NCBI RefSeq assembly: GCF_000227685.2
Contig: NZ_CP007029.1
Location: 1,462,501 to 1,526,500, forward strand
Reading direction: 5' to 3'
Length of the DNA stretch: 64,000 nt
From: Thioalkalivibrio paradoxus ARh 1
GTDB taxonomy: Bacteria; Pseudomonadota; Gammaproteobacteria; Ectothiorhodospirales; Ectothiorhodospiraceae
In this document: positions 1 through 64,000 of the stretch, one piece after another
Numbering within the stretch: position 1 is the first letter of the stretch
Layout of the letters: each line of letters opens with the position of its first letter
Position numbers and translations under genes: made by a program
Notes under the pieces: generated by a model
What the model saw: only the letters and a program-made list of their open reading frames with translations
What the model was told of the DNA's origin: nothing
Databases searched by the model: none

Positions 1-2
1 TG

Positions 3-344
3 CTGGCTGGTGCGACCGTGGCGGCACCGTTGCAGGCGTCGATGGTCGGCACCGGCAGCCTGATCGAACAGGAGCAGGCACAGGCCGAACGTGAACAGCT
101 GCTGGCCATGCTCGAGCGCGAGGATGTGCAGCGGCAGTTGCAGGCGATGGGCGTGACCGAGGCCGACGCGGCCGTGCGCATTGCGCGCATGACCGATGCC
201 GAGGTGCGGATGCTCAACGAGCGCCTGGCCGAACTGCCCGCGGGCGCCGGTGCCCTCGGCGTCCTGGTGTTCCTGTTCCTGGTGTTCGTGATTACCGATG
301 CGCTTGGGGTGACGGATATCTTCCCGTTCGTTCATTCCCGGTGA
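3..344 (+). CDS. PA2779-like small membrane protein, 5' partial
   Basis: The frame is open to the first base of the window, and the residues before the internal GTG at 18 (L-A-G-A-T-V-A-A-P) look like the end of a signal peptide, so the true start lies upstream. The visible part has a charged, probably helical middle (rich in Glu, Gln and Arg) with spaced Met-Thr-Asp segments, then a C-terminal hydrophobic segment (about residues 77-94 from the GTG) ending near a short polar tail. This resembles the PA2779 family of small proteins of unknown function. It is convergent with lpxB. Family assignment is from pattern memory only. Confidence 0.6.
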   Translation: MAGATVAAPLQASMVGTGSLIEQEQAQAEREQLLAMLEREDVQRQLQAMGVTEADAAVRIARMTDAEVRMLNERLAELPAGAGALGVLVFLFLVFVITDALGVTDIFPFVHSR

Positions 345-364
345 CCCGGCCGGGAGCCGGGGTC
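343..364. terminator. Possible bidirectional hairpin between convergent genes
   Basis: GACCCGG and CCGGGGTC can pair (one bulged base) around a 7-base loop, directly after the stop of the PA2779-like gene and before the lpxB stop on the other strand. There is no T-run. The convergent position is the main support. Confidence 0.3.
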
Positions 365-407
365 GGCACTGGCTGAGGGGCTCGCCCGCACCCAGTCGGG
401 CCGGCGC

Positions 408-1568
408 TCAGGAGGGACCGGCGAGCCGGCCGTGGTCGAGCATTTCCAGCGCGGCCTCGGCCACCCGCCGGTCGGCGCCGCCGGGGCCCAGACGCTCGCG
501 CACCTGATCCAGCGCGGCGCGGGTGGCCGCGAGCTTCTCGGGGTGGTCGAGCCAGTCGAGCGCTTCGCGGCACAGCGCCTCGGGGTTGGCCGCGCGTTGC
601 AGGCGCTCCGGAACGATGCGCTTTCCGGCGACGATGTTCGCCAGCGCAATATGCGGAACCCGGATCAGCCGTGAGAACAGTGCATAGCTCAGCGGTGCCA
701 TGCGGTAGAACACGATCATCGGTGTGCGCAGCAGCGCGGCCTCCAGCGTCGCCGTGCCGGAACTGATCAGCACCAGCTCGCTCGCGGCCATGACCTGGTG
801 TGCCCGGCCGCTGCCTTCCAGCAGCGAGATCGGCAGATCGCGGTACGGGGCCAGCGCCTCGAGGGTTTCGGCACCGATCCCGGACACCAGCGGCACCGCA
901 AAGTGTAGGTCCGGGCGCAACCGGTGCAGGCAGCGCGCAGTCTCGGCCAGCAGGGGCCAGTGGCGCCGCAGTTCGCCACTGCGCGAACCGGGCAGCAGTC
1001 CGACCAGACGGGTCGCCGGGTCCAGCCGCAGATCGGCATGCAGGTCGATCTCCGGCGGTCGCACCCGGTCGACCAGCGGGTTGCCGACGTAGCGTACCGG
1101 GATGCCCTGTTCGCGGTAGATGGCTTCCTCGAACGGAAACAGTACCGCCATCGCATCGACACAGCGCCGGATCCGGTGGATGCGCTTCTGCCGCCAGGCC
1201 CAGACCTGCGGGCTGACATAGAACAGCACCGGGATGCCGAGGCGGCGCGCGTGTTCCCCCAGGCGCAGGTTGAATTCGACATAGTCGACCAGGACCAGCA
1301 GCCGGGGGCGGGTCTCCTCGAGATGGCGCTGCATCCGCCGCAGCAGCCGGCGCAGGCGCGGGTACTGCGTGAGGACCTCCCAGAGGCCCATCACCGCCAG
1401 TTCCGACACGTCGATCAGCGTTTCGGCTCCGGCCGCGCGCATCTGTTCGCCGCCCATGCCGGAAAACACGAGGTCCGGGCGCCGCTCAGACACCGACCGG
1501 ATCAAGCCGGCGGCGAGGCTGTCGCCGGAGGTCTCGCCGGCGCAGACGACAACGCGGGTCTCGCTCAT
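408..1568 (-). CDS. lpxB: Lipid-A-disaccharide synthase LpxB
   Basis: Glycosyltransferase family 19 enzyme that joins UDP-2,3-diacylglucosamine and lipid X to make the lipid A disaccharide at the inner membrane. The 386-residue product has the usual length. Visible signatures are the N-terminal CAGETSGDSLAAGL, GMGGEQMRAAGAE, the GT-B C-domain motif LPGSRSGEL and ISSGTATLEAALL. It is the last gene of a minus-strand block gnnA-gnnB-lpxB, 52 bases after gnnB. In most gammaproteobacteria lpxB runs in the same direction as rnhB-dnaE; here the block is inverted relative to them. If GnnAB supply an amino sugar, this LpxB would handle 3-amino-containing precursors. Confidence 0.97.
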   Translation of the reverse strand: MSETRVVVCAGETSGDSLAAGLIRSVSERRPDLVFSGMGGEQMRAAGAETLIDVSELAVMGLWEVLTQYPRLRRLLRRMQRHLEETRPRLLVLVDYVEFNLRLGEHARRLGIPVLFYVSPQVWAWRQKRIHRIRRCVDAMAVLFPFEEAIYREQGIPVRYVGNPLVDRVRPPEIDLHADLRLDPATRLVGLLPGSRSGELRRHWPLLAETARCLHRLRPDLHFAVPLVSGIGAETLEALAPYRDLPISLLEGSGRAHQVMAASELVLISSGTATLEAALLRTPMIVFYRMAPLSYALFSRLIRVPHIALANIVAGKRIVPERLQRAANPEALCREALDWLDHPEKLAATRAALDQVRERLGPGGADRRVAEAALEMLDHGRLAGPS

Positions 1569-1620
1569 CTCGGTTCAGGACTGCGTTGGGGACCGCCCGA
1601 CGGCGCGGCGGGTCCGGATC

Positions 1621-2718
1621 TCAGGCAAGTGCGGCGCGAATGCATTCGCCGATGGCGTCGATCTGGGCATCCTCGAGTTCCGGAAAAACCGGCAAAGACA
1701 GGCAGCGCCGGGCCACGGACTCGGAAACCGGAAGGCTGGGCGGCGGCCGGGTGCGGTCGTCGAACGCGTCCTGGCGATGCAGCGGAATCGGGTAATAGAT
1801 CGCATGCGCGATATCGGCCTGCTGCAGTGCGGCCATGATCGCGTCGCGGTGATCGGTCAGTACCGTGTACTGGTGATAGACGTGAACGCCGATTCCGTCC
1901 TCGTGCGGGATCTCGAGCTCCAGCCCCGCAAGGACCTGCGCGTAGCGGGCGGCGACACGGCGCCGCTCGGCGTTGTAGGCGTCGATGTGCCGCAGCTTCA
2001 CGCGCAGGATTGCGGCCTGGATCTCGTCGAGACGGCTGTTGTAACCGATTTCGTCGTGGTGGTAGCGCACTCTCGAGCCATGGTTGCGCAGTTTCAGCAG
2101 GCGCTCGGCGGCCGGGGCGTAGCGGGTGGTGATCAGACCGCCGTCGCCATAGGCGCCCAGATTCTTGCTGGGAAAGAAGCTGAAGCAGCCGAAGGCCGAG
2201 GTGCTGCCGGTCTGGATGCCGTCGATCCGGGCACCGAACGATTGTGCACAGTCCTCGATCAGCAGCAGCTGGTGGTCCTCCGCGAGCCGCGTCAGCGCCG
2301 GCATGTTCGCCGGTTGCCCGAACAGATGGACCGGCACGATCGCGCGGGTGCGCGGGGTGATTGCAGCGGCGACGGCCTCGGGGTCGATGTTGAAGCTGCG
2401 CGGGTCGATGTCGACGAACACCGGCTCCGCGCCCACGTACCGGATCGCCTCGGCGGTCGCGATGAAGGTGAACGGCGTGGTGATGATCTCATCGCCGGGG
2501 CCGAGGTCGGCCGCCCGCAGGGCCAGGTGCAGCGCATCGGTCCCGGACGCGCAGGTCACCGCATGGGGCACGCCGAGGTATTCCGCGAGTTCCGATTCCA
2601 GCGCCTGCACATTCGGGCCGAGGATGAAACGGGTGCTTTCGAGCACCTCGGCGATCGCCGCGTCGATTTCGCTGCGAAGCGCCTGGTACTGCCGTTGCAG
2701 ATCCACCATCGGGATCAT
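1621..2718 (-). CDS. gnnB: UDP-sugar PLP aminotransferase, GnnB-like (DegT/DnrJ/EryC1/StrS)
   Basis: 365-residue DegT/DnrJ/EryC1/StrS aminotransferase. The PLP-binding lysine is K185 in FFPSKNLGAYGDGG; IEDCAQSFGA and NYRLDE-like text (YNSRLDEIQA) are also present. Its start ATG overlaps the gnnA stop by ATGA (translational coupling). The oxidoreductase-aminotransferase pair directly before lpxB matches Acidithiobacillus GnnA-GnnB, which turn UDP-GlcNAc into UDP-GlcNAc3N so that lipid A carries amide-linked acyl chains at position 3. The enzyme class is clear; the exact substrate is inferred from neighbours. The alternative is a WbpE-type enzyme for an O-antigen uronic acid, less likely because no O-antigen genes are nearby. 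A longer upstream reading frame exists but only shadows gnnA. Confidence 0.85.
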   Translation of the reverse strand: MIPMVDLQRQYQALRSEIDAAIAEVLESTRFILGPNVQALESELAEYLGVPHAVTCASGTDALHLALRAADLGPGDEIITTPFTFIATAEAIRYVGAEPVFVDIDPRSFNIDPEAVAAAITPRTRAIVPVHLFGQPANMPALTRLAEDHQLLLIEDCAQSFGARIDGIQTGSTSAFGCFSFFPSKNLGAYGDGGLITTRYAPAAERLLKLRNHGSRVRYHHDEIGYNSRLDEIQAAILRVKLRHIDAYNAERRRVAARYAQVLAGLELEIPHEDGIGVHVYHQYTVLTDHRDAIMAALQQADIAHAIYYPIPLHRQDAFDDRTRPPPSLPVSESVARRCLSLPVFPELEDAQIDAIGECIRAALA

Positions 2719-3710
2719 GGCTGCCCTCCTCCCTGGAGACGTTGTCCGTCCCGGGTCATCACGTTCAGATTGGAATAGACGAGGTCGGTGATCCGGGTCG
2801 CCGCCTCCAGCGCACGCTGCCCGTCGCGGCCACTGACGATCACCGGCTGCTCGCCGCGCACCGCGGCCACGAATGCCCGGATCTCGGCCAGCAGCGCGTC
2901 GGAATCGTCGAACGCCAGTTCCTCGCTGAGGATCTCGGGTACGCCGATCTCCGGATCTTCCTCGCCGAGGTGATGCAGCGACAGGATCCGGTTCTGAAAG
3001 TCGACCGACGCGTAGCCATGGGGCTGGAAGATGCGCATCCGGCGCTCGGACTTGGTGCTTACGCGGCTGGATGTCAGGTTGGCGACGCAGCCGTTCGCGA
3101 ACTCCAGGCGTGCGTTCACGATATCGATGTCGCTGGTCAGGATCTGTGCGCCCGACGCCCGCAGGTCGGTCACCGGGGCATTCACGAGATCGAGAACGAT
3201 GTCGATGTCGTGGATCATCAGGTCGAGCACGACGGACACGTCGGTCGCCCTCGGCTTGAATGGCGCGAGCCGGTGCGATTCGATGAACCGCGGGTTCAGC
3301 GGTGTCTCGAGCAGACGGCGCAGGGCCGCGTTGAAGCGCTCGAGGTGCCCGACCTGCAGCACCACGCCGTGCTGATCGGCCAGCAGGTTCAGCGCATCGG
3401 CTTCCTCGACGGTGGTCGTGATCGGTTTCTCCACAAGCACGTGGCAACCGGCATCGATGAAGTCGCGCGCGATCGCATAATGCAGCGTGGTCGGTGCGGC
3501 GATGCTGACCGCGTCGACGCGCCCGAGCAGTTCGCGGTGGTCCAGTACTGCTGCGCAGCCGTGCTCGGCGGCGACGCGCTGTGCGGTTTCGGCGTTGCTG
3601 TCGGCGACCGCGACGAGTTCGGTCTCGGGCAGCAGGGCATATTTCGCCGCGTGCCACCGGCCGAGGTGGCCGACGCCGATCACGGCACAGCGCAGGGGAG
3701 TAGAGGACAT
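2715..3710 (-). CDS. gnnA: UDP-GlcNAc 3-dehydrogenase-like oxidoreductase, GnnA-like (Gfo/Idh/MocA)
   Basis: 331-residue Gfo/Idh/MocA-family NAD-dependent oxidoreductase. It has an N-terminal Rossmann motif, AVIGVGHLGRWHAAKY (GxGxxG), and the family EKP motif in HVLVEKPIT, followed by HLERFNAALR. The predicted role is oxidation of the 3-hydroxyl of UDP-GlcNAc so that GnnB can transaminate it. I chose the ATG at 3710 because conserved homology begins at MSSTPLRCAVIGVG; the frame extends 31 residues further upstream with low-complexity text. The gene is divergent from rnhB with a 146-base intergenic region. A WlbA/WbpB-type role in surface polysaccharide synthesis is the alternative. Confidence 0.85.
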   Translation of the reverse strand: MSSTPLRCAVIGVGHLGRWHAAKYALLPETELVAVADSNAETAQRVAAEHGCAAVLDHRELLGRVDAVSIAAPTTLHYAIARDFIDAGCHVLVEKPITTTVEEADALNLLADQHGVVLQVGHLERFNAALRRLLETPLNPRFIESHRLAPFKPRATDVSVVLDLMIHDIDIVLDLVNAPVTDLRASGAQILTSDIDIVNARLEFANGCVANLTSSRVSTKSERRMRIFQPHGYASVDFQNRILSLHHLGEEDPEIGVPEILSEELAFDDSDALLAEIRAFVAAVRGEQPVIVSGRDGQRALEAATRITDLVYSNLNVMTRDGQRLQGGGQP

Positions 3711-3856
3711 GACGGTTTCCGCCGAATTGTGTGTCGTTGCTGTGATAGTGTAGCGCGCCGAAGCGGCGGCTGCGGGCGGGAATGCACCGCCCGGCGCGGG
3801 CATGGTCTGCGCCGGAGTGACCGCGGTAGTGTACGCAATCCGGTGGGAGGATTTTC

Positions 3857-4501
3857 GTGCAAGTGGGGAGCGCCGGGTTCATGCCGCGGCAACAGGACGA
3901 TAACTGGATCGCCGGGGAGCACTGTGCCGGCGTCGACGAGGTTGGGCGCGGGCCGTTGGCCGGGCCGGTGGTCGCGGCCGCGGTGATTCTGCCTGCGGGG
4001 TACGCACTCGCCGGGCTGACCGATTCCAAGCGCCTGTCGGCGCGCCGCCGGGAAGCGCTGGCTGAGGTGCTGCGCGCCGAGGTCGAGGGCTGGGCGCTGG
4101 GCAGCGCCTCGGCCGCGGAGATCGACGCGCTGAACATCCATCACGCGACGCTGCTGGCGATGCGCCGCGCGTTGCTGGCGCTGCCGCGGCCGCCGCAGCA
4201 GGTGTGGGTCGATGGCCGGTTCGTGCCCGAAGGGCCCTGGTCGGCGACTCCGGTGATCGGCGGCGATGGCCGCGTGCCGGCGATCAGCGCCGCTTCGGTA
4301 CTCGCGAAGGTCGCGCGGGACGCCTGGCTTGCGCAATTGCACCAGCGCTATCCGGTCTACGGTTTCGATCGCCATGCCGGGTATCCCACGCGCGCGCATC
4401 TGGCGGCGCTGGCCGAGCATGGGCCCTGCCCGGAGCACCGGCGCAGCTTCGGGCCGGTCGCGCGGCAGTTGCGGCGGGCGGCGGGAGCAGCCGGGCAATG
4501 A
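3857..4501 (+). CDS. rnhB: Ribonuclease HII
   Basis: Removes ribonucleotides from RNA-DNA hybrids and misincorporated ribonucleotides. The 214-residue protein shows the RNase HII signature AGVDEVGRGPLAGPV (catalytic Asp and Glu), LTDSKRLSARRRE and the AISAASVLAKVARD block with its metal-binding region. A strong Shine-Dalgarno GGGAGG at 3845-3850 sits six bases before the GTG at 3857, which favours this GTG over the ATG at 3881. It overlaps dnaE by four bases (ATGA), so the two are translationally coupled. Confidence 0.97.
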   Translation: MQVGSAGFMPRQQDDNWIAGEHCAGVDEVGRGPLAGPVVAAAVILPAGYALAGLTDSKRLSARRREALAEVLRAEVEGWALGSASAAEIDALNIHHATLLAMRRALLALPRPPQQVWVDGRFVPEGPWSATPVIGGDGRVPAISAASVLAKVARDAWLAQLHQRYPVYGFDRHAGYPTRAHLAALAEHGPCPEHRRSFGPVARQLRRAAGAAGQ

Positions 4502-7500
4502 ACGGCTTCGTGCACCTGCGGGTCCATTCCGAGTACTCGCTGGTCGATGGCCTGGTTCGCCTGAAGCCGCTGGTGCAGGCGGTGGCCGGGGCCGGGATGC
4601 CGGCGGTGGCGGTAACCGATCACTGCAACCTGTTCGGACTGGTGAAGTTCTACCGTGCCGCGCTGGCGGCCGGCGTGCAGCCGATCGTCGGCGCCGACGT
4701 GCTCCTGCGCGACGCTAGGCCGGACGGGTCCTTGGCGCGCCTGACCCTGCTGGCGCAGAACGATGTGGGCTACCGGCATCTGACCCGGTTGATCTCGCGC
4801 GCCTGGCAGCAGGGCCAGGACCGAGGCGTCCCCCGGCTCGACTGCGCCTGGCTGGACGGCGCCAGCGATGGTCTGATCGCGCTGTCGGGCAGCATCGACG
4901 GTCTCTTCGTGCAGGGCTCGGGCGCGCCAATGCCGCTCGACGGCGAGCTGCTTTCCCCCTGGCTGACGTTGTTTCCCAACCGCTTCTACCTGGAACTGAC
5001 CCGCAGCGGCCGCCCGGGCGAGGAGGCCTGGATTGCGGCGGCGCTCGACGCGGCGGAGGCGTTCCAGCTCCCGGTGGTGGCGACCAACGACGTCCGTTTC
5101 CTCGCCTCGGAGGATTTCGAGGCGCACGAGGCGCGGGTCTGCATCCACGACGGCGTGGTTCTCGCCGATCCACGTCGCCCGCGCCGCTACAGCGATCAGC
5201 AGTACCTGCGCACGCCCGAGGAGATGGCCGAGCTGTTTGCCGACATCCCGGAGGCGCTGGCCAACTCGGTCGCGATCGCCCGCCGCTGCAGTGTGCGCCT
5301 GACGCTGGGCGAGTCGGTGCTTCCCGACTTCCCGGTGCCGGCTGGGCGCTCGGTCGACGAGCAGCTGCGCCTGACATCGCACGAGGGCCTCGACGCACGC
5401 CTGCAGCGCCACTGCTTCGCGCCGCGCGGCGAGTACACGCAGCGGCTCGAGCGGGAACTCGACGTGATCTGCCAGATGGGGTTCCCCGGGTACTTCCTGA
5501 TCGTCGCCGATTTCATTCGCTGGGCGCGGGACAACCGGATTCCGGTGGGACCGGGGCGCGGTTCCGGTGCCGGTTCGCTGGTGGCGTACGCACTGGGGAT
5601 CACCGATCTGGATCCATTGCGTTACGATCTACTCTTCGAGCGCTTTCTGAATCCGGAGCGGGTGTCGATGCCCGACTTCGACATCGACTTCTGCATGGAC
5701 CGGCGCGATCGCGTGATCGACTACGTGGCCGAGCGTTACGGTCGCGACCGGGTATCGCAGATCATCACCCACGGCACCATGGCGGCAAAGGCGGTGGTGC
5801 GCGACTGCGGCCGGGTGCTCGGGCACGGCTACGGCTTCGTCGACCGGATCGCGAAGCTGATCCCGTTCGAACTGGGCATGACCTTGACCCGGGCGCTGCA
5901 GGAAAGCGAGGAGCTGAAGGCGCTGTACGACGAGGACGAGGAGGTCCGGGGCATCCTCGATCTCGCGCTGAAGCTCGAGGGCCTGACCCGCAACGCCGGC
6001 AAGCATGCGGGCGGGGTGGTGATCGCGCCCTCGGCGCTGACCGATTTCTCGCCGCTGTACTGCGAGGAGGGCGGGGGCAGCCTGGTTACCCACTTCGACA
6101 AGGACGACGTCGAGGCGGTCGGGCTGGTGAAGTTCGACTTCCTCGGGTTGCGCACGCTCACCATTATCGACTGGACGCTGGAGTCGATCCGCCAGATGCC
6201 CGGGCAGCAGCCGGTCGATCTGGACCTGATTCCGCTGGACGACCCGGCCGCCTTCAAGCTGTTGCAGGCCTACCAGACCACCGCCGTGTTCCAGCTCGAA
6301 TCCGGCGGCATGAAGGACCTGATCCGCCGCCTGCAGCCGGACACCTTCGAGGACATCATCGCGCTGGTGGCGCTGTATCGGCCCGGGCCGCTGCAGTCGG
6401 GAATGGTCGACGATTTCATCGACCGCAAGCACGGGCGCGCGCAGGTCGAATATCCGCACCCGGATCTGGAACCCATCCTGAAGCCGACCTATGGCGTGAT
6501 CCTGTACCAGGAACAGGTGATGCAGATCGCGCAGGTGCTGGCCAGCTACACGCTGGGCGGCGCCGACCTGCTGCGCCGGGCGATGGGCAAGAAGAAGCCG
6601 GAGGAAATGGCGAAGCAGCGCGAGATCTTCCTGAAGGGTGCGCTCGCCCGTGGGGTCGCCGAGAGCACCGCAAGCTACATCTTCGACCTGATGGAGAAGT
6701 TCGCCGGCTACGGCTTCAACAAGTCGCACTCGGCCGCCTACGCGCTGCTGGCCTACCAGACGGCGTGGCTGAAGGCCCACCACCCGGCACCGTTCATGGC
6801 CGCGGTGCTGTCGGCCGACATGGACAACACCGACAAGGTCGTCGGGCTGATCGAGGAATGCCGCAGCCTGGGGCTGAAGGTCGACCCCCCGGACGTGAAT
6901 CGTTCCGCCTACCGGTTCTCGGTCCGCGATGGCCAAACCATCGTGTACGGACTCGGTGCAATCAAGGGGGTCGGGGAATCCGCGATCGACACGCTGTTGA
7001 AGGCGCGCGGCGACGGCAACGGCTTCCACAGCCTGGTCGACCTGTGCCAGCGCGTCGATCTGGGCAAGCTGAACAAGCGCGTGCTCGAGACGCTGATCCG
7101 CGCCGGGGCGATGGACGGCATCGGCCCGAACCGGGCGACCTTGCTGGCGGCGATGCCGGTAGCCGTGGCCGCGGCCGAGCAGGCCGAGCGCAATGCCGCG
7201 CTCGGCGTCGTCGATCTGTTCGGCGAGCCGGCGAGTGCGGTGCTGCCGGAGTTCGAGACCGTGCCCGAACTCGACGACGACGAGCGCCTGCGCGGGGAAA
7301 AGAATACGCTGGGGCTGTACCTGACCGGCCACCCGGTGGCGCGCTACCGCGACGAGCTCAGGCGCCTGACCGGCACCACGCTGCAGGAACTCGAGGCGCG
7401 GCTCGAGAGCCGGCCCGACCGCAACCCCCATCGCGGCCGCCAGCAAACCGCCCGCATCGCCGGCCTCGTGGTCGGGGTGCGGCTGCGCAACAGCCAGAAC

Positions 7501-7953
7501 GGACGCATGGCGATCGTCACGCTGGACGACCAGACCGGCCGGGCGGAGATCACGCTGTTCGGCGAACACTACCGCGAGCACCAATCGCGTCTCGTACCCG
7601 ATTCCCTGATCGTGGCCGAAGGCACGGTCGCGCTCGACGACTACGCGGGCGGCACTCGCATGCGCGCACAGCGCGTGCTGACCCTGGACGAGGCGCGCGC
7701 GGAATGGGCGCGCGTGCTCGATCTCAGCCTTGCCGCGGTTGGCCCCGAGCACATCCATTCGCTGCATCGGGCGCTCACCGAGCACGATCCTGGCGCGTGC
7801 CGGCTGCGCATGCGCTACCAGCGCGGCAACGCCTGGGCCGAACTGCGCCTGCCCGAGGAGCTCCAGGTCCGCCCGGACGAGCAGCTGCTGCGCCGTCTGA
7901 GCGAGATCCTCGGCGCGCAGAGCCAGGTGGCATTGATTTACGGGAACGCCTGA
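4498..7953 (+). CDS. dnaE: DNA polymerase III subunit alpha
   Basis: Replicative polymerase catalytic subunit, 1151 residues (family about 1160). Domains in order: N-terminal PHP domain (HSEYSLVDG, VTDHCNLFG), palm with the catalytic aspartates in MPDFDIDFCMDRRDRV (about residues 392-406), fingers and thumb (GPGRGSGAGSLVAYALGI, MGKKKPEEMAKQREIF, FAGYGFNKSHSAAYALLAYQ), and a C-terminal OB fold (IAGLVVGVRLRNSQNGRMAI). The start ATG at 4498 overlaps the rnhB stop. An upstream extension of the same frame overlaps rnhB in another frame and is not coding. This is DnaE1, not the error-prone DnaE2. Confidence 0.98.
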   Translation: MNGFVHLRVHSEYSLVDGLVRLKPLVQAVAGAGMPAVAVTDHCNLFGLVKFYRAALAAGVQPIVGADVLLRDARPDGSLARLTLLAQNDVGYRHLTRLISRAWQQGQDRGVPRLDCAWLDGASDGLIALSGSIDGLFVQGSGAPMPLDGELLSPWLTLFPNRFYLELTRSGRPGEEAWIAAALDAAEAFQLPVVATNDVRFLASEDFEAHEARVCIHDGVVLADPRRPRRYSDQQYLRTPEEMAELFADIPEALANSVAIARRCSVRLTLGESVLPDFPVPAGRSVDEQLRLTSHEGLDARLQRHCFAPRGEYTQRLERELDVICQMGFPGYFLIVADFIRWARDNRIPVGPGRGSGAGSLVAYALGITDLDPLRYDLLFERFLNPERVSMPDFDIDFCMDRRDRVIDYVAERYGRDRVSQIITHGTMAAKAVVRDCGRVLGHGYGFVDRIAKLIPFELGMTLTRALQESEELKALYDEDEEVRGILDLALKLEGLTRNAGKHAGGVVIAPSALTDFSPLYCEEGGGSLVTHFDKDDVEAVGLVKFDFLGLRTLTIIDWTLESIRQMPGQQPVDLDLIPLDDPAAFKLLQAYQTTAVFQLESGGMKDLIRRLQPDTFEDIIALVALYRPGPLQSGMVDDFIDRKHGRAQVEYPHPDLEPILKPTYGVILYQEQVMQIAQVLASYTLGGADLLRRAMGKKKPEEMAKQREIFLKGALARGVAESTASYIFDLMEKFAGYGFNKSHSAAYALLAYQTAWLKAHHPAPFMAAVLSADMDNTDKVVGLIEECRSLGLKVDPPDVNRSAYRFSVRDGQTIVYGLGAIKGVGESAIDTLLKARGDGNGFHSLVDLCQRVDLGKLNKRVLETLIRAGAMDGIGPNRATLLAAMPVAVAAAEQAERNAALGVVDLFGEPASAVLPEFETVPELDDDERLRGEKNTLGLYLTGHPVARYRDELRRLTGTTLQELEARLESRPDRNPHRGRQQTARIAGLVVGVRLRNSQNGRMAIVTLDDQTGRAEITLFGEHYREHQSRLVPDSLIVAEGTVALDDYAGGTRMRAQRVLTLDEARAEWARVLDLSLAAVGPEHIHSLHRALTEHDPGACRLRMRYQRGNAWAELRLPEELQVRPDEQLLRRLSEILGAQSQVALIYGNA

Positions 7954-8040
7954 AGTCCCGCGAACGCGGGCCGACGCTGAGCGCCCCCCCGGCGTATTCG
8001 GTACAATCCGCGGCTTGAACGGCCACGAATGGGACGCGGC

Positions 8041-9006
8041 ATGAATCCCGATTTTCTCGATTTCGAACAGCCGATCGTCGAACTGGAAGCCCGGATCCAG
8101 GATCTGCGATTCGTCGGCGACGACGCCGAGGTGAACCTGCAGGAAGAGATCCAGCGCCTCGAGGAGAAGTGCCTGAGTCTGACCGAGAGCATCTTCGCGC
8201 GGCTCACGCCCTGGCAGGTGGCGCAGCTCTCCCGCCACCCGCGTCGCCCCTATTCGCTGGACTACATCCCGCAGATCTTTACCGAGTTCGTCGAACTGCG
8301 TGGCGACCGCGCGTTTGCCGACGACCCGGCGATCGTCGGCGGCGTCGCCCGGCTCGATAGCCGGCCGGTGATGGTCATCGGGCACCAGAAGGGCCGCCAG
8401 ACGAAGGAGAAGATTCACCGCAACTTTGGCATGCCGCGTCCGGAAGGCTATCGCAAGGCCTTGCGCCTGATGGAACTCGCCGAGCGTTTCCGGCTGCCGG
8501 TGTTCACCTTCATCGACACGCCGGGCGCGTATCCCGGGGTCGGCGCGGAGGAGCGGGGGCAAAGCGAAGCGATCGCGCGCAACCTGATGATGATGGCCAG
8601 GCTCGACACCCCGATCGTCTGCACGGTGATCGGCGAAGGCGGTTCCGGCGGCGCGCTGGCCATCGGGGTCGGCGACGCGACGATGATGCTGCAGTACTCC
8701 ACCTACTCGGTCATCTCGCCGGAAGGCTGTGCGTCGATCCTCTGGAAAAGTGCGGAAAAGGCACCCGACGCCGCGGAAGCACTGGGGATCACGTCCGAGC
8801 GGCTGCGGGATCTGGGGCTGGTCGACCGGGTGATCGACGAGCCGCTGGGCGGGGCGCACCGTGCCCCGGAGATCATGGCGACCCGGATCAAGTCGGCGCT
8901 GCTCGAGACGCTCGAGGAGCTCGAGGGCCTCGACGCCGAGCGGCGTCTGGAGCGGCGCTACCAGCGGCTGATGGACTATGGCGCGTTCCAGGAACCGGCC
9001 GGCTGA
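8041..9006 (+). CDS. accA: Acetyl-CoA carboxylase carboxyltransferase subunit alpha
   Basis: Alpha half of the carboxyltransferase that moves CO2 from biotin to acetyl-CoA to make malonyl-CoA, working with AccD. 321 residues starting [16 protein letters not shown], as in other proteobacterial AccA; the ATG four codons upstream is less likely. Visible features are [39 protein letters not shown] and [15 protein letters not shown] (oxyanion and acyl-CoA site). TACAAT at 8002-8007 may be a -10 element, but no convincing -35 is seen. The 3' end overlaps tilS by 29 bases. Confidence 0.98.
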
Positions 9007-10384
9007 CACGGTCACGGCTGCGCTGCGGACCTTTCTCGCGGATCATCCCGAAATCGACACCCTCCGCGTCGCGTTCAGCGGCGGTCGGGATTCCACCGTG
9101 CTGCTGCACGCGCTCGCATGCCTCGATTCCGGGCGCACGCTGACCGCGATGCATGTGCACCACGGCCTGCACGAACACGCGCAGGCTCAGGCGGAGCACT
9201 GCCAGCGGTTCGCGGCGCAGATCGGGGTGACCTGCGACGTGCGCAGGATCCGGGTTCCGCAGGACAGCGCCGAGGGGCTGGAGGCGGCTGCAAGAGATGC
9301 GCGGTATCAGGTTCTTGTGGAAAGGATGTCAACGAATTCCTGCGTTCTGACTGCGCATCACGCGGGCGATCAGGCCGAGACCTTTCTGCTCGCGGCGCTG
9401 AAGGGCAGTGGTCCGTACGGGCTGGCCGCGATGCGGCCCTTGCGCCGGCTTGGACCCTGTTGGCTGGGGCGGCCGCTGCTCGGTGTCGGAGCCGCGGCTG
9501 TCGCCGCCTATGCGCGGGAACAGCACCTGAACTGGGTCGAGGATCCGAGCAACCGCGACACGCGCTTCGACCGCAATTACCTGCGCCGGCAGGTGCTGCC
9601 CGTGCTTGGGCCGCGCTTTGCGGTCGAGCCGCGGCTGGGGGGGGCGGCGCGCCTGCAGGCCGAGGCGGTCGAGGTGCTCGAGGGCCTGCTCGATCCGATC
9701 GTCGAGCGCCTGGGCGGCCCCGCGCCGGGCACGCTGCGCGTGGGTGGGTTCCTCGACCAGCCTCCCGAGCGCCGATCCTGGCTGCTGCGCCGTTTCCTGG
9801 AACGTGCGGGCGTTCCGGCGCCCCGGCGCGGGCCGTTGCGCGAGTTCCTGCGCCAACTCGCCGAGGCCGGTCCCGACTCCAGCCCCGTGCTGCAATGGAA
9901 CGGGAGCAGCCTGCGCAGCTATCGCGGTCTGCTCTATCTGCTCGGCGCGGGGGAACCGGGCCCGCCGCCGCCACCGGGAACCCTGCTCGACTGGCCGCGC
10001 GGGGCGCCGCAGATGACGCTCCCCGACGGCCGGGTGCTGACCGTGGCCGACCTGCGCGCAGCCGGCATCCGGTCGAGCGAGGGCCTGCGCATCGGTTTCC
10101 GTCAGGGCGGCGAGGTGCTGCACACCCCTGCCGGGCGGCGGTCGCTGAAAACGCTGATGCAGGCGCGCGGCATTCCGCCCTGGCAGCGCGCGCGGGTGCC
10201 GTTGGTGCGCCTGAATGACGAATGGGTCGCGGCCCTGTGGTCGCACGCCCCCGGCACCCCGGATCCGGCAGTGGAGCATGCCGCGTTGCCGGTGCGTCCC
10301 GAGTTCGGCGCGGCCCCGGCCGAGGCTTGCGGCGAATCCGGCGGGAGCGGCGCGCAACGCGATTCCGAACGCGATTCCGATTGA
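8978..10384 (+). CDS. tilS: tRNA(Ile)-lysidine synthetase
   Basis: Adds lysine to C34 of the CAU-anticodon tRNA(Ile), changing it to read AUA. The 468-residue protein has the PP-loop SGGRDS at residues 34-39, [10 protein letters not shown], and the C-terminal TilS substrate-binding region (about residues 360-440, [23 protein letters not shown]). The start lies inside the end of accA. The C-terminal tail carries an Arg/Asp/Ser-rich stretch (QRDSERDSD) made by a short direct repeat of GATTCCGA. Confidence 0.95.
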
Positions 10385-10441
10385 GCGTTGCGGGCGCTTT
10401 TGGTAACCTTCGCCGGCGTTCCGGCCGCTTGCCGGCCGTAG

Positions 10442-14339
<3,898 letters not shown>

Positions 14340-14515
14340 ACGCGTTGCTTGCGTTCCCGAATGCGCGGCTCCGGGAGGCGATCCGAATGGGAACCCGGCC
14401 GATGCAATCCCGCGCCGGTGTGGCCGTGCGCCTGTGGCCCGGCCGACGCAGGCCCCGCATGCCGCGTGTGTCAGGGTGTGGCTGACCGGATCGATGTGGG
14501 CACGGGTGCCCGCTG

Positions 14516-14827
14516 ATGCGCTGGGTCATCGGACTGCTGCTCCTGGTGCTGCTGGGCTTGCAATGGCCGCTGTGGTTCAGCGAGGGAGGCTGGCGCGATG
14601 TTCTGGAACTGCGCGAAGTGAAACGGCTGCAGGAGCTGGAAAACGAGCGGCTCAGGGCCCGGAACCAGGCGCTGGAGGCCGAGGTCGACGATCTGCGCAG
14701 CGGGACCGAAGCGGTCGAGGAACGGGCCCGGCGCGATCTCGGCATGATCCGGGAGGACGAGACGTTCTTCTTTTTGATCGGACCGGAGGCCGCTCCCGGG
14801 GTGCCGGCGGGGACCCATCGTGACTGA
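14516..14827 (+). CDS. ftsB: Cell division protein FtsB
   Basis: Small bitopic divisome protein that forms the FtsQLB complex. 103 residues: an N-terminal transmembrane helix (MRWVIGLLLLVLLGLQW), then a coiled coil (about residues 27-68, ELREVKRLQELENERLRARN) and the FtsB/DivIC signature RARRDLGMIREDETFFFLI. It sits between eno and ispD as in E. coli and overlaps the ispD start by eight bases. A GGGCAC/GTGCCC inverted repeat just before the start may be chance or a weak regulatory hairpin. Confidence 0.93.
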   Translation: MRWVIGLLLLVLLGLQWPLWFSEGGWRDVLELREVKRLQELENERLRARNQALEAEVDDLRSGTEAVEERARRDLGMIREDETFFFLIGPEAAPGVPAGTHRD

Positions 14828-15548
14828 GGCAGCCAAGCCCGCCGCGTACTGGGCCTTGATCCCCGCCGCCGGCGTGGGCCGGCGCATGAATGCGGACCGG
14901 CCCAAGCAGTTTCTGACGCTGGGACGGCGCACGGTGCTGGCGCACACGCTGTCGATCTTCCTCAGGCATCCCCGCATCCGGGGGGTGGTGCTGGTGCTGG
15001 GCTCGGGAATCGACCCGGATGCATTGGATTTGCCCGAGGCCGGCGGGCGTCTGTTCCAGGTCACCGGAGGCGCCGAGCGTGCCGATTCGGTGCACAATGG
15101 GCTGGCCTTTCTGGCGCAGCGGGCCGACGCCGACGACTGGGTGCTGGTGCACGATGCCGCACGTCCCTGCCTGCCGGCCGCGGACCTGGACCGCCTTCTG
15201 CAGGCCCTCTCCAGCGACCCGGTGGGGGGGTTGCTGGCGGCGCCGAGTACCGACACGCTGAAGTTGTCGGATGCGGCCGGCCGGGTGGAGCGCACCCTGG
15301 ATCGAAGCCGGGTCTGGCGGGCGCTGACGCCCCAGATGTTTCGGCTGGGCGTGCTCCGCGAGGCGCTGGCGGCAGCCGCGGCGGCCGGGGTGGCCGTCAC
15401 CGATGAGGCCAGTGCGGTCGAGTTGCTCGGGCGGCAACCGCGCCTGATCGAGGGAAGCCCGGTGAACATCAAGATCACGCGGCCCGAGGATCTCGAGATC
15501 GCGCATCTCTATCTTTCTAGGCAAGACCGACTGGGAGACCGACCATGA
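14820..15548 (+). CDS. ispD: 2-C-methyl-D-erythritol 4-phosphate cytidylyltransferase
   Basis: MEP-pathway enzyme making CDP-methylerythritol from MEP and CTP. 242 residues with a GTG start inside ftsB. Signatures: IPAAGVGRRMNADRPKQFL (nucleotide-binding loop with Arg and Lys), VLVHDAARPC and TDEASAVELLG, then GSPVNIKITRPEDL near the end. Its stop overlaps the next gene by ATGA. IspF is three genes downstream rather than adjacent, because two unrelated genes intervene. Confidence 0.97.
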   Translation: MTEAAKPAAYWALIPAAGVGRRMNADRPKQFLTLGRRTVLAHTLSIFLRHPRIRGVVLVLGSGIDPDALDLPEAGGRLFQVTGGAERADSVHNGLAFLAQRADADDWVLVHDAARPCLPAADLDRLLQALSSDPVGGLLAAPSTDTLKLSDAAGRVERTLDRSRVWRALTPQMFRLGVLREALAAAAAAGVAVTDEASAVELLGRQPRLIEGSPVNIKITRPEDLEIAHLYLSRQDRLGDRP

Positions 15549-16639
15549 AGCGAATTCGCGTACTCGATGCCGGTTTCGTGTCGCCGGTGGAGTCGATGGC
15601 CATTTTCCATGCCGTCGCCGAGGTGATGGCAGCCGACGACGACCCGGTGGTGATCCTGGTGAACCCCACGCGGCCGTTCGTGTCGGTGGGTCTGCACCAG
15701 GACATCGAGCAGGAAGTGGATACGGCCTACTGCGAGGCCCAGGGCCTCCCGGTGATTCGGCGCGATGTCGGGGGTGGCGCGGTCTACCTGAATCGCGACC
15801 AGATGTTTTTCCATTTCGTGTATCCGCATCGCCTCGCGCCGGCCCGGGTCGAGGCGATCTACGCGCAGTTCGTTGCGCCGGTGCTGGCGACCTACCAGGC
15901 CCTGGGCGTCCCGGCGGTGTTCCGCCCGGTGAACGACATCCATGTGAACGGCCGCAAGATCGGGGGCACCGGGTCTGCGCGCATCAACGACGCCACCGTG
16001 ATGGTCGGCAGTTTCATGTTCGACTTCGATGTCGACACGATGGCGAAATGCCTGAAGGTGAGTTCCGAGAAGTTCCGCGACAAGCTCCGCCAGGGCATGC
16101 ACGACTACATCACCACGCTGACCCGGGAATTGGGGCAGGCGCCGGAGCGCGAACGCGTGAAGACGCTGTTCCTCGACGCCGCCGAGACCCATCTCGGCCT
16201 GAAACCCGAGGCCTCCGACCTGACCGATGCCGAACGGGCGGCGCTGGTCGAGGCCCGGGAACTGCTGCAGGATCCGGAATGGACCCTGCAGAGCGGCCGG
16301 CGCGTGGTCGCCTCCGGCGTGAAGATCGCCGCGGGAACCTACCTGGTCGAAGGGATGCACAAGGCGCCGGGCGGGTTGATCCGCACCCGCATTCTGACCC
16401 GGGACAACGTGGTCGACGACATCGAGTTCTCGGGCGATTTCACCGTGTTTCCGTCGGATGGCATCCAGCGGCTTGCCGAGCGGCTGCGCGGTGCGGTGCT
16501 GCCAACCAGCGCCGAGGCCGATGCCGCGCGGCTGCAGGGGCGCATCGCGACCGCGATGAGCGATCTGGGATTGGACATCCCGGGCGTCGGGGCCGGCGAT
16601 TTCCTCGGTGCGATTCTGCAGGGGCTGCATCGTGAGTGA
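15545..16639 (+). CDS. Lipoate--protein ligase family protein (LplA-like)
   Basis: 364-residue biotin/lipoate ligase-fold protein. Diagnostic motifs are RRDVGGGAVYLN (about residues 75-86), NDIHVNGRKIGGTGSARI with the expected catalytic lysine, and a C-terminal accessory domain. It should adenylate lipoate or octanoate and load it on a lysine of a carrier protein (2-oxoacid dehydrogenase E2, GcvH or a lipoate-binding protein). It is translationally coupled to ispD (ATGA), an unusual partner. The carrier it serves cannot be told from the window. Confidence 0.85.
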   Translation: MKRIRVLDAGFVSPVESMAIFHAVAEVMAADDDPVVILVNPTRPFVSVGLHQDIEQEVDTAYCEAQGLPVIRRDVGGGAVYLNRDQMFFHFVYPHRLAPARVEAIYAQFVAPVLATYQALGVPAVFRPVNDIHVNGRKIGGTGSARINDATVMVGSFMFDFDVDTMAKCLKVSSEKFRDKLRQGMHDYITTLTRELGQAPERERVKTLFLDAAETHLGLKPEASDLTDAERAALVEARELLQDPEWTLQSGRRVVASGVKIAAGTYLVEGMHKAPGGLIRTRILTRDNVVDDIEFSGDFTVFPSDGIQRLAERLRGAVLPTSAEADAARLQGRIATAMSDLGLDIPGVGAGDFLGAILQGLHRE

Positions 16640-16666
16640 TCGGCCGGACCACTGCGGAGACGGGGC

Positions 16667-17329
16667 ATGACCCCGTACTGCGAGCGGGCTGCCCCGGGCT
16701 GGTTTGCGGAACCGCTGAACACGGTCTCGGGGCTGGCGTATTTCGTCGCGGCCTGGCAGTCGTGGAAACAGCTCGAGCGTGCGCGCTGGCGCGAGCAATG
16801 GGATTTGCACCTGCTCGCCGCGCTGGTGGCCGCGGTGGGATTGGCCGCCGTGCTCTGGCATGCGAGCGGCATCGCCTGGCTGCATTGGCTTGACCGTGCC
16901 GCGCTGGGCGCGTTCGTGGTCGCGTACTGGAGCGTGTTCCTGGTGCGGACGCAGCGCTTCGGCGCGGTGGCGGTGGCCGTTGCCTGGCTGCTGACGGCGA
17001 TCGGGCTGGCGGCGCTGGGGAGTGTGCTGCCGTTGCAGGCGTACGGCGGTACCGGGATCTACATGCCGTTGCTGGCGCTGCTGGTGGCGGCGATCGGGCT
17101 GGCGGCGCGCGTGGACCGGCGCCTGGCACGCGACCTGTTGCTGGCGAGCGCGCTCTTCCTGCTGGCGCTGGTGGTCCGGGCGCTCGACCTCGTGCTGTGC
17201 GACTGGGCGGTGGTCGGAACCCACTGGCTCTGGCACCTGCTGACCGCCGGCCTGCTGTTCGTGCTGGTGGACGGAATGATCCGCCACGTCCGATTGCGCG
17301 AGACGCAGGCGGCCCAGGCCGTGGGCTGA
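16667..17329 (+). CDS. Ceramidase-like CREST-family membrane protein
   Basis: 220-residue integral membrane protein with about seven hydrophobic segments. The N-terminus [21 protein letters not shown] matches the alkaline ceramidase/CREST superfamily opening (CE...W..PLNT). The later WHASG and [10 protein letters not shown] supply the histidines that bind zinc in this superfamily. The substrate is unknown: bacterial members are uncharacterised and ceramide is not expected in most gammaproteobacteria. It is 27 bases after the lipoate ligase and 17 before ispF, so it is probably co-transcribed. An amide or lipid hydrolase role is an inference. Confidence 0.75.
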
Positions 17330-17346
17330 GGGGCGGAGCACGGGCG

Positions 17347-17838
17347 ATGGGGCCGGATCTGCGCATCGGGCAGGGCTTTGACGTCCACGCCTTCGGTGCG
17401 GGCGATCACCTGGTGCTCGGGGGCGTGCGCATACCGTTCGAGCGGGGATTCGTGGCCCATTCCGATGGCGACGTGCTGCTGCACGCCCTCTGCGATGCGC
17501 TGCTCGGGGCTGCGGCGCTGGGGGATATCGGCCGGCACTTCCCCGATTCCGACCCCCGGTTCCGGGGCGCGGACAGCCGCCGGCTGCTGGCCGAGGTACT
17601 GGCCCGCGTCCGGGCCGAGGGCTGGGTTCCGGTGAACATCGACAGCGTGATCATCGCCCAGGCACCGAAGATGGCCGCGCATATCGCCGCGATGCGCGAG
17701 AACATCGCCGCCGACTGCGGGCTGTCGCTGACAGCCGTGAACGTGAAAGCCACCACCACCGAGCGCCTCGGCTTCACCGGCCGCGGCGAGGGCATCGCCG
17801 CCGAAGCCATCGTGCTCCTGCGCCGGGCGTCCGCCTGA
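17347..17838 (+). CDS. ispF: 2-C-methyl-D-erythritol 2,4-cyclodiphosphate synthase
   Basis: MEP-pathway enzyme that cyclises CDP-ME 2-phosphate. 163 residues. The metal-binding Asp and His are in GQGFDVHAF, followed by [31 protein letters not shown] and [16 protein letters not shown]. The ATG at 17347 gives the expected start; the frame extends upstream only as an overlap of the previous gene. Last gene of the long housekeeping run. Confidence 0.98.
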
Positions 17839-17942
17839 CTCGACGACTTCTCGGAGGCGCTTCTGCGGTAAATCCCCCAGTATCTCGTTGGCGGTGCCTT
17901 CATCCGTGGACCAGACGGAGTTCCGCGCAGCGGGGCGTTTGA

Positions 17943-17964
17943 GTACAAAAGGCACCTTTTGTAC
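17943..17964. promoter_or_regulatory. Perfect 10-bp-arm palindrome, probable toxin-antitoxin operator
   Basis: GTACAAAAGG and CCTTTTGTAC flank a two-base CA spacer, giving a perfect 22-base dyad that ends 13 bases before the toxin start. This is the usual place for autoregulation by a ribbon-helix-helix antitoxin/toxin complex. The AT-rich core contrasts with the surrounding GC-rich DNA. The function is inferred from position and symmetry. Confidence 0.7.
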
Positions 17965-17977
17965 TACCTTGGGGTAC

Positions 17978-18255
17978 ATGAAGCCGATCACCTGGGATCC
18001 GGAGAAGAACAGGCAACTGCAACAGGAAAGGCATGTTCCTTCGAGGATGTCGTGTTCCATATGTCGGCAGGCGGCATTCTGGATACCTTGGAGCACCCGA
18101 ATCAGGAACGTTTTCCAGGCCAGCAGATCCACGTGATCGAAATGGAAGGGTATGCCTATCTCGTACCCTTCGTGGAGTCGGAAGACGAAGTCTTTCTGAA
18201 GACGATCATTCCGAGTCGGAAAGCGACCAGGATTTATTTAGGAGGTCCGAGATGA
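17978..18255 (+). pseudogene. BrnT-family (DUF497) toxin, frameshifted
   Basis: The start codon frame reads MKPITWDPEKNRQLQQERHV; the rest of the family match (SFEDVVFHMSAGGILDTLEH, then IIPSRKATRIYLG at the end) lies in the next frame. The switch point is at GTTCC (18035-18039). One extra T there would restore an unbroken protein of about 92 residues reading ...ERHVSFEDVVF..., so a single-base deletion is the simplest explanation. BrnT-type proteins are small RNase-like toxins neutralised by the gene that follows. The stop overlaps the antitoxin start, so coupling is preserved. A sequencing error or a slip site in translation are alternatives. Confidence 0.8.
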
Positions 18256-18524
18256 GCAGGCTGGATCAAGACGAGCGCGAACTTCTGGAGGCTTTCGAGG
18301 CCGGCGAGCTCAAACAGGCACCCGATGCAGCGGGCATCCAGAAACGGCATCGGGAATACGCGGAAGCGATGTGCAGGAAGGACGCACGGATCAATATCCG
18401 GCTTTCCTCCAGGGATCTGCGCGGCCTCCAGAAGAAAGCACTGGCGGAAGGCATTCCCTACCAGACCCTGGTCGCAAGCATTCTCCACAAGTACGTCGAA
18501 GGTCGCCTGCGCGAGGACCGATAG
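18252..18524 (+). CDS. CopG/BrnA-type antitoxin
   Basis: 90-residue intact antitoxin. The C-terminal half, KDARINIRLSSRDLRGLQKK followed by ALAEGIPYQTLVASILHKYV, is a ribbon-helix-helix DNA-binding domain typical of CopG-like antitoxins paired with DUF497 toxins. The N-terminal charged region (ERELLEAFEAGELKQAP) would bind the toxin. Shine-Dalgarno GGAGG at 18241-18245 precedes ATG 18252. It probably binds the palindrome upstream of the toxin gene. Confidence 0.88.
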   Translation: MSRLDQDERELLEAFEAGELKQAPDAAGIQKRHREYAEAMCRKDARINIRLSSRDLRGLQKKALAEGIPYQTLVASILHKYVEGRLREDR

Positions 18525-18528
18525 TGGC

Positions 18529-18641
18529 GTAGGGCGGAAAAGGCCGAAGGCCGTCATCCGCCAGCTGGCGCCGGGGTTGCCGCAGGCGCCAAGCAGGCAC
18601 GAACGCCGAGCGGCGGATGACGCTGCGCTATTCCGCCCTAC
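18529..18641. repeat. REP-like palindromic repeat pair
   Basis: Two inverted halves, GTAGGGCGGAAAAGGCC...GTCATCCGCC and GGCGGATGACGCTGCGC...CCGCCCTAC, face each other around about 50 bases. Each half contains its own small hairpin (GGCCGAAGGCC, or GCGCAGCG). The family recurs at 53278-53494, 59794-59953 and 62141-62440, always between genes. It starts four bases after the antitoxin stop. Confidence 0.85.
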
Positions 18642-18761
18642 GGGTCGCCCGGGACACGAGACAGGCCGTGACTTTCACGCTAACGTAAGGCGCAAAAGGG
18701 GGTGGTGTGGAGGTGGCCCCAGGATCGTGCCTCGGCGGATGCGGAATCCCGCTGCCGGCGA

Positions 18762-20321
18762 TCAGCCCCAGAAGCCCAGCAGCTGCCATTCGCCACTGCG
18801 CAGATCCCGGAAGAGCCAGAGCAGCCGTCCGTCGCGGTCGCGTGCGAGCGCGTAGTCGCGGCGCTGATCGTTGCCGTCGGCCCACCAGCCTCCCTCGAGC
18901 CGCCCCAGCCATGCCGGCGCGGCCGGCGCGGCACAGGGCTGCGGCGGACACAGCCAGAGTGCCGCGCCGGCCGCGTATTGTGCCGGGGTCACCACCGCCG
19001 CTGCGCCGCGCAGCGGGCCGTCCGCGGCCCGTTCGGTCTGGGCATGTTCGGGCAACGGGTGGAATGTCGGTGCGAGCTGCAGCACCGCGTGTTCGCCGAG
19101 GCGGGCCCGGATCCGGGCCAGCAGCGTGGAATCGTCGGGGACTCCGGAGGCGGACGCATGGAATAGACCTGCGCTATCCGTGGTGCCGGGCAGCAGCCGT
19201 CCCGGGCGCAGCCTCAGGGCGCGCACGGGTGCCGGCAGCGCCAGCCGGGTGAGACGGATGTTCCACAGTTCCAGCCAGTCGTCCGCGCGGCAGCCGGCGT
19301 GGCTGCGTTCCAGTGCCAGCCGGGTCGTGTGCTCGCGGTGCAGCAGGTCGAGTTCCAGGCGCTGGACGCCACGCTGCCGGGCACGCAGCGCGTGTTCCAT
19401 TTGCAGCAGCAGGCGTTTCAGCGGAAAGCGCAGCGCCCCGGCCGTGGCGATCTCCCGGTCGAACTCCAGCTGAAAGACCGGGGTGTCCGGCGGCCGGAAC
19501 CGCGGCAGCACCTCCGGAGCGTTCCCGAGCAGCCGGTCGAGCAGCTCCGGCAGCGCGGTTCCGTGGCGCTGGGCGAGCTCCCCGCGCGGAAGACGCAGCA
19601 GTTCGCCGATCCGGCGCAGGCCGACGGCCCGCAGGCCGGCGAGCGTGTGTCCGGGCAGGGGTAACGCGGCCAGCGGCAGCGGCGACAGCGCGCGGCGCAG
19701 CGCGTCACGGTTCGCGGGCCGTGCCGCGCCGCGTTGCCCGGCCAGCAACCGCGCCGCTGCCGGTGTCCGGGCAATGCCGATCCGGGCGCTGTAGCCGAGC
19801 CCGCGCAGCGTATCCACGATCTGCCGGGCAAGCGCTTCCATGCCGCGGAACAGGCGCAGGCTGCGACCGATTTCGAGCAGGATACGCGGCCCATCCGGTT
19901 CCGGGCAGACGTGATCGCTGAACTGCAGCAGGACCGAGGCGAGGGTGCGCAGGTGCCGCTCCAGGGTATCCGGGCGGTAGTCGACCACCGTCGGCGCATT
20001 CAGAACCGCCAGCGCGTCGGCCAGCGGCATCCCCGGCACGACGCCGGCGCGGCGCGCCGCCCGGTTGCCGTCGTGTACCCGGGGCCGGTCCCGCTCTTCC
20101 ACGACGATCAACGGCCCCGGCTGGGCGTTCCCGGTCTGCACCAGGGCATCCAGTGCCAGGTGCGGAAGCCAGACCGCCAGCCACAGCGGCCGGCCGGTTT
20201 CGGGTTCGGGTTCGGGTTCCGGATGGTGAGCCACCGGAGGCATTTGCGGCAGCAATGCGAGCTGAATGCCGCGTCTGTTCCCGGCCGGCGGCGCTCCCGG
20301 CCGTTCAGCGCCCGTGTTCAT
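18762..20321 (-). CDS. imuB: ImuB, Y-family polymerase-like mutagenesis protein
   Basis: 519-residue non-catalytic Y-family polymerase homologue that bridges the beta clamp and DnaE2 in SOS mutagenesis. The polymerase-like region starts at RPLWLAVWLPHLALDALVQ and includes RAARRAGVVPGMPLADALAV, YSARIGIARTPAAARLLAG and GLRRIGELLRLPRGELAQRHG (helix-hairpin-helix). It overlaps imuA by ATGA, which fixes the start at 20321. The N-terminal 50 residues are a low-complexity extension including a Pro-Glu repeat. QLALLP near residue 20 resembles a clamp-binding peptide, but its position is unusual. No dnaE2 follows. Confidence 0.9.
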   Translation of the reverse strand: MNTGAERPGAPPAGNRRGIQLALLPQMPPVAHHPEPEPEPETGRPLWLAVWLPHLALDALVQTGNAQPGPLIVVEERDRPRVHDGNRAARRAGVVPGMPLADALAVLNAPTVVDYRPDTLERHLRTLASVLLQFSDHVCPEPDGPRILLEIGRSLRLFRGMEALARQIVDTLRGLGYSARIGIARTPAAARLLAGQRGAARPANRDALRRALSPLPLAALPLPGHTLAGLRAVGLRRIGELLRLPRGELAQRHGTALPELLDRLLGNAPEVLPRFRPPDTPVFQLEFDREIATAGALRFPLKRLLLQMEHALRARQRGVQRLELDLLHREHTTRLALERSHAGCRADDWLELWNIRLTRLALPAPVRALRLRPGRLLPGTTDSAGLFHASASGVPDDSTLLARIRARLGEHAVLQLAPTFHPLPEHAQTERAADGPLRGAAAVVTPAQYAAGAALWLCPPQPCAAPAAPAWLGRLEGGWWADGNDQRRDYALARDRDGRLLWLFRDLRSGEWQLLGFWG

Positions 20322-20992
20322 GGAGGTGCCGGATGGGAGGGCCGGAGGTCCGGCCCCGGTGGCGGCCGATTCCAGGCGGCCGGGGAAACGCGTATCGGCC
20401 GCTCCTGCGGCGGTATGCCGCCGGTGCATTTCAGGATCCGCAGATACAGGTGTTCCTGCCGCGCCTGCCAGTGGATACGCAAATGGGCCGGGGAGGGCTG
20501 TCGTGCCGCCGGGGCCGGGCGGTAGACGAACCCGCAGGCATGAGCCGAGGCCGCGGCCAGGCGCAGCCGGCGCAGCGAGGCGCTGCCGGCATCGCGCAGC
20601 CAGGCGAGCAGAGCCCCGGTGCCGGGGGAACGCAGCAGCTGCTCGCAGCACCAGACGGCGTCGTCGCCGCTGCCGGCCCGGATCAGCAGGATCCGTTCCG
20701 GCTCCACCCCCAACTGCCGCCAGCCGAGTGTCCAGGGCGTGGCGGGCGGCGCGACCAGCACGATCCGCCGGTGTTCACGGGCGCAGGCCGCGAGCATCGG
20801 CAACAGCAGCCGTGTCTCGCCGCTGCCGAATGGGCTCCCGATCAGTTCGATCAGCTGTCCCTGCGGCCAGCCGCCGCGCAGGGCCTGGTCCAGCGCGGCG
20901 ATGCCGCTGGGCCGGACCGGGGCCTGGATGGTTCCGGCAGCGTTTCCGCGCCAGATCCGGGGGTGGGACAGCAGTTCTTCCAATGCCGTCAT
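20318..20992 (-). CDS. imuA: ImuA, RecA-like translesion synthesis-associated protein
   Basis: 224-residue RecA-fold protein (ImuA/SulA-like). It reads LDQALRGGWPQGQLIELIG at the N-terminal RecA-like region, then SPFGSGETRLLLPML as a degenerate P-loop and GWRQLGVEPERILLIRA. It should be a mutasome component with ImuB. The start overlaps the lexA stop by one base (TGATG) and the stop overlaps imuB by ATGA, so the three are a single SOS-controlled translational unit. Confidence 0.88.
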   Translation of the reverse strand: MTALEELLSHPRIWRGNAAGTIQAPVRPSGIAALDQALRGGWPQGQLIELIGSPFGSGETRLLLPMLAACAREHRRIVLVAPPATPWTLGWRQLGVEPERILLIRAGSGDDAVWCCEQLLRSPGTGALLAWLRDAGSASLRRLRLAAASAHACGFVYRPAPAARQPSPAHLRIHWQARQEHLYLRILKCTGGIPPQERPIRVSPAAWNRPPPGPDLRPSHPAPP

Positions 20993-21624
20993 CACGCGCG
21001 TTCCGGTGACCGTGCCGACTCCTGCAGCGCGCGCAGCACGCCGACCCCGATTCCTTCGATGACCAGTTCCCGGCGATCGGGGTCGATCTCGATCGGCTTG
21101 AAGTCGGGGTTCGCGGGCAGCAGGCGTATGCGATTTCCGGTGCGCTGGAAGGTTTTCACCGTGACTTCGTCGTCGATGCGGGCGACCACGATCTGCCCGT
21201 TCCGGGCTTCGGGGCTTTGCCGCACCGCGAGCAGGTCGCCGTCGAGGATGCCGGCATCGCGCATGCTCTCGCCCCGAACCCGGAGCAGGTAATCCGGACG
21301 CGGATGGAACAGCCGCGGATCGACCCGGTAGCGGCCTTCCAGGTGTTCGACGGCCAGGATCGGCGCGCCGGCGGCGACCCGCCCGACCAGGGGCAATTCT
21401 TCCGCCGGTCCGGAACCGCGAGGCAGGCGGATCCCGCGGGCACTGCCGCTGACCAGCTCGACCGCGCCCTTGCGCGCCAGCGCACGCAGGTGGCACTCGG
21501 CCGCGTAGGGCGAGCGAAAGCCGAAGGCTCGGCAGATCTCCTCCCGGGTCGGGGGCGAGCCCCGGTCCTCGATTTGCCCGCGGATGAACGCGAGGATCTC
21601 CTGCTGGCGCGCGGTGAGTTTCAT
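20992..21624 (-). CDS. lexA: LexA repressor
   Basis: SOS repressor and self-cleaving serine peptidase, 210 residues. The N-terminal winged helix (residues 1-65, [34 protein letters not shown]) binds SOS boxes. The cleavage site is A85-G86 in GRVAAGAP, the catalytic serine is S120 in RGESMRD and the lysine is K157 in VTVKTF. First gene of a lexA-imuA-imuB unit with an SOS box 22 bases upstream, so it is autoregulated. This may be a second, cassette-specific LexA if another copy exists elsewhere. Confidence 0.96.
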
Positions 21625-21645
21625 GGCTGAGGTCAGCTCAAAAAA

Positions 21646-21661
21646 CTGTTTATAGGAACAG
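21646..21661 (-). promoter_or_regulatory. SOS box (LexA operator)
   Basis: CTGTTTATAGGAACAG is a perfect CTGT-N8-ACAG gammaproteobacterial LexA site. It lies 22 bases upstream of the lexA start on the minus strand. It should control lexA-imuA-imuB. Confidence 0.92.
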
Positions 21662-21779
21662 TATCCAGCGATGGCCGACCCGGCGCAAGTGGCGACGCAG
21701 GAGACACACCCCTCGGCGCCTGGCGCCTGTGCAGGTAGTGGAAGAGTGCGGCACGCCCGTCGGGCTGCGGGCCGTGCCG

Positions 21780-22568
21780 TCAGCGGATCAGGCGGTGGCG
21801 GATCAGCGCGGTGGCGGCGACCAGCGCGATGACGCCGTAGGCGGCGATCACCGCCAGATGCAGCACTGGCTGGGGCGGCCAGGAACCCGTCATCAGCGGG
21901 CGCACGACTGCCACCACGTGGGCCAGCGGCAGCGCGAAGGCCAGATGCTGCACCCAGTCGGGAAACTCCCGAAGCGGGAAGAACACCCCGGAAAGCAGAA
22001 GCATGGGTGTGACGGCTAAAGTGAAATAATAGAGAAAGAAGTCGTAGCTGCGCGAGAATGCGGTGACCACCAGCGCCAGCGAGCCGAAGGTGAACCCGGC
22101 GAGGAACACGACCGGCAGCGCCAGCAGTGCCCGCGGGTCGCTGACCAGGCCGAGCAGACTGGCGACGATCAGGATCGCGCCGGAACTGATCAGCCCCTTG
22201 GTCGCGGCCCAGACCGCCTCGGCGAACACGATGTCATCCAGCGTCAGCGGCGTCGCGAGCATCGCCAGCCAGGTGTTCTGTTCGGCCATGCGCGTGTAGG
22301 CCGAGTACATGCCCTCGAAGCTCGCGGTAAACATCGCGCTGGAGCAGATGATCCCCGAAGCGATGAACACCATGTAGCTCATGCCCTCGACCTCTCCGAC
22401 CAAGCGCCCGAAACCGTAGCCGAACGCCAGCAGGTACAGCACCGGCTCGCCGAAGTTGCCGAGCAGGGACGGCATGATGAGCTTGCGCCAGACGCGCAGG
22501 TTGCGCCGCCACACCGCGACAAAGCGCAGGCTCGGACGCAGCAGCAACGATTGCAGTACGCTGCGCAT
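21780..22568 (-). CDS. ABC-2 type transporter permease, NodJ-like
   Basis: 262-residue permease with six hydrophobic segments. It has the NodJ-family opening [20 protein letters not shown], then [14 protein letters not shown], the family region [20 protein letters not shown] and [15 protein letters not shown]. With the ATPase that begins two positions upstream in the transcript, it forms a NodIJ-type exporter. NodIJ in rhizobia exports lipochitooligosaccharides; homologues elsewhere export unknown lipids or sugars, so no substrate is assigned. Confidence 0.88.
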
Positions 22569-22569
22569 T

Positions 22570-23571
22570 TCAGTCGCGCAGTTCGTGGCCGGTGAGTTTC
22601 AGGAATACGTCCTCGAGATTGCCGGCACGGGTCGAGTGGGCCAGCCCGGCCGCCTCCAGCGTACCCCGGACGGCCGCGGGATCGGCGGTGTAGATCAGCC
22701 AAGTGTCGGCGACCTCGTGCATCCGGGCCGGCAGGTCGCCGCGTTCGGCCAGGAATTGGCGCGCGGAAGGCGTGTTCAGGCTGATCACCCAGGGTTCCAC
22801 GTGGGCCGCGATCAATGCCCGCGGCGAGTCGCAGGCGATGATCCGGCCGCGGTCGATGATCGCGACGCGGTCGCAGAGTTCTTCGGCTTCTTCCATGTAA
22901 TGCGTGGTCAGCACCAGCGTCACCCCGCGCTCGCGCAGCCGCCGGAGCTGGCGCCACAGGTGATGGCGCGCCTGCGGGTCCAGGCCGGTGGTCGGTTCGT
23001 CGAGGATCACCAGCTCCGGGGCGTTGACCAGCGCCCGCGCCAGCGTCAGCCGGCGCTTCATGCCGCCGGAGAGGGTGTCGATGCGCGACTGGCGCCGGCT
23101 TTCGAGGTTGGCGAGTTCGAGCAGGTCGCCGACGCGCCGCTCGAGGGCCGGACCCGAGAGCCCGAAATACGAGGCGTAGGTGTACAGGTTTTCTGCCACC
23201 GTGAAATCCGGGTCCAGCGTGTCGAACTGGGGCACCACGCCGAGCCGCAGGCGCACTTCGCGCTCGCACTCGGGGACCGGGTGGCCGAGCACCCGCACTT
23301 CGCCCTCGTCGATCGGCGTCAGCCCCAGCAGCATGCGCAGCGTGGTGGTCTTGCCGGCCCCGTTGGGTCCGAGCAGGCCGAAAAATTCGCCGGACGGGAC
23401 GGTCAGGTCGACGCCGTCGACCACGGCGACTCCGTTGTAGCATTTGCGCAGGCCGCGGATGCCGATCGCCGGCACCCGGTCTGCCGAGCCGGTGTCGGGC
23501 CGGGTGCCGGCCGGTTCGGGCTGGGGGCGTATCGCCGATTGCCTCGGGGGTGCCTGGGGGGGCGGGGTCAT
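22570..23571 (-). CDS. ABC transporter ATP-binding protein, NodI-like
   Basis: 333-residue ATPase. Walker A is LLGPNGAGKTTTLRML, the signature is DTLSGGMKRRLTLARAL, Walker B is LVILDEPTTGLDPQ, and the H-loop is LVLTTHYMEEAEEL. It carries a Pro-rich N-terminal extension of about 35 residues before IGIRGLRKCYNGVAV; the true start could be further in. One base separates its stop from the permease start. Divergent from trkA. Confidence 0.9.
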   Translation of the reverse strand: MTPPPQAPPRQSAIRPQPEPAGTRPDTGSADRVPAIGIRGLRKCYNGVAVVDGVDLTVPSGEFFGLLGPNGAGKTTTLRMLLGLTPIDEGEVRVLGHPVPECEREVRLRLGVVPQFDTLDPDFTVAENLYTYASYFGLSGPALERRVGDLLELANLESRRQSRIDTLSGGMKRRLTLARALVNAPELVILDEPTTGLDPQARHHLWRQLRRLRERGVTLVLTTHYMEEAEELCDRVAIIDRGRIIACDSPRALIAAHVEPWVISLNTPSARQFLAERGDLPARMHEVADTWLIYTADPAAVRGTLEAAGLAHSTRAGNLEDVFLKLTGHELRD

Positions 23572-23639
23572 GGCGTGGGGCAGGTTCTCCGGGACGGGCG
23601 TTGGCCAGGGACGGGGCAGGGCAGTAGCATACGGGAGCG

Positions 23640-23671
23640 CACCGCCGGCAGCATCCCCCGCGCCGGCGGTG
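23640..23671. promoter_or_regulatory. Perfect inverted repeat in the nodI-like/trkA divergent region
   Basis: CACCGCCGGC and GCCGGCGGTG are perfect 10-base arms around a 12-base loop. The dyad is 34 bases before the trkA start, in the 134-base region between divergent genes. It could be an operator or a leader hairpin for trkA. No regulator is identified. Confidence 0.4.
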
Positions 23672-23705
23672 TGCCAGGGGGCGCGATCGGGGGCTTCGGA
23701 TATCC

Positions 23706-25085
23706 ATGAAGAAGATCATCATCCTGGGTGCCGGGCAGGTGGGCTATTCGCTGGCCGAGGCGCTCGGGGCCGACGGCCACGAGATCACCGTGGTCGACCG
23801 GGATCCCCGGTGCCTGGAGGTATTGCGGGACGATCTCGGGGTACGGGTCGTGGCGGGGTTCGCCGCGCATCCACCGGTGCTGAAGGCCGCAGGTGCCGAG
23901 GACGCCGAGCTGCTGGTCGCGGTGACCGATTCCGACGAGGTGAACATGATGGCTTGCCAGGTCGCGTCGACGCTGTTCAACGTCGAGACCCGGATCGCCC
24001 GAGCCCGGGCCGAGGACTACCGGCGGTATCCGCAGCTGTTTGCGCGCGACGCGGTGCCGGTGGACATGCTGATTTCCCCCGAGGAGATCGTGACCACCCA
24101 GATCCACCGGCTGATTCAGCACCCCGGGGCGCTGCAGGTGCTGGATTTCGCCGACGGCCGGGTCGCGCTGGTCGCGGTCCGCGCCTACCACGAGGGCCCG
24201 CTGGTCGGGCGCGAGCTGCGGCGGCTGCGCGGGAGTCGCCCCGGGGTCGAGACCCGGGTGGCCGCGATTTTCCGGCGCGATCGCCCGGTGCGGCCGGACG
24301 GCGACACGGTGATCGAGGCCGACGACGAGGTCTTCTTCGTCGCCGCCAAGCGCAACATCCGTGCGGTCATGTCCGAACTGAGGCATCTCGAACGGCCCTA
24401 CCGGCGCGTGGTGATCGCGGGCGGCGGCAATATCGGCCGGCGGCTGGGCGAGACGCTGGGCGAGGGCTATCACGTGAAGCTGATCGAGCGCGACCCGGCC
24501 CGGGCCGCGCTGCTCGCGGTCGATTTGCCGACGGAGATCCTGGTGCTCGAGGGCGACGCATCCGACGACCGGTTTCTGGAGGAGATCGGCGTCGAGCACG
24601 CGGACGTGTTCTGCGCCGTGACCAACGACGACCAGGCCAACATCTTTGCCGGCATGCTCGCGAAGCGCCGCGGAGTGCGCAAGGTGATCAGCCTGATCAA
24701 CCGACCGAGCTATGTGGACCTGGTCCAGAGCGGTACGATCGACATCGCGATCTCGCCACAACTCGTCACGGTGGCGGCACTGCTCGCGAAGGTGCGAGAA
24801 GGCGGGACCACGGCCGTGCACAGCCTGCGCCGCGGCGCGGCCGAGGCGATCGAGACGGTGGTGTACGGAGACGCGCAGACCTCGCGGGTCGTCGACCGCG
24901 CGGTGGCCGATCTGGAACTGCCCGGAGGCACCAGCATCGGTGCGCTGGTGCGCGGCGACGAGGTGATCATCCCGCACCACGACACCGTCGTCCGGGCCGG
25001 AGATCACGCGATCCTGTTCCTTGCGGACGCCGCTCAGGTTCCGGCGGTGCAGCGGCTGTTCCAGCCCAGCCCCCTGTTCTTCTGA
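23706..25085 (+). CDS. trkA: Trk system potassium uptake protein TrkA
   Basis: Cytoplasmic NAD-binding gating subunit of the Trk K+ channel. 459 residues with two RCK halves. The first Rossmann motif is IILGAGQVGYSLAEAL (residues 4-19), the second is VVIAGGGNIGRRLGETLGEG (about 236-255), and each is followed by an RCK_C region. VDMLISPEEIVTTQIHRLI is typical of TrkA. It lies 57 bases before trkH, so the two form a transporter operon. Confidence 0.97.
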   Translation: MKKIIILGAGQVGYSLAEALGADGHEITVVDRDPRCLEVLRDDLGVRVVAGFAAHPPVLKAAGAEDAELLVAVTDSDEVNMMACQVASTLFNVETRIARARAEDYRRYPQLFARDAVPVDMLISPEEIVTTQIHRLIQHPGALQVLDFADGRVALVAVRAYHEGPLVGRELRRLRGSRPGVETRVAAIFRRDRPVRPDGDTVIEADDEVFFVAAKRNIRAVMSELRHLERPYRRVVIAGGGNIGRRLGETLGEGYHVKLIERDPARAALLAVDLPTEILVLEGDASDDRFLEEIGVEHADVFCAVTNDDQANIFAGMLAKRRGVRKVISLINRPSYVDLVQSGTIDIAISPQLVTVAALLAKVREGGTTAVHSLRRGAAEAIETVVYGDAQTSRVVDRAVADLELPGGTSIGALVRGDEVIIPHHDTVVRAGDHAILFLADAAQVPAVQRLFQPSPLFF

Positions 25086-25142
25086 TCCGATGCCGACCGG
25101 TCCCGCTCACCCGTTCCCTTCGTATCCCGGCGTGCGTTGCGG

Positions 25143-26597
25143 ATGATCCAGCTCGCCACCACCTTGCGGCTGCTCGGCATCCTGGTGACGCTGTTCAGCC
25201 TGACCATGCTGCCACCGGCGCTGATCGGCTGGATCTACGGCGAGGCCAGCCTCTGGGTCTTCCTGCACGCCTTTGTCATTCTGCTGGCGGCTGGTTTGCT
25301 GATCTGGATTCCGTTTTTCTGGTCCCGCGGCGACCTGCATGTGCGCGACGGGTTCGTGGTGGTGGTGATGTTCTGGCTGGTGCTGGGCATTTTCGGGGCC
25401 TTGCCGCTGCATCTCGACCCCGCGCTTCATATCTCGCTCACGGACGCGGTATTCGAATCGATGTCCGGCCTGACCACCACCGGCGCGACGGTCATCGTCG
25501 GCCTCGACGACCTGCCGCGGGCGTTGCTGTGGTACCGGCAGCAGCTGCAGTGGCTCGGCGGCATGGGGATCATCGTGCTGGCCGTGGCGATCCTGCCGCT
25601 GCTGGGGATCGGCGGCATGCAGCTGTTCCGCGCCGAGATGCCCGGCCCGCTGAAGGACAACAAGCTCACGCCGCGCATTGCCGAGACCGCGCGCAACCTC
25701 TGGTTCATCTACCTGGGTCTGACGGTTGCCTGCGCGCTCGCGTACTGGGCGGCCGGGATGGAGGCGTTCGACGCGGTCACCCACTCGTTCAGCACGGTCG
25801 CGATCGGCGGGTTCTCCACCTACGACGCGAGCATCGGCCATTTCGACAGCGCCCTGATCGAATCCGTGGCCGTGGTCTTCATGCTGTTGGGCGGGATGAA
25901 CTTCGCGCTGCATTTCCTGGCCGTGAGGCGCCAGGGTCTCGCACCCTACGCACGGGACGAGGAGGTGCGGTTCTACCTGCTGCTGCTTGCGGCCGGTGCC
26001 GCGATCGCGGTCGCCTATCTGCTCTACGCGGGGGTGGTCGCCGACGCCCCCGAGGCACTGCGCCAGGGGATCTTTCATGCCGTATCGATCGGCACCACCA
26101 CCGGCTATGCGACCACCGAGTTTCACCTGTGGCCGGGATTTCTGCCGGTGATGCTGGTGTTCCTGTCATTCGTCGGCGGCTGCACCGCATCGACCGGCGG
26201 CGGGATGAAAGTCATCCGTGTACTGCTGCTCGCCAAGCAGGGATTGCGCGAGATCCAGCGGCTGATCCATCCGCATGCGCATATCGCGGTCAAGGTGAAC
26301 GAGCGGGTAATGCCGGATCGGGTGGTCGAGGCAGTCTGGGGCTTCATGGCCGCCTACATTCTCGTGTTCGCGCTGATGACGCTGGTGTTGATGGCTTCGG
26401 GGCTCGATCAGGTCACATCCTTCTCCGCGGTGGCGGCGACGCTGAACAATCTGGGGCCTGGCCTCGGTGACGTCGGCGCGAACTACGCCGGCATCAGCGA
26501 TTTCAGCAAGTGGGTGCTCGTCTTCTCGATGCTGCTCGGACGCCTGGAGATCTTCACCGTGCTGGTGCTGCTGTCGCCCGCATTCTGGCGGCGGTGA
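25143..26597 (+). CDS. trkH: Trk potassium uptake channel TrkH
   Basis: 484-residue channel subunit of the Trk K+ uptake system in the inner membrane, with many hydrophobic segments. The four pore-loop filters are visible: SGLTTTGAT, TVAIGGFST, GTTTGYATT and NNLGPGLG. SFVGGCTASTGGGMKVIRVL is also diagnostic. I chose the ATG at 25143; a TTG two codons upstream is possible. K+ uptake of this type matters for osmotic and pH balance. Confidence 0.97.
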   Translation: MIQLATTLRLLGILVTLFSLTMLPPALIGWIYGEASLWVFLHAFVILLAAGLLIWIPFFWSRGDLHVRDGFVVVVMFWLVLGIFGALPLHLDPALHISLTDAVFESMSGLTTTGATVIVGLDDLPRALLWYRQQLQWLGGMGIIVLAVAILPLLGIGGMQLFRAEMPGPLKDNKLTPRIAETARNLWFIYLGLTVACALAYWAAGMEAFDAVTHSFSTVAIGGFSTYDASIGHFDSALIESVAVVFMLLGGMNFALHFLAVRRQGLAPYARDEEVRFYLLLLAAGAAIAVAYLLYAGVVADAPEALRQGIFHAVSIGTTTGYATTEFHLWPGFLPVMLVFLSFVGGCTASTGGGMKVIRVLLLAKQGLREIQRLIHPHAHIAVKVNERVMPDRVVEAVWGFMAAYILVFALMTLVLMASGLDQVTSFSAVAATLNNLGPGLGDVGANYAGISDFSKWVLVFSMLLGRLEIFTVLVLLSPAFWRR

Positions 26598-26750
26598 GCG
26601 AGGGGGCTGCGCTGGCCGTGTCCGTCGCTGCGCCACGCGGAGCGCGTGCGGCACGATGGCCTGCGTGAGTCGGACCGCAGCTGCGCTACGTGACACCACG
26701 TACTCCATCGGGGCCTGGCCGCCGGTACCTTGTAGGTGGAGGGTACCGAT

Positions 26751-27872
26751 ATGAGCCATTTCAAGATCAGGAAAACACCGGACCAAACGCTCCGACACGG
26801 CGAGGCGAACGCGGCCATCCAGCCGCGGCCCGGTAGATCGGCCGGCACTCGAGCGCCGGACCGTGCCGCGCTGCTTGCCGTGGGGTTTCTCGCCATGGCC
26901 ATGCTTGCGTTCGCGCTGTTCGCGCACGGCTGCTCGCCCAACAACACCTCGCCCGATAGCCCACGGGCTCAGACGATGAACGGCTTCGACGTATCGAACA
27001 GTGCGGTCCCGCTGGACGAGATCCACCGCGGCGGACCGCCGCGCGACGGGATTCCCGCGCTGACCGATCCGGAATTCATTGGCGCCGACGGCGCTCATGG
27101 ACTGCGGGACGACGACCGGGTGCTGGGGGTCTTCCGCAACGGTGTGGCCAAGGCGTATCCGCTGGGCATCATGAACTATCACGAGGTCGTGAACGACCTG
27201 TTCGGCGCGGAACCGATCGCGGTGACCTACTGCCCGCTGTGCTTCACCGGAATCGCGTTTCAGGCCGAGCAGCCGGACGGCTCGCGCCGGACGTTCGGCG
27301 TGTCCGGGCTGCTCTATAACTCCGACGTGCTGCTGTACGACCGCGAGACCGAGTCCCTGTGGTCACAGATCGCGGCGCGTGCGATCACAGGCCCCCTGCG
27401 CGGTGAGACGCTGGAGATGGTGCCGCTCGCGAATACCACCTGGGAAGCCTGGCATGCCGAGCATCCAGATACCCGGGTGCTGTCGCGCGACACCGACTAC
27501 GCTCGCAATTACGATCACGATCCGTATGCAGCCTATGCCGAGGACGAGGCCCTGATGTTCCCGGTCCGCTTCCGGATGCAGGCCATGCACCCGAAGACCC
27601 CGGTGCTGGGAGTGCGGATCGGTGACCACGCCCGCGCCTATCCGTTCGCGGAATTCCCGGAAACGGGCCGCCATCGCGTCGAGGACACGCTCGGAGGCGA
27701 GGTGATCACACTCGACGTCGACGCGGATGCCCAGACCGGGCGCGTGTTCGATTCCCGGGGCGAAGAACTGACGAGCCTCATCGCGTTCTGGTTCGCCTGG
27801 TTCGCTTTCCATCCCGAAACGGAACGTTACACCGGCGATCCCCCGGCGGTTCCGATCGAGGATGGGGTCTGA
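26751..27872 (+). CDS. DUF3179 domain-containing membrane-anchored protein
   Basis: 373-residue protein: a hydrophilic N-terminal segment of about 40 residues, one transmembrane or signal-anchor helix (LLAVGFLAMAMLAFALFAHG), then a periplasmic DUF3179 domain. Conserved features are GVAKAYPLGIMNYHEVVND and VTYCPLCFTGIAF with its Cys-x-x-Cys, plus LYNSDVLLYDRETESLWSQ. Shine-Dalgarno GGAGGG at 26738-26743, seven bases upstream, supports the ATG at 26751. HGC after the helix resembles, but does not fit well, a lipobox. The function of DUF3179 is unknown; I see no operon partner. Confidence 0.88.
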   Translation: MSHFKIRKTPDQTLRHGEANAAIQPRPGRSAGTRAPDRAALLAVGFLAMAMLAFALFAHGCSPNNTSPDSPRAQTMNGFDVSNSAVPLDEIHRGGPPRDGIPALTDPEFIGADGAHGLRDDDRVLGVFRNGVAKAYPLGIMNYHEVVNDLFGAEPIAVTYCPLCFTGIAFQAEQPDGSRRTFGVSGLLYNSDVLLYDRETESLWSQIAARAITGPLRGETLEMVPLANTTWEAWHAEHPDTRVLSRDTDYARNYDHDPYAAYAEDEALMFPVRFRMQAMHPKTPVLGVRIGDHARAYPFAEFPETGRHRVEDTLGGEVITLDVDADAQTGRVFDSRGEELTSLIAFWFAWFAFHPETERYTGDPPAVPIEDGV

Positions 27873-27995
27873 GCCTTGGGGGGGCTCGGCCTTGGGAGCG
27901 CGGCCTCGGTTGACCCGGTGCAAGGCAAGGCTCGGCCTTCAGGCCGGCGAAGGAGAACGCGACCGTTTGGGGCGGCTCGACGCCGCGCCAGCCGT

Positions 27996-28024
27996 CTAGC
28001 AGCCCAAGTCCGACGGGCTGCTAG
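27996..28024. terminator. Perfect 10-bp stem hairpin
   Basis: CTAGCAGCCC and GGGCTGCTAG are perfect 10-base arms around a 9-base loop, 123 bases after the DUF3179 stop. No T-run follows on the plus strand. It could be a terminator or the remains of a transposon end; neither is proven. Confidence 0.4.
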
Positions 28025-28033
28025 CGCGAAAAT

Positions 28034-28115
28034 ACAGCCACGGAAGAACACGGAACCCACGGAAAATGAAACGGATCAGCCCTTTTTCCGTGTCTGTCCG
28101 TGCTTTCCGTGGCTC
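28034..28115. repeat. ACGGAA-type palindromic repeat, copy 1
   Basis: 82-base dyad with outer arms AGCCACGGAA and TTCCGTGGCT and inner repeated ACGGAA/TTCCGT units. A second, clearly related copy lies at 53360-53443. Both are intergenic and can fold into a long hairpin. This suggests a dispersed non-coding repeat family different from the REP-like elements. Confidence 0.8.
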
Positions 28116-28242
28116 TCCGGGTCTTGGCAATCGGCCGGGGCACCCGGTGCGCCGCATGCGCAGGTGGGGACACCGGACGGGAGTGCGCTCCCGGTCCGCG
28201 GGATGGAGGAGTCCGTGAGGCTTGTCGCGAAACGGGATCTGC

Positions 28243-29742
28243 TCAATGCCGCTCGGAGGGCGCCGCGCGGGTGAAGATCGAATAGAGCAGCACCACGCCG
28301 ATCGGATATAGCGACGCCAGCGCGACCAGTCCGAAGCCGTCCAGCAGCACGTCGTCGCTCTCCAGTGCGACTGCGAGCCCGACGCCCAGTGCGGCGATCA
28401 CCGGGACGGTGACGTCCGAGGTTGCGATGCCGCCGAGGTCGAACGAAAAGCCCACGAGGTCGCGTGGCGCGAGCAGGGTCAACAGCATCAGCCCGAGCAC
28501 CGTGAATACCAGCACGTGCTCCAGTGGCCATCCGGTGACCAGGCGCAGCGTGCCTACTCCCAAGCCGAGACCGACGCCGAGGGCCACCAGGCCCCGGATC
28601 AGCGGCGGATGCAGGCGCCGGGGCGCCAGCGTGCCGGCGCGCCGTGCTACCGCGATCAACGCCGGTTCGACCAGTGTCGCGGCGAAGCCGAGCAGGAATA
28701 CGAACAGGTACAGGAACACGGCGCTGCCGGCACCCGCAAGACCCGCAGCGAGATGCTCGCCGATCGGGAACAGGCCGAGGTGCAGCCCTTCGGTGAACGC
28801 GAACAGCCCGGCGACCAGGAACAAGAAACCGCCCACCAGCCGGTGCGGATGCAGCAGTGGGCGGCGGATCACGAGTAGCTGGAACACCAGGACCACCGCG
28901 ACGATCGGCAGCAGGTTGCCGAGGATTCGCAGCAGGTCGGTTGCGAGCAGAACCAGCGCAGCGTGTCCCGCACGGCCGTCGTACGCGGGCAGTGGAGCCG
29001 TTGCTGCCCCGGTGTAGCCCGCGAGCGCGGCCGGCTCGAACGCGTAGACGACGATCCCGTAGATCTGTACCGCGACCCGGGGCGCGAACACGGCCAGCGC
29101 GACCAGGCCGAAACCGTCGGCCAGCACGCTGCGACCGCGCAGCGACGCCATCAGGCCGATCCCGAGCGCGGTCACCAGCGGCACGGTGACGATATTGGCG
29201 CTGACCGCCCCGGCGTCGTAGGCCAGCCCGGTGACCTCCGGTGGCGTCAGGTAAGTGACGGGCACCAGCAGCAGGTAGCCACCGATCAGGTACCAGTGGA
29301 CGGGGTGGTTCAGTACCGCGCGCAGGATCCCGAGTGCGACCACGGCCCCCACCGAGCCGGCGACGACGATGCGCAGCGTCCACGCCTGGATCAGGCCGTC
29401 GCTGACGGTCTGCGCCTTGTGCGCGACCGCGATCAGTGCGGGCTCGGCGATCACCGCCGCGAAGCCGAGGCAAAAGCCGAACGCGAGCAGCCACGGCAAT
29501 GAGCCCTTCTCTGCGAAGGCATTGGCGAGGCTGCGCCCAACCGGAAACACGCTCAGTTCGAGGCCACGCAGGAACAGCCCGATTCCGACCGCGACCAGCG
29601 CCAGACCCGCGATCACGGGGAGGACCCCCTCCGGGATTTCGCGCAGCACCACCGCTTGGAACAGCGCGACGACCGCGATCACCGGCAGCAGGTTGCGGCC
29701 GGACTTCAGTACGCCGCGCGCCAGTTCGCCGAACTCACCCAT
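28243..29742 (-). CDS. DUF1538 integral membrane protein, putative transporter A
   Basis: 499-residue polytopic membrane protein made of two homologous halves. Each half opens with a NLLPI.AVV.LFQ.LV helix, then has LGFAA...EPALIAVA (residues about 92-107 and 340-355), then a VTVP conserved segment (ANIVTVPLVTALGIGL; TSDVTVPVIAALGVGLA). That duplicated, inverted-repeat-like plan is typical of secondary transporters. DUF1538 proteins have no established substrate that I know. It is divergent from a PII-like gene and a second DUF1538 gene. The ATG at 29742 fits the start of conservation; upstream frame is shadow. Confidence 0.88.
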   Translation of the reverse strand: MGEFGELARGVLKSGRNLLPVIAVVALFQAVVLREIPEGVLPVIAGLALVAVGIGLFLRGLELSVFPVGRSLANAFAEKGSLPWLLAFGFCLGFAAVIAEPALIAVAHKAQTVSDGLIQAWTLRIVVAGSVGAVVALGILRAVLNHPVHWYLIGGYLLLVPVTYLTPPEVTGLAYDAGAVSANIVTVPLVTALGIGLMASLRGRSVLADGFGLVALAVFAPRVAVQIYGIVVYAFEPAALAGYTGAATAPLPAYDGRAGHAALVLLATDLLRILGNLLPIVAVVLVFQLLVIRRPLLHPHRLVGGFLFLVAGLFAFTEGLHLGLFPIGEHLAAGLAGAGSAVFLYLFVFLLGFAATLVEPALIAVARRAGTLAPRRLHPPLIRGLVALGVGLGLGVGTLRLVTGWPLEHVLVFTVLGLMLLTLLAPRDLVGFSFDLGGIATSDVTVPVIAALGVGLAVALESDDVLLDGFGLVALASLYPIGVVLLYSIFTRAAPSERH

Positions 29743-29964
29743 CAAGAATCCCTTGCCGTTCCCTGCACGCGATCTCCTGCCGAGCATCCGCCGGTCGTCT
29801 GCGCACTGCAGGTCGCGCGAATCCGCGCGCCTCATTGCCCAAGAAGGGTCATCGTGCCCGAGTTGGCGCGACCTTCCCACCCGGGGCCGGCCCTGCCGGC
29901 CGGTGCCGGCCATTCCGGCGGCTATGGTATTGTCGGCGCAGGTTCGAAGTTGCGGGGAATGGCC

Positions 29965-30333
29965 GTGAAGGCGAAGCTTCTGGTGGCCGTGGTGGCCGAC
30001 GAACTCGAGGAGGCGGCAAGGGAGATCGCGCGCGAGGAGGGTGCCCGCGGCATGACGCTGCTGTCCGCGCACGGGATGAACTTCCCGGAACACATCACCT
30101 TCTTCGGCCTGACCTACCTCGGGATCGAGACGGTGCTGGTCGCGCTGCTGGACGAAGCCACCGCGGCCCGGATCGCGGAGCGGCTGAATGTGGAGCTGAA
30201 GTTGCTGGAACCGTTCCAGGGGCTCGCGTTCTGCCTGCCGGTCGACGGCACCGGCGGGATCGACATCGACGCGCTGCACCGGCATATTGCCGACCATGCC
30301 CCGGCCGGTCGGCTGGAAGGCGGCGACCGCTGA
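29965..30333 (+). CDS. PII-like signalling protein 1, linked to DUF1538
   Basis: About 122 residues, ferredoxin-like PII fold suggested by KLLVAVVADELEEAAREIA, GARGMTLLSAHGMN and FFGLTYLGIETVLVALLDEA. Its alignment with the protein at 31888 (MKFALLVAILAEDLEE) favours the GTG at 29965, with GGGGA six bases upstream, over ATG 29959. The classic PII T-loop with Tyr51 is absent, so uridylylation control is unlikely. It precedes the second DUF1538 gene by 43 bases. By analogy with GlnK-AmtB and SbtB-SbtA it may gate the transporter. Confidence 0.8.
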   Translation: MKAKLLVAVVADELEEAAREIAREEGARGMTLLSAHGMNFPEHITFFGLTYLGIETVLVALLDEATAARIAERLNVELKLLEPFQGLAFCLPVDGTGGIDIDALHRHIADHAPAGRLEGGDR

Positions 30334-30376
30334 AACCCACCCCGGACCGACTTATCCAACGGACTGCACCGCGCCC

Positions 30377-31891
30377 GTGAGCCAGATCAGGGAATTCCTG
30401 CACCTGCTGAACCACGCGTTCCGCAACCTGCTGCCGATCATTCTGGTGGTCAGCGTGTTCCAGTTCCTGGTGATCCGCCAGGTGCCGGACGCCTGGCTGC
30501 CGATGGCGGTCGGATTGCTGGTGGTGGTGCTCGGCGTCGCGCTGTTCCTGCACGGGCTGGAACTCGGGATCTTCCCGATCGGGAAGAACCTGTCGAACGA
30601 ATTCGCGCGCAAGGGTTCATTGCCGCTGCTGATGGTCTTCGGCTTCTGTCTCGGCTTCGCGGCGGTGATCGCCGAGCCCGCACTGATCGCGGTCGCGAGT
30701 CAGGCCGAGATCATCAGCGAGGGACGCATCAGCGGGCTCACGCTACGGCTGCTGGTCGCGGTGTCGGTCGGGCTGGTGGTCGCGCTGGGCGTGGTCCGGA
30801 TCCTGCTGGGGCACAGTCTGCACTGGTACATGATCATCGGGTACATCTTGGTCGTGATCGTGACCTTCTTCGCCCCGGCGGAGATCGTCGGGCTGGCCTA
30901 CGACTCCGGCGGCGTGACCACCAATATCGTCACCGTGCCGCTGATCGCGGCATTGGGAATCGGGCTGGCGATGTCGATCCGCGGCCGCAACGCGTTGATC
31001 CACGGCTTCGGGCTGGTCGGACTCGCGGTGATGGTGCCGATGATCTCGGTGCAGATCTACGGGATCATCGTCTACAGCTTCGGCGAGGCCCGCGAGGTCG
31101 CCGAGGGGATCCGGGAAGCGGTGGATCCCGAGGTGTCCGAGGTGGTCCACGAGGTCGCCGGCAGCGTGCTGCTGGGGATGCTGCGCGACCTGATGATCAT
31201 GTTCCGCGACGTGCTGCCGATCATCGCGGTGGTGCTGGTGTTCCAGTATCTGGTGATCCGCAAGCACGTGGCCCACCTGCACAAGGTGATGGGCGGTTTC
31301 GTGCTGGTGATCGTCGGGCTGTACGCGTTCGTCGTCGGCCTGAAGATGGGCCTGTTCCCGATCGGCCAGAGTATGGCGGAACAGCTGATCGGGCTCGACC
31401 GCTGGATTTTCGTCTACCTGTTCGCGTTCGCGATCGGATTCGCGACGACGATGGCCGAGCCCGCGCTGATCGCGATCGGCCAGAAGGCCGAGGAGGCCGC
31501 GAAAGGGAAGCTGAACGGCACGGTGATCCGGCTGCTCGTGGCGGTCGGCGTCGCGGTCGGCATCACCATCGGCGTGCACCGGATCATCAGCGGCGACTCG
31601 ATCCACTACTACATCATGGCCGGCTACACGGTGGTGATCCTGCTGACCTTCCTGTCGCCGAAATACATCGTCGCGCTGGCCTACGACCTCGGCGGCGTGA
31701 CCACCTCCGAGGTGACCGTGCCGCTGGTGACCGCGCTGGGCATCGGCCTGGCCACCCACATCGAGGGGCGCAACGTGATGATCGACGGCTTCGGCCTGAT
31801 CGCGTTCGCTTCGATCTTTCCGATAATATCCGTGATGCTCTATGCCATCGCGGCCGAACTCGCCAACCGATGGAGAGGAACTGAATCATGA
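30377..31891 (+). CDS. DUF1538 integral membrane protein, putative transporter B
   Basis: 504 residues with a GTG start and two homologous membrane halves. Matching motifs are CLGFAAVIAEPALIAVASQA and AIGFATTMAEPALIAIGQKA, then TNIVTVPLIAALGIGLAMS and TSEVTVPLVTALGIGLATH. About 12 hydrophobic segments are visible, with a charged linker (residues about 230-265, Glu-rich) between halves that paralogue A lacks. The stop overlaps the second PII-like gene by ATGA, strong evidence that the two products work together. The substrate is unknown; an ion or small anion is a guess. Confidence 0.88.
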   Translation: MSQIREFLHLLNHAFRNLLPIILVVSVFQFLVIRQVPDAWLPMAVGLLVVVLGVALFLHGLELGIFPIGKNLSNEFARKGSLPLLMVFGFCLGFAAVIAEPALIAVASQAEIISEGRISGLTLRLLVAVSVGLVVALGVVRILLGHSLHWYMIIGYILVVIVTFFAPAEIVGLAYDSGGVTTNIVTVPLIAALGIGLAMSIRGRNALIHGFGLVGLAVMVPMISVQIYGIIVYSFGEAREVAEGIREAVDPEVSEVVHEVAGSVLLGMLRDLMIMFRDVLPIIAVVLVFQYLVIRKHVAHLHKVMGGFVLVIVGLYAFVVGLKMGLFPIGQSMAEQLIGLDRWIFVYLFAFAIGFATTMAEPALIAIGQKAEEAAKGKLNGTVIRLLVAVGVAVGITIGVHRIISGDSIHYYIMAGYTVVILLTFLSPKYIVALAYDLGGVTTSEVTVPLVTALGIGLATHIEGRNVMIDGFGLIAFASIFPIISVMLYAIAAELANRWRGTES

Positions 31892-32235
31892 AATTTGCTT
31901 TGCTCGTCGCGATCCTCGCCGAGGATCTCGAGGAAAAGGCGATCGACGTCGCCAAGGATGCCGGCGCCGGCGGGGTCACGTTGCTGGATGCCCGCGGCAT
32001 CGGTGCCAAGGAAAAGAAAACCTTCTTCGGGTTGACCTACGAGGGCTCGCAGACCGTGCTGATCTGCGTGCTGGAAAAGAAGCTCTCGCTGGCCGTGATG
32101 AAAGCGCTGACCGTGAAGCTCGACCTCGCGAAGCACTCCAAGGGCGTCGTGTTCACCGTGCCGCTGGATCACATTGCCGGGATCGACACCCGCCAGCTCG
32201 AGCGCTTCGAGGAGCGGATCAAGGACGACATCTGA
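31888..32235 (+). CDS. PII-like signalling protein 2, coupled to DUF1538
   Basis: 115 residues: MKFALLVAILAEDLEEKAID, GAGGVTLLDARGIGAKEKKT, FFGLTYEGSQTVLICVLEKK, then KGVVFTVPLDHIAGID. The layout is beta-alpha-beta-beta-alpha-beta like PII, with a short or altered T-loop. It is paralogous to the protein at 29965 and translationally coupled to the transporter. A nucleotide or second-messenger ligand is inferred from the family; no binding residues can be fixed here. Confidence 0.82.
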   Translation: MKFALLVAILAEDLEEKAIDVAKDAGAGGVTLLDARGIGAKEKKTFFGLTYEGSQTVLICVLEKKLSLAVMKALTVKLDLAKHSKGVVFTVPLDHIAGIDTRQLERFEERIKDDI

Positions 32236-32475
32236 GCACGCAGCCCCGAACGCCCCGCGGTGGCTGCGCAGTGAGCCAGGTCTTCCCGCTCCCGGGCCGG
32301 AGCCATACCCGCGAGCGGCCGTGGCCCCGCGCCCTGAGAGGGGAAACGAAAGCGCAGCTCCGGAATCGCCAGTACCACCGGCCGGCGCGGCGGGCGATAT
32401 GCCGAACTCACCGAGGCGGGCCGCCTGCCGTGGCGGCTGCCCGATTTCCGACATTGCGAATGCACTGGAGACACC

Positions 32476-32889
32476 ATGCTGGTTAAGGACATCATGCAGA
32501 CCGATGTGGTCACCATCTCGCCGCTGGCCACGTTGCGTGAGGCGATGGCGAAGATGAAGGCCCACCGCGTGAAATCGCTGATCGTCGAACGCCGCGACGA
32601 GCACGATGCCTACGGAATCATCACCTACACGACGATCCTGCGGACGATCGTCGCCGAGGAGGGCGACATCGATCTGGTCAACGTCTACGACGTCTGCACC
32701 AAGCCCGCGCTGATCGTGCCCCAGGTGATGGACGTCAAGTACGTTGCACGCATGATGGTCGCCCAGAACCTGCAGCGCCTGGTCGTGCTCGAACACGGCA
32801 ACCTCGTCGGGCTGGTCACGATGAACGACATCGTCGGCGAGGTGCTGGCGATGGCCGAACGGAGCCACATCGAGGGGGCCGGGGAGTAG
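32476..32889 (+). CDS. CBS-pair domain protein
   Basis: 137-residue protein consisting of two CBS motifs: MLVKDIMQTDVVTISPLATL with REAMAKMKAHRVKSLIV (residues 1-36), and KPALIVPQVMDVKYVARMMV followed by QRLVVLEHGNLVGLVTMNDI. CBS pairs bind AMP, ATP or SAM and regulate partners. It follows the DUF1538/PII cluster on the same strand after a 240-base gap with no gene. Joint function with the transporters is an inference from position. Confidence 0.85.
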   Translation: MLVKDIMQTDVVTISPLATLREAMAKMKAHRVKSLIVERRDEHDAYGIITYTTILRTIVAEEGDIDLVNVYDVCTKPALIVPQVMDVKYVARMMVAQNLQRLVVLEHGNLVGLVTMNDIVGEVLAMAERSHIEGAGE

Positions 32890-33080
32890 CCGGGTTGCGG
32901 AACCGTCGCTGGGCCGGCACCCAGACACCTCCGCCCGCGTGACCGCCTGGCCGGCGGCTCCGCGAGCGCGGCGGGGAAAGACCGGGTCGGCTACACTCGA
33001 AATCAGGGACCGGAGGATGCCGCATGTGAACCCGGCCACCGGGGGGCGTGCGGGCCTCGGGTGTTGCCGGGAGACTGGAC

Positions 33081-33545
33081 ATGCACGCATCCGTGCGCGA
33101 ATCCGCGAAGAACGCTATTCCCGCACTGCGCGGTGGCTGGGAGCATTTTCCCCACGAGGCCGACATGGGGGTTCGAGGGCATGGCGACACGCTCCCGGAC
33201 GCCTTTGCGGCAGTGGCCGAGGCGACGATTGCGGTGGTGACCGACCCGGCAGGGATCGACCCCGCGGAGCGGGTCGAGTTCGCGTGTTCCGCGTCCGACC
33301 CGGACCTGCTGCTCTACGATTTCCTGAACGCGATCGTGTACGAAATGGCGGTCGGTGGACGGCTGTTCTCCCGGTTCCGGGTGCAGATCGAAGGCGAAAC
33401 GCTGCGCACCGAGGCCTGGGGCGAGCCGGTGGATGGCAGGCGCCACCAGCCGGCGGTCGAGATCAAGGGCGCCACCTTCACCCAGCTTGCCGTGCGGCAG
33501 GCCGCCGACGGCTCCTGGATCGCGCAGTGCGTGCTGGACATCTGA
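33081..33545 (+). CDS. Archease
   Basis: 154-residue archease, the protein cofactor that speeds RtcB guanylylation and turnover. Typical features are WEHFPHEADMGVRGHGDTLPDAF (in two parts WEHFPHEADMGVRG and HGDTLPDAFAAVAEA), DLLLYDFLNAIVYEMAV and the C-terminal KGATFTQLAVRQ. GGGAGA before ATG 33081 supports this start over an upstream GTG at 33048. It precedes rtcB by 52 bases. Confidence 0.9.
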   Translation: MHASVRESAKNAIPALRGGWEHFPHEADMGVRGHGDTLPDAFAAVAEATIAVVTDPAGIDPAERVEFACSASDPDLLLYDFLNAIVYEMAVGGRLFSRFRVQIEGETLRTEAWGEPVDGRRHQPAVEIKGATFTQLAVRQAADGSWIAQCVLDI

Positions 33546-33597
33546 CCGGCACGCGCGCCACCTGCTGAATCCGGCCGGACCGGGGAGGGCAGAGACC

Positions 33598-35028
33598 ATG
33601 GACATCAACCGATTCACGAAGGTATCCGATACGGCCTGGCGGCTCGAGCCGCAGGGCGCGATGCGGGTACCCGCGGTGATCTATGCCGACGAAGCGCTCC
33701 TGGCCGACATGGACGACAAGGTTGCCGAACAGGCGTCGAACGTCGCGATGCTGCCGGGGATCGTGCAGGCCTCCTACGCGATGCCCGACGCCCACTGGGG
33801 CTACGGCTTCCCGATCGGCGGCGTCGCGGCCTTCGATGCCGAGCAGGGCGGGGTGGTCTCTGCCGGCGGCGTCGGCTTCGACGTGTCCTGCGGCGTGCGC
33901 ACGCTGCTGACCGGGCTGGATCACCGGGCCATCGAGGCAGTCCAACCGCGACTGGCCGATGCATTGTTCGCGGGCATTCCGGCGGGCCTGGGCAGCACCG
34001 GCCAGATCCACCTGCGGGACCAGCAGATGACCGACATGCTGCGCGGCGGGGCCGCCTGGGCCGTCGAACGGAGTTTCGGCCAGCCGGAGGACCTGGAGCG
34101 GATCGAGGAACGCGGGCAGATGGCGGGCGCCGATCCCGAAGCCGTGTCGCAGCAGGCGCGCAAGCGCCAGCGCAACGAGATGGGCACGCTGGGGTCCGGC
34201 AACCACTACCTCGAGGTTCAGCACATCACCCGCGTCTTCGACCCCGATGTGGCGGCCGCCTTCGGGCTTGCGGAGGGTCAGGTCGTGGTGTCGATCCATT
34301 GCGGGTCGCGGGGCCTTGGCCACCAGATCGGCACCGAGTTCCTGCGCGAGATGGCGATCGCGGCCCAGGGGCATGGAATCGATCTGCCGGACCGGGAACT
34401 GGCCTGCGCGCCGATCCATTCGGAAATCGGCCAGCGCTACCTGGGGGCGATGCGCGCGGCGATCAACTGCGCGCTCGCGAACCGGCAGATCCTGACGCAC
34501 CTGGCCCGTGAGGTCTTCGCCGAGGTGCTGCCCGATGCCAACCTGCGCCTGCTCTACGACGTTTCGCACAATACCTGCAAGACCGAGCGCCACGTGGTCG
34601 ACGGGCGCGATCGCGAACTCTACGTGCATCGCAAGGGCGCGACCCGGGCGTTCGGTCCCGGCCATCCGGATCTGCCCGAGGCGCTGCGCGGCGTGGGCCA
34701 GCCGGTATTGATCGGCGGTTCCATGGGCACTGCGTCGTACATTCTCGTCGGCACGAACGAAGGCGAGAGGCTTTCGTTCAACTCCGCCTGCCACGGCGCG
34801 GGCCGGGCGATGAGCCGGCATCAGGCGACGCGTCAATGGCGCGGGCGGGCGCTGGTCGACGAACTCGCCGCCCGCGGGATCCTGATCCGCAGCCCCAGTC
34901 TGCGCGGCGTCGCCGGGGAGGCTCCGGGCGCCTACAAGGACGTGAGCCGGGTGGTTCAGGCGAGCCACGACGCCGGCCTCGCGCGCCTGGTCGCCCGCGT
35001 CGAACCGATGGTCTGCATCAAGGGCTGA
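33598..35028 (+). CDS. rtcB: RNA-splicing ligase RtcB
   Basis: GTP- and Mn-dependent ligase joining RNA 2',3'-cyclic phosphate or 3'-phosphate ends to 5'-OH ends. 476 residues. Signatures: YAMPDAHWGYGFPIGGVAAF, GGVGFDVSCGVRTL (metal Cys), GSGNHYLEV, HCGSRGLGHQIG, YDVSHNTCK and SACHGAGRAMSR, whose His is the nucleophile that takes GMP. GGGGAGG at 33582-33588 sets the ATG at 33598. Paired with archease, as in many RNA repair operons. No RtcA or RtcR is nearby. Confidence 0.96.
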   Translation: MDINRFTKVSDTAWRLEPQGAMRVPAVIYADEALLADMDDKVAEQASNVAMLPGIVQASYAMPDAHWGYGFPIGGVAAFDAEQGGVVSAGGVGFDVSCGVRTLLTGLDHRAIEAVQPRLADALFAGIPAGLGSTGQIHLRDQQMTDMLRGGAAWAVERSFGQPEDLERIEERGQMAGADPEAVSQQARKRQRNEMGTLGSGNHYLEVQHITRVFDPDVAAAFGLAEGQVVVSIHCGSRGLGHQIGTEFLREMAIAAQGHGIDLPDRELACAPIHSEIGQRYLGAMRAAINCALANRQILTHLAREVFAEVLPDANLRLLYDVSHNTCKTERHVVDGRDRELYVHRKGATRAFGPGHPDLPEALRGVGQPVLIGGSMGTASYILVGTNEGERLSFNSACHGAGRAMSRHQATRQWRGRALVDELAARGILIRSPSLRGVAGEAPGAYKDVSRVVQASHDAGLARLVARVEPMVCIKG

Positions 35029-35138
35029 GCCTGCCTCTGCCCGATTCCCAGCTCCACGCGGCCCGCAACTCCGGGCCGGGAATCCGCTGCGCGCCGACGG
35101 TCCACCGCGGCTGCCGGCAGCGTCCGCTGGAGTATGCT

Positions 35139-35155
35139 GTTCGGCGGCTACATGG
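35139..35155 (+). repeat. Left copy of an imperfect direct repeat flanking the defence island
   Basis: GTTCGGCGGCTACATGG matches GTTCGGCAGCTACA (then CCATGG) at 48556-48575, with 13 of the first 14 bases identical. It sits 35 bases before the hsdM start, in a 161-base region with no gene. The right copy overlaps an attC-like structure. It is a candidate insertion boundary. Confidence 0.5.
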
Positions 35156-35189
35156 CCCTTGGTGCTTGGAAAAGTGAGCGCATAACCGA

Positions 35190-37673
35190 ATGGCAATCAA
35201 GAAATCCGAACTCTACTCCTCCCTCTGGGCCGGCTGCGACGAGCTGCGCGGCGGCATGGACGCGTCCCAGTACAAGGACTACGTCCTGTTCATGCTGTTC
35301 ATCAAGTACATCTCGGACAAATACGCCGATTCCGACGATTTCGCCCCGCCGGTGATCATTCCCGAGGGCGCCAGCTTCGCCGACATGATCCAGCTCAAGG
35401 GCAAGAGCGATATCGGCGACAAGATCAACACCCGGATCATCCAGCCGCTGATCGAGGCCAACCAGCGCCTGGCGCGCAGCGACTTCCCCGATTTCAACGA
35501 CCCCAACAAGCTTGGCGAAGGCAAGGCGATGGTCGATCGCCTGACCAACCTGATCAGCATCTTCCAGAAGCCGGAGCTGAACTTCGCCAGGAACCGCGCC
35601 GAGCACGACGACATTCTGGGCGATGCCTACGAATACCTGATGCGCCACTTCGCCCAGGAAAGTGGCAAGAGCAAGGGCCAGTTCTACACCCCGTCCGAAG
35701 TCAGCCGCATCATGGCCCAGGTGATCGGCATCGCGCCTGAAAACACCAAGGCCGCCACCACCGCCTATGACCCGACCTGCGGCTCCGGCTCGCTGCTGCT
35801 GAAAGTGGCCGCCGAGGCCGGCAAGCACATCACCCTGGAAGGGCAGGAGAAGGACGTCACCACCGCCGGTCTGGCGCGCATGAACATGATCCTGCACGAC
35901 TTTCCCACCGCCAACATCGTGCAGGGCAACACCCTGGCCAATCCCAAGTTCAAGGATGGCGAAGTACTGCGCACCTACGACTACGTGGTCGCCAATCCGC
36001 CGTTCTCGGACAAGGGCTGGAGCGCCGGCATCACGCCGGAAGAAGACCCCTTTCAGCGTTTTGCCTGGGGTGCGCCGCCGGCCAAGCAGGGTGACTACGC
36101 CTACCTGCTGCACATCGTCCGCTCGATGAAATCCAGCGGCAAGGGCGCGGTCATCCTGCCCCACGGCGTGCTGTTTCGCGGCAATGCCGAGGCCGCCATC
36201 CGCAAGCAACTGGTGCGCTCGGGCTACCTGAAAGGCATCATCGGCCTGCCGGCCAACCTGTTCTACGGCACCGGCATCCCCGCCTGCATCCTGGTGCTGG
36301 ACAAGGAAAACGCTCCGGCTCGCCGTGGCATCTTCATGATCGACGCCGCCAGGGGCTTCATCAAGGAGGGCAACAAGAACCGGCTGCGCGAGCAGGACAT
36401 CCACCGCATCGTCGATACCTTCAACAAGCAGGTCAATGTGCCGCGCTATGCCCGCATCGTGCCCTTCGACGAAATCGCCGACCCGAAGAACGACTACAAC
36501 CTCAACCTGCCGCGCTATATCGATGCCAGCGAACCGGAAGACCGCCACGACCTGCACGCCCACATGAACGGCGGCATCCCCGAGCGTGACATCGACGGCG
36601 ACCCGGCGGCCATCCCGCCGGTGCCGGGCCTGGCCGCCTACTGGCAGGTCTTTCCCACCCTGCGCCGCAAGCTTTTCTCCCCTCTCCCGCCTGCGGGAGA
36701 GGGGCCGGGGGTGAGGGAAGGCTATACCCACCTTGCCGTTGATCCCACCGCCATCAAGCCCACCATCCTGGAACACGCCGAGTTCGCTGCCTTCAGAGGC
36801 CGTATCACTGCCCTGTTCGAAGACTGGCGCCGCCGCAACCGGCCCGTGCTCAAGGGCTTCGGCGTGGACGGCCTGCCCAAGGCCCTGATCACCGAAATCG
36901 CTGAAGACCTGCTGGACACCTTCCGCGCCGCGCCCCTGCTCGACCCCTACGACATCTACCAGCACCTGATGGACTACTGGTACGAGACCCTGCAGGACGA
37001 CGCCTACGAAATCGCCGCCGATGGCTGGGTGGCCAAACCCCGCCGCGTGCTTGAAGAGATCAAGACCGGCAAGAAGAAAGGCCAGATGAAGGAGAAGGGC
37101 TGGGCCTGCGACCTGATCCCCAAGCCCTACATCGTCGCCCGCTATTTCAAAGCGCAGCAGGCCGAACTGGATGCCCTGCAAAGCGACCTCGACTTCGTCG
37201 CCGCCCAGCTCACCGAGCTGGAAGAGGAACACGGCGGCGAGGACGGCGCCTTCGCCGAACTCGACAAGATCAACAAGGGCGAGGTCAGCAAGCGCCTCAA
37301 GGCGCTCAAGGGCGATCCCGAATACCTGGAGGAGGCCAGGATCCTCAAGCAATGGACCCAACTCGACCAACGCCAGAGCGAGCTGAAAAAACTGATCAGG
37401 GACGCCGACGCCGCCCTCGACCAACTCGCCTACGAGAAATATCCCGAACTCAGCGAGGACGAAATCAAGACCCTGGTGGTCGACGACAAATGGCTCACCG
37501 CCCTGGAAACCGCCGTGCAGAACGAGCTGGAGCGCGTCTCCCAGACCCTCACCGCCCGCGTGCGCCAACTTGCAGAACGCTATGAAACCCCGCTGCCCAA
37601 ACTGGCCGATGAGGTGGAGACCCTGTCGGCGCGGGTGGACGAGCACCTGAAGACCATGGGGGTGGCTTGGTGA
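35190..37673 (+). CDS. hsdM: Type I restriction-modification system methyltransferase subunit HsdM
   Basis: N6-adenine methyltransferase subunit of a type I system. 827 residues, longer than the usual 500. The N-terminal helical domain is followed by motif I YDPTCGSGSLLLK (about residue 190-203) and motif IV VVANPPFSDKGW. The extended C-terminal part (from about 560) includes a coiled coil, AELDALQSDLDFVAAQLTEL, and a SELKKLIRDADAALDQLAYE segment near the end. Residues about 495-511 (LFSPLPPAGEGPGVREG) come from an inserted palindromic repeat kept in frame. The stop overlaps hsdS (TGATG). Confidence 0.95.
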   Translation: MAIKKSELYSSLWAGCDELRGGMDASQYKDYVLFMLFIKYISDKYADSDDFAPPVIIPEGASFADMIQLKGKSDIGDKINTRIIQPLIEANQRLARSDFPDFNDPNKLGEGKAMVDRLTNLISIFQKPELNFARNRAEHDDILGDAYEYLMRHFAQESGKSKGQFYTPSEVSRIMAQVIGIAPENTKAATTAYDPTCGSGSLLLKVAAEAGKHITLEGQEKDVTTAGLARMNMILHDFPTANIVQGNTLANPKFKDGEVLRTYDYVVANPPFSDKGWSAGITPEEDPFQRFAWGAPPAKQGDYAYLLHIVRSMKSSGKGAVILPHGVLFRGNAEAAIRKQLVRSGYLKGIIGLPANLFYGTGIPACILVLDKENAPARRGIFMIDAARGFIKEGNKNRLREQDIHRIVDTFNKQVNVPRYARIVPFDEIADPKNDYNLNLPRYIDASEPEDRHDLHAHMNGGIPERDIDGDPAAIPPVPGLAAYWQVFPTLRRKLFSPLPPAGEGPGVREGYTHLAVDPTAIKPTILEHAEFAAFRGRITALFEDWRRRNRPVLKGFGVDGLPKALITEIAEDLLDTFRAAPLLDPYDIYQHLMDYWYETLQDDAYEIAADGWVAKPRRVLEEIKTGKKKGQMKEKGWACDLIPKPYIVARYFKAQQAELDALQSDLDFVAAQLTELEEEHGGEDGAFAELDKINKGEVSKRLKALKGDPEYLEEARILKQWTQLDQRQSELKKLIRDADAALDQLAYEKYPELSEDEIKTLVVDDKWLTALETAVQNELERVSQTLTARVRQLAERYETPLPKLADEVETLSARVDEHLKTMGVAW
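36675..36718. repeat. Palindromic repeat inserted in frame within hsdM
   Basis: CCTCTCCCGC and GCGGGAGAGG form a stem with two loop bases, followed by a GGCCGGGGGTGAGGG tail. This is the common proteobacterial intergenic repeat that translates as SPLP.GEGPGVR. Here it lies inside hsdM without breaking the frame. It falls at a junction between the methyltransferase core and the C-terminal part, so it may be tolerated as a linker. Confidence 0.8.
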
Positions 37674-39007
37674 TGAAGGGCGAGGCAATGGAAGTGCGCG
37701 ATGCTTCGCCGGGGTATGCACCACAGGTGGAAATGCGGGTGGTGCCCGACGGCTACAAGCAGACCGAGGTAGGGGTGATTCCTGAAGACTGGGACGTGGC
37801 TGCAGTTGATCAAAAGGGAGAGGTTCTCGCAGGGAAGGCATTGGCCATCAATGCGCTAGGAGTACAACGCCCATACCTTAGAACCAAGAATGTCTTCGAC
37901 GGGCGAATTGACACCACTGATGTGCTCACGATGCCGATGACCGACGAACAGTTTAGGCAGTTTCAAGTTCAGCGCGACGATGTCCTGCTTAACGAGGGGC
38001 AGAGTCTGGAACTTGTTGGACGGTGCGCCATTTACAACAATGAGTATCCAGAGCCCTGTGCCATGCAGAATGCCCTCTTGCGTTTCAGGGCTCGAGCGGG
38101 CGTTTGCGCTAATTTCGCCTCGCATCTGTTCCGGTATTGTCAGCAAACGGGAGTCTTCGCACGAATTGCGCTCCAAACCACCTCGGTTGCACACCTTGGC
38201 GCAAGTCGATTTGAGCGGCTGCGTCTAGCTTGGCCTACTGAAGCTGAGCAGCGCGCCATCGCCACCGCCCTGAGCGATGTGGATGCCCTGCTGGAGGCGC
38301 TGGACCGCCTGATCGCCAAAAAGCGCGACATCAAACAGGCCACCATGCAACAACTCCTCACCGGCAAAACCCGCCTGCCGGGGTTTGAGGGGGAGTGGGC
38401 GGTAAAGCGGATGAGCGAAGTGGCTGACATAGATCCAGAAAACCTCAGCAGCTCAACTCATCCCGCCTACGCATTTAATTACATCGCACTTGAAGACGTG
38501 AATATCGGAAAGCTGGAAAGTTACTCTGAGGTCACTTTCTCATCTGCACCATCGCGCGCGCGACGAAAGTTGCGGGCTGGCGATATTATTATGGCGACAG
38601 TTCGGCCAAGCCTGAAAGCGCATTTGTACTTCAGTATAGCTGAGGGTGAGTGGGTTTGTTCGACAGGCTTCTGTGTTATTCGTTGCAGGCAAGAGGTGTC
38701 ACAACCTGGTTATGTGTTTCAGCACCTTTTCGCGCACCCAATCAGTAAGCAAATAGAAGCATTAATCGCGGGATCGAATTATCCGGCAATAAGCAACAAG
38801 GATGTGCGCGACCTTGAACTGAGAACCCCGCCGTTCGAGGAGCAAGTGGGGATCTCTGATGTCCTGTCCGAGATGGACGCTGAACTCGAAGCCCTGCAAC
38901 AACGACGCATCAAAGCCGCCGCGCTCAAGCAGGCTATGTTGCAGGAGCTGTTGACCGGCCGTACGCGACTAGTGGACCCAATGCCGAAGGAGTGCGCCAA
39001 TGGCTGA
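37673..39007 (+). CDS. hsdS: Type I restriction-modification system specificity subunit HsdS
   Basis: 444-residue DNA recognition subunit with two target recognition domains. Each ends in a conserved helical spacer: EQRAIATALSDVDALLEALD then MQQLLTGKTRLPGF (about residues 190-240), and EEQVGISDVLSEMDAELEAL then MLQELLTGRTRLV near the end. The TRD-coding DNA (about 37800-38230 and 38420-38850) is visibly more AT-rich than the spacers, consistent with TRD exchange. The start overlaps hsdM; the end overlaps the PHP-ATPase by eight bases. Confidence 0.93.
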   Translation: MKGEAMEVRDASPGYAPQVEMRVVPDGYKQTEVGVIPEDWDVAAVDQKGEVLAGKALAINALGVQRPYLRTKNVFDGRIDTTDVLTMPMTDEQFRQFQVQRDDVLLNEGQSLELVGRCAIYNNEYPEPCAMQNALLRFRARAGVCANFASHLFRYCQQTGVFARIALQTTSVAHLGASRFERLRLAWPTEAEQRAIATALSDVDALLEALDRLIAKKRDIKQATMQQLLTGKTRLPGFEGEWAVKRMSEVADIDPENLSSSTHPAYAFNYIALEDVNIGKLESYSEVTFSSAPSRARRKLRAGDIIMATVRPSLKAHLYFSIAEGEWVCSTGFCVIRCRQEVSQPGYVFQHLFAHPISKQIEALIAGSNYPAISNKDVRDLELRTPPFEEQVGISDVLSEMDAELEALQQRRIKAAALKQAMLQELLTGRTRLVDPMPKECANG

Positions 39008-41675
39008 AACTGCACACACAAGCGAAATGACCTACACCAAGGCGCGTTTTATCAAATGCGCCTTGCAGGTCAATCCGGCCGACTATATCCGGTACCGAGG
39101 TCAGCAACAGACGCTCAGTGAGGATGAGTACAACCAGCAACTGCTGGAAGCGGCGCTGGAGGCCGGGGTTGAAGTGATCGGTGTCGCCGACCATGGTTCA
39201 GTGGCGGCGGTGGATAGGATTCGTGGGCTGTTTTCCCAGCACGGTATTGTGGTCTTCCCAGGGTTCGAAATCGCATCAAGTGAGAAGGTCCACTTTGTTT
39301 GTTTGTTTGATGAATCAACTGCCACTGATCTGATAAAGATGCACATGGGGGCGTTGAAAGTGGATTTTGAGCAGCCTGAGGTGCCGGTCTATAAGTCAGC
39401 CATTGAAATTATTGACTACGTCAATAATAAAGGCGGGTTCATCTATGCCGCTCACGTCACCAACGATGATGGCGTGCTCAAACGACGAATGAATCATGTC
39501 TGGAAGCACGAAAATTTGCGTGCTGCACAGATCCCAGGCTCAATCGGGGACCTTAAGGGGGTGGAAGGCGACTTCTACCGCCAGGTCTTGCTGAACAAGA
39601 ATGCTGACTATCGGCGCCAACGCCCCATGGCGGCGATCAATGCCGCCGATGTCTGCAAGCCGGAACAGATCAAGGCCGATGGGACCTCGTGCCTGATCAA
39701 GATGAGCCGCCCCTGCTTCGCTTCGTTCAAGCAGGCCTTCAGTGATCCGGAGTCTCGGGTGCGGCTCAATTCCGACCGGCCAGAGCACTACGCCTCGGCC
39801 ATCGAAGGGATCCGCTTCGTCGGCGGCTACCTGGACGAGGTGGATATCGAGTTCTCCGACCATCTGAATGCGCTCATCGGCGGGCGGGGCACCGGCAAGT
39901 CCACCTTGCTGGAATGCATCCGTTTCGCCCTGGACCTACGGCCCTTCGGCCAATCGGCACAAAAACAGCACGATGCCGTCATCAAGGCCAACCTGGGTCT
40001 GGAACGCGGACGGGTAGAGCTTTTCGTTCGTTCTGCGGCCATGCATGGCCGCCACTTCCAGATAAAACGTCGATATGGCGATCAGTCGGTGGTGTTGGAT
40101 GAAGAGGGCAATGTCTCCCCCCACCAGCCCCATGATTTGTTGCCCGGCCTGGATCTGTTCGGCCAGAACGAGATTCACGAAATGACCCGCGATCGCTCAA
40201 GTCGCAACAAGTTGATGGAGCGCTTTCTGGATGGGGAGCAGGCCGACTATGATGCGACCATTGCCGAGGTTCTACAGCGGCTGAAGGAGAACCGGGAAAG
40301 CATCGTCAAGGCGTTGCAACAGCGCGAGGAGATCGAGGCGGATGTGGAGCGCCTTCCCAAGTTGCAGGATCAAGCGCGGCAGTTTCAGGCGCTCGGCCTG
40401 GACGAGAAGCTGAAGGTCATTCCCCGGCTGGAGAAAGAGAGACGACTCAACAGCCGTGGGACAGACGAAATCGATCGGCTCCGGGAGGCAATCAGCGGGC
40501 TCAAGGAGAGCCTGCCCGACACCACCTATCTTAGCGATGCCGCGCTGGAAGGTCTGCCCCATGCGGCCGTGCTGCGACGCCAGAAGGCGGTTCTGGACGG
40601 CTTGGCCGAAAAGGCGTGGCAAGCGATTGTGCAGCTGGAAGAGTCGCACCGGGAGTCAACACAGGGGCTGGCGCCGCTAAAGCAAGAGGTTGAAAAAGCC
40701 ATTAAGGCGGAAGAGCAGAAATTGGAGGCGGCGTTCAAGGAGATTCCGGCCAGCCAGGGAAAAACCGGTCGGCAAATCGGTGCCGAGTATCAGGCCCTAC
40801 TTCAGCGGATTGAGCGGATCCAGCCCAAACAAGCGATGCTGCAATCCCGCAAGGCCCAGATCGACGGACTATACAGCCGGCGCAAAAAACTCCTTCTGGA
40901 GCTTTCAGAGGCGTCCGGTGATCGCGCCGCCGTGATGCAAAAATCGCTAAAGCGTCTCAACCGGCGTCTGGACCAAAAAGTCCGGTTGATACTCACGAGT
41001 GAGGGGGATCGAGAGCCGCTGTTCGCATTCCTCTCCGCCTGTGATTTGGAGGGGGTGGGTCCCAAGCGTCTTGCCTGGGTAAAAGATGGCGACTTTTCGG
41101 CGGTATCCCTTGCTGAGAAGATTAGAACAGGCGCTGCTGCCCTACAGCAGACAGGGTGGGGAGTTACCCCCGGCGTTGCCGAGGCGTTGTGTCGCCTGCC
41201 GGAGCGCAAACTTCTGGAGATGGAGGAGCTGCTTCTGCCGGACCTCAACGAGATTGAACTGAACGTAACTCACGGTGGGCAGCATGTGCAATTTCGACCG
41301 ATTGATGATCTTTCCACCGGGCAGCAGTGTACTGCTGTCTTGCACCTCTTGTTATTGGGCAATCAGGACCCGCTGATCCTGGACCAACCCGAAGACAACC
41401 TAGACAACGCTTTTATCGCCGAGCGAATCGTCAGCGAACTGCGCAACGCCAAACTGACGCGCCAGTTCATCTTTGCAACTCATAACGCCAATATCCCAGT
41501 GTTCGGCGACGCGGAGTGGATTGGCGTACTGAGCGTTGAAGAGGGCAAGGGCCGTATACTTCCGCAGCAGCAGGGGGCGATTGACCTGCCCGAAATACAA
41601 CACCTTGCGGCCGATATCCTCGAAGGTGGCGAGGCCGCCTTTAACCAGCGTCGGGAAAAGTACGGCTTTGAATGA
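39000..41675 (+). CDS. PHP domain plus SMC-like AAA ATPase (TrlF-like), defence-associated
   Basis: 891 residues. An N-terminal PHP-like domain (residues about 15-220) has VIGVADHGSVAAVDRIR, FPGFEIASSEKVHFVCLFD and IYAAHV, but the usual first His-x-His is replaced by ALQVNP. A P-loop ATPase follows: Walker A IGGRGTGKSTLLECIRF (about 292-308), a long coiled coil (about 400-640), the signature DLSTGQQCTAVLHLLLL, Walker B PLILDQPEDNLDN and an H-loop FIFATHNANIP. This SMC/RecF-type plan suggests DNA- or RNA-directed defence. It sits between hsdS and hsdR. Family name is from memory; the architecture is seen. Confidence 0.83.
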   Translation: MAETAHTSEMTYTKARFIKCALQVNPADYIRYRGQQQTLSEDEYNQQLLEAALEAGVEVIGVADHGSVAAVDRIRGLFSQHGIVVFPGFEIASSEKVHFVCLFDESTATDLIKMHMGALKVDFEQPEVPVYKSAIEIIDYVNNKGGFIYAAHVTNDDGVLKRRMNHVWKHENLRAAQIPGSIGDLKGVEGDFYRQVLLNKNADYRRQRPMAAINAADVCKPEQIKADGTSCLIKMSRPCFASFKQAFSDPESRVRLNSDRPEHYASAIEGIRFVGGYLDEVDIEFSDHLNALIGGRGTGKSTLLECIRFALDLRPFGQSAQKQHDAVIKANLGLERGRVELFVRSAAMHGRHFQIKRRYGDQSVVLDEEGNVSPHQPHDLLPGLDLFGQNEIHEMTRDRSSRNKLMERFLDGEQADYDATIAEVLQRLKENRESIVKALQQREEIEADVERLPKLQDQARQFQALGLDEKLKVIPRLEKERRLNSRGTDEIDRLREAISGLKESLPDTTYLSDAALEGLPHAAVLRRQKAVLDGLAEKAWQAIVQLEESHRESTQGLAPLKQEVEKAIKAEEQKLEAAFKEIPASQGKTGRQIGAEYQALLQRIERIQPKQAMLQSRKAQIDGLYSRRKKLLLELSEASGDRAAVMQKSLKRLNRRLDQKVRLILTSEGDREPLFAFLSACDLEGVGPKRLAWVKDGDFSAVSLAEKIRTGAAALQQTGWGVTPGVAEALCRLPERKLLEMEELLLPDLNEIELNVTHGGQHVQFRPIDDLSTGQQCTAVLHLLLLGNQDPLILDQPEDNLDNAFIAERIVSELRNAKLTRQFIFATHNANIPVFGDAEWIGVLSVEEGKGRILPQQQGAIDLPEIQHLAADILEGGEAAFNQRREKYGFE

Positions 41676-41708
41676 TAGGACCGCACGCCACCTCCAGAGG
41701 AGAAACGC

Positions 41709-42950
41709 ATGCTGAAGACTGAACTTCTGGAGATTATCGCTAATGGCGAGAACTCCGGTGTCGAATTCAAGCGCGATGATATTCGACCGGAGCAGTTGGC
41801 CAGGGAGGTCGTGGCGCTGCTCAACTTTCAGGGTGGCATGGTGCTGTTGGGCGTTGATGACGATGGCACGATCTCCGGTATCCAGCGTGAAGGACTCGAA
41901 GAGTGGGTGATGAATACTATCCAGGCCCGGGTTCACCCGATGTTTCTTCCCTATTACGAAGAGGTCCGCCTCGATGATCAAAAAGTGGTGGCCGTGATCA
42001 GTTTCCCCCAGGGGATCTCCAAGCCCTATGTGGTGCGGGATCGGGGCAAGGAAGAGATCTATATCCGTGTCGGCTCCACCTCGCGGCTGGCCACCCGGGA
42101 GCAGCAGATGCGCCTGTTCGAGCTTGGCGGCATGCTGCACGCCGAGGTGATGCCGGTGCCGCGCACCGATATGAGCTCGCTGGATGATGCGCGGTTGTTG
42201 AACTACCTGCGGGACATTCTGCGTGATCCGGAGATCCCGGCGTCGGAGAAGGCGTGGCAGACCCGTCTCATGGGCCTCGGTTTTCTCGCCGATGCGGGCG
42301 AGCGAATCTGCTGCACCATTGCCGGGCTGGTCCTCTTCGGCAAGAGGCCGCGCCGTTATCTGAAACAGGCGGGGTTGCGGGTATTCGCCTTTGAGGGTAC
42401 GGAGAAGGCGTATCAGGCAAGGCTAGACGAGATCCTGGATGCTCCCATGGTGGGTCGTTGGGATGTCACGGAGTCGGGAAAGGATCTGGTGGACCGCGGC
42501 CTGATTGAGCGCTTTGTCGATGCCATCGGACCCTTTATCTCGCAAGAGGCCGGGAAGGTGGATAGCGGTTTTCGCCGCGAGACTGAATGGTTCTATCCGG
42601 TTGAGGCGGTACGAGAGACGCTGGTCAACGCCCTGGCGCACCGAGACTGGACGCGCTTCGTCGAGATCGAAGTGGGCAGCTACGCCGATCGGCTGGAGGT
42701 GATCAGCCCCGGCGCTTTACCCAACTCCATGTCGGTGGAGAAGATGATGGCCGGCCAGCGTTCGCCCCGGAACCCGTTGATCATGGAGGTGCTGCGGGAT
42801 TACGGCTATGTGGACTATCGGGGGATGGGGGTGCGGACCAAGATCGTCCCCCTCACCCGGGCCCACAGTGGCAGAGATCCCGATTTTGTCGCCACGGAGG
42901 ATCATCTCAAGACGACCCTGTATCGCAAATCGCCGGGAGGGGGCTCGTGA
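41709..42950 (+). CDS. AlbA_2 (Schlafen-type) domain ATP-binding protein 1
   Basis: 413 residues. The N-terminal AlbA_2 domain reads GVEFKRDDIRPEQLAREVVA then GGMVLLGVDDDGTISG; the C-terminal part is an HATPase_C_4-like region (AVRETLVNALAHRDW, DRLEVISPGALPNSM). Such proteins are usually called transcriptional regulators or helicases but their biochemical role is unclear, and they often sit in type I RM loci. Shine-Dalgarno AGAGGAGA at 41696-41703. It overlaps the next open frame by four bases. Confidence 0.85.
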   Translation: MLKTELLEIIANGENSGVEFKRDDIRPEQLAREVVALLNFQGGMVLLGVDDDGTISGIQREGLEEWVMNTIQARVHPMFLPYYEEVRLDDQKVVAVISFPQGISKPYVVRDRGKEEIYIRVGSTSRLATREQQMRLFELGGMLHAEVMPVPRTDMSSLDDARLLNYLRDILRDPEIPASEKAWQTRLMGLGFLADAGERICCTIAGLVLFGKRPRRYLKQAGLRVFAFEGTEKAYQARLDEILDAPMVGRWDVTESGKDLVDRGLIERFVDAIGPFISQEAGKVDSGFRRETEWFYPVEAVRETLVNALAHRDWTRFVEIEVGSYADRLEVISPGALPNSMSVEKMMAGQRSPRNPLIMEVLRDYGYVDYRGMGVRTKIVPLTRAHSGRDPDFVATEDHLKTTLYRKSPGGGS

Positions 42951-43174
42951 GCCGGACACCCGCCACAGGCCTGGCGCTGGTCGCCGACCTGCGCCAGCTG
43001 ATCGACGTCGCCCGCCAGCGGGCGGCGGTGGCGGTCAATGCCGAGCTGACGCTGCTCTACTGGCAAGTGGGTAACCGCATCAACCGGGAAGTGCTGCAGG
43101 CCCGTTTGCACCAATCCGTCGAGAATGCACGGGCGCGAATCGGTGCCGCGTCAGGCACGGAAGACAAGGCATGA
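42947..43174 (+). pseudogene. Truncated DUF1016 (YhcG-type nuclease) N-terminal remnant
   Basis: 75 codons. Residues 8-48 (LALVADLRQLIDVARQRAAV, then VNAELTLLYWQVGNRINREV) match the DUF1016 N-terminal domain, which normally precedes a PD-(D/E)XK nuclease of about 300 further residues. After that the text becomes unrelated and stops. The GTG start overlaps the previous stop, and the end overlaps the next gene by ATGA, so it may still be translated. A deletion between two defence genes is the likely origin. Confidence 0.7.
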
Positions 43175-44631
43175 ACCTGGTGGAACTCCTGGAGATCGCG
43201 GCTCGTGGTGAAGACAGCCGCCACCAGTTCAAGCGCAATGCCACCAATGCCGATGGCCTCGCCGCCGAATTGGCTGCTTTTGCCAACAGCGGCGGTGGCT
43301 GGCTGTTTCTGGGCTTCAATGACGATGGCAGCATCGCAGGGTTGAGCGCCGCCGATATTCGGCGGTTGAACCAGCTATTGGGCAATGCGGCCTCACAGCA
43401 TGTGCGCCCGCCGGTGCATCCGCTGACCGAGAACGTGCAGACGGATCAGGGTATCGTCATGGTGGTGGAGGTGCCCGATGGGCTGGCCAAGCCTTATCTG
43501 GACAATCAGGGCCGCATCTGGGTCAAGCAGGGTGCGGACAAACGCCATGTGACCTCTCGCGAGGAGATGCAGCGGATGTTCCAGCGCGCCGCGCTGGTCT
43601 ATGCCGATGTGGTGCCGGTGGCGGGCACCTCGGTGGATGATATCGACGACAAGGCGTTTAATGCCTACTTTGATCAGCGCTATGGTGCGAGCAGCGAGTT
43701 TTCCGGCCTGACTCGGGAGCAGTTGTTGCAGAACCTGGGCTTGGGCGATGGTCGTGAGTTGAACCTGAGCGGCCTCATGCTGTTCGGCCGCAATCCGCAG
43801 CGCTGGCGTCCGGCCTTCGAGGTGAAGGCCGTGGCCTTTCCCGGCAAGGTGCTGCACGATACGCGCTACCTGGACAGCGAGGACATCAAGGGCACGCTGC
43901 TGGAGCAGTTCCGGGGTGCCTTCGCTTTTATCAAGCGCAACTTACACCATGTGCAGCGGGGGCGCGGTTTCAACACGCCGGGGGAGCTGGAAATTCCCGA
44001 AATAGTGCTGGAAGAACTGCTGGTGAACGCGCTTATCCACCGGGACTATTTCACCAGCGCCTCGGTCCGCGTCATGGTGTTTGCCGACCGGGTGGAGATT
44101 GTCAGCCCCGGCAACTTGCCGGATAGCCTTAGCCCGGAGGATATTCGCCGAGGCAAGACCATCCGCCGCAATCCCACGCTTACCGAGCATGCCAGCCATA
44201 TCCTCCCGTATCGTGGCATGGGCAGCGGTATTCCCCGCGCGCTGGAAGCCTGGCCGCGGATCGATCTGTTGGATGAGCCGACAGGCAATCAGTTCAGCGC
44301 TGTGGTCTGGCGTCCGGAGGTGGAGTGGGCAGCTGATACAGCCACCCCCCAAGTCAGCCCCCAAGCGACCCCCCAAGTCACCCCCCAAGCAACCGGGGAA
44401 GTCGAACGACTGGTGGCGGTTTTGAAAGGCGAAATGAAGCGCGCCGAAATCCAGGAAGTGCTGGGTCTGAAAGACCGCAAGCACTTTCAGGAAAAGTACT
44501 TGCGTCCGGCGCTGGACGCGGGGTTCGTTGAGATGACTATTCCCGATAAACCCTTGAGCAGCCGCCAGAAGTACCGTCTGACCGTCCCAGGCCAAGCCTT
44601 GCTGAAGACTAGCCAGGCCAAGGAGGAGTAG
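43171..44631 (+). CDS. AlbA_2 (Schlafen-type) domain ATP-binding protein 2
   Basis: 486 residues. The AlbA_2 domain reads [20 protein letters not shown] then [18 protein letters not shown]; the HATPase-like region has [17 protein letters not shown] and [16 protein letters not shown] tandem TPQV/SPQA peptide repeat (about residues 391-410, DNA near 44341-44396) acts as a linker to a C-terminal winged-helix region ([20 protein letters not shown]). It is a distant paralogue of the protein at 41709, not a recent duplicate. Confidence 0.85.
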
Positions 44632-44635
44632 CCGC

Positions 44636-47600
44636 ATGGTGAGCCGAGCCCGCCCTGAACGCCTGACGCAGAACCGCGTGGTCGATCTGTTCACCCGCAC
44701 CGAGGCAGAAGGTGGGCTGGGTTATCGCCACTTGGGCGACTGGCACCAGCGTGAGAACAACCGGCCCATCGAGCCGGAGCTGTTGCGCGCCAAACTGCGC
44801 GAGCGAGGCTATTCCGAGGCGCATATCGCCGCGGCCCTGCAGAAGCTGGAGGCGGCCGCCGATGTCACCGGGGTAACGCTCTACCAGGCCAATCTGCGCA
44901 GCTACAACCTGCTGCGCTACCCGGTGAAGGTGCTGCTCTCTCCGGGACAGCCGCATGAGGATGTGCATCTGATCGACTGGAACGATCCTGAGCGCAATGA
45001 CTTTGCCCTGGCCGAGGAAGTGACGCTCAAGGGCGGGCACGAGCGCCGGCCCGATCTGGTGCTGTATCTCAACGGCATCGCGGTGGCGGTGATCGAGCTC
45101 AAGCGCAGTTCGGTGGAGGTGGCCGACGGCGTGCGCCAGCTCATTACCAATCAGGAACCGATCTTCAACGAACGCTTCTTCAGCACCGTGCAACTGTTGC
45201 TGGCCGGCAGCGATGCCCAGGGCCTGCGTTACGGCACCAGCGGCACGCCGGAGCAATTCTTCGTGCAGTGGAAGGACGAGGAAGGCGGCGGCGAAACCTC
45301 GCCGGGCGTGTTGCTGGACAAGCCGCTCGTGCAGATGTGCGGCAAGCCACGGCTGCTGGATCAGATCCGCAACTTCGTGATCTTCGATTCCGGCCAGAAG
45401 AAAGTGCCCCGGCCGCACCAGTATTTCGGTGTCAAGGCCGCTCAGGCGCGCATTGCCGAGCGCGAGGGCGGGGTGATCTGGCACACCCAGGGCAGCGGTA
45501 AAAGCATTCTGATGGTGCTGCTGGCCAAGTGGATCATGGAACACGACCCAGCCGCCCGCATTCTGGTCGTGACCGACCGTGACGAGCTGGACAAGCAGAT
45601 TGTCGGCGTGATGCGCAATGCCGGGGTGGTGGGCGAGGATGATCCGTCCCCGCGCATTACCTCGCGCGCCCAGTTCGTGGAGAAGCTGGGCGCGACCACG
45701 CCCCGGCTGCTGTGCGCGCTGGTACACAAGTTCGATCCGGGCGATCTCAAGGGGGATTCGCCGCCGGTACACGGGCGTTTCTATGTGTTCGTGGACGAGT
45801 GCCACCGCACCCAGGGCGGGGCCATGAACCGGCAGATGAAACGCTGGCTGAGTGAGGCGATCTTCATCGGCTTTACCGGCACGCCGCTGCTGCGCAAGGA
45901 CAAGCAGACCACCCGCGAGGTCTTCGGTACCTACATCCACACCTACAAGTTCCCGGAGGCGGTGGTCGATGGCGTGGTGCTGGATCTGAAATACGAAGCC
46001 CGCGATGTGCCCCAGCGCCTGACCTCGCAACAAGCCATCGACAACTGGTTCGAGCAGAAGACCCGCAACCTCAACAACTATCAGAAGGCGATGTTGCGCA
46101 AGCGCTGGGCGACGCTGGAAGAGCTGATGAGCTCCGCCGAGCGCAAGCAGCGCATTGTCGCCGACATCATGGAGGACTTCAGCCTCAAGCCGCGTCTGAA
46201 CAATGATCGTGGCACGGCCATCCTGGTGGCGGCCTCGATCTACGATGCCTGCCACTATTTCCGGCTGTTCCAGAACACCTCATTCGGCCCGCACTGCGGC
46301 GTCATCACCTCCTTCGAGCCCAACTACAACGCCATTTCCCGCGAGGCGGCCAGCAGCGACGAACGCTACAAGTTCGATACCTACAAGCAGTATGTGTTGG
46401 AGGACGGTCAGAGCACCGTGCAGTACGAGACCGAGATGAAGCGGCGCTTCATTGAGGAGCCGGCCAACACCAAGCTGCTGATCGTGGTGAGCAAGCTGCT
46501 GACGGGCTTCGATGCGCCTTCGTGCAGCTACATCTACCTGGACAACGAGCTGCGCGATCACAACCTGTTCCAGGCCATCTGCCGCACCAACCGGCTCGAC
46601 GGCGACGACAAGGATTACGGCCATATCGTCGATTTCAAGCAGCTTTTCGGCGATGTGCAGCAGGCCATCGCGGTCTACAGCTCCGACGATCTGGATCTGG
46701 GTGATGACGGTGTGGCCGAGAATAATGTCGAACTCAAGGACTGGCTGAAGGAAGGCCGCAAGAAAGTCGACACCACCCGCGAGGCACTCAAATACCTCTG
46801 CGAGCCGGTGCCGCCGCCGCGCGAGGTCGAGCACTATCTGCACTATTTCTGTGGGGATGGGGGCGTGCCGGAGGCGCTGGACGATACCGAGGTGCTGCGG
46901 GTGTCGTTTTACAAGGCGGTGGCCAGCTTTGTGCGGGCTTTTTCCGCCATCGCCCAAGAGCTGGAGGCTGCCGGCTACACGGTGGGCGAGATCGCCGACC
47001 TGCAGGACGAGGTGGCCTTCTTCAGCGAGGTGCGCGCGGCGATCAAGCGCCACTCGGGTGAGGAGCTGGATGTCAAGCCCTACGAGGCGGACATGCGCCA
47101 CCTCATCAATACCTATATCCAAGCCGACCCGGCCAGCAATCTGGGCGCGGTGGACAGCTACTCCCTGGTGGAATTGATCGTCGAAACCGGCATTCACGAT
47201 GCGATCGCCAGGAAACTCAACCAGAAGGGAAAACTGTCGAAAAATGCCGTCGCTGAAGGCATCATCAACAACGTCCGCAAGACCATCATCCGCGACCAAC
47301 TCACCGATCCGCGATTCTATGAACAGCTCTCCAAGCTACTCGATGATCTGATTACGGACTGGCGCAAGGAGACAGCGTCCTACAAACAGTTCCTGGAGCG
47401 GGCCGAGGCGCTGGTCAGGAAGATGGCGCAGGGGCAGAGCGGTGAGGATATGCCGCCCGAACTGGCCGGCCGGCGCGAGGCCCAGGTGATTTATAACAAT
47501 CTACCGGGCATCCTGGCCGAATCGCGCCCGGTCAGTGAGGTGCGCGAGTTGTCCCCGGACGAGGAACGACAGCCCCTGAAGATGGCGCTGGCGATCGACC

Positions 47601-47752
47601 GCGCCATGCGCGAAGAGGCCCCGGCCGGCTGGCGTGGCGACGATGCGCGCGAGCGGCAGGTGCTCAATGCGCTGTTTCCGATCCTCGGGCGAAACCGGCA
47701 GGCCACCCAAGCCGTGTTCGAGCTGATCCGGAATCAGGCGGGCTACCCATGA
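44636..47752 (+). CDS. hsdR: Type I restriction enzyme endonuclease subunit HsdR
   Basis: 1038-residue motor and nuclease subunit. The N-terminal nuclease has [21 protein letters not shown] (Asp...Glu-Leu-Lys; given here in part as PDLVLY and VIELKR). The SF2 motor shows Walker [14 protein letters not shown], motif [13 protein letters not shown], motif [11 protein letters not shown] and motif [13 protein letters not shown]. Strong Shine-Dalgarno AAGGAGG at 44621-44627. Separated from hsdM and hsdS by about 5.6 kb of accessory defence genes. It overlaps the next gene by ATGA. Confidence 0.96.
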
Positions 47753-48459
47753 CCGAAACGATCACCCTGGGCGAGATTGCCATTGAAGTGACTCGCAAGC
47801 CCGTGCGGAACGTGCATCTGTCCGTACACCCGCCGGACGGTCGGGTGACCCTGGTGGCTCCGAGTGAAACCCGCCTCGAGGTGGCCCGCGCCTATGCCAT
47901 TGCCAAGCTGGGATGGATCCGTGATCAGCAGGCGAAACTGGAAAACCAGGCGCGGGAAACGCCTCGGCTATTTGTCGAGCGGGAAAGCCACTACCTGTGG
48001 GGCCGTCGCTATCTTCTCTCGGTGGAAGAGCGAGAGGCGCGCCCCGGCGTCAAGCTGGATCACAAACGCATCATTCTGACCGTCCGGCCCGGTGCCGACC
48101 TGGACAAACGCGCAGAGATCATGCGTGCCTGGCACCGGAGCCTCCTGCATGAAGCTGTGCCGCCACTGATCGACAAGTGGGAGCGCAAGCTGGGCGTGAC
48201 CGTGGCCAGCTATTTCCTACAACGCATGAAAACCAGGTGGGGAAGCTGCAACCCGAGTGCCGGTCATATTCGGCTCAATACCGAACTCGTGAGAAAGCCC
48301 AAGGACTTGCTCGAATATATCGTTGTGCATGAAATGCTGCACTTGATAGAGCCTACTCATAACGAACGCTTCGTTGCGCTGCTGAATGAGCATTATCCAG
48401 TCTGGCGCGAGGCGCGAAATGAGCTCAATGAATTGCCACTGGGCGCTGAGAATTGGTGA
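47749..48459 (+). CDS. YgjP-like M48/DUF45 metallopeptidase
   Basis: 236 residues with the zinc motif HEMLH in [19 protein letters not shown] and the preceding [22 protein letters not shown]45/YgjP proteins are common companions of type I RM operons; their substrate is unknown. Coupled to hsdR by ATGA, so it is likely part of the system. It is the last gene of the island. Confidence 0.9.
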
Positions 48460-48490
48460 ACGCTGTTCTTCGGTCCGTAGAACACTCGAG

Positions 48491-48562
48491 GCCCAACAAG
48501 GCGCTACGCCAAACGGCGATTCCACTGTGCTTTATGGCCGCCGATGAGCTTCAGCGTTCGGC
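48491..48562 (+). other. attC-like inverted-repeat site
   Basis: Starts with GCCCAAC (fits the R'' consensus RYYYAAC) and ends with GTTCGGC (close to R' GTTRRRY but with C at position 4). GAGCTTCAGC just inside the right end resembles the L' side of integron attC sites. The 72-base size is in range. It begins 31 bases after the metallopeptidase stop. It may be a degenerate integron recombination site; one R' mismatch and the absence of an integrase keep confidence modest. Confidence 0.4.
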
Positions 48563-48575
48563 AGCTACACCATGG
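48556..48575 (+). repeat. Right copy of the imperfect direct repeat flanking the defence island
   Basis: GTTCGGCAGCTACACCATGG pairs with GTTCGGCGGCTACATGG at 35139-35155. It includes the attC-like R' end. The DNA between the two copies (13.4 kb) is exactly the RM and accessory block. It lies just before the GTPase gene start. Confidence 0.5.
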
Positions 48576-48600
48576 GAGGGGCCGCCGGCCGGATAAGTCG

Positions 48601-49821
48601 ATGCGGTGGAAATTGCCCAACTGGGACTGGAAGGCGTTTCGGGACGCTGTGCTGCGGCCGGAACCGGTACCGGCGATCGATGCCGAGATCGCCGCGCGTG
48701 CCCGCGAGCAGACCCCGGTGCTGTGGCTGCTGGGCAAGGTGCAGTCCGGCAAGACTTCGATCATCCGCGCGGTCACCGGGCATCCGGATGCTGGGGTCGG
48801 TCTCGGATTCCGGCCCTGTACCGCGCATTCGCGCGTCTACGACTTTCCCGAGGACGTTCCGATCGTGCGCTTTCTCGATACCCGGGGCCTGGGTGAAGTG
48901 GACTACGATCCGGCCGAGGATCTGGAGTTGGTCGCACGCCGGGCTCATGCGGTGCTGGCGGTGGTGCGCGCGATGGAACCGGAGCAGTCCGCGATCCTCG
49001 GGGTTCTGCACCGGATCCGGCGCGAGCACCCGGACTGGCCGGTGATCCTGGTGCAGACCCGCCTGCACGACGGCTATCCGGACGGGCGCGACCATCCACC
49101 GTATGCGGCGCTGACCACCGACCCGGCGCTCGAGAACCTGCGCCGGGCCCTGCAGACACAGGCAGCCGCCTTCGCAGACCTGCCGGGTCAGGGCGAGTTC
49201 GTGGCGGTTCCGGTGGACCTGACCCGGCCGGAGGAGGGGTTCACCGATCCGGAGTACGGGCTGGGCGCGCTGGTTGCGGCGCTGGACCGTGTCTGTGCAC
49301 AGGCGCGCGCCGGGATGCTCCGCGAACTGGCCGCGGCCGCTCGCGCTTCGCGCATGGGGCAGGTCCATCCCCATCTGCTGGGCTACGCAACCGCGGCCGG
49401 GATCACCGATCTGGTGCCGGTGGTCGGGCTGGTGACGGTGCCGACCCTGCAGGGGAAGATGCTGCACAGCCTGGCGTCGCTGTACGGGTTGGAGTGGGAT
49501 CGGCGCACGCTCTACGAGTTCCTCGGGTCGCTGGGTTCGGGTGCGCTCCTGTTCGCCGGCGCAACGTTCACTGCCCGGCAGATCGGCAAGCTGGTTCCGG
49601 TCTATGGCCAGACCGCGGGAGCAGTCGCCGCGGGTGCGGCCAGCGCCGCGGTCACCTACGCGCTGGGTCGAGCGGCCTGCCAGTATCTGGAACAGGTACG
49701 GATCGGCCAGCCGGATCCCGACGGGGTCGCGCGCACCTACCAGGGCGCCCTGAAGGAGGCGTACCGGATGTTCCGCCAGAACGGCGGTGCGTCGCCATTG
49801 GCCGACCGGGGGCATATATGA
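48601..49821 (+). CDS. P-loop GTPase with C-terminal DUF697-like membrane region
   Basis: 406 residues. G1 is LLGKVQSGKTSII (about residues 40-52), G3 is FLDTRGLGEVD, and G4 is degenerate (VQTRLHD). The C-terminal part has hydrophobic, Gly/Ala-rich segments (ITDLVPVVGLVTVPTLQGKM, AGAVAAGAASAAVTYALG) resembling DUF697. The ATG at 48601 begins MRWKLPNWDWKAF; an upstream ATG in frame falls inside the attC-like site. Coupled by ATGA to a second GTPase. Function unknown; a membrane-associated GTPase pair is inferred. Confidence 0.8.
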   Translation: MRWKLPNWDWKAFRDAVLRPEPVPAIDAEIAARAREQTPVLWLLGKVQSGKTSIIRAVTGHPDAGVGLGFRPCTAHSRVYDFPEDVPIVRFLDTRGLGEVDYDPAEDLELVARRAHAVLAVVRAMEPEQSAILGVLHRIRREHPDWPVILVQTRLHDGYPDGRDHPPYAALTTDPALENLRRALQTQAAAFADLPGQGEFVAVPVDLTRPEEGFTDPEYGLGALVAALDRVCAQARAGMLRELAAAARASRMGQVHPHLLGYATAAGITDLVPVVGLVTVPTLQGKMLHSLASLYGLEWDRRTLYEFLGSLGSGALLFAGATFTARQIGKLVPVYGQTAGAVAAGAASAAVTYALGRAACQYLEQVRIGQPDPDGVARTYQGALKEAYRMFRQNGGASPLADRGHI

Positions 49822-51377
49822 AGACGGCGTGGATGCGTCGGCATCGGGTCTGGTTCGGGCTGGCGATGCTGGTGCTGTTCGTGCTGCCGTTCCTGGCCCT
49901 GATTCCGCTGGGCATGTTCTGGCTGTTTCAGCAGGGCTGGCTGCTGTACTGGCTGGGGATTGCGGCGCTGCTGGGGCTGGCGGCGCACCTGCTGCTGCGC
50001 CAGCTGCAGCCGGCGGAGCCGGGATCGGAAGCGCAGACCGCGGCGCCCGCGACGGATTCGCCCCCCGAACCGGACTGGACCCCGCGGGATCGGGCGGCGT
50101 GGCGCTCGGTGCAGGAAGTGGCGGCCGGCGCCGGGCCCGAGTCGATCACCGACCGCGAACGCATGCTGCAGCTTGCGCGCGAGACGATCGAGCGCGTGGC
50201 CGCCCACTACCATCCCGACGATCCGCGGCCGATCTGGAATTTCACCGTGCCCGAGGCCCTGTTGTTGAGCGAGCGCATCGCGGCCCGGTTGCGCCGGGTG
50301 ACGCTGGACAGCGTTCCCGCGGCACATATGGTGCGCGTGGGGCAGGTGGTGCAACTCTGGGAGCATCGCCAGCTGGCGCTGAAGGGCGCGCGCGTCGCCC
50401 GCTATCTGAACCGGATCTGGCGCGTGGCCCGGACCGTCGACCCGCTCTCGGCCGTGCTGGCGGAGACGCGCGACCGGGTCTTGCGCGCGGCGCTGGGCGA
50501 GGCCGGCGCGTGGTTGCGGGGCCGGGGCACGCGCATCTGGGTGGAGGAAGTGGGAAAGGCGGCGATCGAACTCTATTCCGGGCGGCTGCGGGCCGACGCG
50601 CGGCAGCTGCAGGAACTGGCGGCCGCCGATACCGGACTCGATGCGGTCGCGGACGGAGCGATGCCGGGGGCGCTGCGGCTGCTGGTAGCCGGTCAGTCGC
50701 AGTCCGGCAAGTCGAGCCTGATCAACGTGCTGCTTGGCGAAGTGGCCGCGCCCGCGGATGTGCTGCCGGGAACTGCCGAGGCCTTGGGTTACCGGCTGCA
50801 GCGCCCCGGCGCCGGCGAGTTCCAACTGATCGACACCCCAGGGATCGGCCCCGGCACCGATCTGGCCGACCTCGCCGAACAGGCATTCGCGTGTGACCTG
50901 ATCGTCTGGGTAGTGGCCGCGCACCGCGCCGACCGGGCGCTGGACCGCGCCGGCCTGGACGCGATCCGTGGCCACTTCGCTCAGCACCCGGAGCGCAGCC
51001 TGCCGCCGGTGTTGATCGTGGCCAGCCACATCGACCGGCTGAGCCCGGCGCGCGAGTGGTCGCCGCCCTACGACCTGGAACGCCCGGCGGGGGCCAAGGC
51101 GGGTTCGATCCGGGAAGCGCTACTCGCGATCGGAGACGATCTCGGCGTGGAACCGGGCGATATCGTGCCAATGCGCGTCGATACACCGGCGGAAGCCTAC
51201 AACGCCGATCTGCTGTGGGCGGTGCTGCAGGAGCGCTTGGTGCATGCCGGGCACTCGCGCCTGCAGCGTCTCCATCTCCGCGCCGGCCAGCGCGACTGGA
51301 AGAAAATCCTGGACCAGGCGGCCAACGCCGGCCGCCTGCTGACGCGGCTCGCCACCCACCGACCGCCCGCCTCGTAG
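49818..51377 (+). CDS. Membrane-anchored P-loop GTPase
   Basis: 519 residues. Two N-terminal transmembrane helices (about residues 12-55, VWFGLAMLVLFVLPFLALIP and LLYWLGIAALLGLAAHLLL), an acidic Pro-rich linker, a helical region, then a G domain: G1 LLVAGQSQSGKSSLINVLLG (about 295-314), G3 LIDTPGIGPG and G4 VASHIDRL. Coupled to the preceding GTPase. Likely an HSR1-like/dynamin-related membrane GTPase; substrate and role unknown. Confidence 0.82.
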   Translation: MKTAWMRRHRVWFGLAMLVLFVLPFLALIPLGMFWLFQQGWLLYWLGIAALLGLAAHLLLRQLQPAEPGSEAQTAAPATDSPPEPDWTPRDRAAWRSVQEVAAGAGPESITDRERMLQLARETIERVAAHYHPDDPRPIWNFTVPEALLLSERIAARLRRVTLDSVPAAHMVRVGQVVQLWEHRQLALKGARVARYLNRIWRVARTVDPLSAVLAETRDRVLRAALGEAGAWLRGRGTRIWVEEVGKAAIELYSGRLRADARQLQELAAADTGLDAVADGAMPGALRLLVAGQSQSGKSSLINVLLGEVAAPADVLPGTAEALGYRLQRPGAGEFQLIDTPGIGPGTDLADLAEQAFACDLIVWVVAAHRADRALDRAGLDAIRGHFAQHPERSLPPVLIVASHIDRLSPAREWSPPYDLERPAGAKAGSIREALLAIGDDLGVEPGDIVPMRVDTPAEAYNADLLWAVLQERLVHAGHSRLQRLHLRAGQRDWKKILDQAANAGRLLTRLATHRPPAS

Positions 51378-51569
51378 GTTGTGCCGCAGGCACGACACCC
51401 ACTCCCGAGCGTGATGCTGCGGTCACCATCCCAACGCCGGCACCACTCCAGGCGGTATTGCCACCCGTAGCCAGTTAGATATGCTGCCCGCGTCCCGCCA
51501 CCCGCGGCGCTGCAGGGCCTGGATGGGGGCAGTACAATGATTCTCCAGCCCATCACAGGAGGCGCAACG

Positions 51570-52466
51570 ATGGCCAGCCCGAAGGTTTCGGACGATCTTC
51601 TGCCCGTCGGCTACGTGGGCCTGGGCATCATGGGCGCGCCGATGGTGCGCAACCTGCTGCGCGTCGGCGTTCCGGTACACGTGTGGGCGCGGCGACTCGA
51701 GCAGGCGCAGCGCCTGGTGGGCGATGGTGCCGTGCCCGAGGAGAGCCTTGCGAGCCTGGTGCGTACCGTGCGCGTGCTGTTCCTGAACGTCTCTGATACC
51801 CCGGACGTGGAAGGGTTGATGCTCGACGAGGGCGGCATCGTCGCGAACGCGCGGTCCGGGCTGATCGTCGTCGATCACAGCACGATCGACCCGATGCGGG
51901 CCCGGCACATTGCGGAAAAGGCGCGCGAGGCCGGCGTGATCTTCATCGATGCCCCCGTTTCCGGCGGTGAGCGCGGCGCGATCGAGGGCACGCTGACGCT
52001 GATGCTCGGCGGTCCCGAGGCCGACATCGACCGCATCGGCCCGTTGCTGGAACGGGTCGGGCGCACGCTGACCCGCGTGGGCGACAGCGGTGCCGGCCAG
52101 ATCGCGAAGGCCTGCAACCAGTTGATCGTGGGCGAGACCCTGGTCGCGATCGGCGAGGCCTTCGCACTTGCCGAAGCCGCCGGTGTCGATCCGGCGCGTG
52201 TGCGCGAAGCGCTGCTCGGCGGCCTGGCGAATTCGAAGGTTTTGCAGATGCACGGCCAGCGCCTGCTGGACGACGACTTCGTGCCGGGGTTCATGGCGCA
52301 CCTGCATGCAAAGGATATGGGCATCGTCGCCAACACCGCTGCAAGCCTGGGCCTCGACCTGAGCGGGGCCGAACGCGTGCGCGCCGCGCTGGCGCGCGCG
52401 CTGGAACACGGTCACGCCTACGACGATTCCACCATCCTCGCCCGCTACTGTATTCCCGAACGCTGA
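51570..52466 (+). CDS. NAD(P)-dependent beta-hydroxyacid dehydrogenase
   Basis: 298 residues of the tartronate semialdehyde reductase/3-hydroxyisobutyrate dehydrogenase family. N-terminal Rossmann motif VGYVGLGIMGAPMVRNLL, substrate signature DAPVSGGERGAIEGTLTLM and catalytic lysine in GAGQIAKACNQLIVGETL. AGGAGG at 51557-51562 supports ATG 51570 over ATG 51537. The exact substrate (tartronate or succinate semialdehyde, or another) cannot be set from context. Confidence 0.9.
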   Translation: MASPKVSDDLLPVGYVGLGIMGAPMVRNLLRVGVPVHVWARRLEQAQRLVGDGAVPEESLASLVRTVRVLFLNVSDTPDVEGLMLDEGGIVANARSGLIVVDHSTIDPMRARHIAEKAREAGVIFIDAPVSGGERGAIEGTLTLMLGGPEADIDRIGPLLERVGRTLTRVGDSGAGQIAKACNQLIVGETLVAIGEAFALAEAAGVDPARVREALLGGLANSKVLQMHGQRLLDDDFVPGFMAHLHAKDMGIVANTAASLGLDLSGAERVRAALARALEHGHAYDDSTILARYCIPER

Positions 52467-52776
52467 CGCGACCCCGCCGCTTCACGCGTGGCCGCGCCGT
52501 GGGCCGCTCCCGGCGAGGCTTGGGGCGGGCCGGCCGTGATCGGAGAGTCTGATGGCCGGGGCTTGTGGGGCGCTCTGATGCGTCGGATCGACCCGAAGCC
52601 TTGGCGGATTGTGGCGTTCGGCGCTCGATCGAATCGGGGGGCATTCTCCCCGCCGCCCCACTTCCCAAAGGAGATATCGCCTTCCTGAGGGATTTCCATC
52701 TGCCTTATAGTTGTTTTGCGACACGCGGGTGGTGGCACGCCCACCACCCGAGCGAGACCTGACCGGGATCCCTGCG
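52467..52776. other. 310-base intergenic region with a leader hairpin
   Basis: No gene seen. It contains the perfect hairpin at 52726-52750 and, just before it, an AT-richer stretch CTTATAGTTG that could hold a -10 element (TATAGT at 52706-52711) without a clear -35. Several G- and C-runs in the middle show no further order. Confidence 0.6.
52726..52750. promoter_or_regulatory. Perfect 10-bp-arm hairpin upstream of osmC
   Basis: CGGGTGGTGG and CCACCACCCG flank a five-base loop. It ends 26 bases before the OsmC start, downstream of a possible -10. It could be an operator or a hairpin in the mRNA leader; the regulator is unknown. Confidence 0.45.
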
Positions 52777-53223
52777 ATGAGTGACCACGGCGACGATGCC
52801 GCCAGCCTGACCCTTTGCCGGACCACCGAAGGACGGGTGCGGATCCTGCATCCCTGCAGCGCCGATCCGACCGGCTCCGCCGGCGAGGGGCAGCCGCTCG
52901 GCTACAACCCGGTGCAGCATCTGGCGATCGCGCTTGGCTGCTGCATGACCGAGTTCGCGCGGCGATTCCTTGAACGCCGCGGTCTGCCCCAGACGCTGAT
53001 CGCGACACTCGACTGGAAACTCGACGGCCGCCACTGCCGGATCTCGCGCATGGACCTGACGCTGCGGCTCGCCACCGTGCTCTCGGACGAGGACCGGCAC
53101 ATCCTTGACCGGATGATGAACCACTGCCCGGTGCACCAGGCGATGCACGGCAACGTCCCGGTGCACATCCACCTCGAACGGCTGGATGACGAGGGCCGCC
53201 GCCTCGCCGAAAACGACGGCTGA
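52777..53223 (+). CDS. OsmC family peroxiredoxin-like protein
   Basis: 148 residues. The two conserved redox cysteines are visible in IALGCCMTEF (C55/C56) and MNHCPVHQ (C117), the OsmC/Ohr arrangement. These proteins reduce organic hydroperoxides or act on thiols; YhfA-like members are also possible. A perfect hairpin precedes it. Standalone gene. Confidence 0.87.
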   Translation: MSDHGDDAASLTLCRTTEGRVRILHPCSADPTGSAGEGQPLGYNPVQHLAIALGCCMTEFARRFLERRGLPQTLIATLDWKLDGRHCRISRMDLTLRLATVLSDEDRHILDRMMNHCPVHQAMHGNVPVHIHLERLDDEGRRLAENDG

Positions 53224-53277
53224 ACGCATCAGGAGCCGCGGCCCTGGGCTGGGCCGCAGGCCATGGAAGCGCCGGAT

Positions 53278-53494
53278 GGCGGATGACGGCCTTCGGCCTC
53301 TTCCGCCCTACACCTCTTTCATCCTCAGGGGTGGCCGCGTGCGCCATGAGAGTGAAATGACAGCCACGGAACGACACGGAAATCACGGAAGATGAAGCAA
53401 ATCAAACCCTTTATCCCGTGTTTGTCCGTGCTTTCCGTGGCTCGCCTTCTCATGTTGCAGTTCTGTAGGGCGGAATAGCGCAGCGTCATCCGCC
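53278..53494. repeat. REP-like halves bracketing an ACGGAA repeat
   Basis: REP halves face outward here, the reverse order to the copy at 18529-18641, and the ACGGAA palindrome sits between them. This may reflect nested insertion or local rearrangement of two repeat families. Confidence 0.8.
53360..53443. repeat. ACGGAA-type palindromic repeat, copy 2
   Basis: 84-base relative of the element at 28034-28115, sharing outer arms AGCCACGGAA and TTCCGTGGCT, the internal ACACGGAA and GTCCGTGCTTTCCGTGG blocks. Intergenic and able to form a long hairpin. Confidence 0.8.
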
Positions 53495-53547
53495 ACACGG
53501 CGTTCGCAGTGCCCAGGCGCCCACGGCACCCCGGTCGCCCATGGAAG

Positions 53548-53910
53548 CTAACGCCGTGCGCCCAGCGCGGTCGCGGTGGTTTCGTTCCAGCCGACGCTCA
53601 CCTGGCCCGAATGCTCGATCACCGGGCGCTTGATCAGCGTGGGTTCCACCAGCATCAGCGCTCGCGCGCCGTTTGCGTCGACGGTCGCACGCGTGTCGGC
53701 CGGCAGGCGCCGCCAGGTCGCGCCGCGGCGGTTCAGCAGGGCTTCCCAGCCCACGGCGTCGAGCCAGCGGTCCAGCGTGTCGGGGTCGAGGCCATCCTTG
53801 CGAAAATCATGAAAACGGCAGGCGACGCCGGCTTCCCGAAGCTCTCGGCGTGCCCGGCGCACCGTGTCGCAGTTCGAAATGCCGTAGAGCAGGGGCTCTG
53901 CCGCAGTCAT
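53548..53910 (-). CDS. ArsC/Spx-family reductase, YffB-like
   Basis: 120 residues. The N-terminus LLYGISNCDTVRRARRELRE carries the single ArsC/YffB cysteine, followed by FHDFRKDGLD and the C-terminal LIKRPVIE typical of the family. Classic arsenate reductases have more Cys, so this is probably a YffB-like glutathione-dependent thiol reductase. YffB sits next to dapE in E. coli; here it follows dapD, so a link to the dap genes is conserved in part. Confidence 0.88.
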   Translation of the reverse strand: MTAAEPLLYGISNCDTVRRARRELREAGVACRFHDFRKDGLDPDTLDRWLDAVGWEALLNRRGATWRRLPADTRATVDANGARALMLVEPTLIKRPVIEHSGQVSVGWNETTATALGARR

Positions 53911-53962
53911 GCCCCAGGCCTCGAAAGGACACCGGGTGCGGTGGCTGGTCGCGGCCCGGGCA

Positions 53963-54790
53963 TCAGCCCTGCACGTCCCGCAGCAGCGCGTTCAGGCCGA
54001 CCTTGGCCTTGGTCTTTTCGTCGACGCGCTTCACGATCACCGCGCAGTACAGCGAGTACTTGCCGTCCTTCGACGGGAGATTGCCCGACACGACGACGGC
54101 CCCGGCGGGTACCCGGCCGTAGGTGATCTCGTCTTTCTCGCGGTCGTAGATGCGGGTGCTCTGACCGATGTAAACCCCCATCGAGATCACCGCGCCTTCT
54201 TCGACGATCACACCCTCGACGATTTCCGAGCGCGCGCCGATGAAGCAGTTGTCCTCGATGATCGTCGGCGCCGCCTGCAGGGGCTCCAGCACGCCGCCGA
54301 TGCCGACGCCGCCCGACAGGTGCACGTTCTTGCCGATCTGGGCGCAGGAACCGACCGTCGCCCAGGTGTCGACCATCGTGCCTTCATCCACATAGGCGCC
54401 AATGTTCACGTAGGATGGCATGAGCACGACGTTCGGCGCGATGTACGCGCCCTTGCGTGCGGTCGCCGGCGGAACCACGCGCACGCCGCCGGAGCGGAAA
54501 TCCCGGCTGCTGGTGTCGGCGTATTTCGACGGCACCTTGTCGTAGTAGTTGGTGAAGCCACCCTTGATGAACTGGTTCTCCTCGATCCGGAACGACAGCA
54601 GCACCGCCTTCTTCAGCCACTCGTGCACGGTCCATTGGCCGTCCTGCTTCTGTGCGACGCGCAGCACACCACGGTCGAGCTGGTCGATAGTCTCGCGCAC
54701 CGCGTCCTTGACGGTGGTCTCAACGTTGCGCGGGGTGATCTCGGCCCGGCGCTCGAAGGCGCTCTCGATGATGTTCTTCAATTCAGACAT
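53963..54790 (-). CDS. dapD: 2,3,4,5-tetrahydropyridine-2,6-dicarboxylate N-succinyltransferase
   Basis: Lysine and diaminopimelate pathway enzyme adding succinyl to tetrahydrodipicolinate. 275 residues with the left-handed beta-helix hexapeptide repeats ([60 protein letters not shown]). GPV-like ends follow: [20 protein letters not shown]. Starts 179 bases downstream of the dapC stop, on the same strand; the spacer shows no gene. Confidence 0.98.
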
Positions 54791-54969
54791 TTGCGATATT
54801 TTCCTTCAGTGAATAGCGACAATGTGGGCGTGGGGACCGACGCCCCGGCGTGCCGGAACACGGCGGCTTTCGAATCGCGCCAAGGGTACCGCGAAATCGC
54901 CGCCGGCGGCCCGTTTTCCAGCCTCCGGCCGTGGGGGGCGAAGGCGCCGGTGGCGGGATTCGGCGGATT

Positions 54970-56163
54970 TCAAGTCCGCTCCAGCAGTTCGCGGATACGC
55001 CCGGCGGCTTCGATGCAGGCTTCCGGTTCCGCGACCAATGCCATGCGCACATGCCCCGCACCGGGATCGCCGTCCGCCCCCGGGCGGGACAGATACCGGC
55101 CGGGCAGCACGGTGACATTCGCATCGCGTTGCAGCTGCCGCGCGAAGGCCTCGTCGTCGCCGCCGGGCACGCGTGGCCACAAGTAGAAGCCTGCGTCAGG
55201 CATCGACACCTCCAGCACCGGCGCCAGCAGGGGGACGACGGCGGCAAACTTCTGTGCGTAGAGTTCGCGGTTGGTGGCCACGTGGGTTTCGTCCGACCAG
55301 GCGGCACGGCTCACCGCCTGCAGCGGGGCGGGCATGGTGCAGCCGTGGTAGGTCCGGTACAGCGCGAAGCGTTGGAGCACGGCGGCGTCGCCGGCGACGA
55401 AGCCCGAGCGAATTCCGGGCAGGTTCGAACGCTTGGACAGGCTGTGGAAGACCACGCAGCGTGAGAAAGCCGTGTTGCCGAGCCGTTCCGCCGCCCCGAG
55501 CAGCCCGGGGGGCGGCATGTCCCCGGGCCGGTAGATCTCCGAGTAGCATTCGTCGGCCGCGATCACGAAGTCGTGCCGCTCGGCGCGCCGGATCAGCTCG
55601 GCGAGGTCGGCCTCTGGGATCACCGCGCCCGCAGGATTCCCGGGGTTGCAGAGATAGACCAGCTGCACGCGGTCCCAGACCGCGTCCGGAATCGCGGCGA
55701 AGTCGGGGCGGTAGCCATGGTCGGCGGTCAGCGGATAGAACAGCGGTTCGGCGCCGGCGAGCAGCGCCGCGCCCTCGTAGATCTGGTAGAACGGGTTGGG
55801 CATCAGCACCGCAGCGCCGGGCCGCGGATCCACCACCGCCTGCGCGAACGCGAACAGTGCCTCGCGGGTTCCGTTCACTGGGACCACCTGGGTATCCGGA
55901 TCGACCCGCGCGAGTCCGAACCGGCGCTGCAGCCATCCGGAAATGGCCTCGCGCAGCGCCAACTCGCCGCGGGTCGTCGGATAGCGGTTGAAGCCGGACA
56001 TCGACGCGCCCAGTACCTCCGCGACGAATGGCGGCATTGCGTGCCGTGGCTCGCCGATCGACAGCGCGATCGGGGGCGGTGCGGTATGTGCAGGCAGGTC
56101 CGCGAACAGCGCCCGCAAACGCTGGAATGGGTAGGGCTGCAGGCGCTCGATGTTCGGGTTCAT
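54970..56163 (-). CDS. dapC: Succinyldiaminopimelate transaminase DapC
   Basis: 397-residue class I/II PLP aminotransferase. It opens MNPNIERLQPYPFQRLRALF, the usual DapC start, with SIGEPRHAMP, YPTTRGELALREAI, NPFYQIYEGAALLAGA, NPGNPAGAVIP and the PLP lysine in FHSLSKRSNLPGIRSGFVAG. It converts N-succinyl-2-amino-6-oxopimelate to succinyl-DAP with glutamate. Its position before dapD supports the call over a generic aminotransferase. A 35-residue upstream extension of the frame is not used. Confidence 0.95.
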   Translation of the reverse strand: MNPNIERLQPYPFQRLRALFADLPAHTAPPPIALSIGEPRHAMPPFVAEVLGASMSGFNRYPTTRGELALREAISGWLQRRFGLARVDPDTQVVPVNGTREALFAFAQAVVDPRPGAAVLMPNPFYQIYEGAALLAGAEPLFYPLTADHGYRPDFAAIPDAVWDRVQLVYLCNPGNPAGAVIPEADLAELIRRAERHDFVIAADECYSEIYRPGDMPPPGLLGAAERLGNTAFSRCVVFHSLSKRSNLPGIRSGFVAGDAAVLQRFALYRTYHGCTMPAPLQAVSRAAWSDETHVATNRELYAQKFAAVVPLLAPVLEVSMPDAGFYLWPRVPGGDDEAFARQLQRDANVTVLPGRYLSRPGADGDPGAGHVRMALVAEPEACIEAAGRIRELLERT

Positions 56164-56325
56164 CGTCAGGCATCCTTGGTGTCGGCAAACCCGCCCGCGA
56201 CACCCCCCGCGCCGCCGGCGGCCGGCGCAGTATACCGGACCGCGCCGTCCGGAAACCCGCAATGCCACGCGCGGCCGCGCACCCGATCGGCGGGGTACGG
56301 CGCATGCCGGCGGGTTGTGCCGTCG

Positions 56326-57201
56326 CTACCGGTATCCCCGGGATGTTTGGAGGATTCGTAGGGCTTGGGCGATCGGGTCGTCAGGCCAGCCGAACTCGGC
56401 ATAGCCGCCGCGTAGATGGGCGAGGTACTCCTCGCGGACGGGCAGGCCGGCGGTGACGCGGGCCGGGTGCGCGATCCAGGCATGCGCCAGGCAGAGCCCG
56501 CGCCGGCGGTCCGGACGAAACGGCAGCCCGATGCGCAGGTACTCCCCCGGCGTACCCTCGAACCGGTCCATCGCCTCCAGCTGCTCGCGGTTCAGCCGGC
56601 AGAGCGCGGCCCGGCAGGCAGCACCGGAAGCGCTGAATCGGAGATTCGCGACGACCGCGTCCCGGGTGACGGCATGTTTCTCGAAACGCAGCTCGAAGCC
56701 GGGCAGAATCCCGCCGGTGCGGGCGCCGACTGGCCCGATCCGGCGTTCGATGCGCTCGCGGCTGAGATTCGCCCCGTAGGCGACCACCGGTTGCGGCCCC
56801 GCCTGCCGTTCCAGCAGGTGGCGGCGGTAGTCGCCGTGGCGAATCCAGGTCTCGGGATCGGGTTCCCGGGTGAACACGTAGGTGAACGCAGGGTGGGCGG
56901 GTGCGCCCGACAGCGGCTGCACCGGCAGCCGTTCGCGCAGGTACAATGAACGCTGGGGGTCGCGCGGGTCGTAGTCTTCGATGCGGTCGATCCGCGCCAG
57001 CGTCGGGGTGTCGACCTCGTAGAGCTCCCCGATGACCCTGCCGGGCCCGTGGCGCAGGCCCGGCCAGGCGCCCAGGTCGAACAGCCGGCCGGGGATCCAG
57101 GCCAGGCCCAGAAGGCGCGCATCGCGCAGCAGCTGCGCGCGCGCCAGTCCGCGCAGCAGAGTTCCATAGACGAACAGCCGGCTGGTCGTTTTTCCGTGCA
57201 T
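56326..57201 (-). CDS. Tandem gamma-glutamylcyclotransferase (GGCT/AIG2-like) protein
   Basis: 291 residues with two GGCT-fold domains in one chain. Domain 1 starts RLFVYGTLLRGLARAQLL (residues 8-25, YGTL motif; with IDRIEDYDPRDP). Domain 2 starts VVAYGANLSRERIERRIG (about 138-155, YGANL motif) and has DRFEGTPGEYLRI. The fusion would act on gamma-glutamyl amides or amines, or only one domain may be active. Divergent from the SUF operon. Homologues usually have a single domain. Confidence 0.82.
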   Translation of the reverse strand: MHGKTTSRLFVYGTLLRGLARAQLLRDARLLGLAWIPGRLFDLGAWPGLRHGPGRVIGELYEVDTPTLARIDRIEDYDPRDPQRSLYLRERLPVQPLSGAPAHPAFTYVFTREPDPETWIRHGDYRRHLLERQAGPQPVVAYGANLSRERIERRIGPVGARTGGILPGFELRFEKHAVTRDAVVANLRFSASGAACRAALCRLNREQLEAMDRFEGTPGEYLRIGLPFRPDRRRGLCLAHAWIAHPARVTAGLPVREEYLAHLRGGYAEFGWPDDPIAQALRILQTSRGYR

Positions 57202-57306
57202 TGCAGAATGTTTCTTGAACGGGGTTGTTGCACTCGCGAGACTGCGCCCCAGCTTAAGAGAAATCGAACACCTGGGGCGTCACCGCCCCTCCTTTTTGCG
57301 GTAAAA

Positions 57307-57330
57307 TAGGACCAATTCAGTACTGTTTAA
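57307..57330. promoter_or_regulatory. Possible IscR/SufR-type operator overlapping the suf promoter
   Basis: The AT-rich TAAAATAGGACC-N...-AGTACTGTTTAA region lies 20 to 48 bases upstream of the regulator start. It partly fits an IscR type 1 site (ATA...GAC...AGT...), and TAAAAT at 57302-57307 could be a -10. Symmetry is imperfect. It stands out in GC-rich surroundings and fits autoregulation by the Rrf2 protein. Confidence 0.35.
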
Positions 57331-57349
57331 CCGGGAACGGCCATCAACG

Positions 57350-57802
57350 ATGTTGCGCATCAGCAAGCTCAGTGACTACGCGATCGTACTGCTCTGCGAA
57401 ATCGCGCGCGAGCAGGACGGCCAGGGCGCGACCGCGCGGCAGCTCGCCGCGAATACCAGGATCGCGCTGCCGACCGTGATCAAGTTGCTGAAGCTGCTGA
57501 AAGACCACGGCGTGCTGCTGTCCATGCAGGGCCGCAACGGCGGCTACCGCCTTGCGCGGCCCGCGGCGCAAACGAATCTTGCGGTGATCATCGAGGCGGT
57601 CGAGGGGCCGATCGCGCTGACCGAATGCATGAACGACGATCTCGACTGCCAGATTCATCACAACTGCAACACGCGGCCGCACTGGGAGCACATCAACGCG
57701 GCGTTTCGCCAGGCGCTGTCGGTCGTCAACCTGAACGATCTCACGCACGGCACGATGCCGGTGCCAGTGTCCTGGGGCGAGCCCCGCACACCGGCGCTGT
57801 GA
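57350..57802 (+). CDS. SUF-associated Rrf2/IscR-type regulator
   Basis: 150 residues. Winged-helix N-terminus [20 protein letters not shown], recognition region [20 protein letters not shown] and [11 protein letters not shown], and three Cys ligands at C93, C100 and C106 ([14 protein letters not shown]) for a 2Fe-2S cluster. This is the SUF regulator commonly named SufR-like or IscR-like in gammaproteobacteria. It leads the suf operon, 35 bases before sufB, and should sense Fe-S status. Confidence 0.93.
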
Positions 57803-57837
57803 CCACACGATCCAAGAGCTTATTCGAGGCGAGAACC

Positions 57838-59286
57838 ATGTCCACGCAACCACACGACGTCGAGCAACTCATCAAACGCGAGTACAAGTATGGGTTCAGC
57901 ACCGATATCGACCAGGAGGTTCTGCCGCCGGGTCTGAACGAGGACGTGATCCGCGCGATCTCGGCGAAGAAGCGCGAGCCGGAGTTCATGCTGAACTGGC
58001 GGCTCGAGGCGTACCGCCACTGGCTGACGATGCGCGAGCCGAACTGGGCCCATGTGCATTACCCGAAGATCGACTATCAGAAGATCTCGTACTACGCCGC
58101 GCCGAAGTCGAAGGACGACGCGCCCAAAAGCCTGGACGAAGTCGATCCGAAGCTGCTCGAGACTTACGAGAAGCTGGGTATTCCGCTGCACGAGCGCGCG
58201 CGCCTCGCCGGCGTCGCGGTCGACGCGGTGTTCGACAGCGTCTCGGTCACGACCACGTTCAAGGAGAAGCTCGCCGAGGCCGGCGTGATCTTCTGCTCGT
58301 TCTCGGAAGCGGTGCAGAACCATCCCGAGCTGGTCGAGAAATACCTCGGCACCGTGGTGCCCTCGGGTGACAATTACTTCGCGGCGCTGAACGCGGCGGT
58401 GTTCTCCGACGGCTCGTTCGTCTACGTCCCGAAAGGCGTGCGCTGCCCGATGGAATTGTCGACCTACTTCCGCATCAACGCGATGAACACCGGCCAGTTC
58501 GAGCGCACGCTGATCATCGCCGAGGAAGGTTCCCATGTGAGCTACCTCGAAGGCTGCACCGCGCCTCAGCGCGACGAGAACCAGCTGCACGCGGCGGTGG
58601 TCGAGCTGATCGCGCTCGACGACGCCGAGATCAAGTACTCGACGGTGCAGAACTGGTACCCGGGCGACGAGGAAGGCAAGGGCGGCATCTACAATTTCGT
58701 GACCAAGCGCGGCGAGTGCCGCGGGCGCAACAGCAAGATTTCCTGGACCCAGGTCGAGGCCGGCTCGGCAATCACCTGGAAATATCCGAGCTGCATCCTG
58801 AAGGGCGAGAACTCGGTCGGCGAGTTCTACTCGGTTGCGGTCGGCAACAACTTCCAGCAGATCGACAGCGGCACCAAGATGATCCACATCGGCCGCAACA
58901 CCCGCAGCACGATCATCTCCAAGGGGATCTCGGCGGGACGTTCCAACAACGCCTATCGCGGGCTGGTAAAGGTGCTCGGCGGCGCCGAGGGCGCGCGCAA
59001 CTACACGCAATGCGACTCGCTGCTGCTCGGCGACCGCTGCGGCGCGCACACCTACCCGTATATCGAGGTGAAACATCCGAGCGCGCAGGTCGAGCACGAG
59101 GCGACCACCTCGAAGATCGGCGACGACCAGATCTTCTACCTGAAGCAGCGCGGCATCTCCGAGGAGGACGCGGTGAACATGATCGTGAACGGCTTCTGCA
59201 AGGAGGTCTTCGGCGAGCTGCCGATGGAATTCGCGGTCGAGGCGCAGGCGCTGCTCGCGGTGTCGCTGGAAGGCGCGGTCGGCTGA
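57838..59286 (+). CDS. sufB: Fe-S cluster assembly scaffold SufB
   Basis: 482-residue scaffold of the SufBC2D complex on which Fe-S clusters are built. N-terminal [20 protein letters not shown], then [19 protein letters not shown], beta-helix core [20 protein letters not shown] and C-terminal [20 protein letters not shown] with the conserved Cys. First structural gene of the operon. Confidence 0.98.
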
Positions 59287-59348
59287 GCGAGCGACTGTAG
59301 GAGCCTGCCCAGCAGGCGCCATATGAACCAGACACAACGGGAACGCCG

Positions 59349-59768
59349 ATGAACGTGCAGGAACTGATGGAAGCCTTCCAAATGCTTCCGGACTGGGAAG
59401 ACCGCTACAAGCTGATCGAGGATCTCGGGCGGCATCTGCCGAATCTGCCTGAAGATCAGCTCACCGAGGACAACCGGATCAAGGACTGCAACACCCGCGC
59501 CTGGCTGATCGCGCATCTGAACGACGAGAACCCGCCGAAGCTGGTGTTCGAGGCCGACGGGGAAACGGCGACGGTCCGTGGTCTGATGGCGCTGATGCTG
59601 CTGCCTTTCCGGGACAAGACGCCGGAGGAAGTGCTGGCGACCGATCCGGACGACCTGTTCGGCCCGATGGGGCTCGAGAGCGCGCTCAGCCCGACCCGGC
59701 GCGCCGGAATGGAGGCGCTGCTGTTCCGCGTGCGCGAACTCGCGGTCGAGCACGCCGCGACCGCCTGA
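59349..59768 (+). CDS. sufE: Cysteine desulfuration protein SufE
   Basis: 139 residues. Accepts sulfane sulfur from the desulfurase and passes it to SufB. The active Cys is C47 in DNRIKDCNTRAWL; the start MNVQELMEAFQMLPDWEDRY is typical. It lies between sufB and sufC instead of after sufS; no sufS is in the window. A 62-base gap from sufB and a REP-filled gap of 265 bases to sufC. Confidence 0.95.
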   Translation: MNVQELMEAFQMLPDWEDRYKLIEDLGRHLPNLPEDQLTEDNRIKDCNTRAWLIAHLNDENPPKLVFEADGETATVRGLMALMLLPFRDKTPEEVLATDPDDLFGPMGLESALSPTRRAGMEALLFRVRELAVEHAATA

Positions 59769-59793
59769 AGCGATGCGCCGCGTTCCAACCATG

Positions 59794-59953
59794 CGGGCGG
59801 AACAGGCCGCAGGCCGTCATCCGCTGCCTTTGTGCCTCGGCGGTCGGACGCCTGGCTTCCTGCCGGCGCCGCCGGCGGATGACGCTTCGCTCTTCCGCCC
59901 TACGGTTCTGGCCGGATGTAGGGCGGAAAAGGCCGCAGGCCGTCATCCGCCGA
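59794..59953. repeat. REP-like palindrome cluster inside the suf operon
   Basis: Three REP halves: GGGCGGAACAGGCC...GTCATCCGC, then GGCGGATGACGCTTC...CCGCCCTAC, then GTAGGGCGGAAAAGGCC...GTCATCCGCC. They separate sufE and sufC. Hairpins here could act on mRNA stability or reduce transcription to sufC and beyond. Confidence 0.85.
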
Positions 59954-60033
59954 TGTGGCCCCGGTTGGGGCGCACAACAGAATTCAACCCGAGGGGCCGA
60001 ACGGCCTGAATGCTTTTTCCAGGAGAACACGCA

Positions 60034-60786
60034 ATGCTGAAGATCAACAACCTGCAGGCCCGGGTGGAAAACGGGAACCCGATCCTCAAGGGCATCGACC
60101 TCGAGGTGAAGCCGGGCGAGGTCCACGCGATCATGGGCCCGAACGGTTCCGGCAAGAGCACGCTGTGCCAGGTGCTCGGCGGCCGCGATGGCTACGAGGT
60201 CACCGGCGGAAGCGTCGACTATCTGGGTCAGGATCTGTTCGAGCTGGAGCCGGAAGAGCGCGCCCGTGAAGGCCTGCTGCTGGGTTTCCAGTACCCGGTC
60301 GAAATCCCGGGTGTGAAGAACATCTACCTGCTGAAGGAGGCCTACAACGCGCAGCGCAAGCACCGCGGCGAGCCCGAGGCCGATACCTTCCAGTTCCTGA
60401 AACTGGTGCGCGAGAAGCTGCAGACGATGCAGATGGACGAGAGCTTCCTGCACCGCGCGGTCAACGTCGGCTTTTCGGGCGGCGAGAAAAAGCGCAACGA
60501 GATCCTGCAGATGCTGGTGCTCGAGCCGAAGCTCGCACTGCTCGACGAGACCGATTCCGGCCTCGACATCGACGCGCTGAAAGTCGTCTCCGACGGCGTG
60601 AACAAGCTGCGCTCGCCGGACCGCGCCATCGTGCTGGTGACCCACTACCAGCGCCTGCTGAGCCATATCGAACCCGACTTCGTGCACGTGCTCTCCGGCG
60701 GCCGGATCATCAAGTCCGGCGACAAGACGCTGGCGCAGGAACTCGAGCGCAATGGCTATCAGGGCATCATCGAGGAGGCGGCATGA
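60034..60786 (+). CDS. sufC: Fe-S cluster assembly ATPase SufC
   Basis: 250-residue ABC-type ATPase of SufBC2D. Walker A AIMGPNGSGKSTLCQVLGG, signature GFSGGEKKRNEILQML, Walker B KLALLDETDSGLDIDALKVV, H-loop VLVTHYQRLL. Shine-Dalgarno AGGAGA at 60021-60026 sets ATG 60034; an upstream ATG is in frame. Overlaps sufD by ATGA. Confidence 0.98.
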   Translation: MLKINNLQARVENGNPILKGIDLEVKPGEVHAIMGPNGSGKSTLCQVLGGRDGYEVTGGSVDYLGQDLFELEPEERAREGLLLGFQYPVEIPGVKNIYLLKEAYNAQRKHRGEPEADTFQFLKLVREKLQTMQMDESFLHRAVNVGFSGGEKKRNEILQMLVLEPKLALLDETDSGLDIDALKVVSDGVNKLRSPDRAIVLVTHYQRLLSHIEPDFVHVLSGGRIIKSGDKTLAQELERNGYQGIIEEAA

Positions 60787-62126
60787 GCGCGAACGCCCTG
60801 AGCCAGCATTACGCCGACCAGGTCCAGCACCTGCAGGAAATCCTCCCGGAGGGGCTGCCCGAGTGGCTCGCCGGGCGCCGTCGCGGTGCCGCGGTGCGCT
60901 TCGCCGAGGCGGGCTTCCCCGATCCGCGCATGGAGGAGTGGAAATACACCAACGTCCGGCCGATCGCGACCAAGCCGTTCGTCGCGGCGGCCGGTGACGC
61001 GGACGTCTCCGCCGACACCGTGCGGGCGCTGGGCTTCGATGGCCTGGATGCGTACCGCATGGTGTTCGTCGACGGGCGCCTGCGCCGCGACCTTTCGAAC
61101 CTCGCCGGGCTGCCGGAAGGCGCGGTGGTACAGGGCCTCGGCGAGGCCCTCGCGACCGATCCCGACCCGCTGGAACCGTTCCTGGCGACACTCGCGCACG
61201 ACCGTTTCTCGAGCTTTGCGGCGCTGAACACCGCGTTCATGAACGACGGCGCGGTGGTGCGGCTGGCGCCGGGCGTGCGCCTCGAGCGGCCGCTGCACCT
61301 GCTGCTGCTCGGTTCCGCCGGCGATGCCCCCACCTGGAGCCATCCCCGCGTGCTGATCCAGGCAGGCGAGGGCGCCGAGGCCACGGTGATCGAGCATTAT
61401 GCCGACCTGCCCGGTGCCAACGGCTTCACCAACACCGTGACCGAGTTGCGCGCGGAGGCCGGCGCGCGGGTGCGCCACTATCTGCTGCAGGACCATGCCG
61501 ACGGCGCCTACCATGTCGGCAGCGTGTTCGTTCAGCAGCGCCGCGACAGCCGGGTCACCTCGCACAACGTGAACCTGGGCGGACGCCTGGTGCGCCACGA
61601 CCTGAACGTCGACCTGACCGAGCCCGGCGCCGAGATCGAACTGCTCGGACTGTTCCTGGCCGGCGGGCGCCAGCACGTCGACACCCACACCCGGGTGCAT
61701 CACCTGTCGCCGCACACCACCAGCCGCGAGCGCTACCGCGGCATCGGCCAGGGTCACGGCCGCGGCGTGTTCAAGGGGCGGGTATTGGTCGATCAGGGCG
61801 CGCAAAAAACCGATGCCCAGCAGCACAGCGCGAACCTGCTGCTGTCGCCGAACGCCGAAATCGACACCAAGCCGGAACTCGAGATCTATGCCGACGACGT
61901 GAAATGCGCCCACGGCGCGACCGTCGGCCAGCTCGACGAGACCTCGCTGTACTACCTGCGCAGCCGTGGCATCGGCGAGGCCGAGGCGCGCGAGATGCTG
62001 GTCTTCGCGTTCGCCGACGAGGTGCTCGAGAGCATGGACCTGGAACCGCTGCGCGCGAATATCGAGGCCCGCCTTGCCGCCCGCCTGCCCGGCGGCATGG
62101 CGATGGCGGCTACAGCGCCGGCGTAG
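60783..62126 (+). CDS. sufD: Fe-S cluster assembly protein SufD
   Basis: 447 residues, SufB paralogue completing SufBC2D. Start region RMEEWKYTNVRPIATKPFV, then GANGFTNTVTELRAEAGARV, the beta-helix core VTSHNVNLGGRLVRHDLNVD, DTHTRVHHLSPHTTSRERYR and C-terminal SPNAEIDTKPELEIYADDVK. Coupled to sufC. A REP array follows. Confidence 0.97.
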   Translation: MSANALSQHYADQVQHLQEILPEGLPEWLAGRRRGAAVRFAEAGFPDPRMEEWKYTNVRPIATKPFVAAAGDADVSADTVRALGFDGLDAYRMVFVDGRLRRDLSNLAGLPEGAVVQGLGEALATDPDPLEPFLATLAHDRFSSFAALNTAFMNDGAVVRLAPGVRLERPLHLLLLGSAGDAPTWSHPRVLIQAGEGAEATVIEHYADLPGANGFTNTVTELRAEAGARVRHYLLQDHADGAYHVGSVFVQQRRDSRVTSHNVNLGGRLVRHDLNVDLTEPGAEIELLGLFLAGGRQHVDTHTRVHHLSPHTTSRERYRGIGQGHGRGVFKGRVLVDQGAQKTDAQQHSANLLLSPNAEIDTKPELEIYADDVKCAHGATVGQLDETSLYYLRSRGIGEAEAREMLVFAFADEVLESMDLEPLRANIEARLAARLPGGMAMAATAPA

Positions 62127-62492
62127 GTTCGCCCCGACGCGTAGGGCGGAAGAGGCCGAAGGCCGTCATCCGCCGATCCGGCGGAGTTTCGGCCCCGACG
62201 CGTAGGGAGGAAGAGGCCGAAGGCCGTCATCCGCCGATCCGGCGCAGGTTCGGCCCCGACGCGTAGGGCGGAAGAGGCCGAAGGCCGTCATCCGCCGATC
62301 CGGCGGAGTTTCGGCCCCGACGCGTAGGGCGGAAGAGGCCGAAGGCCGTCATCCGCCGATCCGGCGGAGTTTCGGCCCTGGCGCGGGCAGGCATGGCGAG
62401 CGCCGAGCGGCGGATGACGCTGCGCTTTTCCGCCCTACGGGGAACGCATCCGGTTTTTCCGGCCATTGAACAGCGATTGAGGACACCAGCAG
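62127..62492. other. 366-base gene-free region occupied by the REP array
   Basis: No gene. Nearly all of the stretch is the REP-like tandem array at 62141-62440. The last 50 bases carry no recognised element other than the leader of sufT. Confidence 0.85.
62141..62440. repeat. Four-unit 61-bp tandem REP array plus one inverted half
   Basis: Units starting GTAGGGCGGAAGAGGCCGAA at 62141, 62202, 62263 and 62324 recur every 61 bases with few differences (GTAGGGAGG in unit 2, CGCAGG for CGGAGT after it). The array ends with the inverted half GGCGGATGACGCTGCGC...CCGCCCTAC at about 62410-62440. Tandem amplification of a REP unit between sufD and sufT. Confidence 0.9.
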
Positions 62493-63038
62493 ATGCACGT
62501 TCAGGAAACGATCAAGCTGAGCCGGGACTGCCCGGCGGTGGCCGTGCCCACGGGACAGCGCGTGTTGCTGGGCGACGGCGGCGAAGTGGGATTGGTCCAG
62601 GCCCTCGGCGGCTCCTACACGGTAATGGCGCAGGGCCGCCTGTTCCGGGTCGACTCGAAGGATGCCGACGCCCTCGGCAAGGAGCCGACGCCGCCGCCCC
62701 AATTGCCCGACGACGCGTCCGACGAGGAAGTCGAGAAGCTGATCTGGGACCAGATGCGCAGCTGCTACGACCCCGAGATCCCGATCAACATCGTCGATCT
62801 CGGCCTGATCTACCGCTGCGACATCGAACGCAGCGCCGGTGGCGGTCGCAAGGTGTCGATCGACATGACGCTGACCGCGCCCGGATGCGGGATGGGCAAT
62901 GTGCTCGCCGCCGACGTCTGGCAGCGGGTGATGGATGTCCCGACGGTCGAGGAGGCCAAGGTCGAGCTCGTTTTCGATCCGCCCTGGGACGCCTCGCGCA
63001 TGTCGGAAGCCGCCCGCTTGCAGACCGGGATGTTCTGA
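62493..63038 (+). CDS. sufT: Fe-S cluster assembly protein SufT (DUF59/MIP18)
   Basis: 181 residues. The N-terminal SufT-specific part (MHVQETIKLSRDCPAVAVPT) is followed by a DUF59 domain (about residues 80-170) with EIPINIVDLGLIYRCDIE and LTAPGCGMGNVLAADV, containing the Cys needed in the family. Known SufT proteins help mature Fe-S proteins. Position after sufBECD fits. Confidence 0.94.
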   Translation: MHVQETIKLSRDCPAVAVPTGQRVLLGDGGEVGLVQALGGSYTVMAQGRLFRVDSKDADALGKEPTPPPQLPDDASDEEVEKLIWDQMRSCYDPEIPINIVDLGLIYRCDIERSAGGGRKVSIDMTLTAPGCGMGNVLAADVWQRVMDVPTVEEAKVELVFDPPWDASRMSEAARLQTGMF

Positions 63039-63205
63039 CGCGCGCAGCAACGGCACGGCCGTCTTCCGTGACGGCCTTCCGATTCCGCTCTCCCATTCGA
63101 GGGGAGGGACACTGAACTGACACTGCGATCGATGCGGCCTGCGTTGGGCGTGCGGCCGAGCGGGCACGCGTTGAACGCAAGGAATCTGGAACATGGAGTC
63201 AAACG

Positions 63206-63526
63206 ATGAGTGATTGGGTGGACGTGGCCCCTGCCGGAGAGATCGAACCGGGAAAACACAAGCTCGTCAACGTCGACGACGTGCCCATCGCGGTCTTCAA
63301 TATCGACGGCCGCTATTACGCGATCGAGGATCTGTGCTCGCACGAGGAGTACCCGATTGCCGAAGGCGAGGTGAAGGACGACAGGATTACCTGCCCGCAG
63401 CACGGCGCCGAGTTCTGTCTGCGCACCGGTGCGGCACTGACGGCCCCGGCCTACGAGCCGCTGACCACCTTTCCCGTGCGGATACATGAAGGCGTGGTAC
63501 AGGTGCGCGATGATCGCTGGGATTGA
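63206..63526 (+). CDS. Rieske 2Fe-2S ferredoxin-type protein
   Basis: 106 residues. Ligands are in LCSHEEYPIAEGEV (Cys-x-His) and ITCPQHGAEFCL (Cys-x-x-His). Single-domain Rieske ferredoxin of the NirD/BphF kind. It lies between sufT and the A-type carrier, so it may carry electrons for cluster assembly or simply be a client. The electron partner is unknown. Confidence 0.93.
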   Translation: MSDWVDVAPAGEIEPGKHKLVNVDDVPIAVFNIDGRYYAIEDLCSHEEYPIAEGEVKDDRITCPQHGAEFCLRTGAALTAPAYEPLTTFPVRIHEGVVQVRDDRWD

Positions 63527-63652
63527 ACCGTGTAAGGATATAGCGCGTTGTGCGACGGCCCGTGCCAGGTGAAGGGCGCGGCTCGTGCAGCGACCGGTGG
63601 TTCGAATCCGGGCGCAACCGCATGGCTGACGAATGACCAGGAGAACCTGCAG

Positions 63653-64000
63653 ATGAACGCAACGGTGATCGAAACCCGGGACAACACCGCCGACGTGCCT
63701 GCGGCCGAGCGCGTGAAGGCAACCGACAAGGCGGTGCGGCACATCCTGAAACAAATGGAAACCGATCCATCCGCGATCGGCTTCCGGCTCGAAGTCAAGC
63801 GGACCGGCTGTTCCGGCTGGATGTACGTGGTCGACCTCGCCCGCGAGCCCCGCGACGACGACCTGATCTTCAATGTCGCCGACGGGCTGGACATCTTCGT
63901 CGACAAGAAGAGTTTCGAGTTCGTGCATGGCACCGAGATCGACTTCGTTTCCGAAGGGCTCACCCGGCACCTGGTGTTCAACAATCCCAACGTGACCGCC
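63653..64000 (+). CDS. sufA: A-type Fe-S carrier (SufA-like), 3' partial
   Basis: At least 116 residues; the frame stays open at the window end. The first cluster-binding Cys is in KRTGCSGWMYVVDL; the usual C-terminal Cys-Gly-Cys would lie beyond the window. It starts with an extended N-terminus (about 20 residues) before the conserved core. Shine-Dalgarno AGGAG at 63639-63643. Last visible gene of the SUF run. Confidence 0.9.
   Translation, partial: MNATVIETRDNTADVPAAERVKATDKAVRHILKQMETDPSAIGFRLEVKRTGCSGWMYVVDLAREPRDDDLIFNVADGLDIFVDKKSFEFVHGTEIDFVSEGLTRHLVFNNPNVTA

Follow-up and report, generated by a model that had tools for sequence, protein, structure and literature searches.

Organization of the DUF1538-PII locus

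The stretch of Thioalkalivibrio paradoxus ARh 1 DNA that was analysed (64,000 nucleotides, hereafter the window) carries two double-DUF1538 membrane proteins, two small PII-like proteins and one CBS-pair protein, all lying where the original prediction had placed them (Table 1). The EPALIA and VTVP signatures are found in each half of both DUF1538 proteins, and the ATGA overlap between DUF1538-2 and PII2 is exact (31888-31891). The GTG start of DUF1538-2 is our choice; positions 30380-31888 were used in the scans.

Table 1. Genes and features of the locus, in window positions
Feature	Position	Strand	Description	Evidence
DUF1538-1	28243..29742	-	fused UmpA-UmpB-type membrane protein, 499 aa, divergent paralogue	PF07556 x2, 376.1 bits
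PII1	29959..30333	+	small PII-like protein, 124 aa, divergent paralogue	39% identity to PII2
DUF1538-2	30377..31891	+	fused UmpA-UmpB-type membrane protein, 504 aa if GTG start	PF07556 x2, 442 bits
PII2	31888..32235	+	small PII-like protein, 115 aa	overlaps DUF1538-2 by ATGA
PII2 T-loop	32002..32046	+	residues 39-53, motif TFFGLT	family conservation
CBS-pair protein	32476..32889	+	137 aa, optional third partner	PF00571 x2, 78 bits
trkA + trkH	23706..26597	+	K+ uptake, upstream context outside the cassette	TrkA_N 178.5 bits, TrkH 316.8 bits

The DUF1538 proteins belong to the UmpAB family

Both DUF1538 proteins exceed the PF07556 gathering score of 22.6 with two domains each, and both match the NCBIfam models for UmpA and UmpB (382.4 and 294.6 bits for DUF1538-1, 442.0 and 397.6 bits for DUF1538-2), while staying below the equivalog cut-offs of 490 and 500. 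Judged by sequence, they are members of the UmpAB family for which the equivalog scores do not certify equivalent function, and because of these sub-threshold scores their ion specificity may differ from that of UmpAB. The family had been proposed as undescribed, with an undescribed substrate, which is not supported: UmpAB, a Na+(Li+,K+)/H+ antiporter, is the known representative of DUF1538. Like UmpAB of Halomonas zhaodongensis (NF041627/NF041628, PF07556), the window proteins have UmpA-like and UmpB-like halves, but these are joined in one chain. Antiport by Halomonas UmpAB has been measured with Na+, Li+ and K+, and the protein pair worked in E. coli when no PII partner was supplied (PMC5484666), so PII is dispensable for transport. 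UmpAB is described as a heterodimer, and the published clone stopped at umpB; in 6/6 loci at UmpB-equivalog level, a PII gene adjoins umpB. A search of the text of the UmpAB paper for PII or CBS partners returned 0 hits. By analogy with Halomonas UmpAB, we infer that the window proteins are antiporters.

Hydropathy gives seven segments per DUF1538 half, and the two homologous halves show opposite computed charge bias, which on the best reading places the transporter C-terminus in the cytosol. The K/R bias of loop 3 fits the fused proteins only, a point against the gated-antiporter reading. Dual topology is a lead, drawn from five proteins (L152-L156) in a group of seven rows of which L077 and L145 are partial pieces. 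The glutamates in front of the two P-A-L motifs are invariant (E99 and E353, numbered as in L133); these and the aspartates D175 and D429 are candidate residues of the ion path. By sequence, no PDB relative of DUF1538 was found at E<1 (one search was empty up to E 10, the other gave one unrelated match at E 1.4), and in a fold search with the model of a fused transporter-PII protein, the 50 matches listed all align to residues 515-641 only.

The small proteins are PII-like with a distinct T-loop

PII2 passes the Pfam P-II cut-off of 25 bits (32.1 bits), while PII1 reaches 16.5 bits alone and 124.8 bits with a family profile that includes PII1 itself. AlphaFold2 predicts a PII fold for PII2 and for the PII domain of the fused proteins (built on 11 fused rows), so the structural test set by the original prediction, applied to these two, did not refute it; both models have the beta-alpha-beta-beta-alpha-beta arrangement with a T-loop, and SbtB ranks first among solved folds, tied with GlnK-type PIIs. 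A chance Pfam hit is ruled out by this fold and by a profile-to-PDB match (9p1x, E 2.7e-7). The PII tree has few columns (120) for its 112 rows; it does not resolve the deep branching, and its long branches include those of GlnK/GlnB and SbtB. Known PIIs are trimers, and this mismatch with the UmpAB heterodimer was counted against PII gating.

The canonical YRGAEY T-loop motif is found in none of the 198 unique separate-gene family members from the fetched loci, nor in PII1 and PII2, while the window genome's own GlnK and GlnB carry it. The earlier statement that the classic T-loop tyrosine is lacking stands for this motif, but both window PIIs do have a T-loop tyrosine (LTY), at a position that is unconserved in the family (Y in 60/198, L in 83/198). 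What the 198 sequences share instead is an FFG motif (F46 in 160, F47 in 153, G48 in 187) and the R-G-x-G at the T-loop base (R36 in 154, G37 in 182, G39 in 170), even though the mean conservation of the T-loop is barely above that of the rest (2.37 versus 2.2 bits). Fused PIIs have another T-loop, NFYR/NFYN-like in place of FFG. At the positions that we take to be the canonical ATP and 2-oxoglutarate residues (R38, Q39, K58, K90, R101 and R103), PII2 has A, K, a gap, V, G and D; these residues are lost. These PIIs are unlikely to be uridylylated at the YRGAEY site, as had been supposed, and the control by a ligand that was proposed in its place is plausible but unproven.

DUF1538 and PII genes recur together across genomes

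The DUF1538-PII pairing is not refuted by the neighbourhood survey that the original prediction called for: it recurs in 235 of 239 distinct loci with enough flank, drawn from Pseudomonadota, Campylobacterota and Actinomycetota. A PII gene lies at most 900 nt downstream of DUF1538 in 212 of them, PII is fused to the transporter C-terminus in a further 18, and it lies on the other side in 4; one more is unreadable, with a run of N hiding most of the PII (included in the 235), and 4 have no neighbouring PII. With 6 P-II matches in the 3.76-Mb window genome (one below the cut-off), chance would place a PII gene at most 900 nt away, on any one side, in about 0.5 of 239 loci, so the pairing is beyond chance. 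Loci with an identical DUF1538 stretch were removed beforehand, as were 12 of 251 distinct loci with a contig end less than 600 nt downstream, and fusions were kept regardless of downstream room; the window itself, L001-L010 and L261-L280 stand outside the count. The loci are not independent, because the sample mixes evenly drawn genomes, close relatives and the best 80 of 585 query relatives, with matches fetched in part.

The plasmid copies that were opened, from Clostridia and Alphaproteobacteria, show the same pairing in 7/7 cases. Unrelated neighbours are ruled out by a pairing that spans four phyla and occurs as fusions. Conversely, this PII type occurs without DUF1538 in 6/200 genomes, taking the DUF1538 labels, which come from a separate scan, to cover the same 200 genomes. 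The mirror-tree correlation between DUF1538 and PII is 0.755 across 189 loci (permutation maximum 0.085), uncorrected for shared phylogeny. No report of the pairing was found in the literature searched, partly as top matches only, and the new part is the PII pairing with the UmpAB-type family.

Comparison with known PII systems

In SbtA-SbtB, as in the window, the PII is encoded beside its transporter, but the window transporter is DUF1538 rather than Sbt_1, and the T-loop carries TFFGLT. Like the DUF1538 proteins, SbtA is built with inverted repeats, and the T-loop of SbtB reaches into it (PMC8352866). The neighbours of the window PIIs are DUF1538 proteins, not SbtA (PF05982), and both PII sequences lack the C-terminal CGPxGC motif, which is conserved in only some SbtB proteins (PMC8352866).

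The AmtB-GlnK system shares the transporter-PII gene pair, and the mechanism proposed here is modelled on the way its T-loop plugs the transporter, but the window PIIs have neither YRGAEY nor the ATP and 2-oxoglutarate residues, and the partner belongs to an antiporter family rather than being an ammonium channel. A PII-like and a CBS protein also come together in PstA/DarA and DarB/CbpB, receptors of c-di-AMP, which serves ion homeostasis in their organisms. Their gene setting differs, however, and the window genome has no match to a diadenylate cyclase, by a search that was positive in 11/14 control genomes; c-di-AMP was rejected as the ligand here on that ground. In the part of a 2023 review that was available, the PII-regulated transporters are AmtB, Amt1, Nrt, Urt and SbtA.

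A probable PII-gated antiporter and its alternatives

The proposal of a PII-gated transport system remains the best reading, given its recurrence, the 18 fusions and the PII fold of PII2 and the fused domain. We consider it probable that each PII uses a short T-loop to gate the UmpAB-type monovalent cation/H+ antiporter to which it belongs. DUF1538-2, and likewise its paralogue DUF1538-1, would be a one-polypeptide antiporter with two halves oppositely oriented in the membrane and a cytosolic C-terminus, and PII2 (and PII1) its dedicated regulator. The PII would dock at the cytosolic face, where its T-loop, which is short and hydrophobic (KKTFFGLT in PII2), may enter or cap the ion path. A ligand of the PII, in many species also of the adjacent CBS protein, would report energy or ionic state, and its binding would turn antiport down or release it. 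This reading is weakened by the 4/239 loci without PII, by the 6/200 genomes and the one window-genome locus (L009) where this PII type occurs apart from DUF1538, by the barely raised conservation of the T-loop and by the different T-loop of the fused PIIs.

An unlikely variant keeps PII control of DUF1538 but makes the substrate bicarbonate, ammonium or another small ion, with antiport in the E. coli triple mutant as a side activity. The top rank of SbtB, shared with other PIIs, would suit it, as would a SulP permease family in 11/200 DUF1538 flanks and the separate pairs in the window genome, one of SbtA-SbtB (L007) and one of GlnK beside an ORF that is presumably AmtB (L005). However, antiport was measured directly with three cations (PMC5484666), the genome already has an SbtA, and TrkH, Kef-type and channel genes recur at DUF1538 loci too. 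Less likely still is a PII that acts as a structural or assembly subunit, bracing the cytosolic transporter face and binding no ligand: fusion, near-constant pairing and the lost ligand residues fit an obligate subunit, but the well-studied PII proteins are sensors, the R-G-x-G base is retained, and UmpAB functions in E. coli without PII (PMC5484666).

GlnK can be sequestered by AmtB, and DUF1538 might similarly be a membrane anchor or sensor sequestering a PII that acts chiefly on something else, for example TrkAH or transcription. TrkAH is close to the cluster, and one related PII of the window genome stands alone, away from DUF1538, near a P-type ATPase (L009). Yet the most widespread other neighbour family reaches 24/200 loci, far below the recurrence of the PII, and in the DUF1538-PII fusions the PII is bound to the transporter. 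We consider sequestration very improbable.

Signalling proteins of the PII family are widespread, and the pairing suggests a salt pump switched by a regulator known so far from ammonium and bicarbonate uptake. If a cation/proton antiporter does have a PII of its own, PII control would also cover the homeostasis of ions and pH, and the one DUF1538 antiporter characterised would have been studied in the absence of its native regulator. We give even chances to a broader proposal, in which a family of PII-gated cation/proton antiporters, the first PII-controlled antiporter in the literature searched, spans Pseudomonadota, Campylobacterota, Actinomycetota and Clostridia. Its transporter would have two opposite-facing halves rather than the known trimer, and its evolution may have started with a single gene of dual topology (Actinomycetota) and led through a gene pair and a fused transporter to a transporter-PII fusion; in many lineages the CBS protein would be a second sensor of nucleotides.

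The CBS protein and neighbouring ion genes

Where 1.5 kb of downstream room was available, a CBS gene follows in 76/98 one-gene and 42/75 two-gene DUF1538 loci. The proximity of trkAH had been offered as a weak clue to ion or pH balance; the clue is better than thought and "weak" undersells it, as a TrkH relative is found in 14/250 fetched loci from several lineages (raw count). CBS domains have the ligand motif G-x-x-[ST]-x-x-D, and in the second of the two domains of the CBS-pair protein, across 145 aligned rows, G112 is conserved in 99%, D118 in 95% and T115 in 50%.

Organization of the gene cluster

The five genes lie where the original prediction placed them, with DUF1538-1 on the minus strand and oriented divergently to PII1, and PII1, DUF1538-2, PII2, and the CBS gene following in that order on the plus strand; the predicted ATGA overlap between DUF1538-2 and PII2 is also present. 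A domain scan identifies both DUF1538-1 and DUF1538-2 as tandem DUF1538 proteins, in each of which the N-terminal half fits the UmpA model best and the C-terminal half the UmpB model. No further DUF1538 locus was found in the rest of the genome (one contig, 3,756,729 bases), and the closest named relatives of the query, among the best 80 of 585, are Thioalkalivibrio and its neighbors. The DUF3179 gene has a relative at only 2 of 250 fetched DUF1538 loci. On the other flank, the ORF after the archease gene, which we take to be RtcB-like, overlaps that gene in its longest reading, and the methylase beyond it probably belongs to a type I restriction-modification locus.

Coordinates of features in the window and at collected loci (L numbers)
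Feature	Position	Context	Score
DUF3179 protein, function unassigned	window 26736-27872	between trkH and DUF1538-1	294.4 bits
ATGA overlap	window 31888-31891	DUF1538-2/PII2	
Archease gene and RtcB-like ORF	window 33048-35028	RtcB-like ORF after archease	archease 123.4 bits
HsdM-type N6 methylase	window 35190-37673		N6_Mtase 326.7 bits
PII-like gene (L009)	G000:C1:3332851-3333183	near P-type cation ATPase, without DUF1538	92.7 bits (A4 profile)
Reordered cluster (L177)	5521-7760	PII, CBS, DUF1538	
Tandem cassettes (L087, Nitrincola)	2489-7463	DUF1538-PII-CBS twice, as a two-gene and a fused version; further PII on one side	

DUF1538 is almost always paired with PII

Survey loci were picked by DUF1538 alone, with flanks fetched for part of the matches, from the phylum of the window (DUF1538 matches in 126 of 398 genomes), relatives of its genome (40 of 58), Campylobacterota (21 of 150), and Actinomycetota (17 of 246), together with the best 80 of 585 named relative loci. 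This gave 251 distinct loci, of which 12 were too short and were dropped, leaving 239. A same-strand PII ORF ends within 900 nt downstream of DUF1538 at 212 of these loci, PII is fused to the C-terminus of DUF1538 at 18, and PII lies on the other side at four (L041, L051, L177, and L178), the first two of which resemble DUF1538-1 of the window. At L258, a PII start is visible before a run of N. A neighboring PII is missing at only four of the 239 loci (L186, L224, L226, and L240); their genomes carry a PII matching A4, the profile of the DUF1538-linked PII family, elsewhere in the assembly, and in at least one the distant PII adjoins another DUF1538 copy. The PII density of the window's genome gives a chance expectation of about 0.5 loci in 239. 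The pairing is nearly universal, and the neighborhood survey proposed at the outset thus finds it recurring. The cluster also stays together at L177, from the Campylobacterota set, with its order changed.

The reverse direction gives the same picture: the A4 profile was applied to 200 genomes, where 83 hold both DUF1538 and PII, 110 hold neither, six hold PII without DUF1538, and one (G172, whose locus contains a run of N) holds DUF1538 without PII. Outside the sampled sets, nine plasmid records carry DUF1538 (26-35% identity to the query), and seven were examined. All five annotated stretches (Methylocystis, Chelativorans, Paraclostridium, Peptoclostridium, and Vescimonas) have DUF1538 followed by a P-II family nitrogen regulator, and a profile search places PII beside DUF1538 in the unannotated plasmids of Acetoanaerobium and Subdoligranulum too. 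Four of the five clostridial plasmid records (L276-L280) have a PII gene with two clear PII domains; in the fifth, Vescimonas (L278), the first of the two is weakly matched (domain E 0.067). At L241, L242, L246, and L248, a DUF1538 protein of ~600 aa accompanies two consecutive PII ORFs, not a tandem double-PII protein.

The fusion proteins (n = 18, 638-686 aa as read) all come from the Campylobacterota sets and have the order DUF1538, DUF1538, P-II; two were scanned, and both exceed the Pfam cut-offs for DUF1538 and P-II, and the 10 fused PIIs taken into the PII tree form one clade (support 100/100). Where 1.5 kb of downstream sequence is available, a CBS gene follows at 76 of 98 loci of the one-gene type, at 42 of 75 of the two-gene type, at 1 of 10 of the single-DUF type, and at none of the 17 fusions. 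PII is thus the constant partner, to which CBS is an optional addition. The second domain of the CBS partner keeps the G-x-x-T-x-x-D motif, typical of adenosine ligands in CBS domains (G112 in 99%, T115 in 50%, and D118 in 95% of 145 rows).

At five Actinomycetota loci (L152-L156), a lone single-domain DUF1538 gene (241-248 aa) stands beside one PII (105-124 aa). These DUF1538 proteins have a weak K/R loop bias; they are candidate dual-topology homodimers and possibly ancestors of UmpA/UmpB.

Transporter family and substrate

The substrate, originally called unknown, is not wholly so. In one study, UmpA and UmpB, a pair of DUF1538 proteins from Halomonas zhaodongensis, co-precipitate as a heterodimer and jointly form a Na+(Li+,K+)/H+ antiporter with an optimum at pH 9, cloned on a 4.2-kb fragment with one truncated and three intact ORFs, umpB being the last; the text of the study has no match to PII, P-II, or CBS (PMC5484666). 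An UmpB-model match is present in 34 of 151 genomes from the family to which L080 (Halomonas campaniensis) belongs, and six score above the 500-bit NCBIfam equivalog threshold. Because PII adjoins umpB at all six equivalog-level loci (L261-L266), with CBS after it in five, the PII that naturally accompanies the characterized UmpAB was, as inferred from these loci, most likely absent from its assay. At the lower-scoring L267-L273, PII is present at 7/7 and CBS at two (L267 and L271). Like L087, L265 and L267 each combine a two-gene and a fused cassette in tandem, flanked on one side by a further PII.

DUF1538 is among the Pfam families predictive of growth pH (PMC13255231). Its recurring neighbors include, per 200 loci, Kef-type exchangers (8), cyclic-nucleotide-gated channels (10), and SulP permeases (11), and the two widest neighbor clusters (24 and 21 of 200 loci) look like general signaling families. 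A TrkH relative occurs at 14 of 250 fetched loci, in Campylobacterota and other lineages, a raw count over flanks of unequal length. These neighbors fit, and do not prove, a role in monovalent ion and pH homeostasis.

A possible PII plug

The finding is confirmed, and the case for PII as a regulator is stronger than first thought given the near-universal pairing and the fusions. As described in the SbtA-SbtB study, the SbtB T-loop reaches into a cleft of SbtA, making hydrophobic contacts, and obstructs part of the exit, which is likened to GlnK in AmtB (PMC8352866). The T-loop of the DUF1538-linked PIIs is short and its tip is hydrophobic: among 198 unique sequences, 160 have F46, 153 have F47, and 187 have G48, after a basic pair (K43 in 110 and K44 in 134). 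This loop would plug the antiporter in the same way as SbtB in SbtA. At R38, Q39, K58, K90, R101, and R103, which we take to be the canonical ATP/2-oxoglutarate residues, PII2 has R38A, Q39K, a gap, K90V, R101G, and R103D, so that, on sequence grounds, the ligand must bind in another way or be another molecule. Cyclic di-AMP is unlikely to be the ligand in this organism.

Within the searched literature, the claim that the system is undescribed holds for the PII pairing; the transporter family is known as UmpAB, making the system less novel. Among the open-licence papers listed, none joins DUF1538 or UmpAB with PII, and such a report may exist in a subscription journal. The parts are already known, since database annotation places them side by side, and the system is without description in the searched literature.

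The genome also contains GlnK beside an ORF presumed to be AmtB-like (L005) and SbtA-SbtB (L007), which brings its kinds of PII-transporter pair to three with DUF1538-PII counted among them. The PII-like gene at L009, which matches the A4 profile, and its neighboring ATPase are possibly a second PII-transporter pair.
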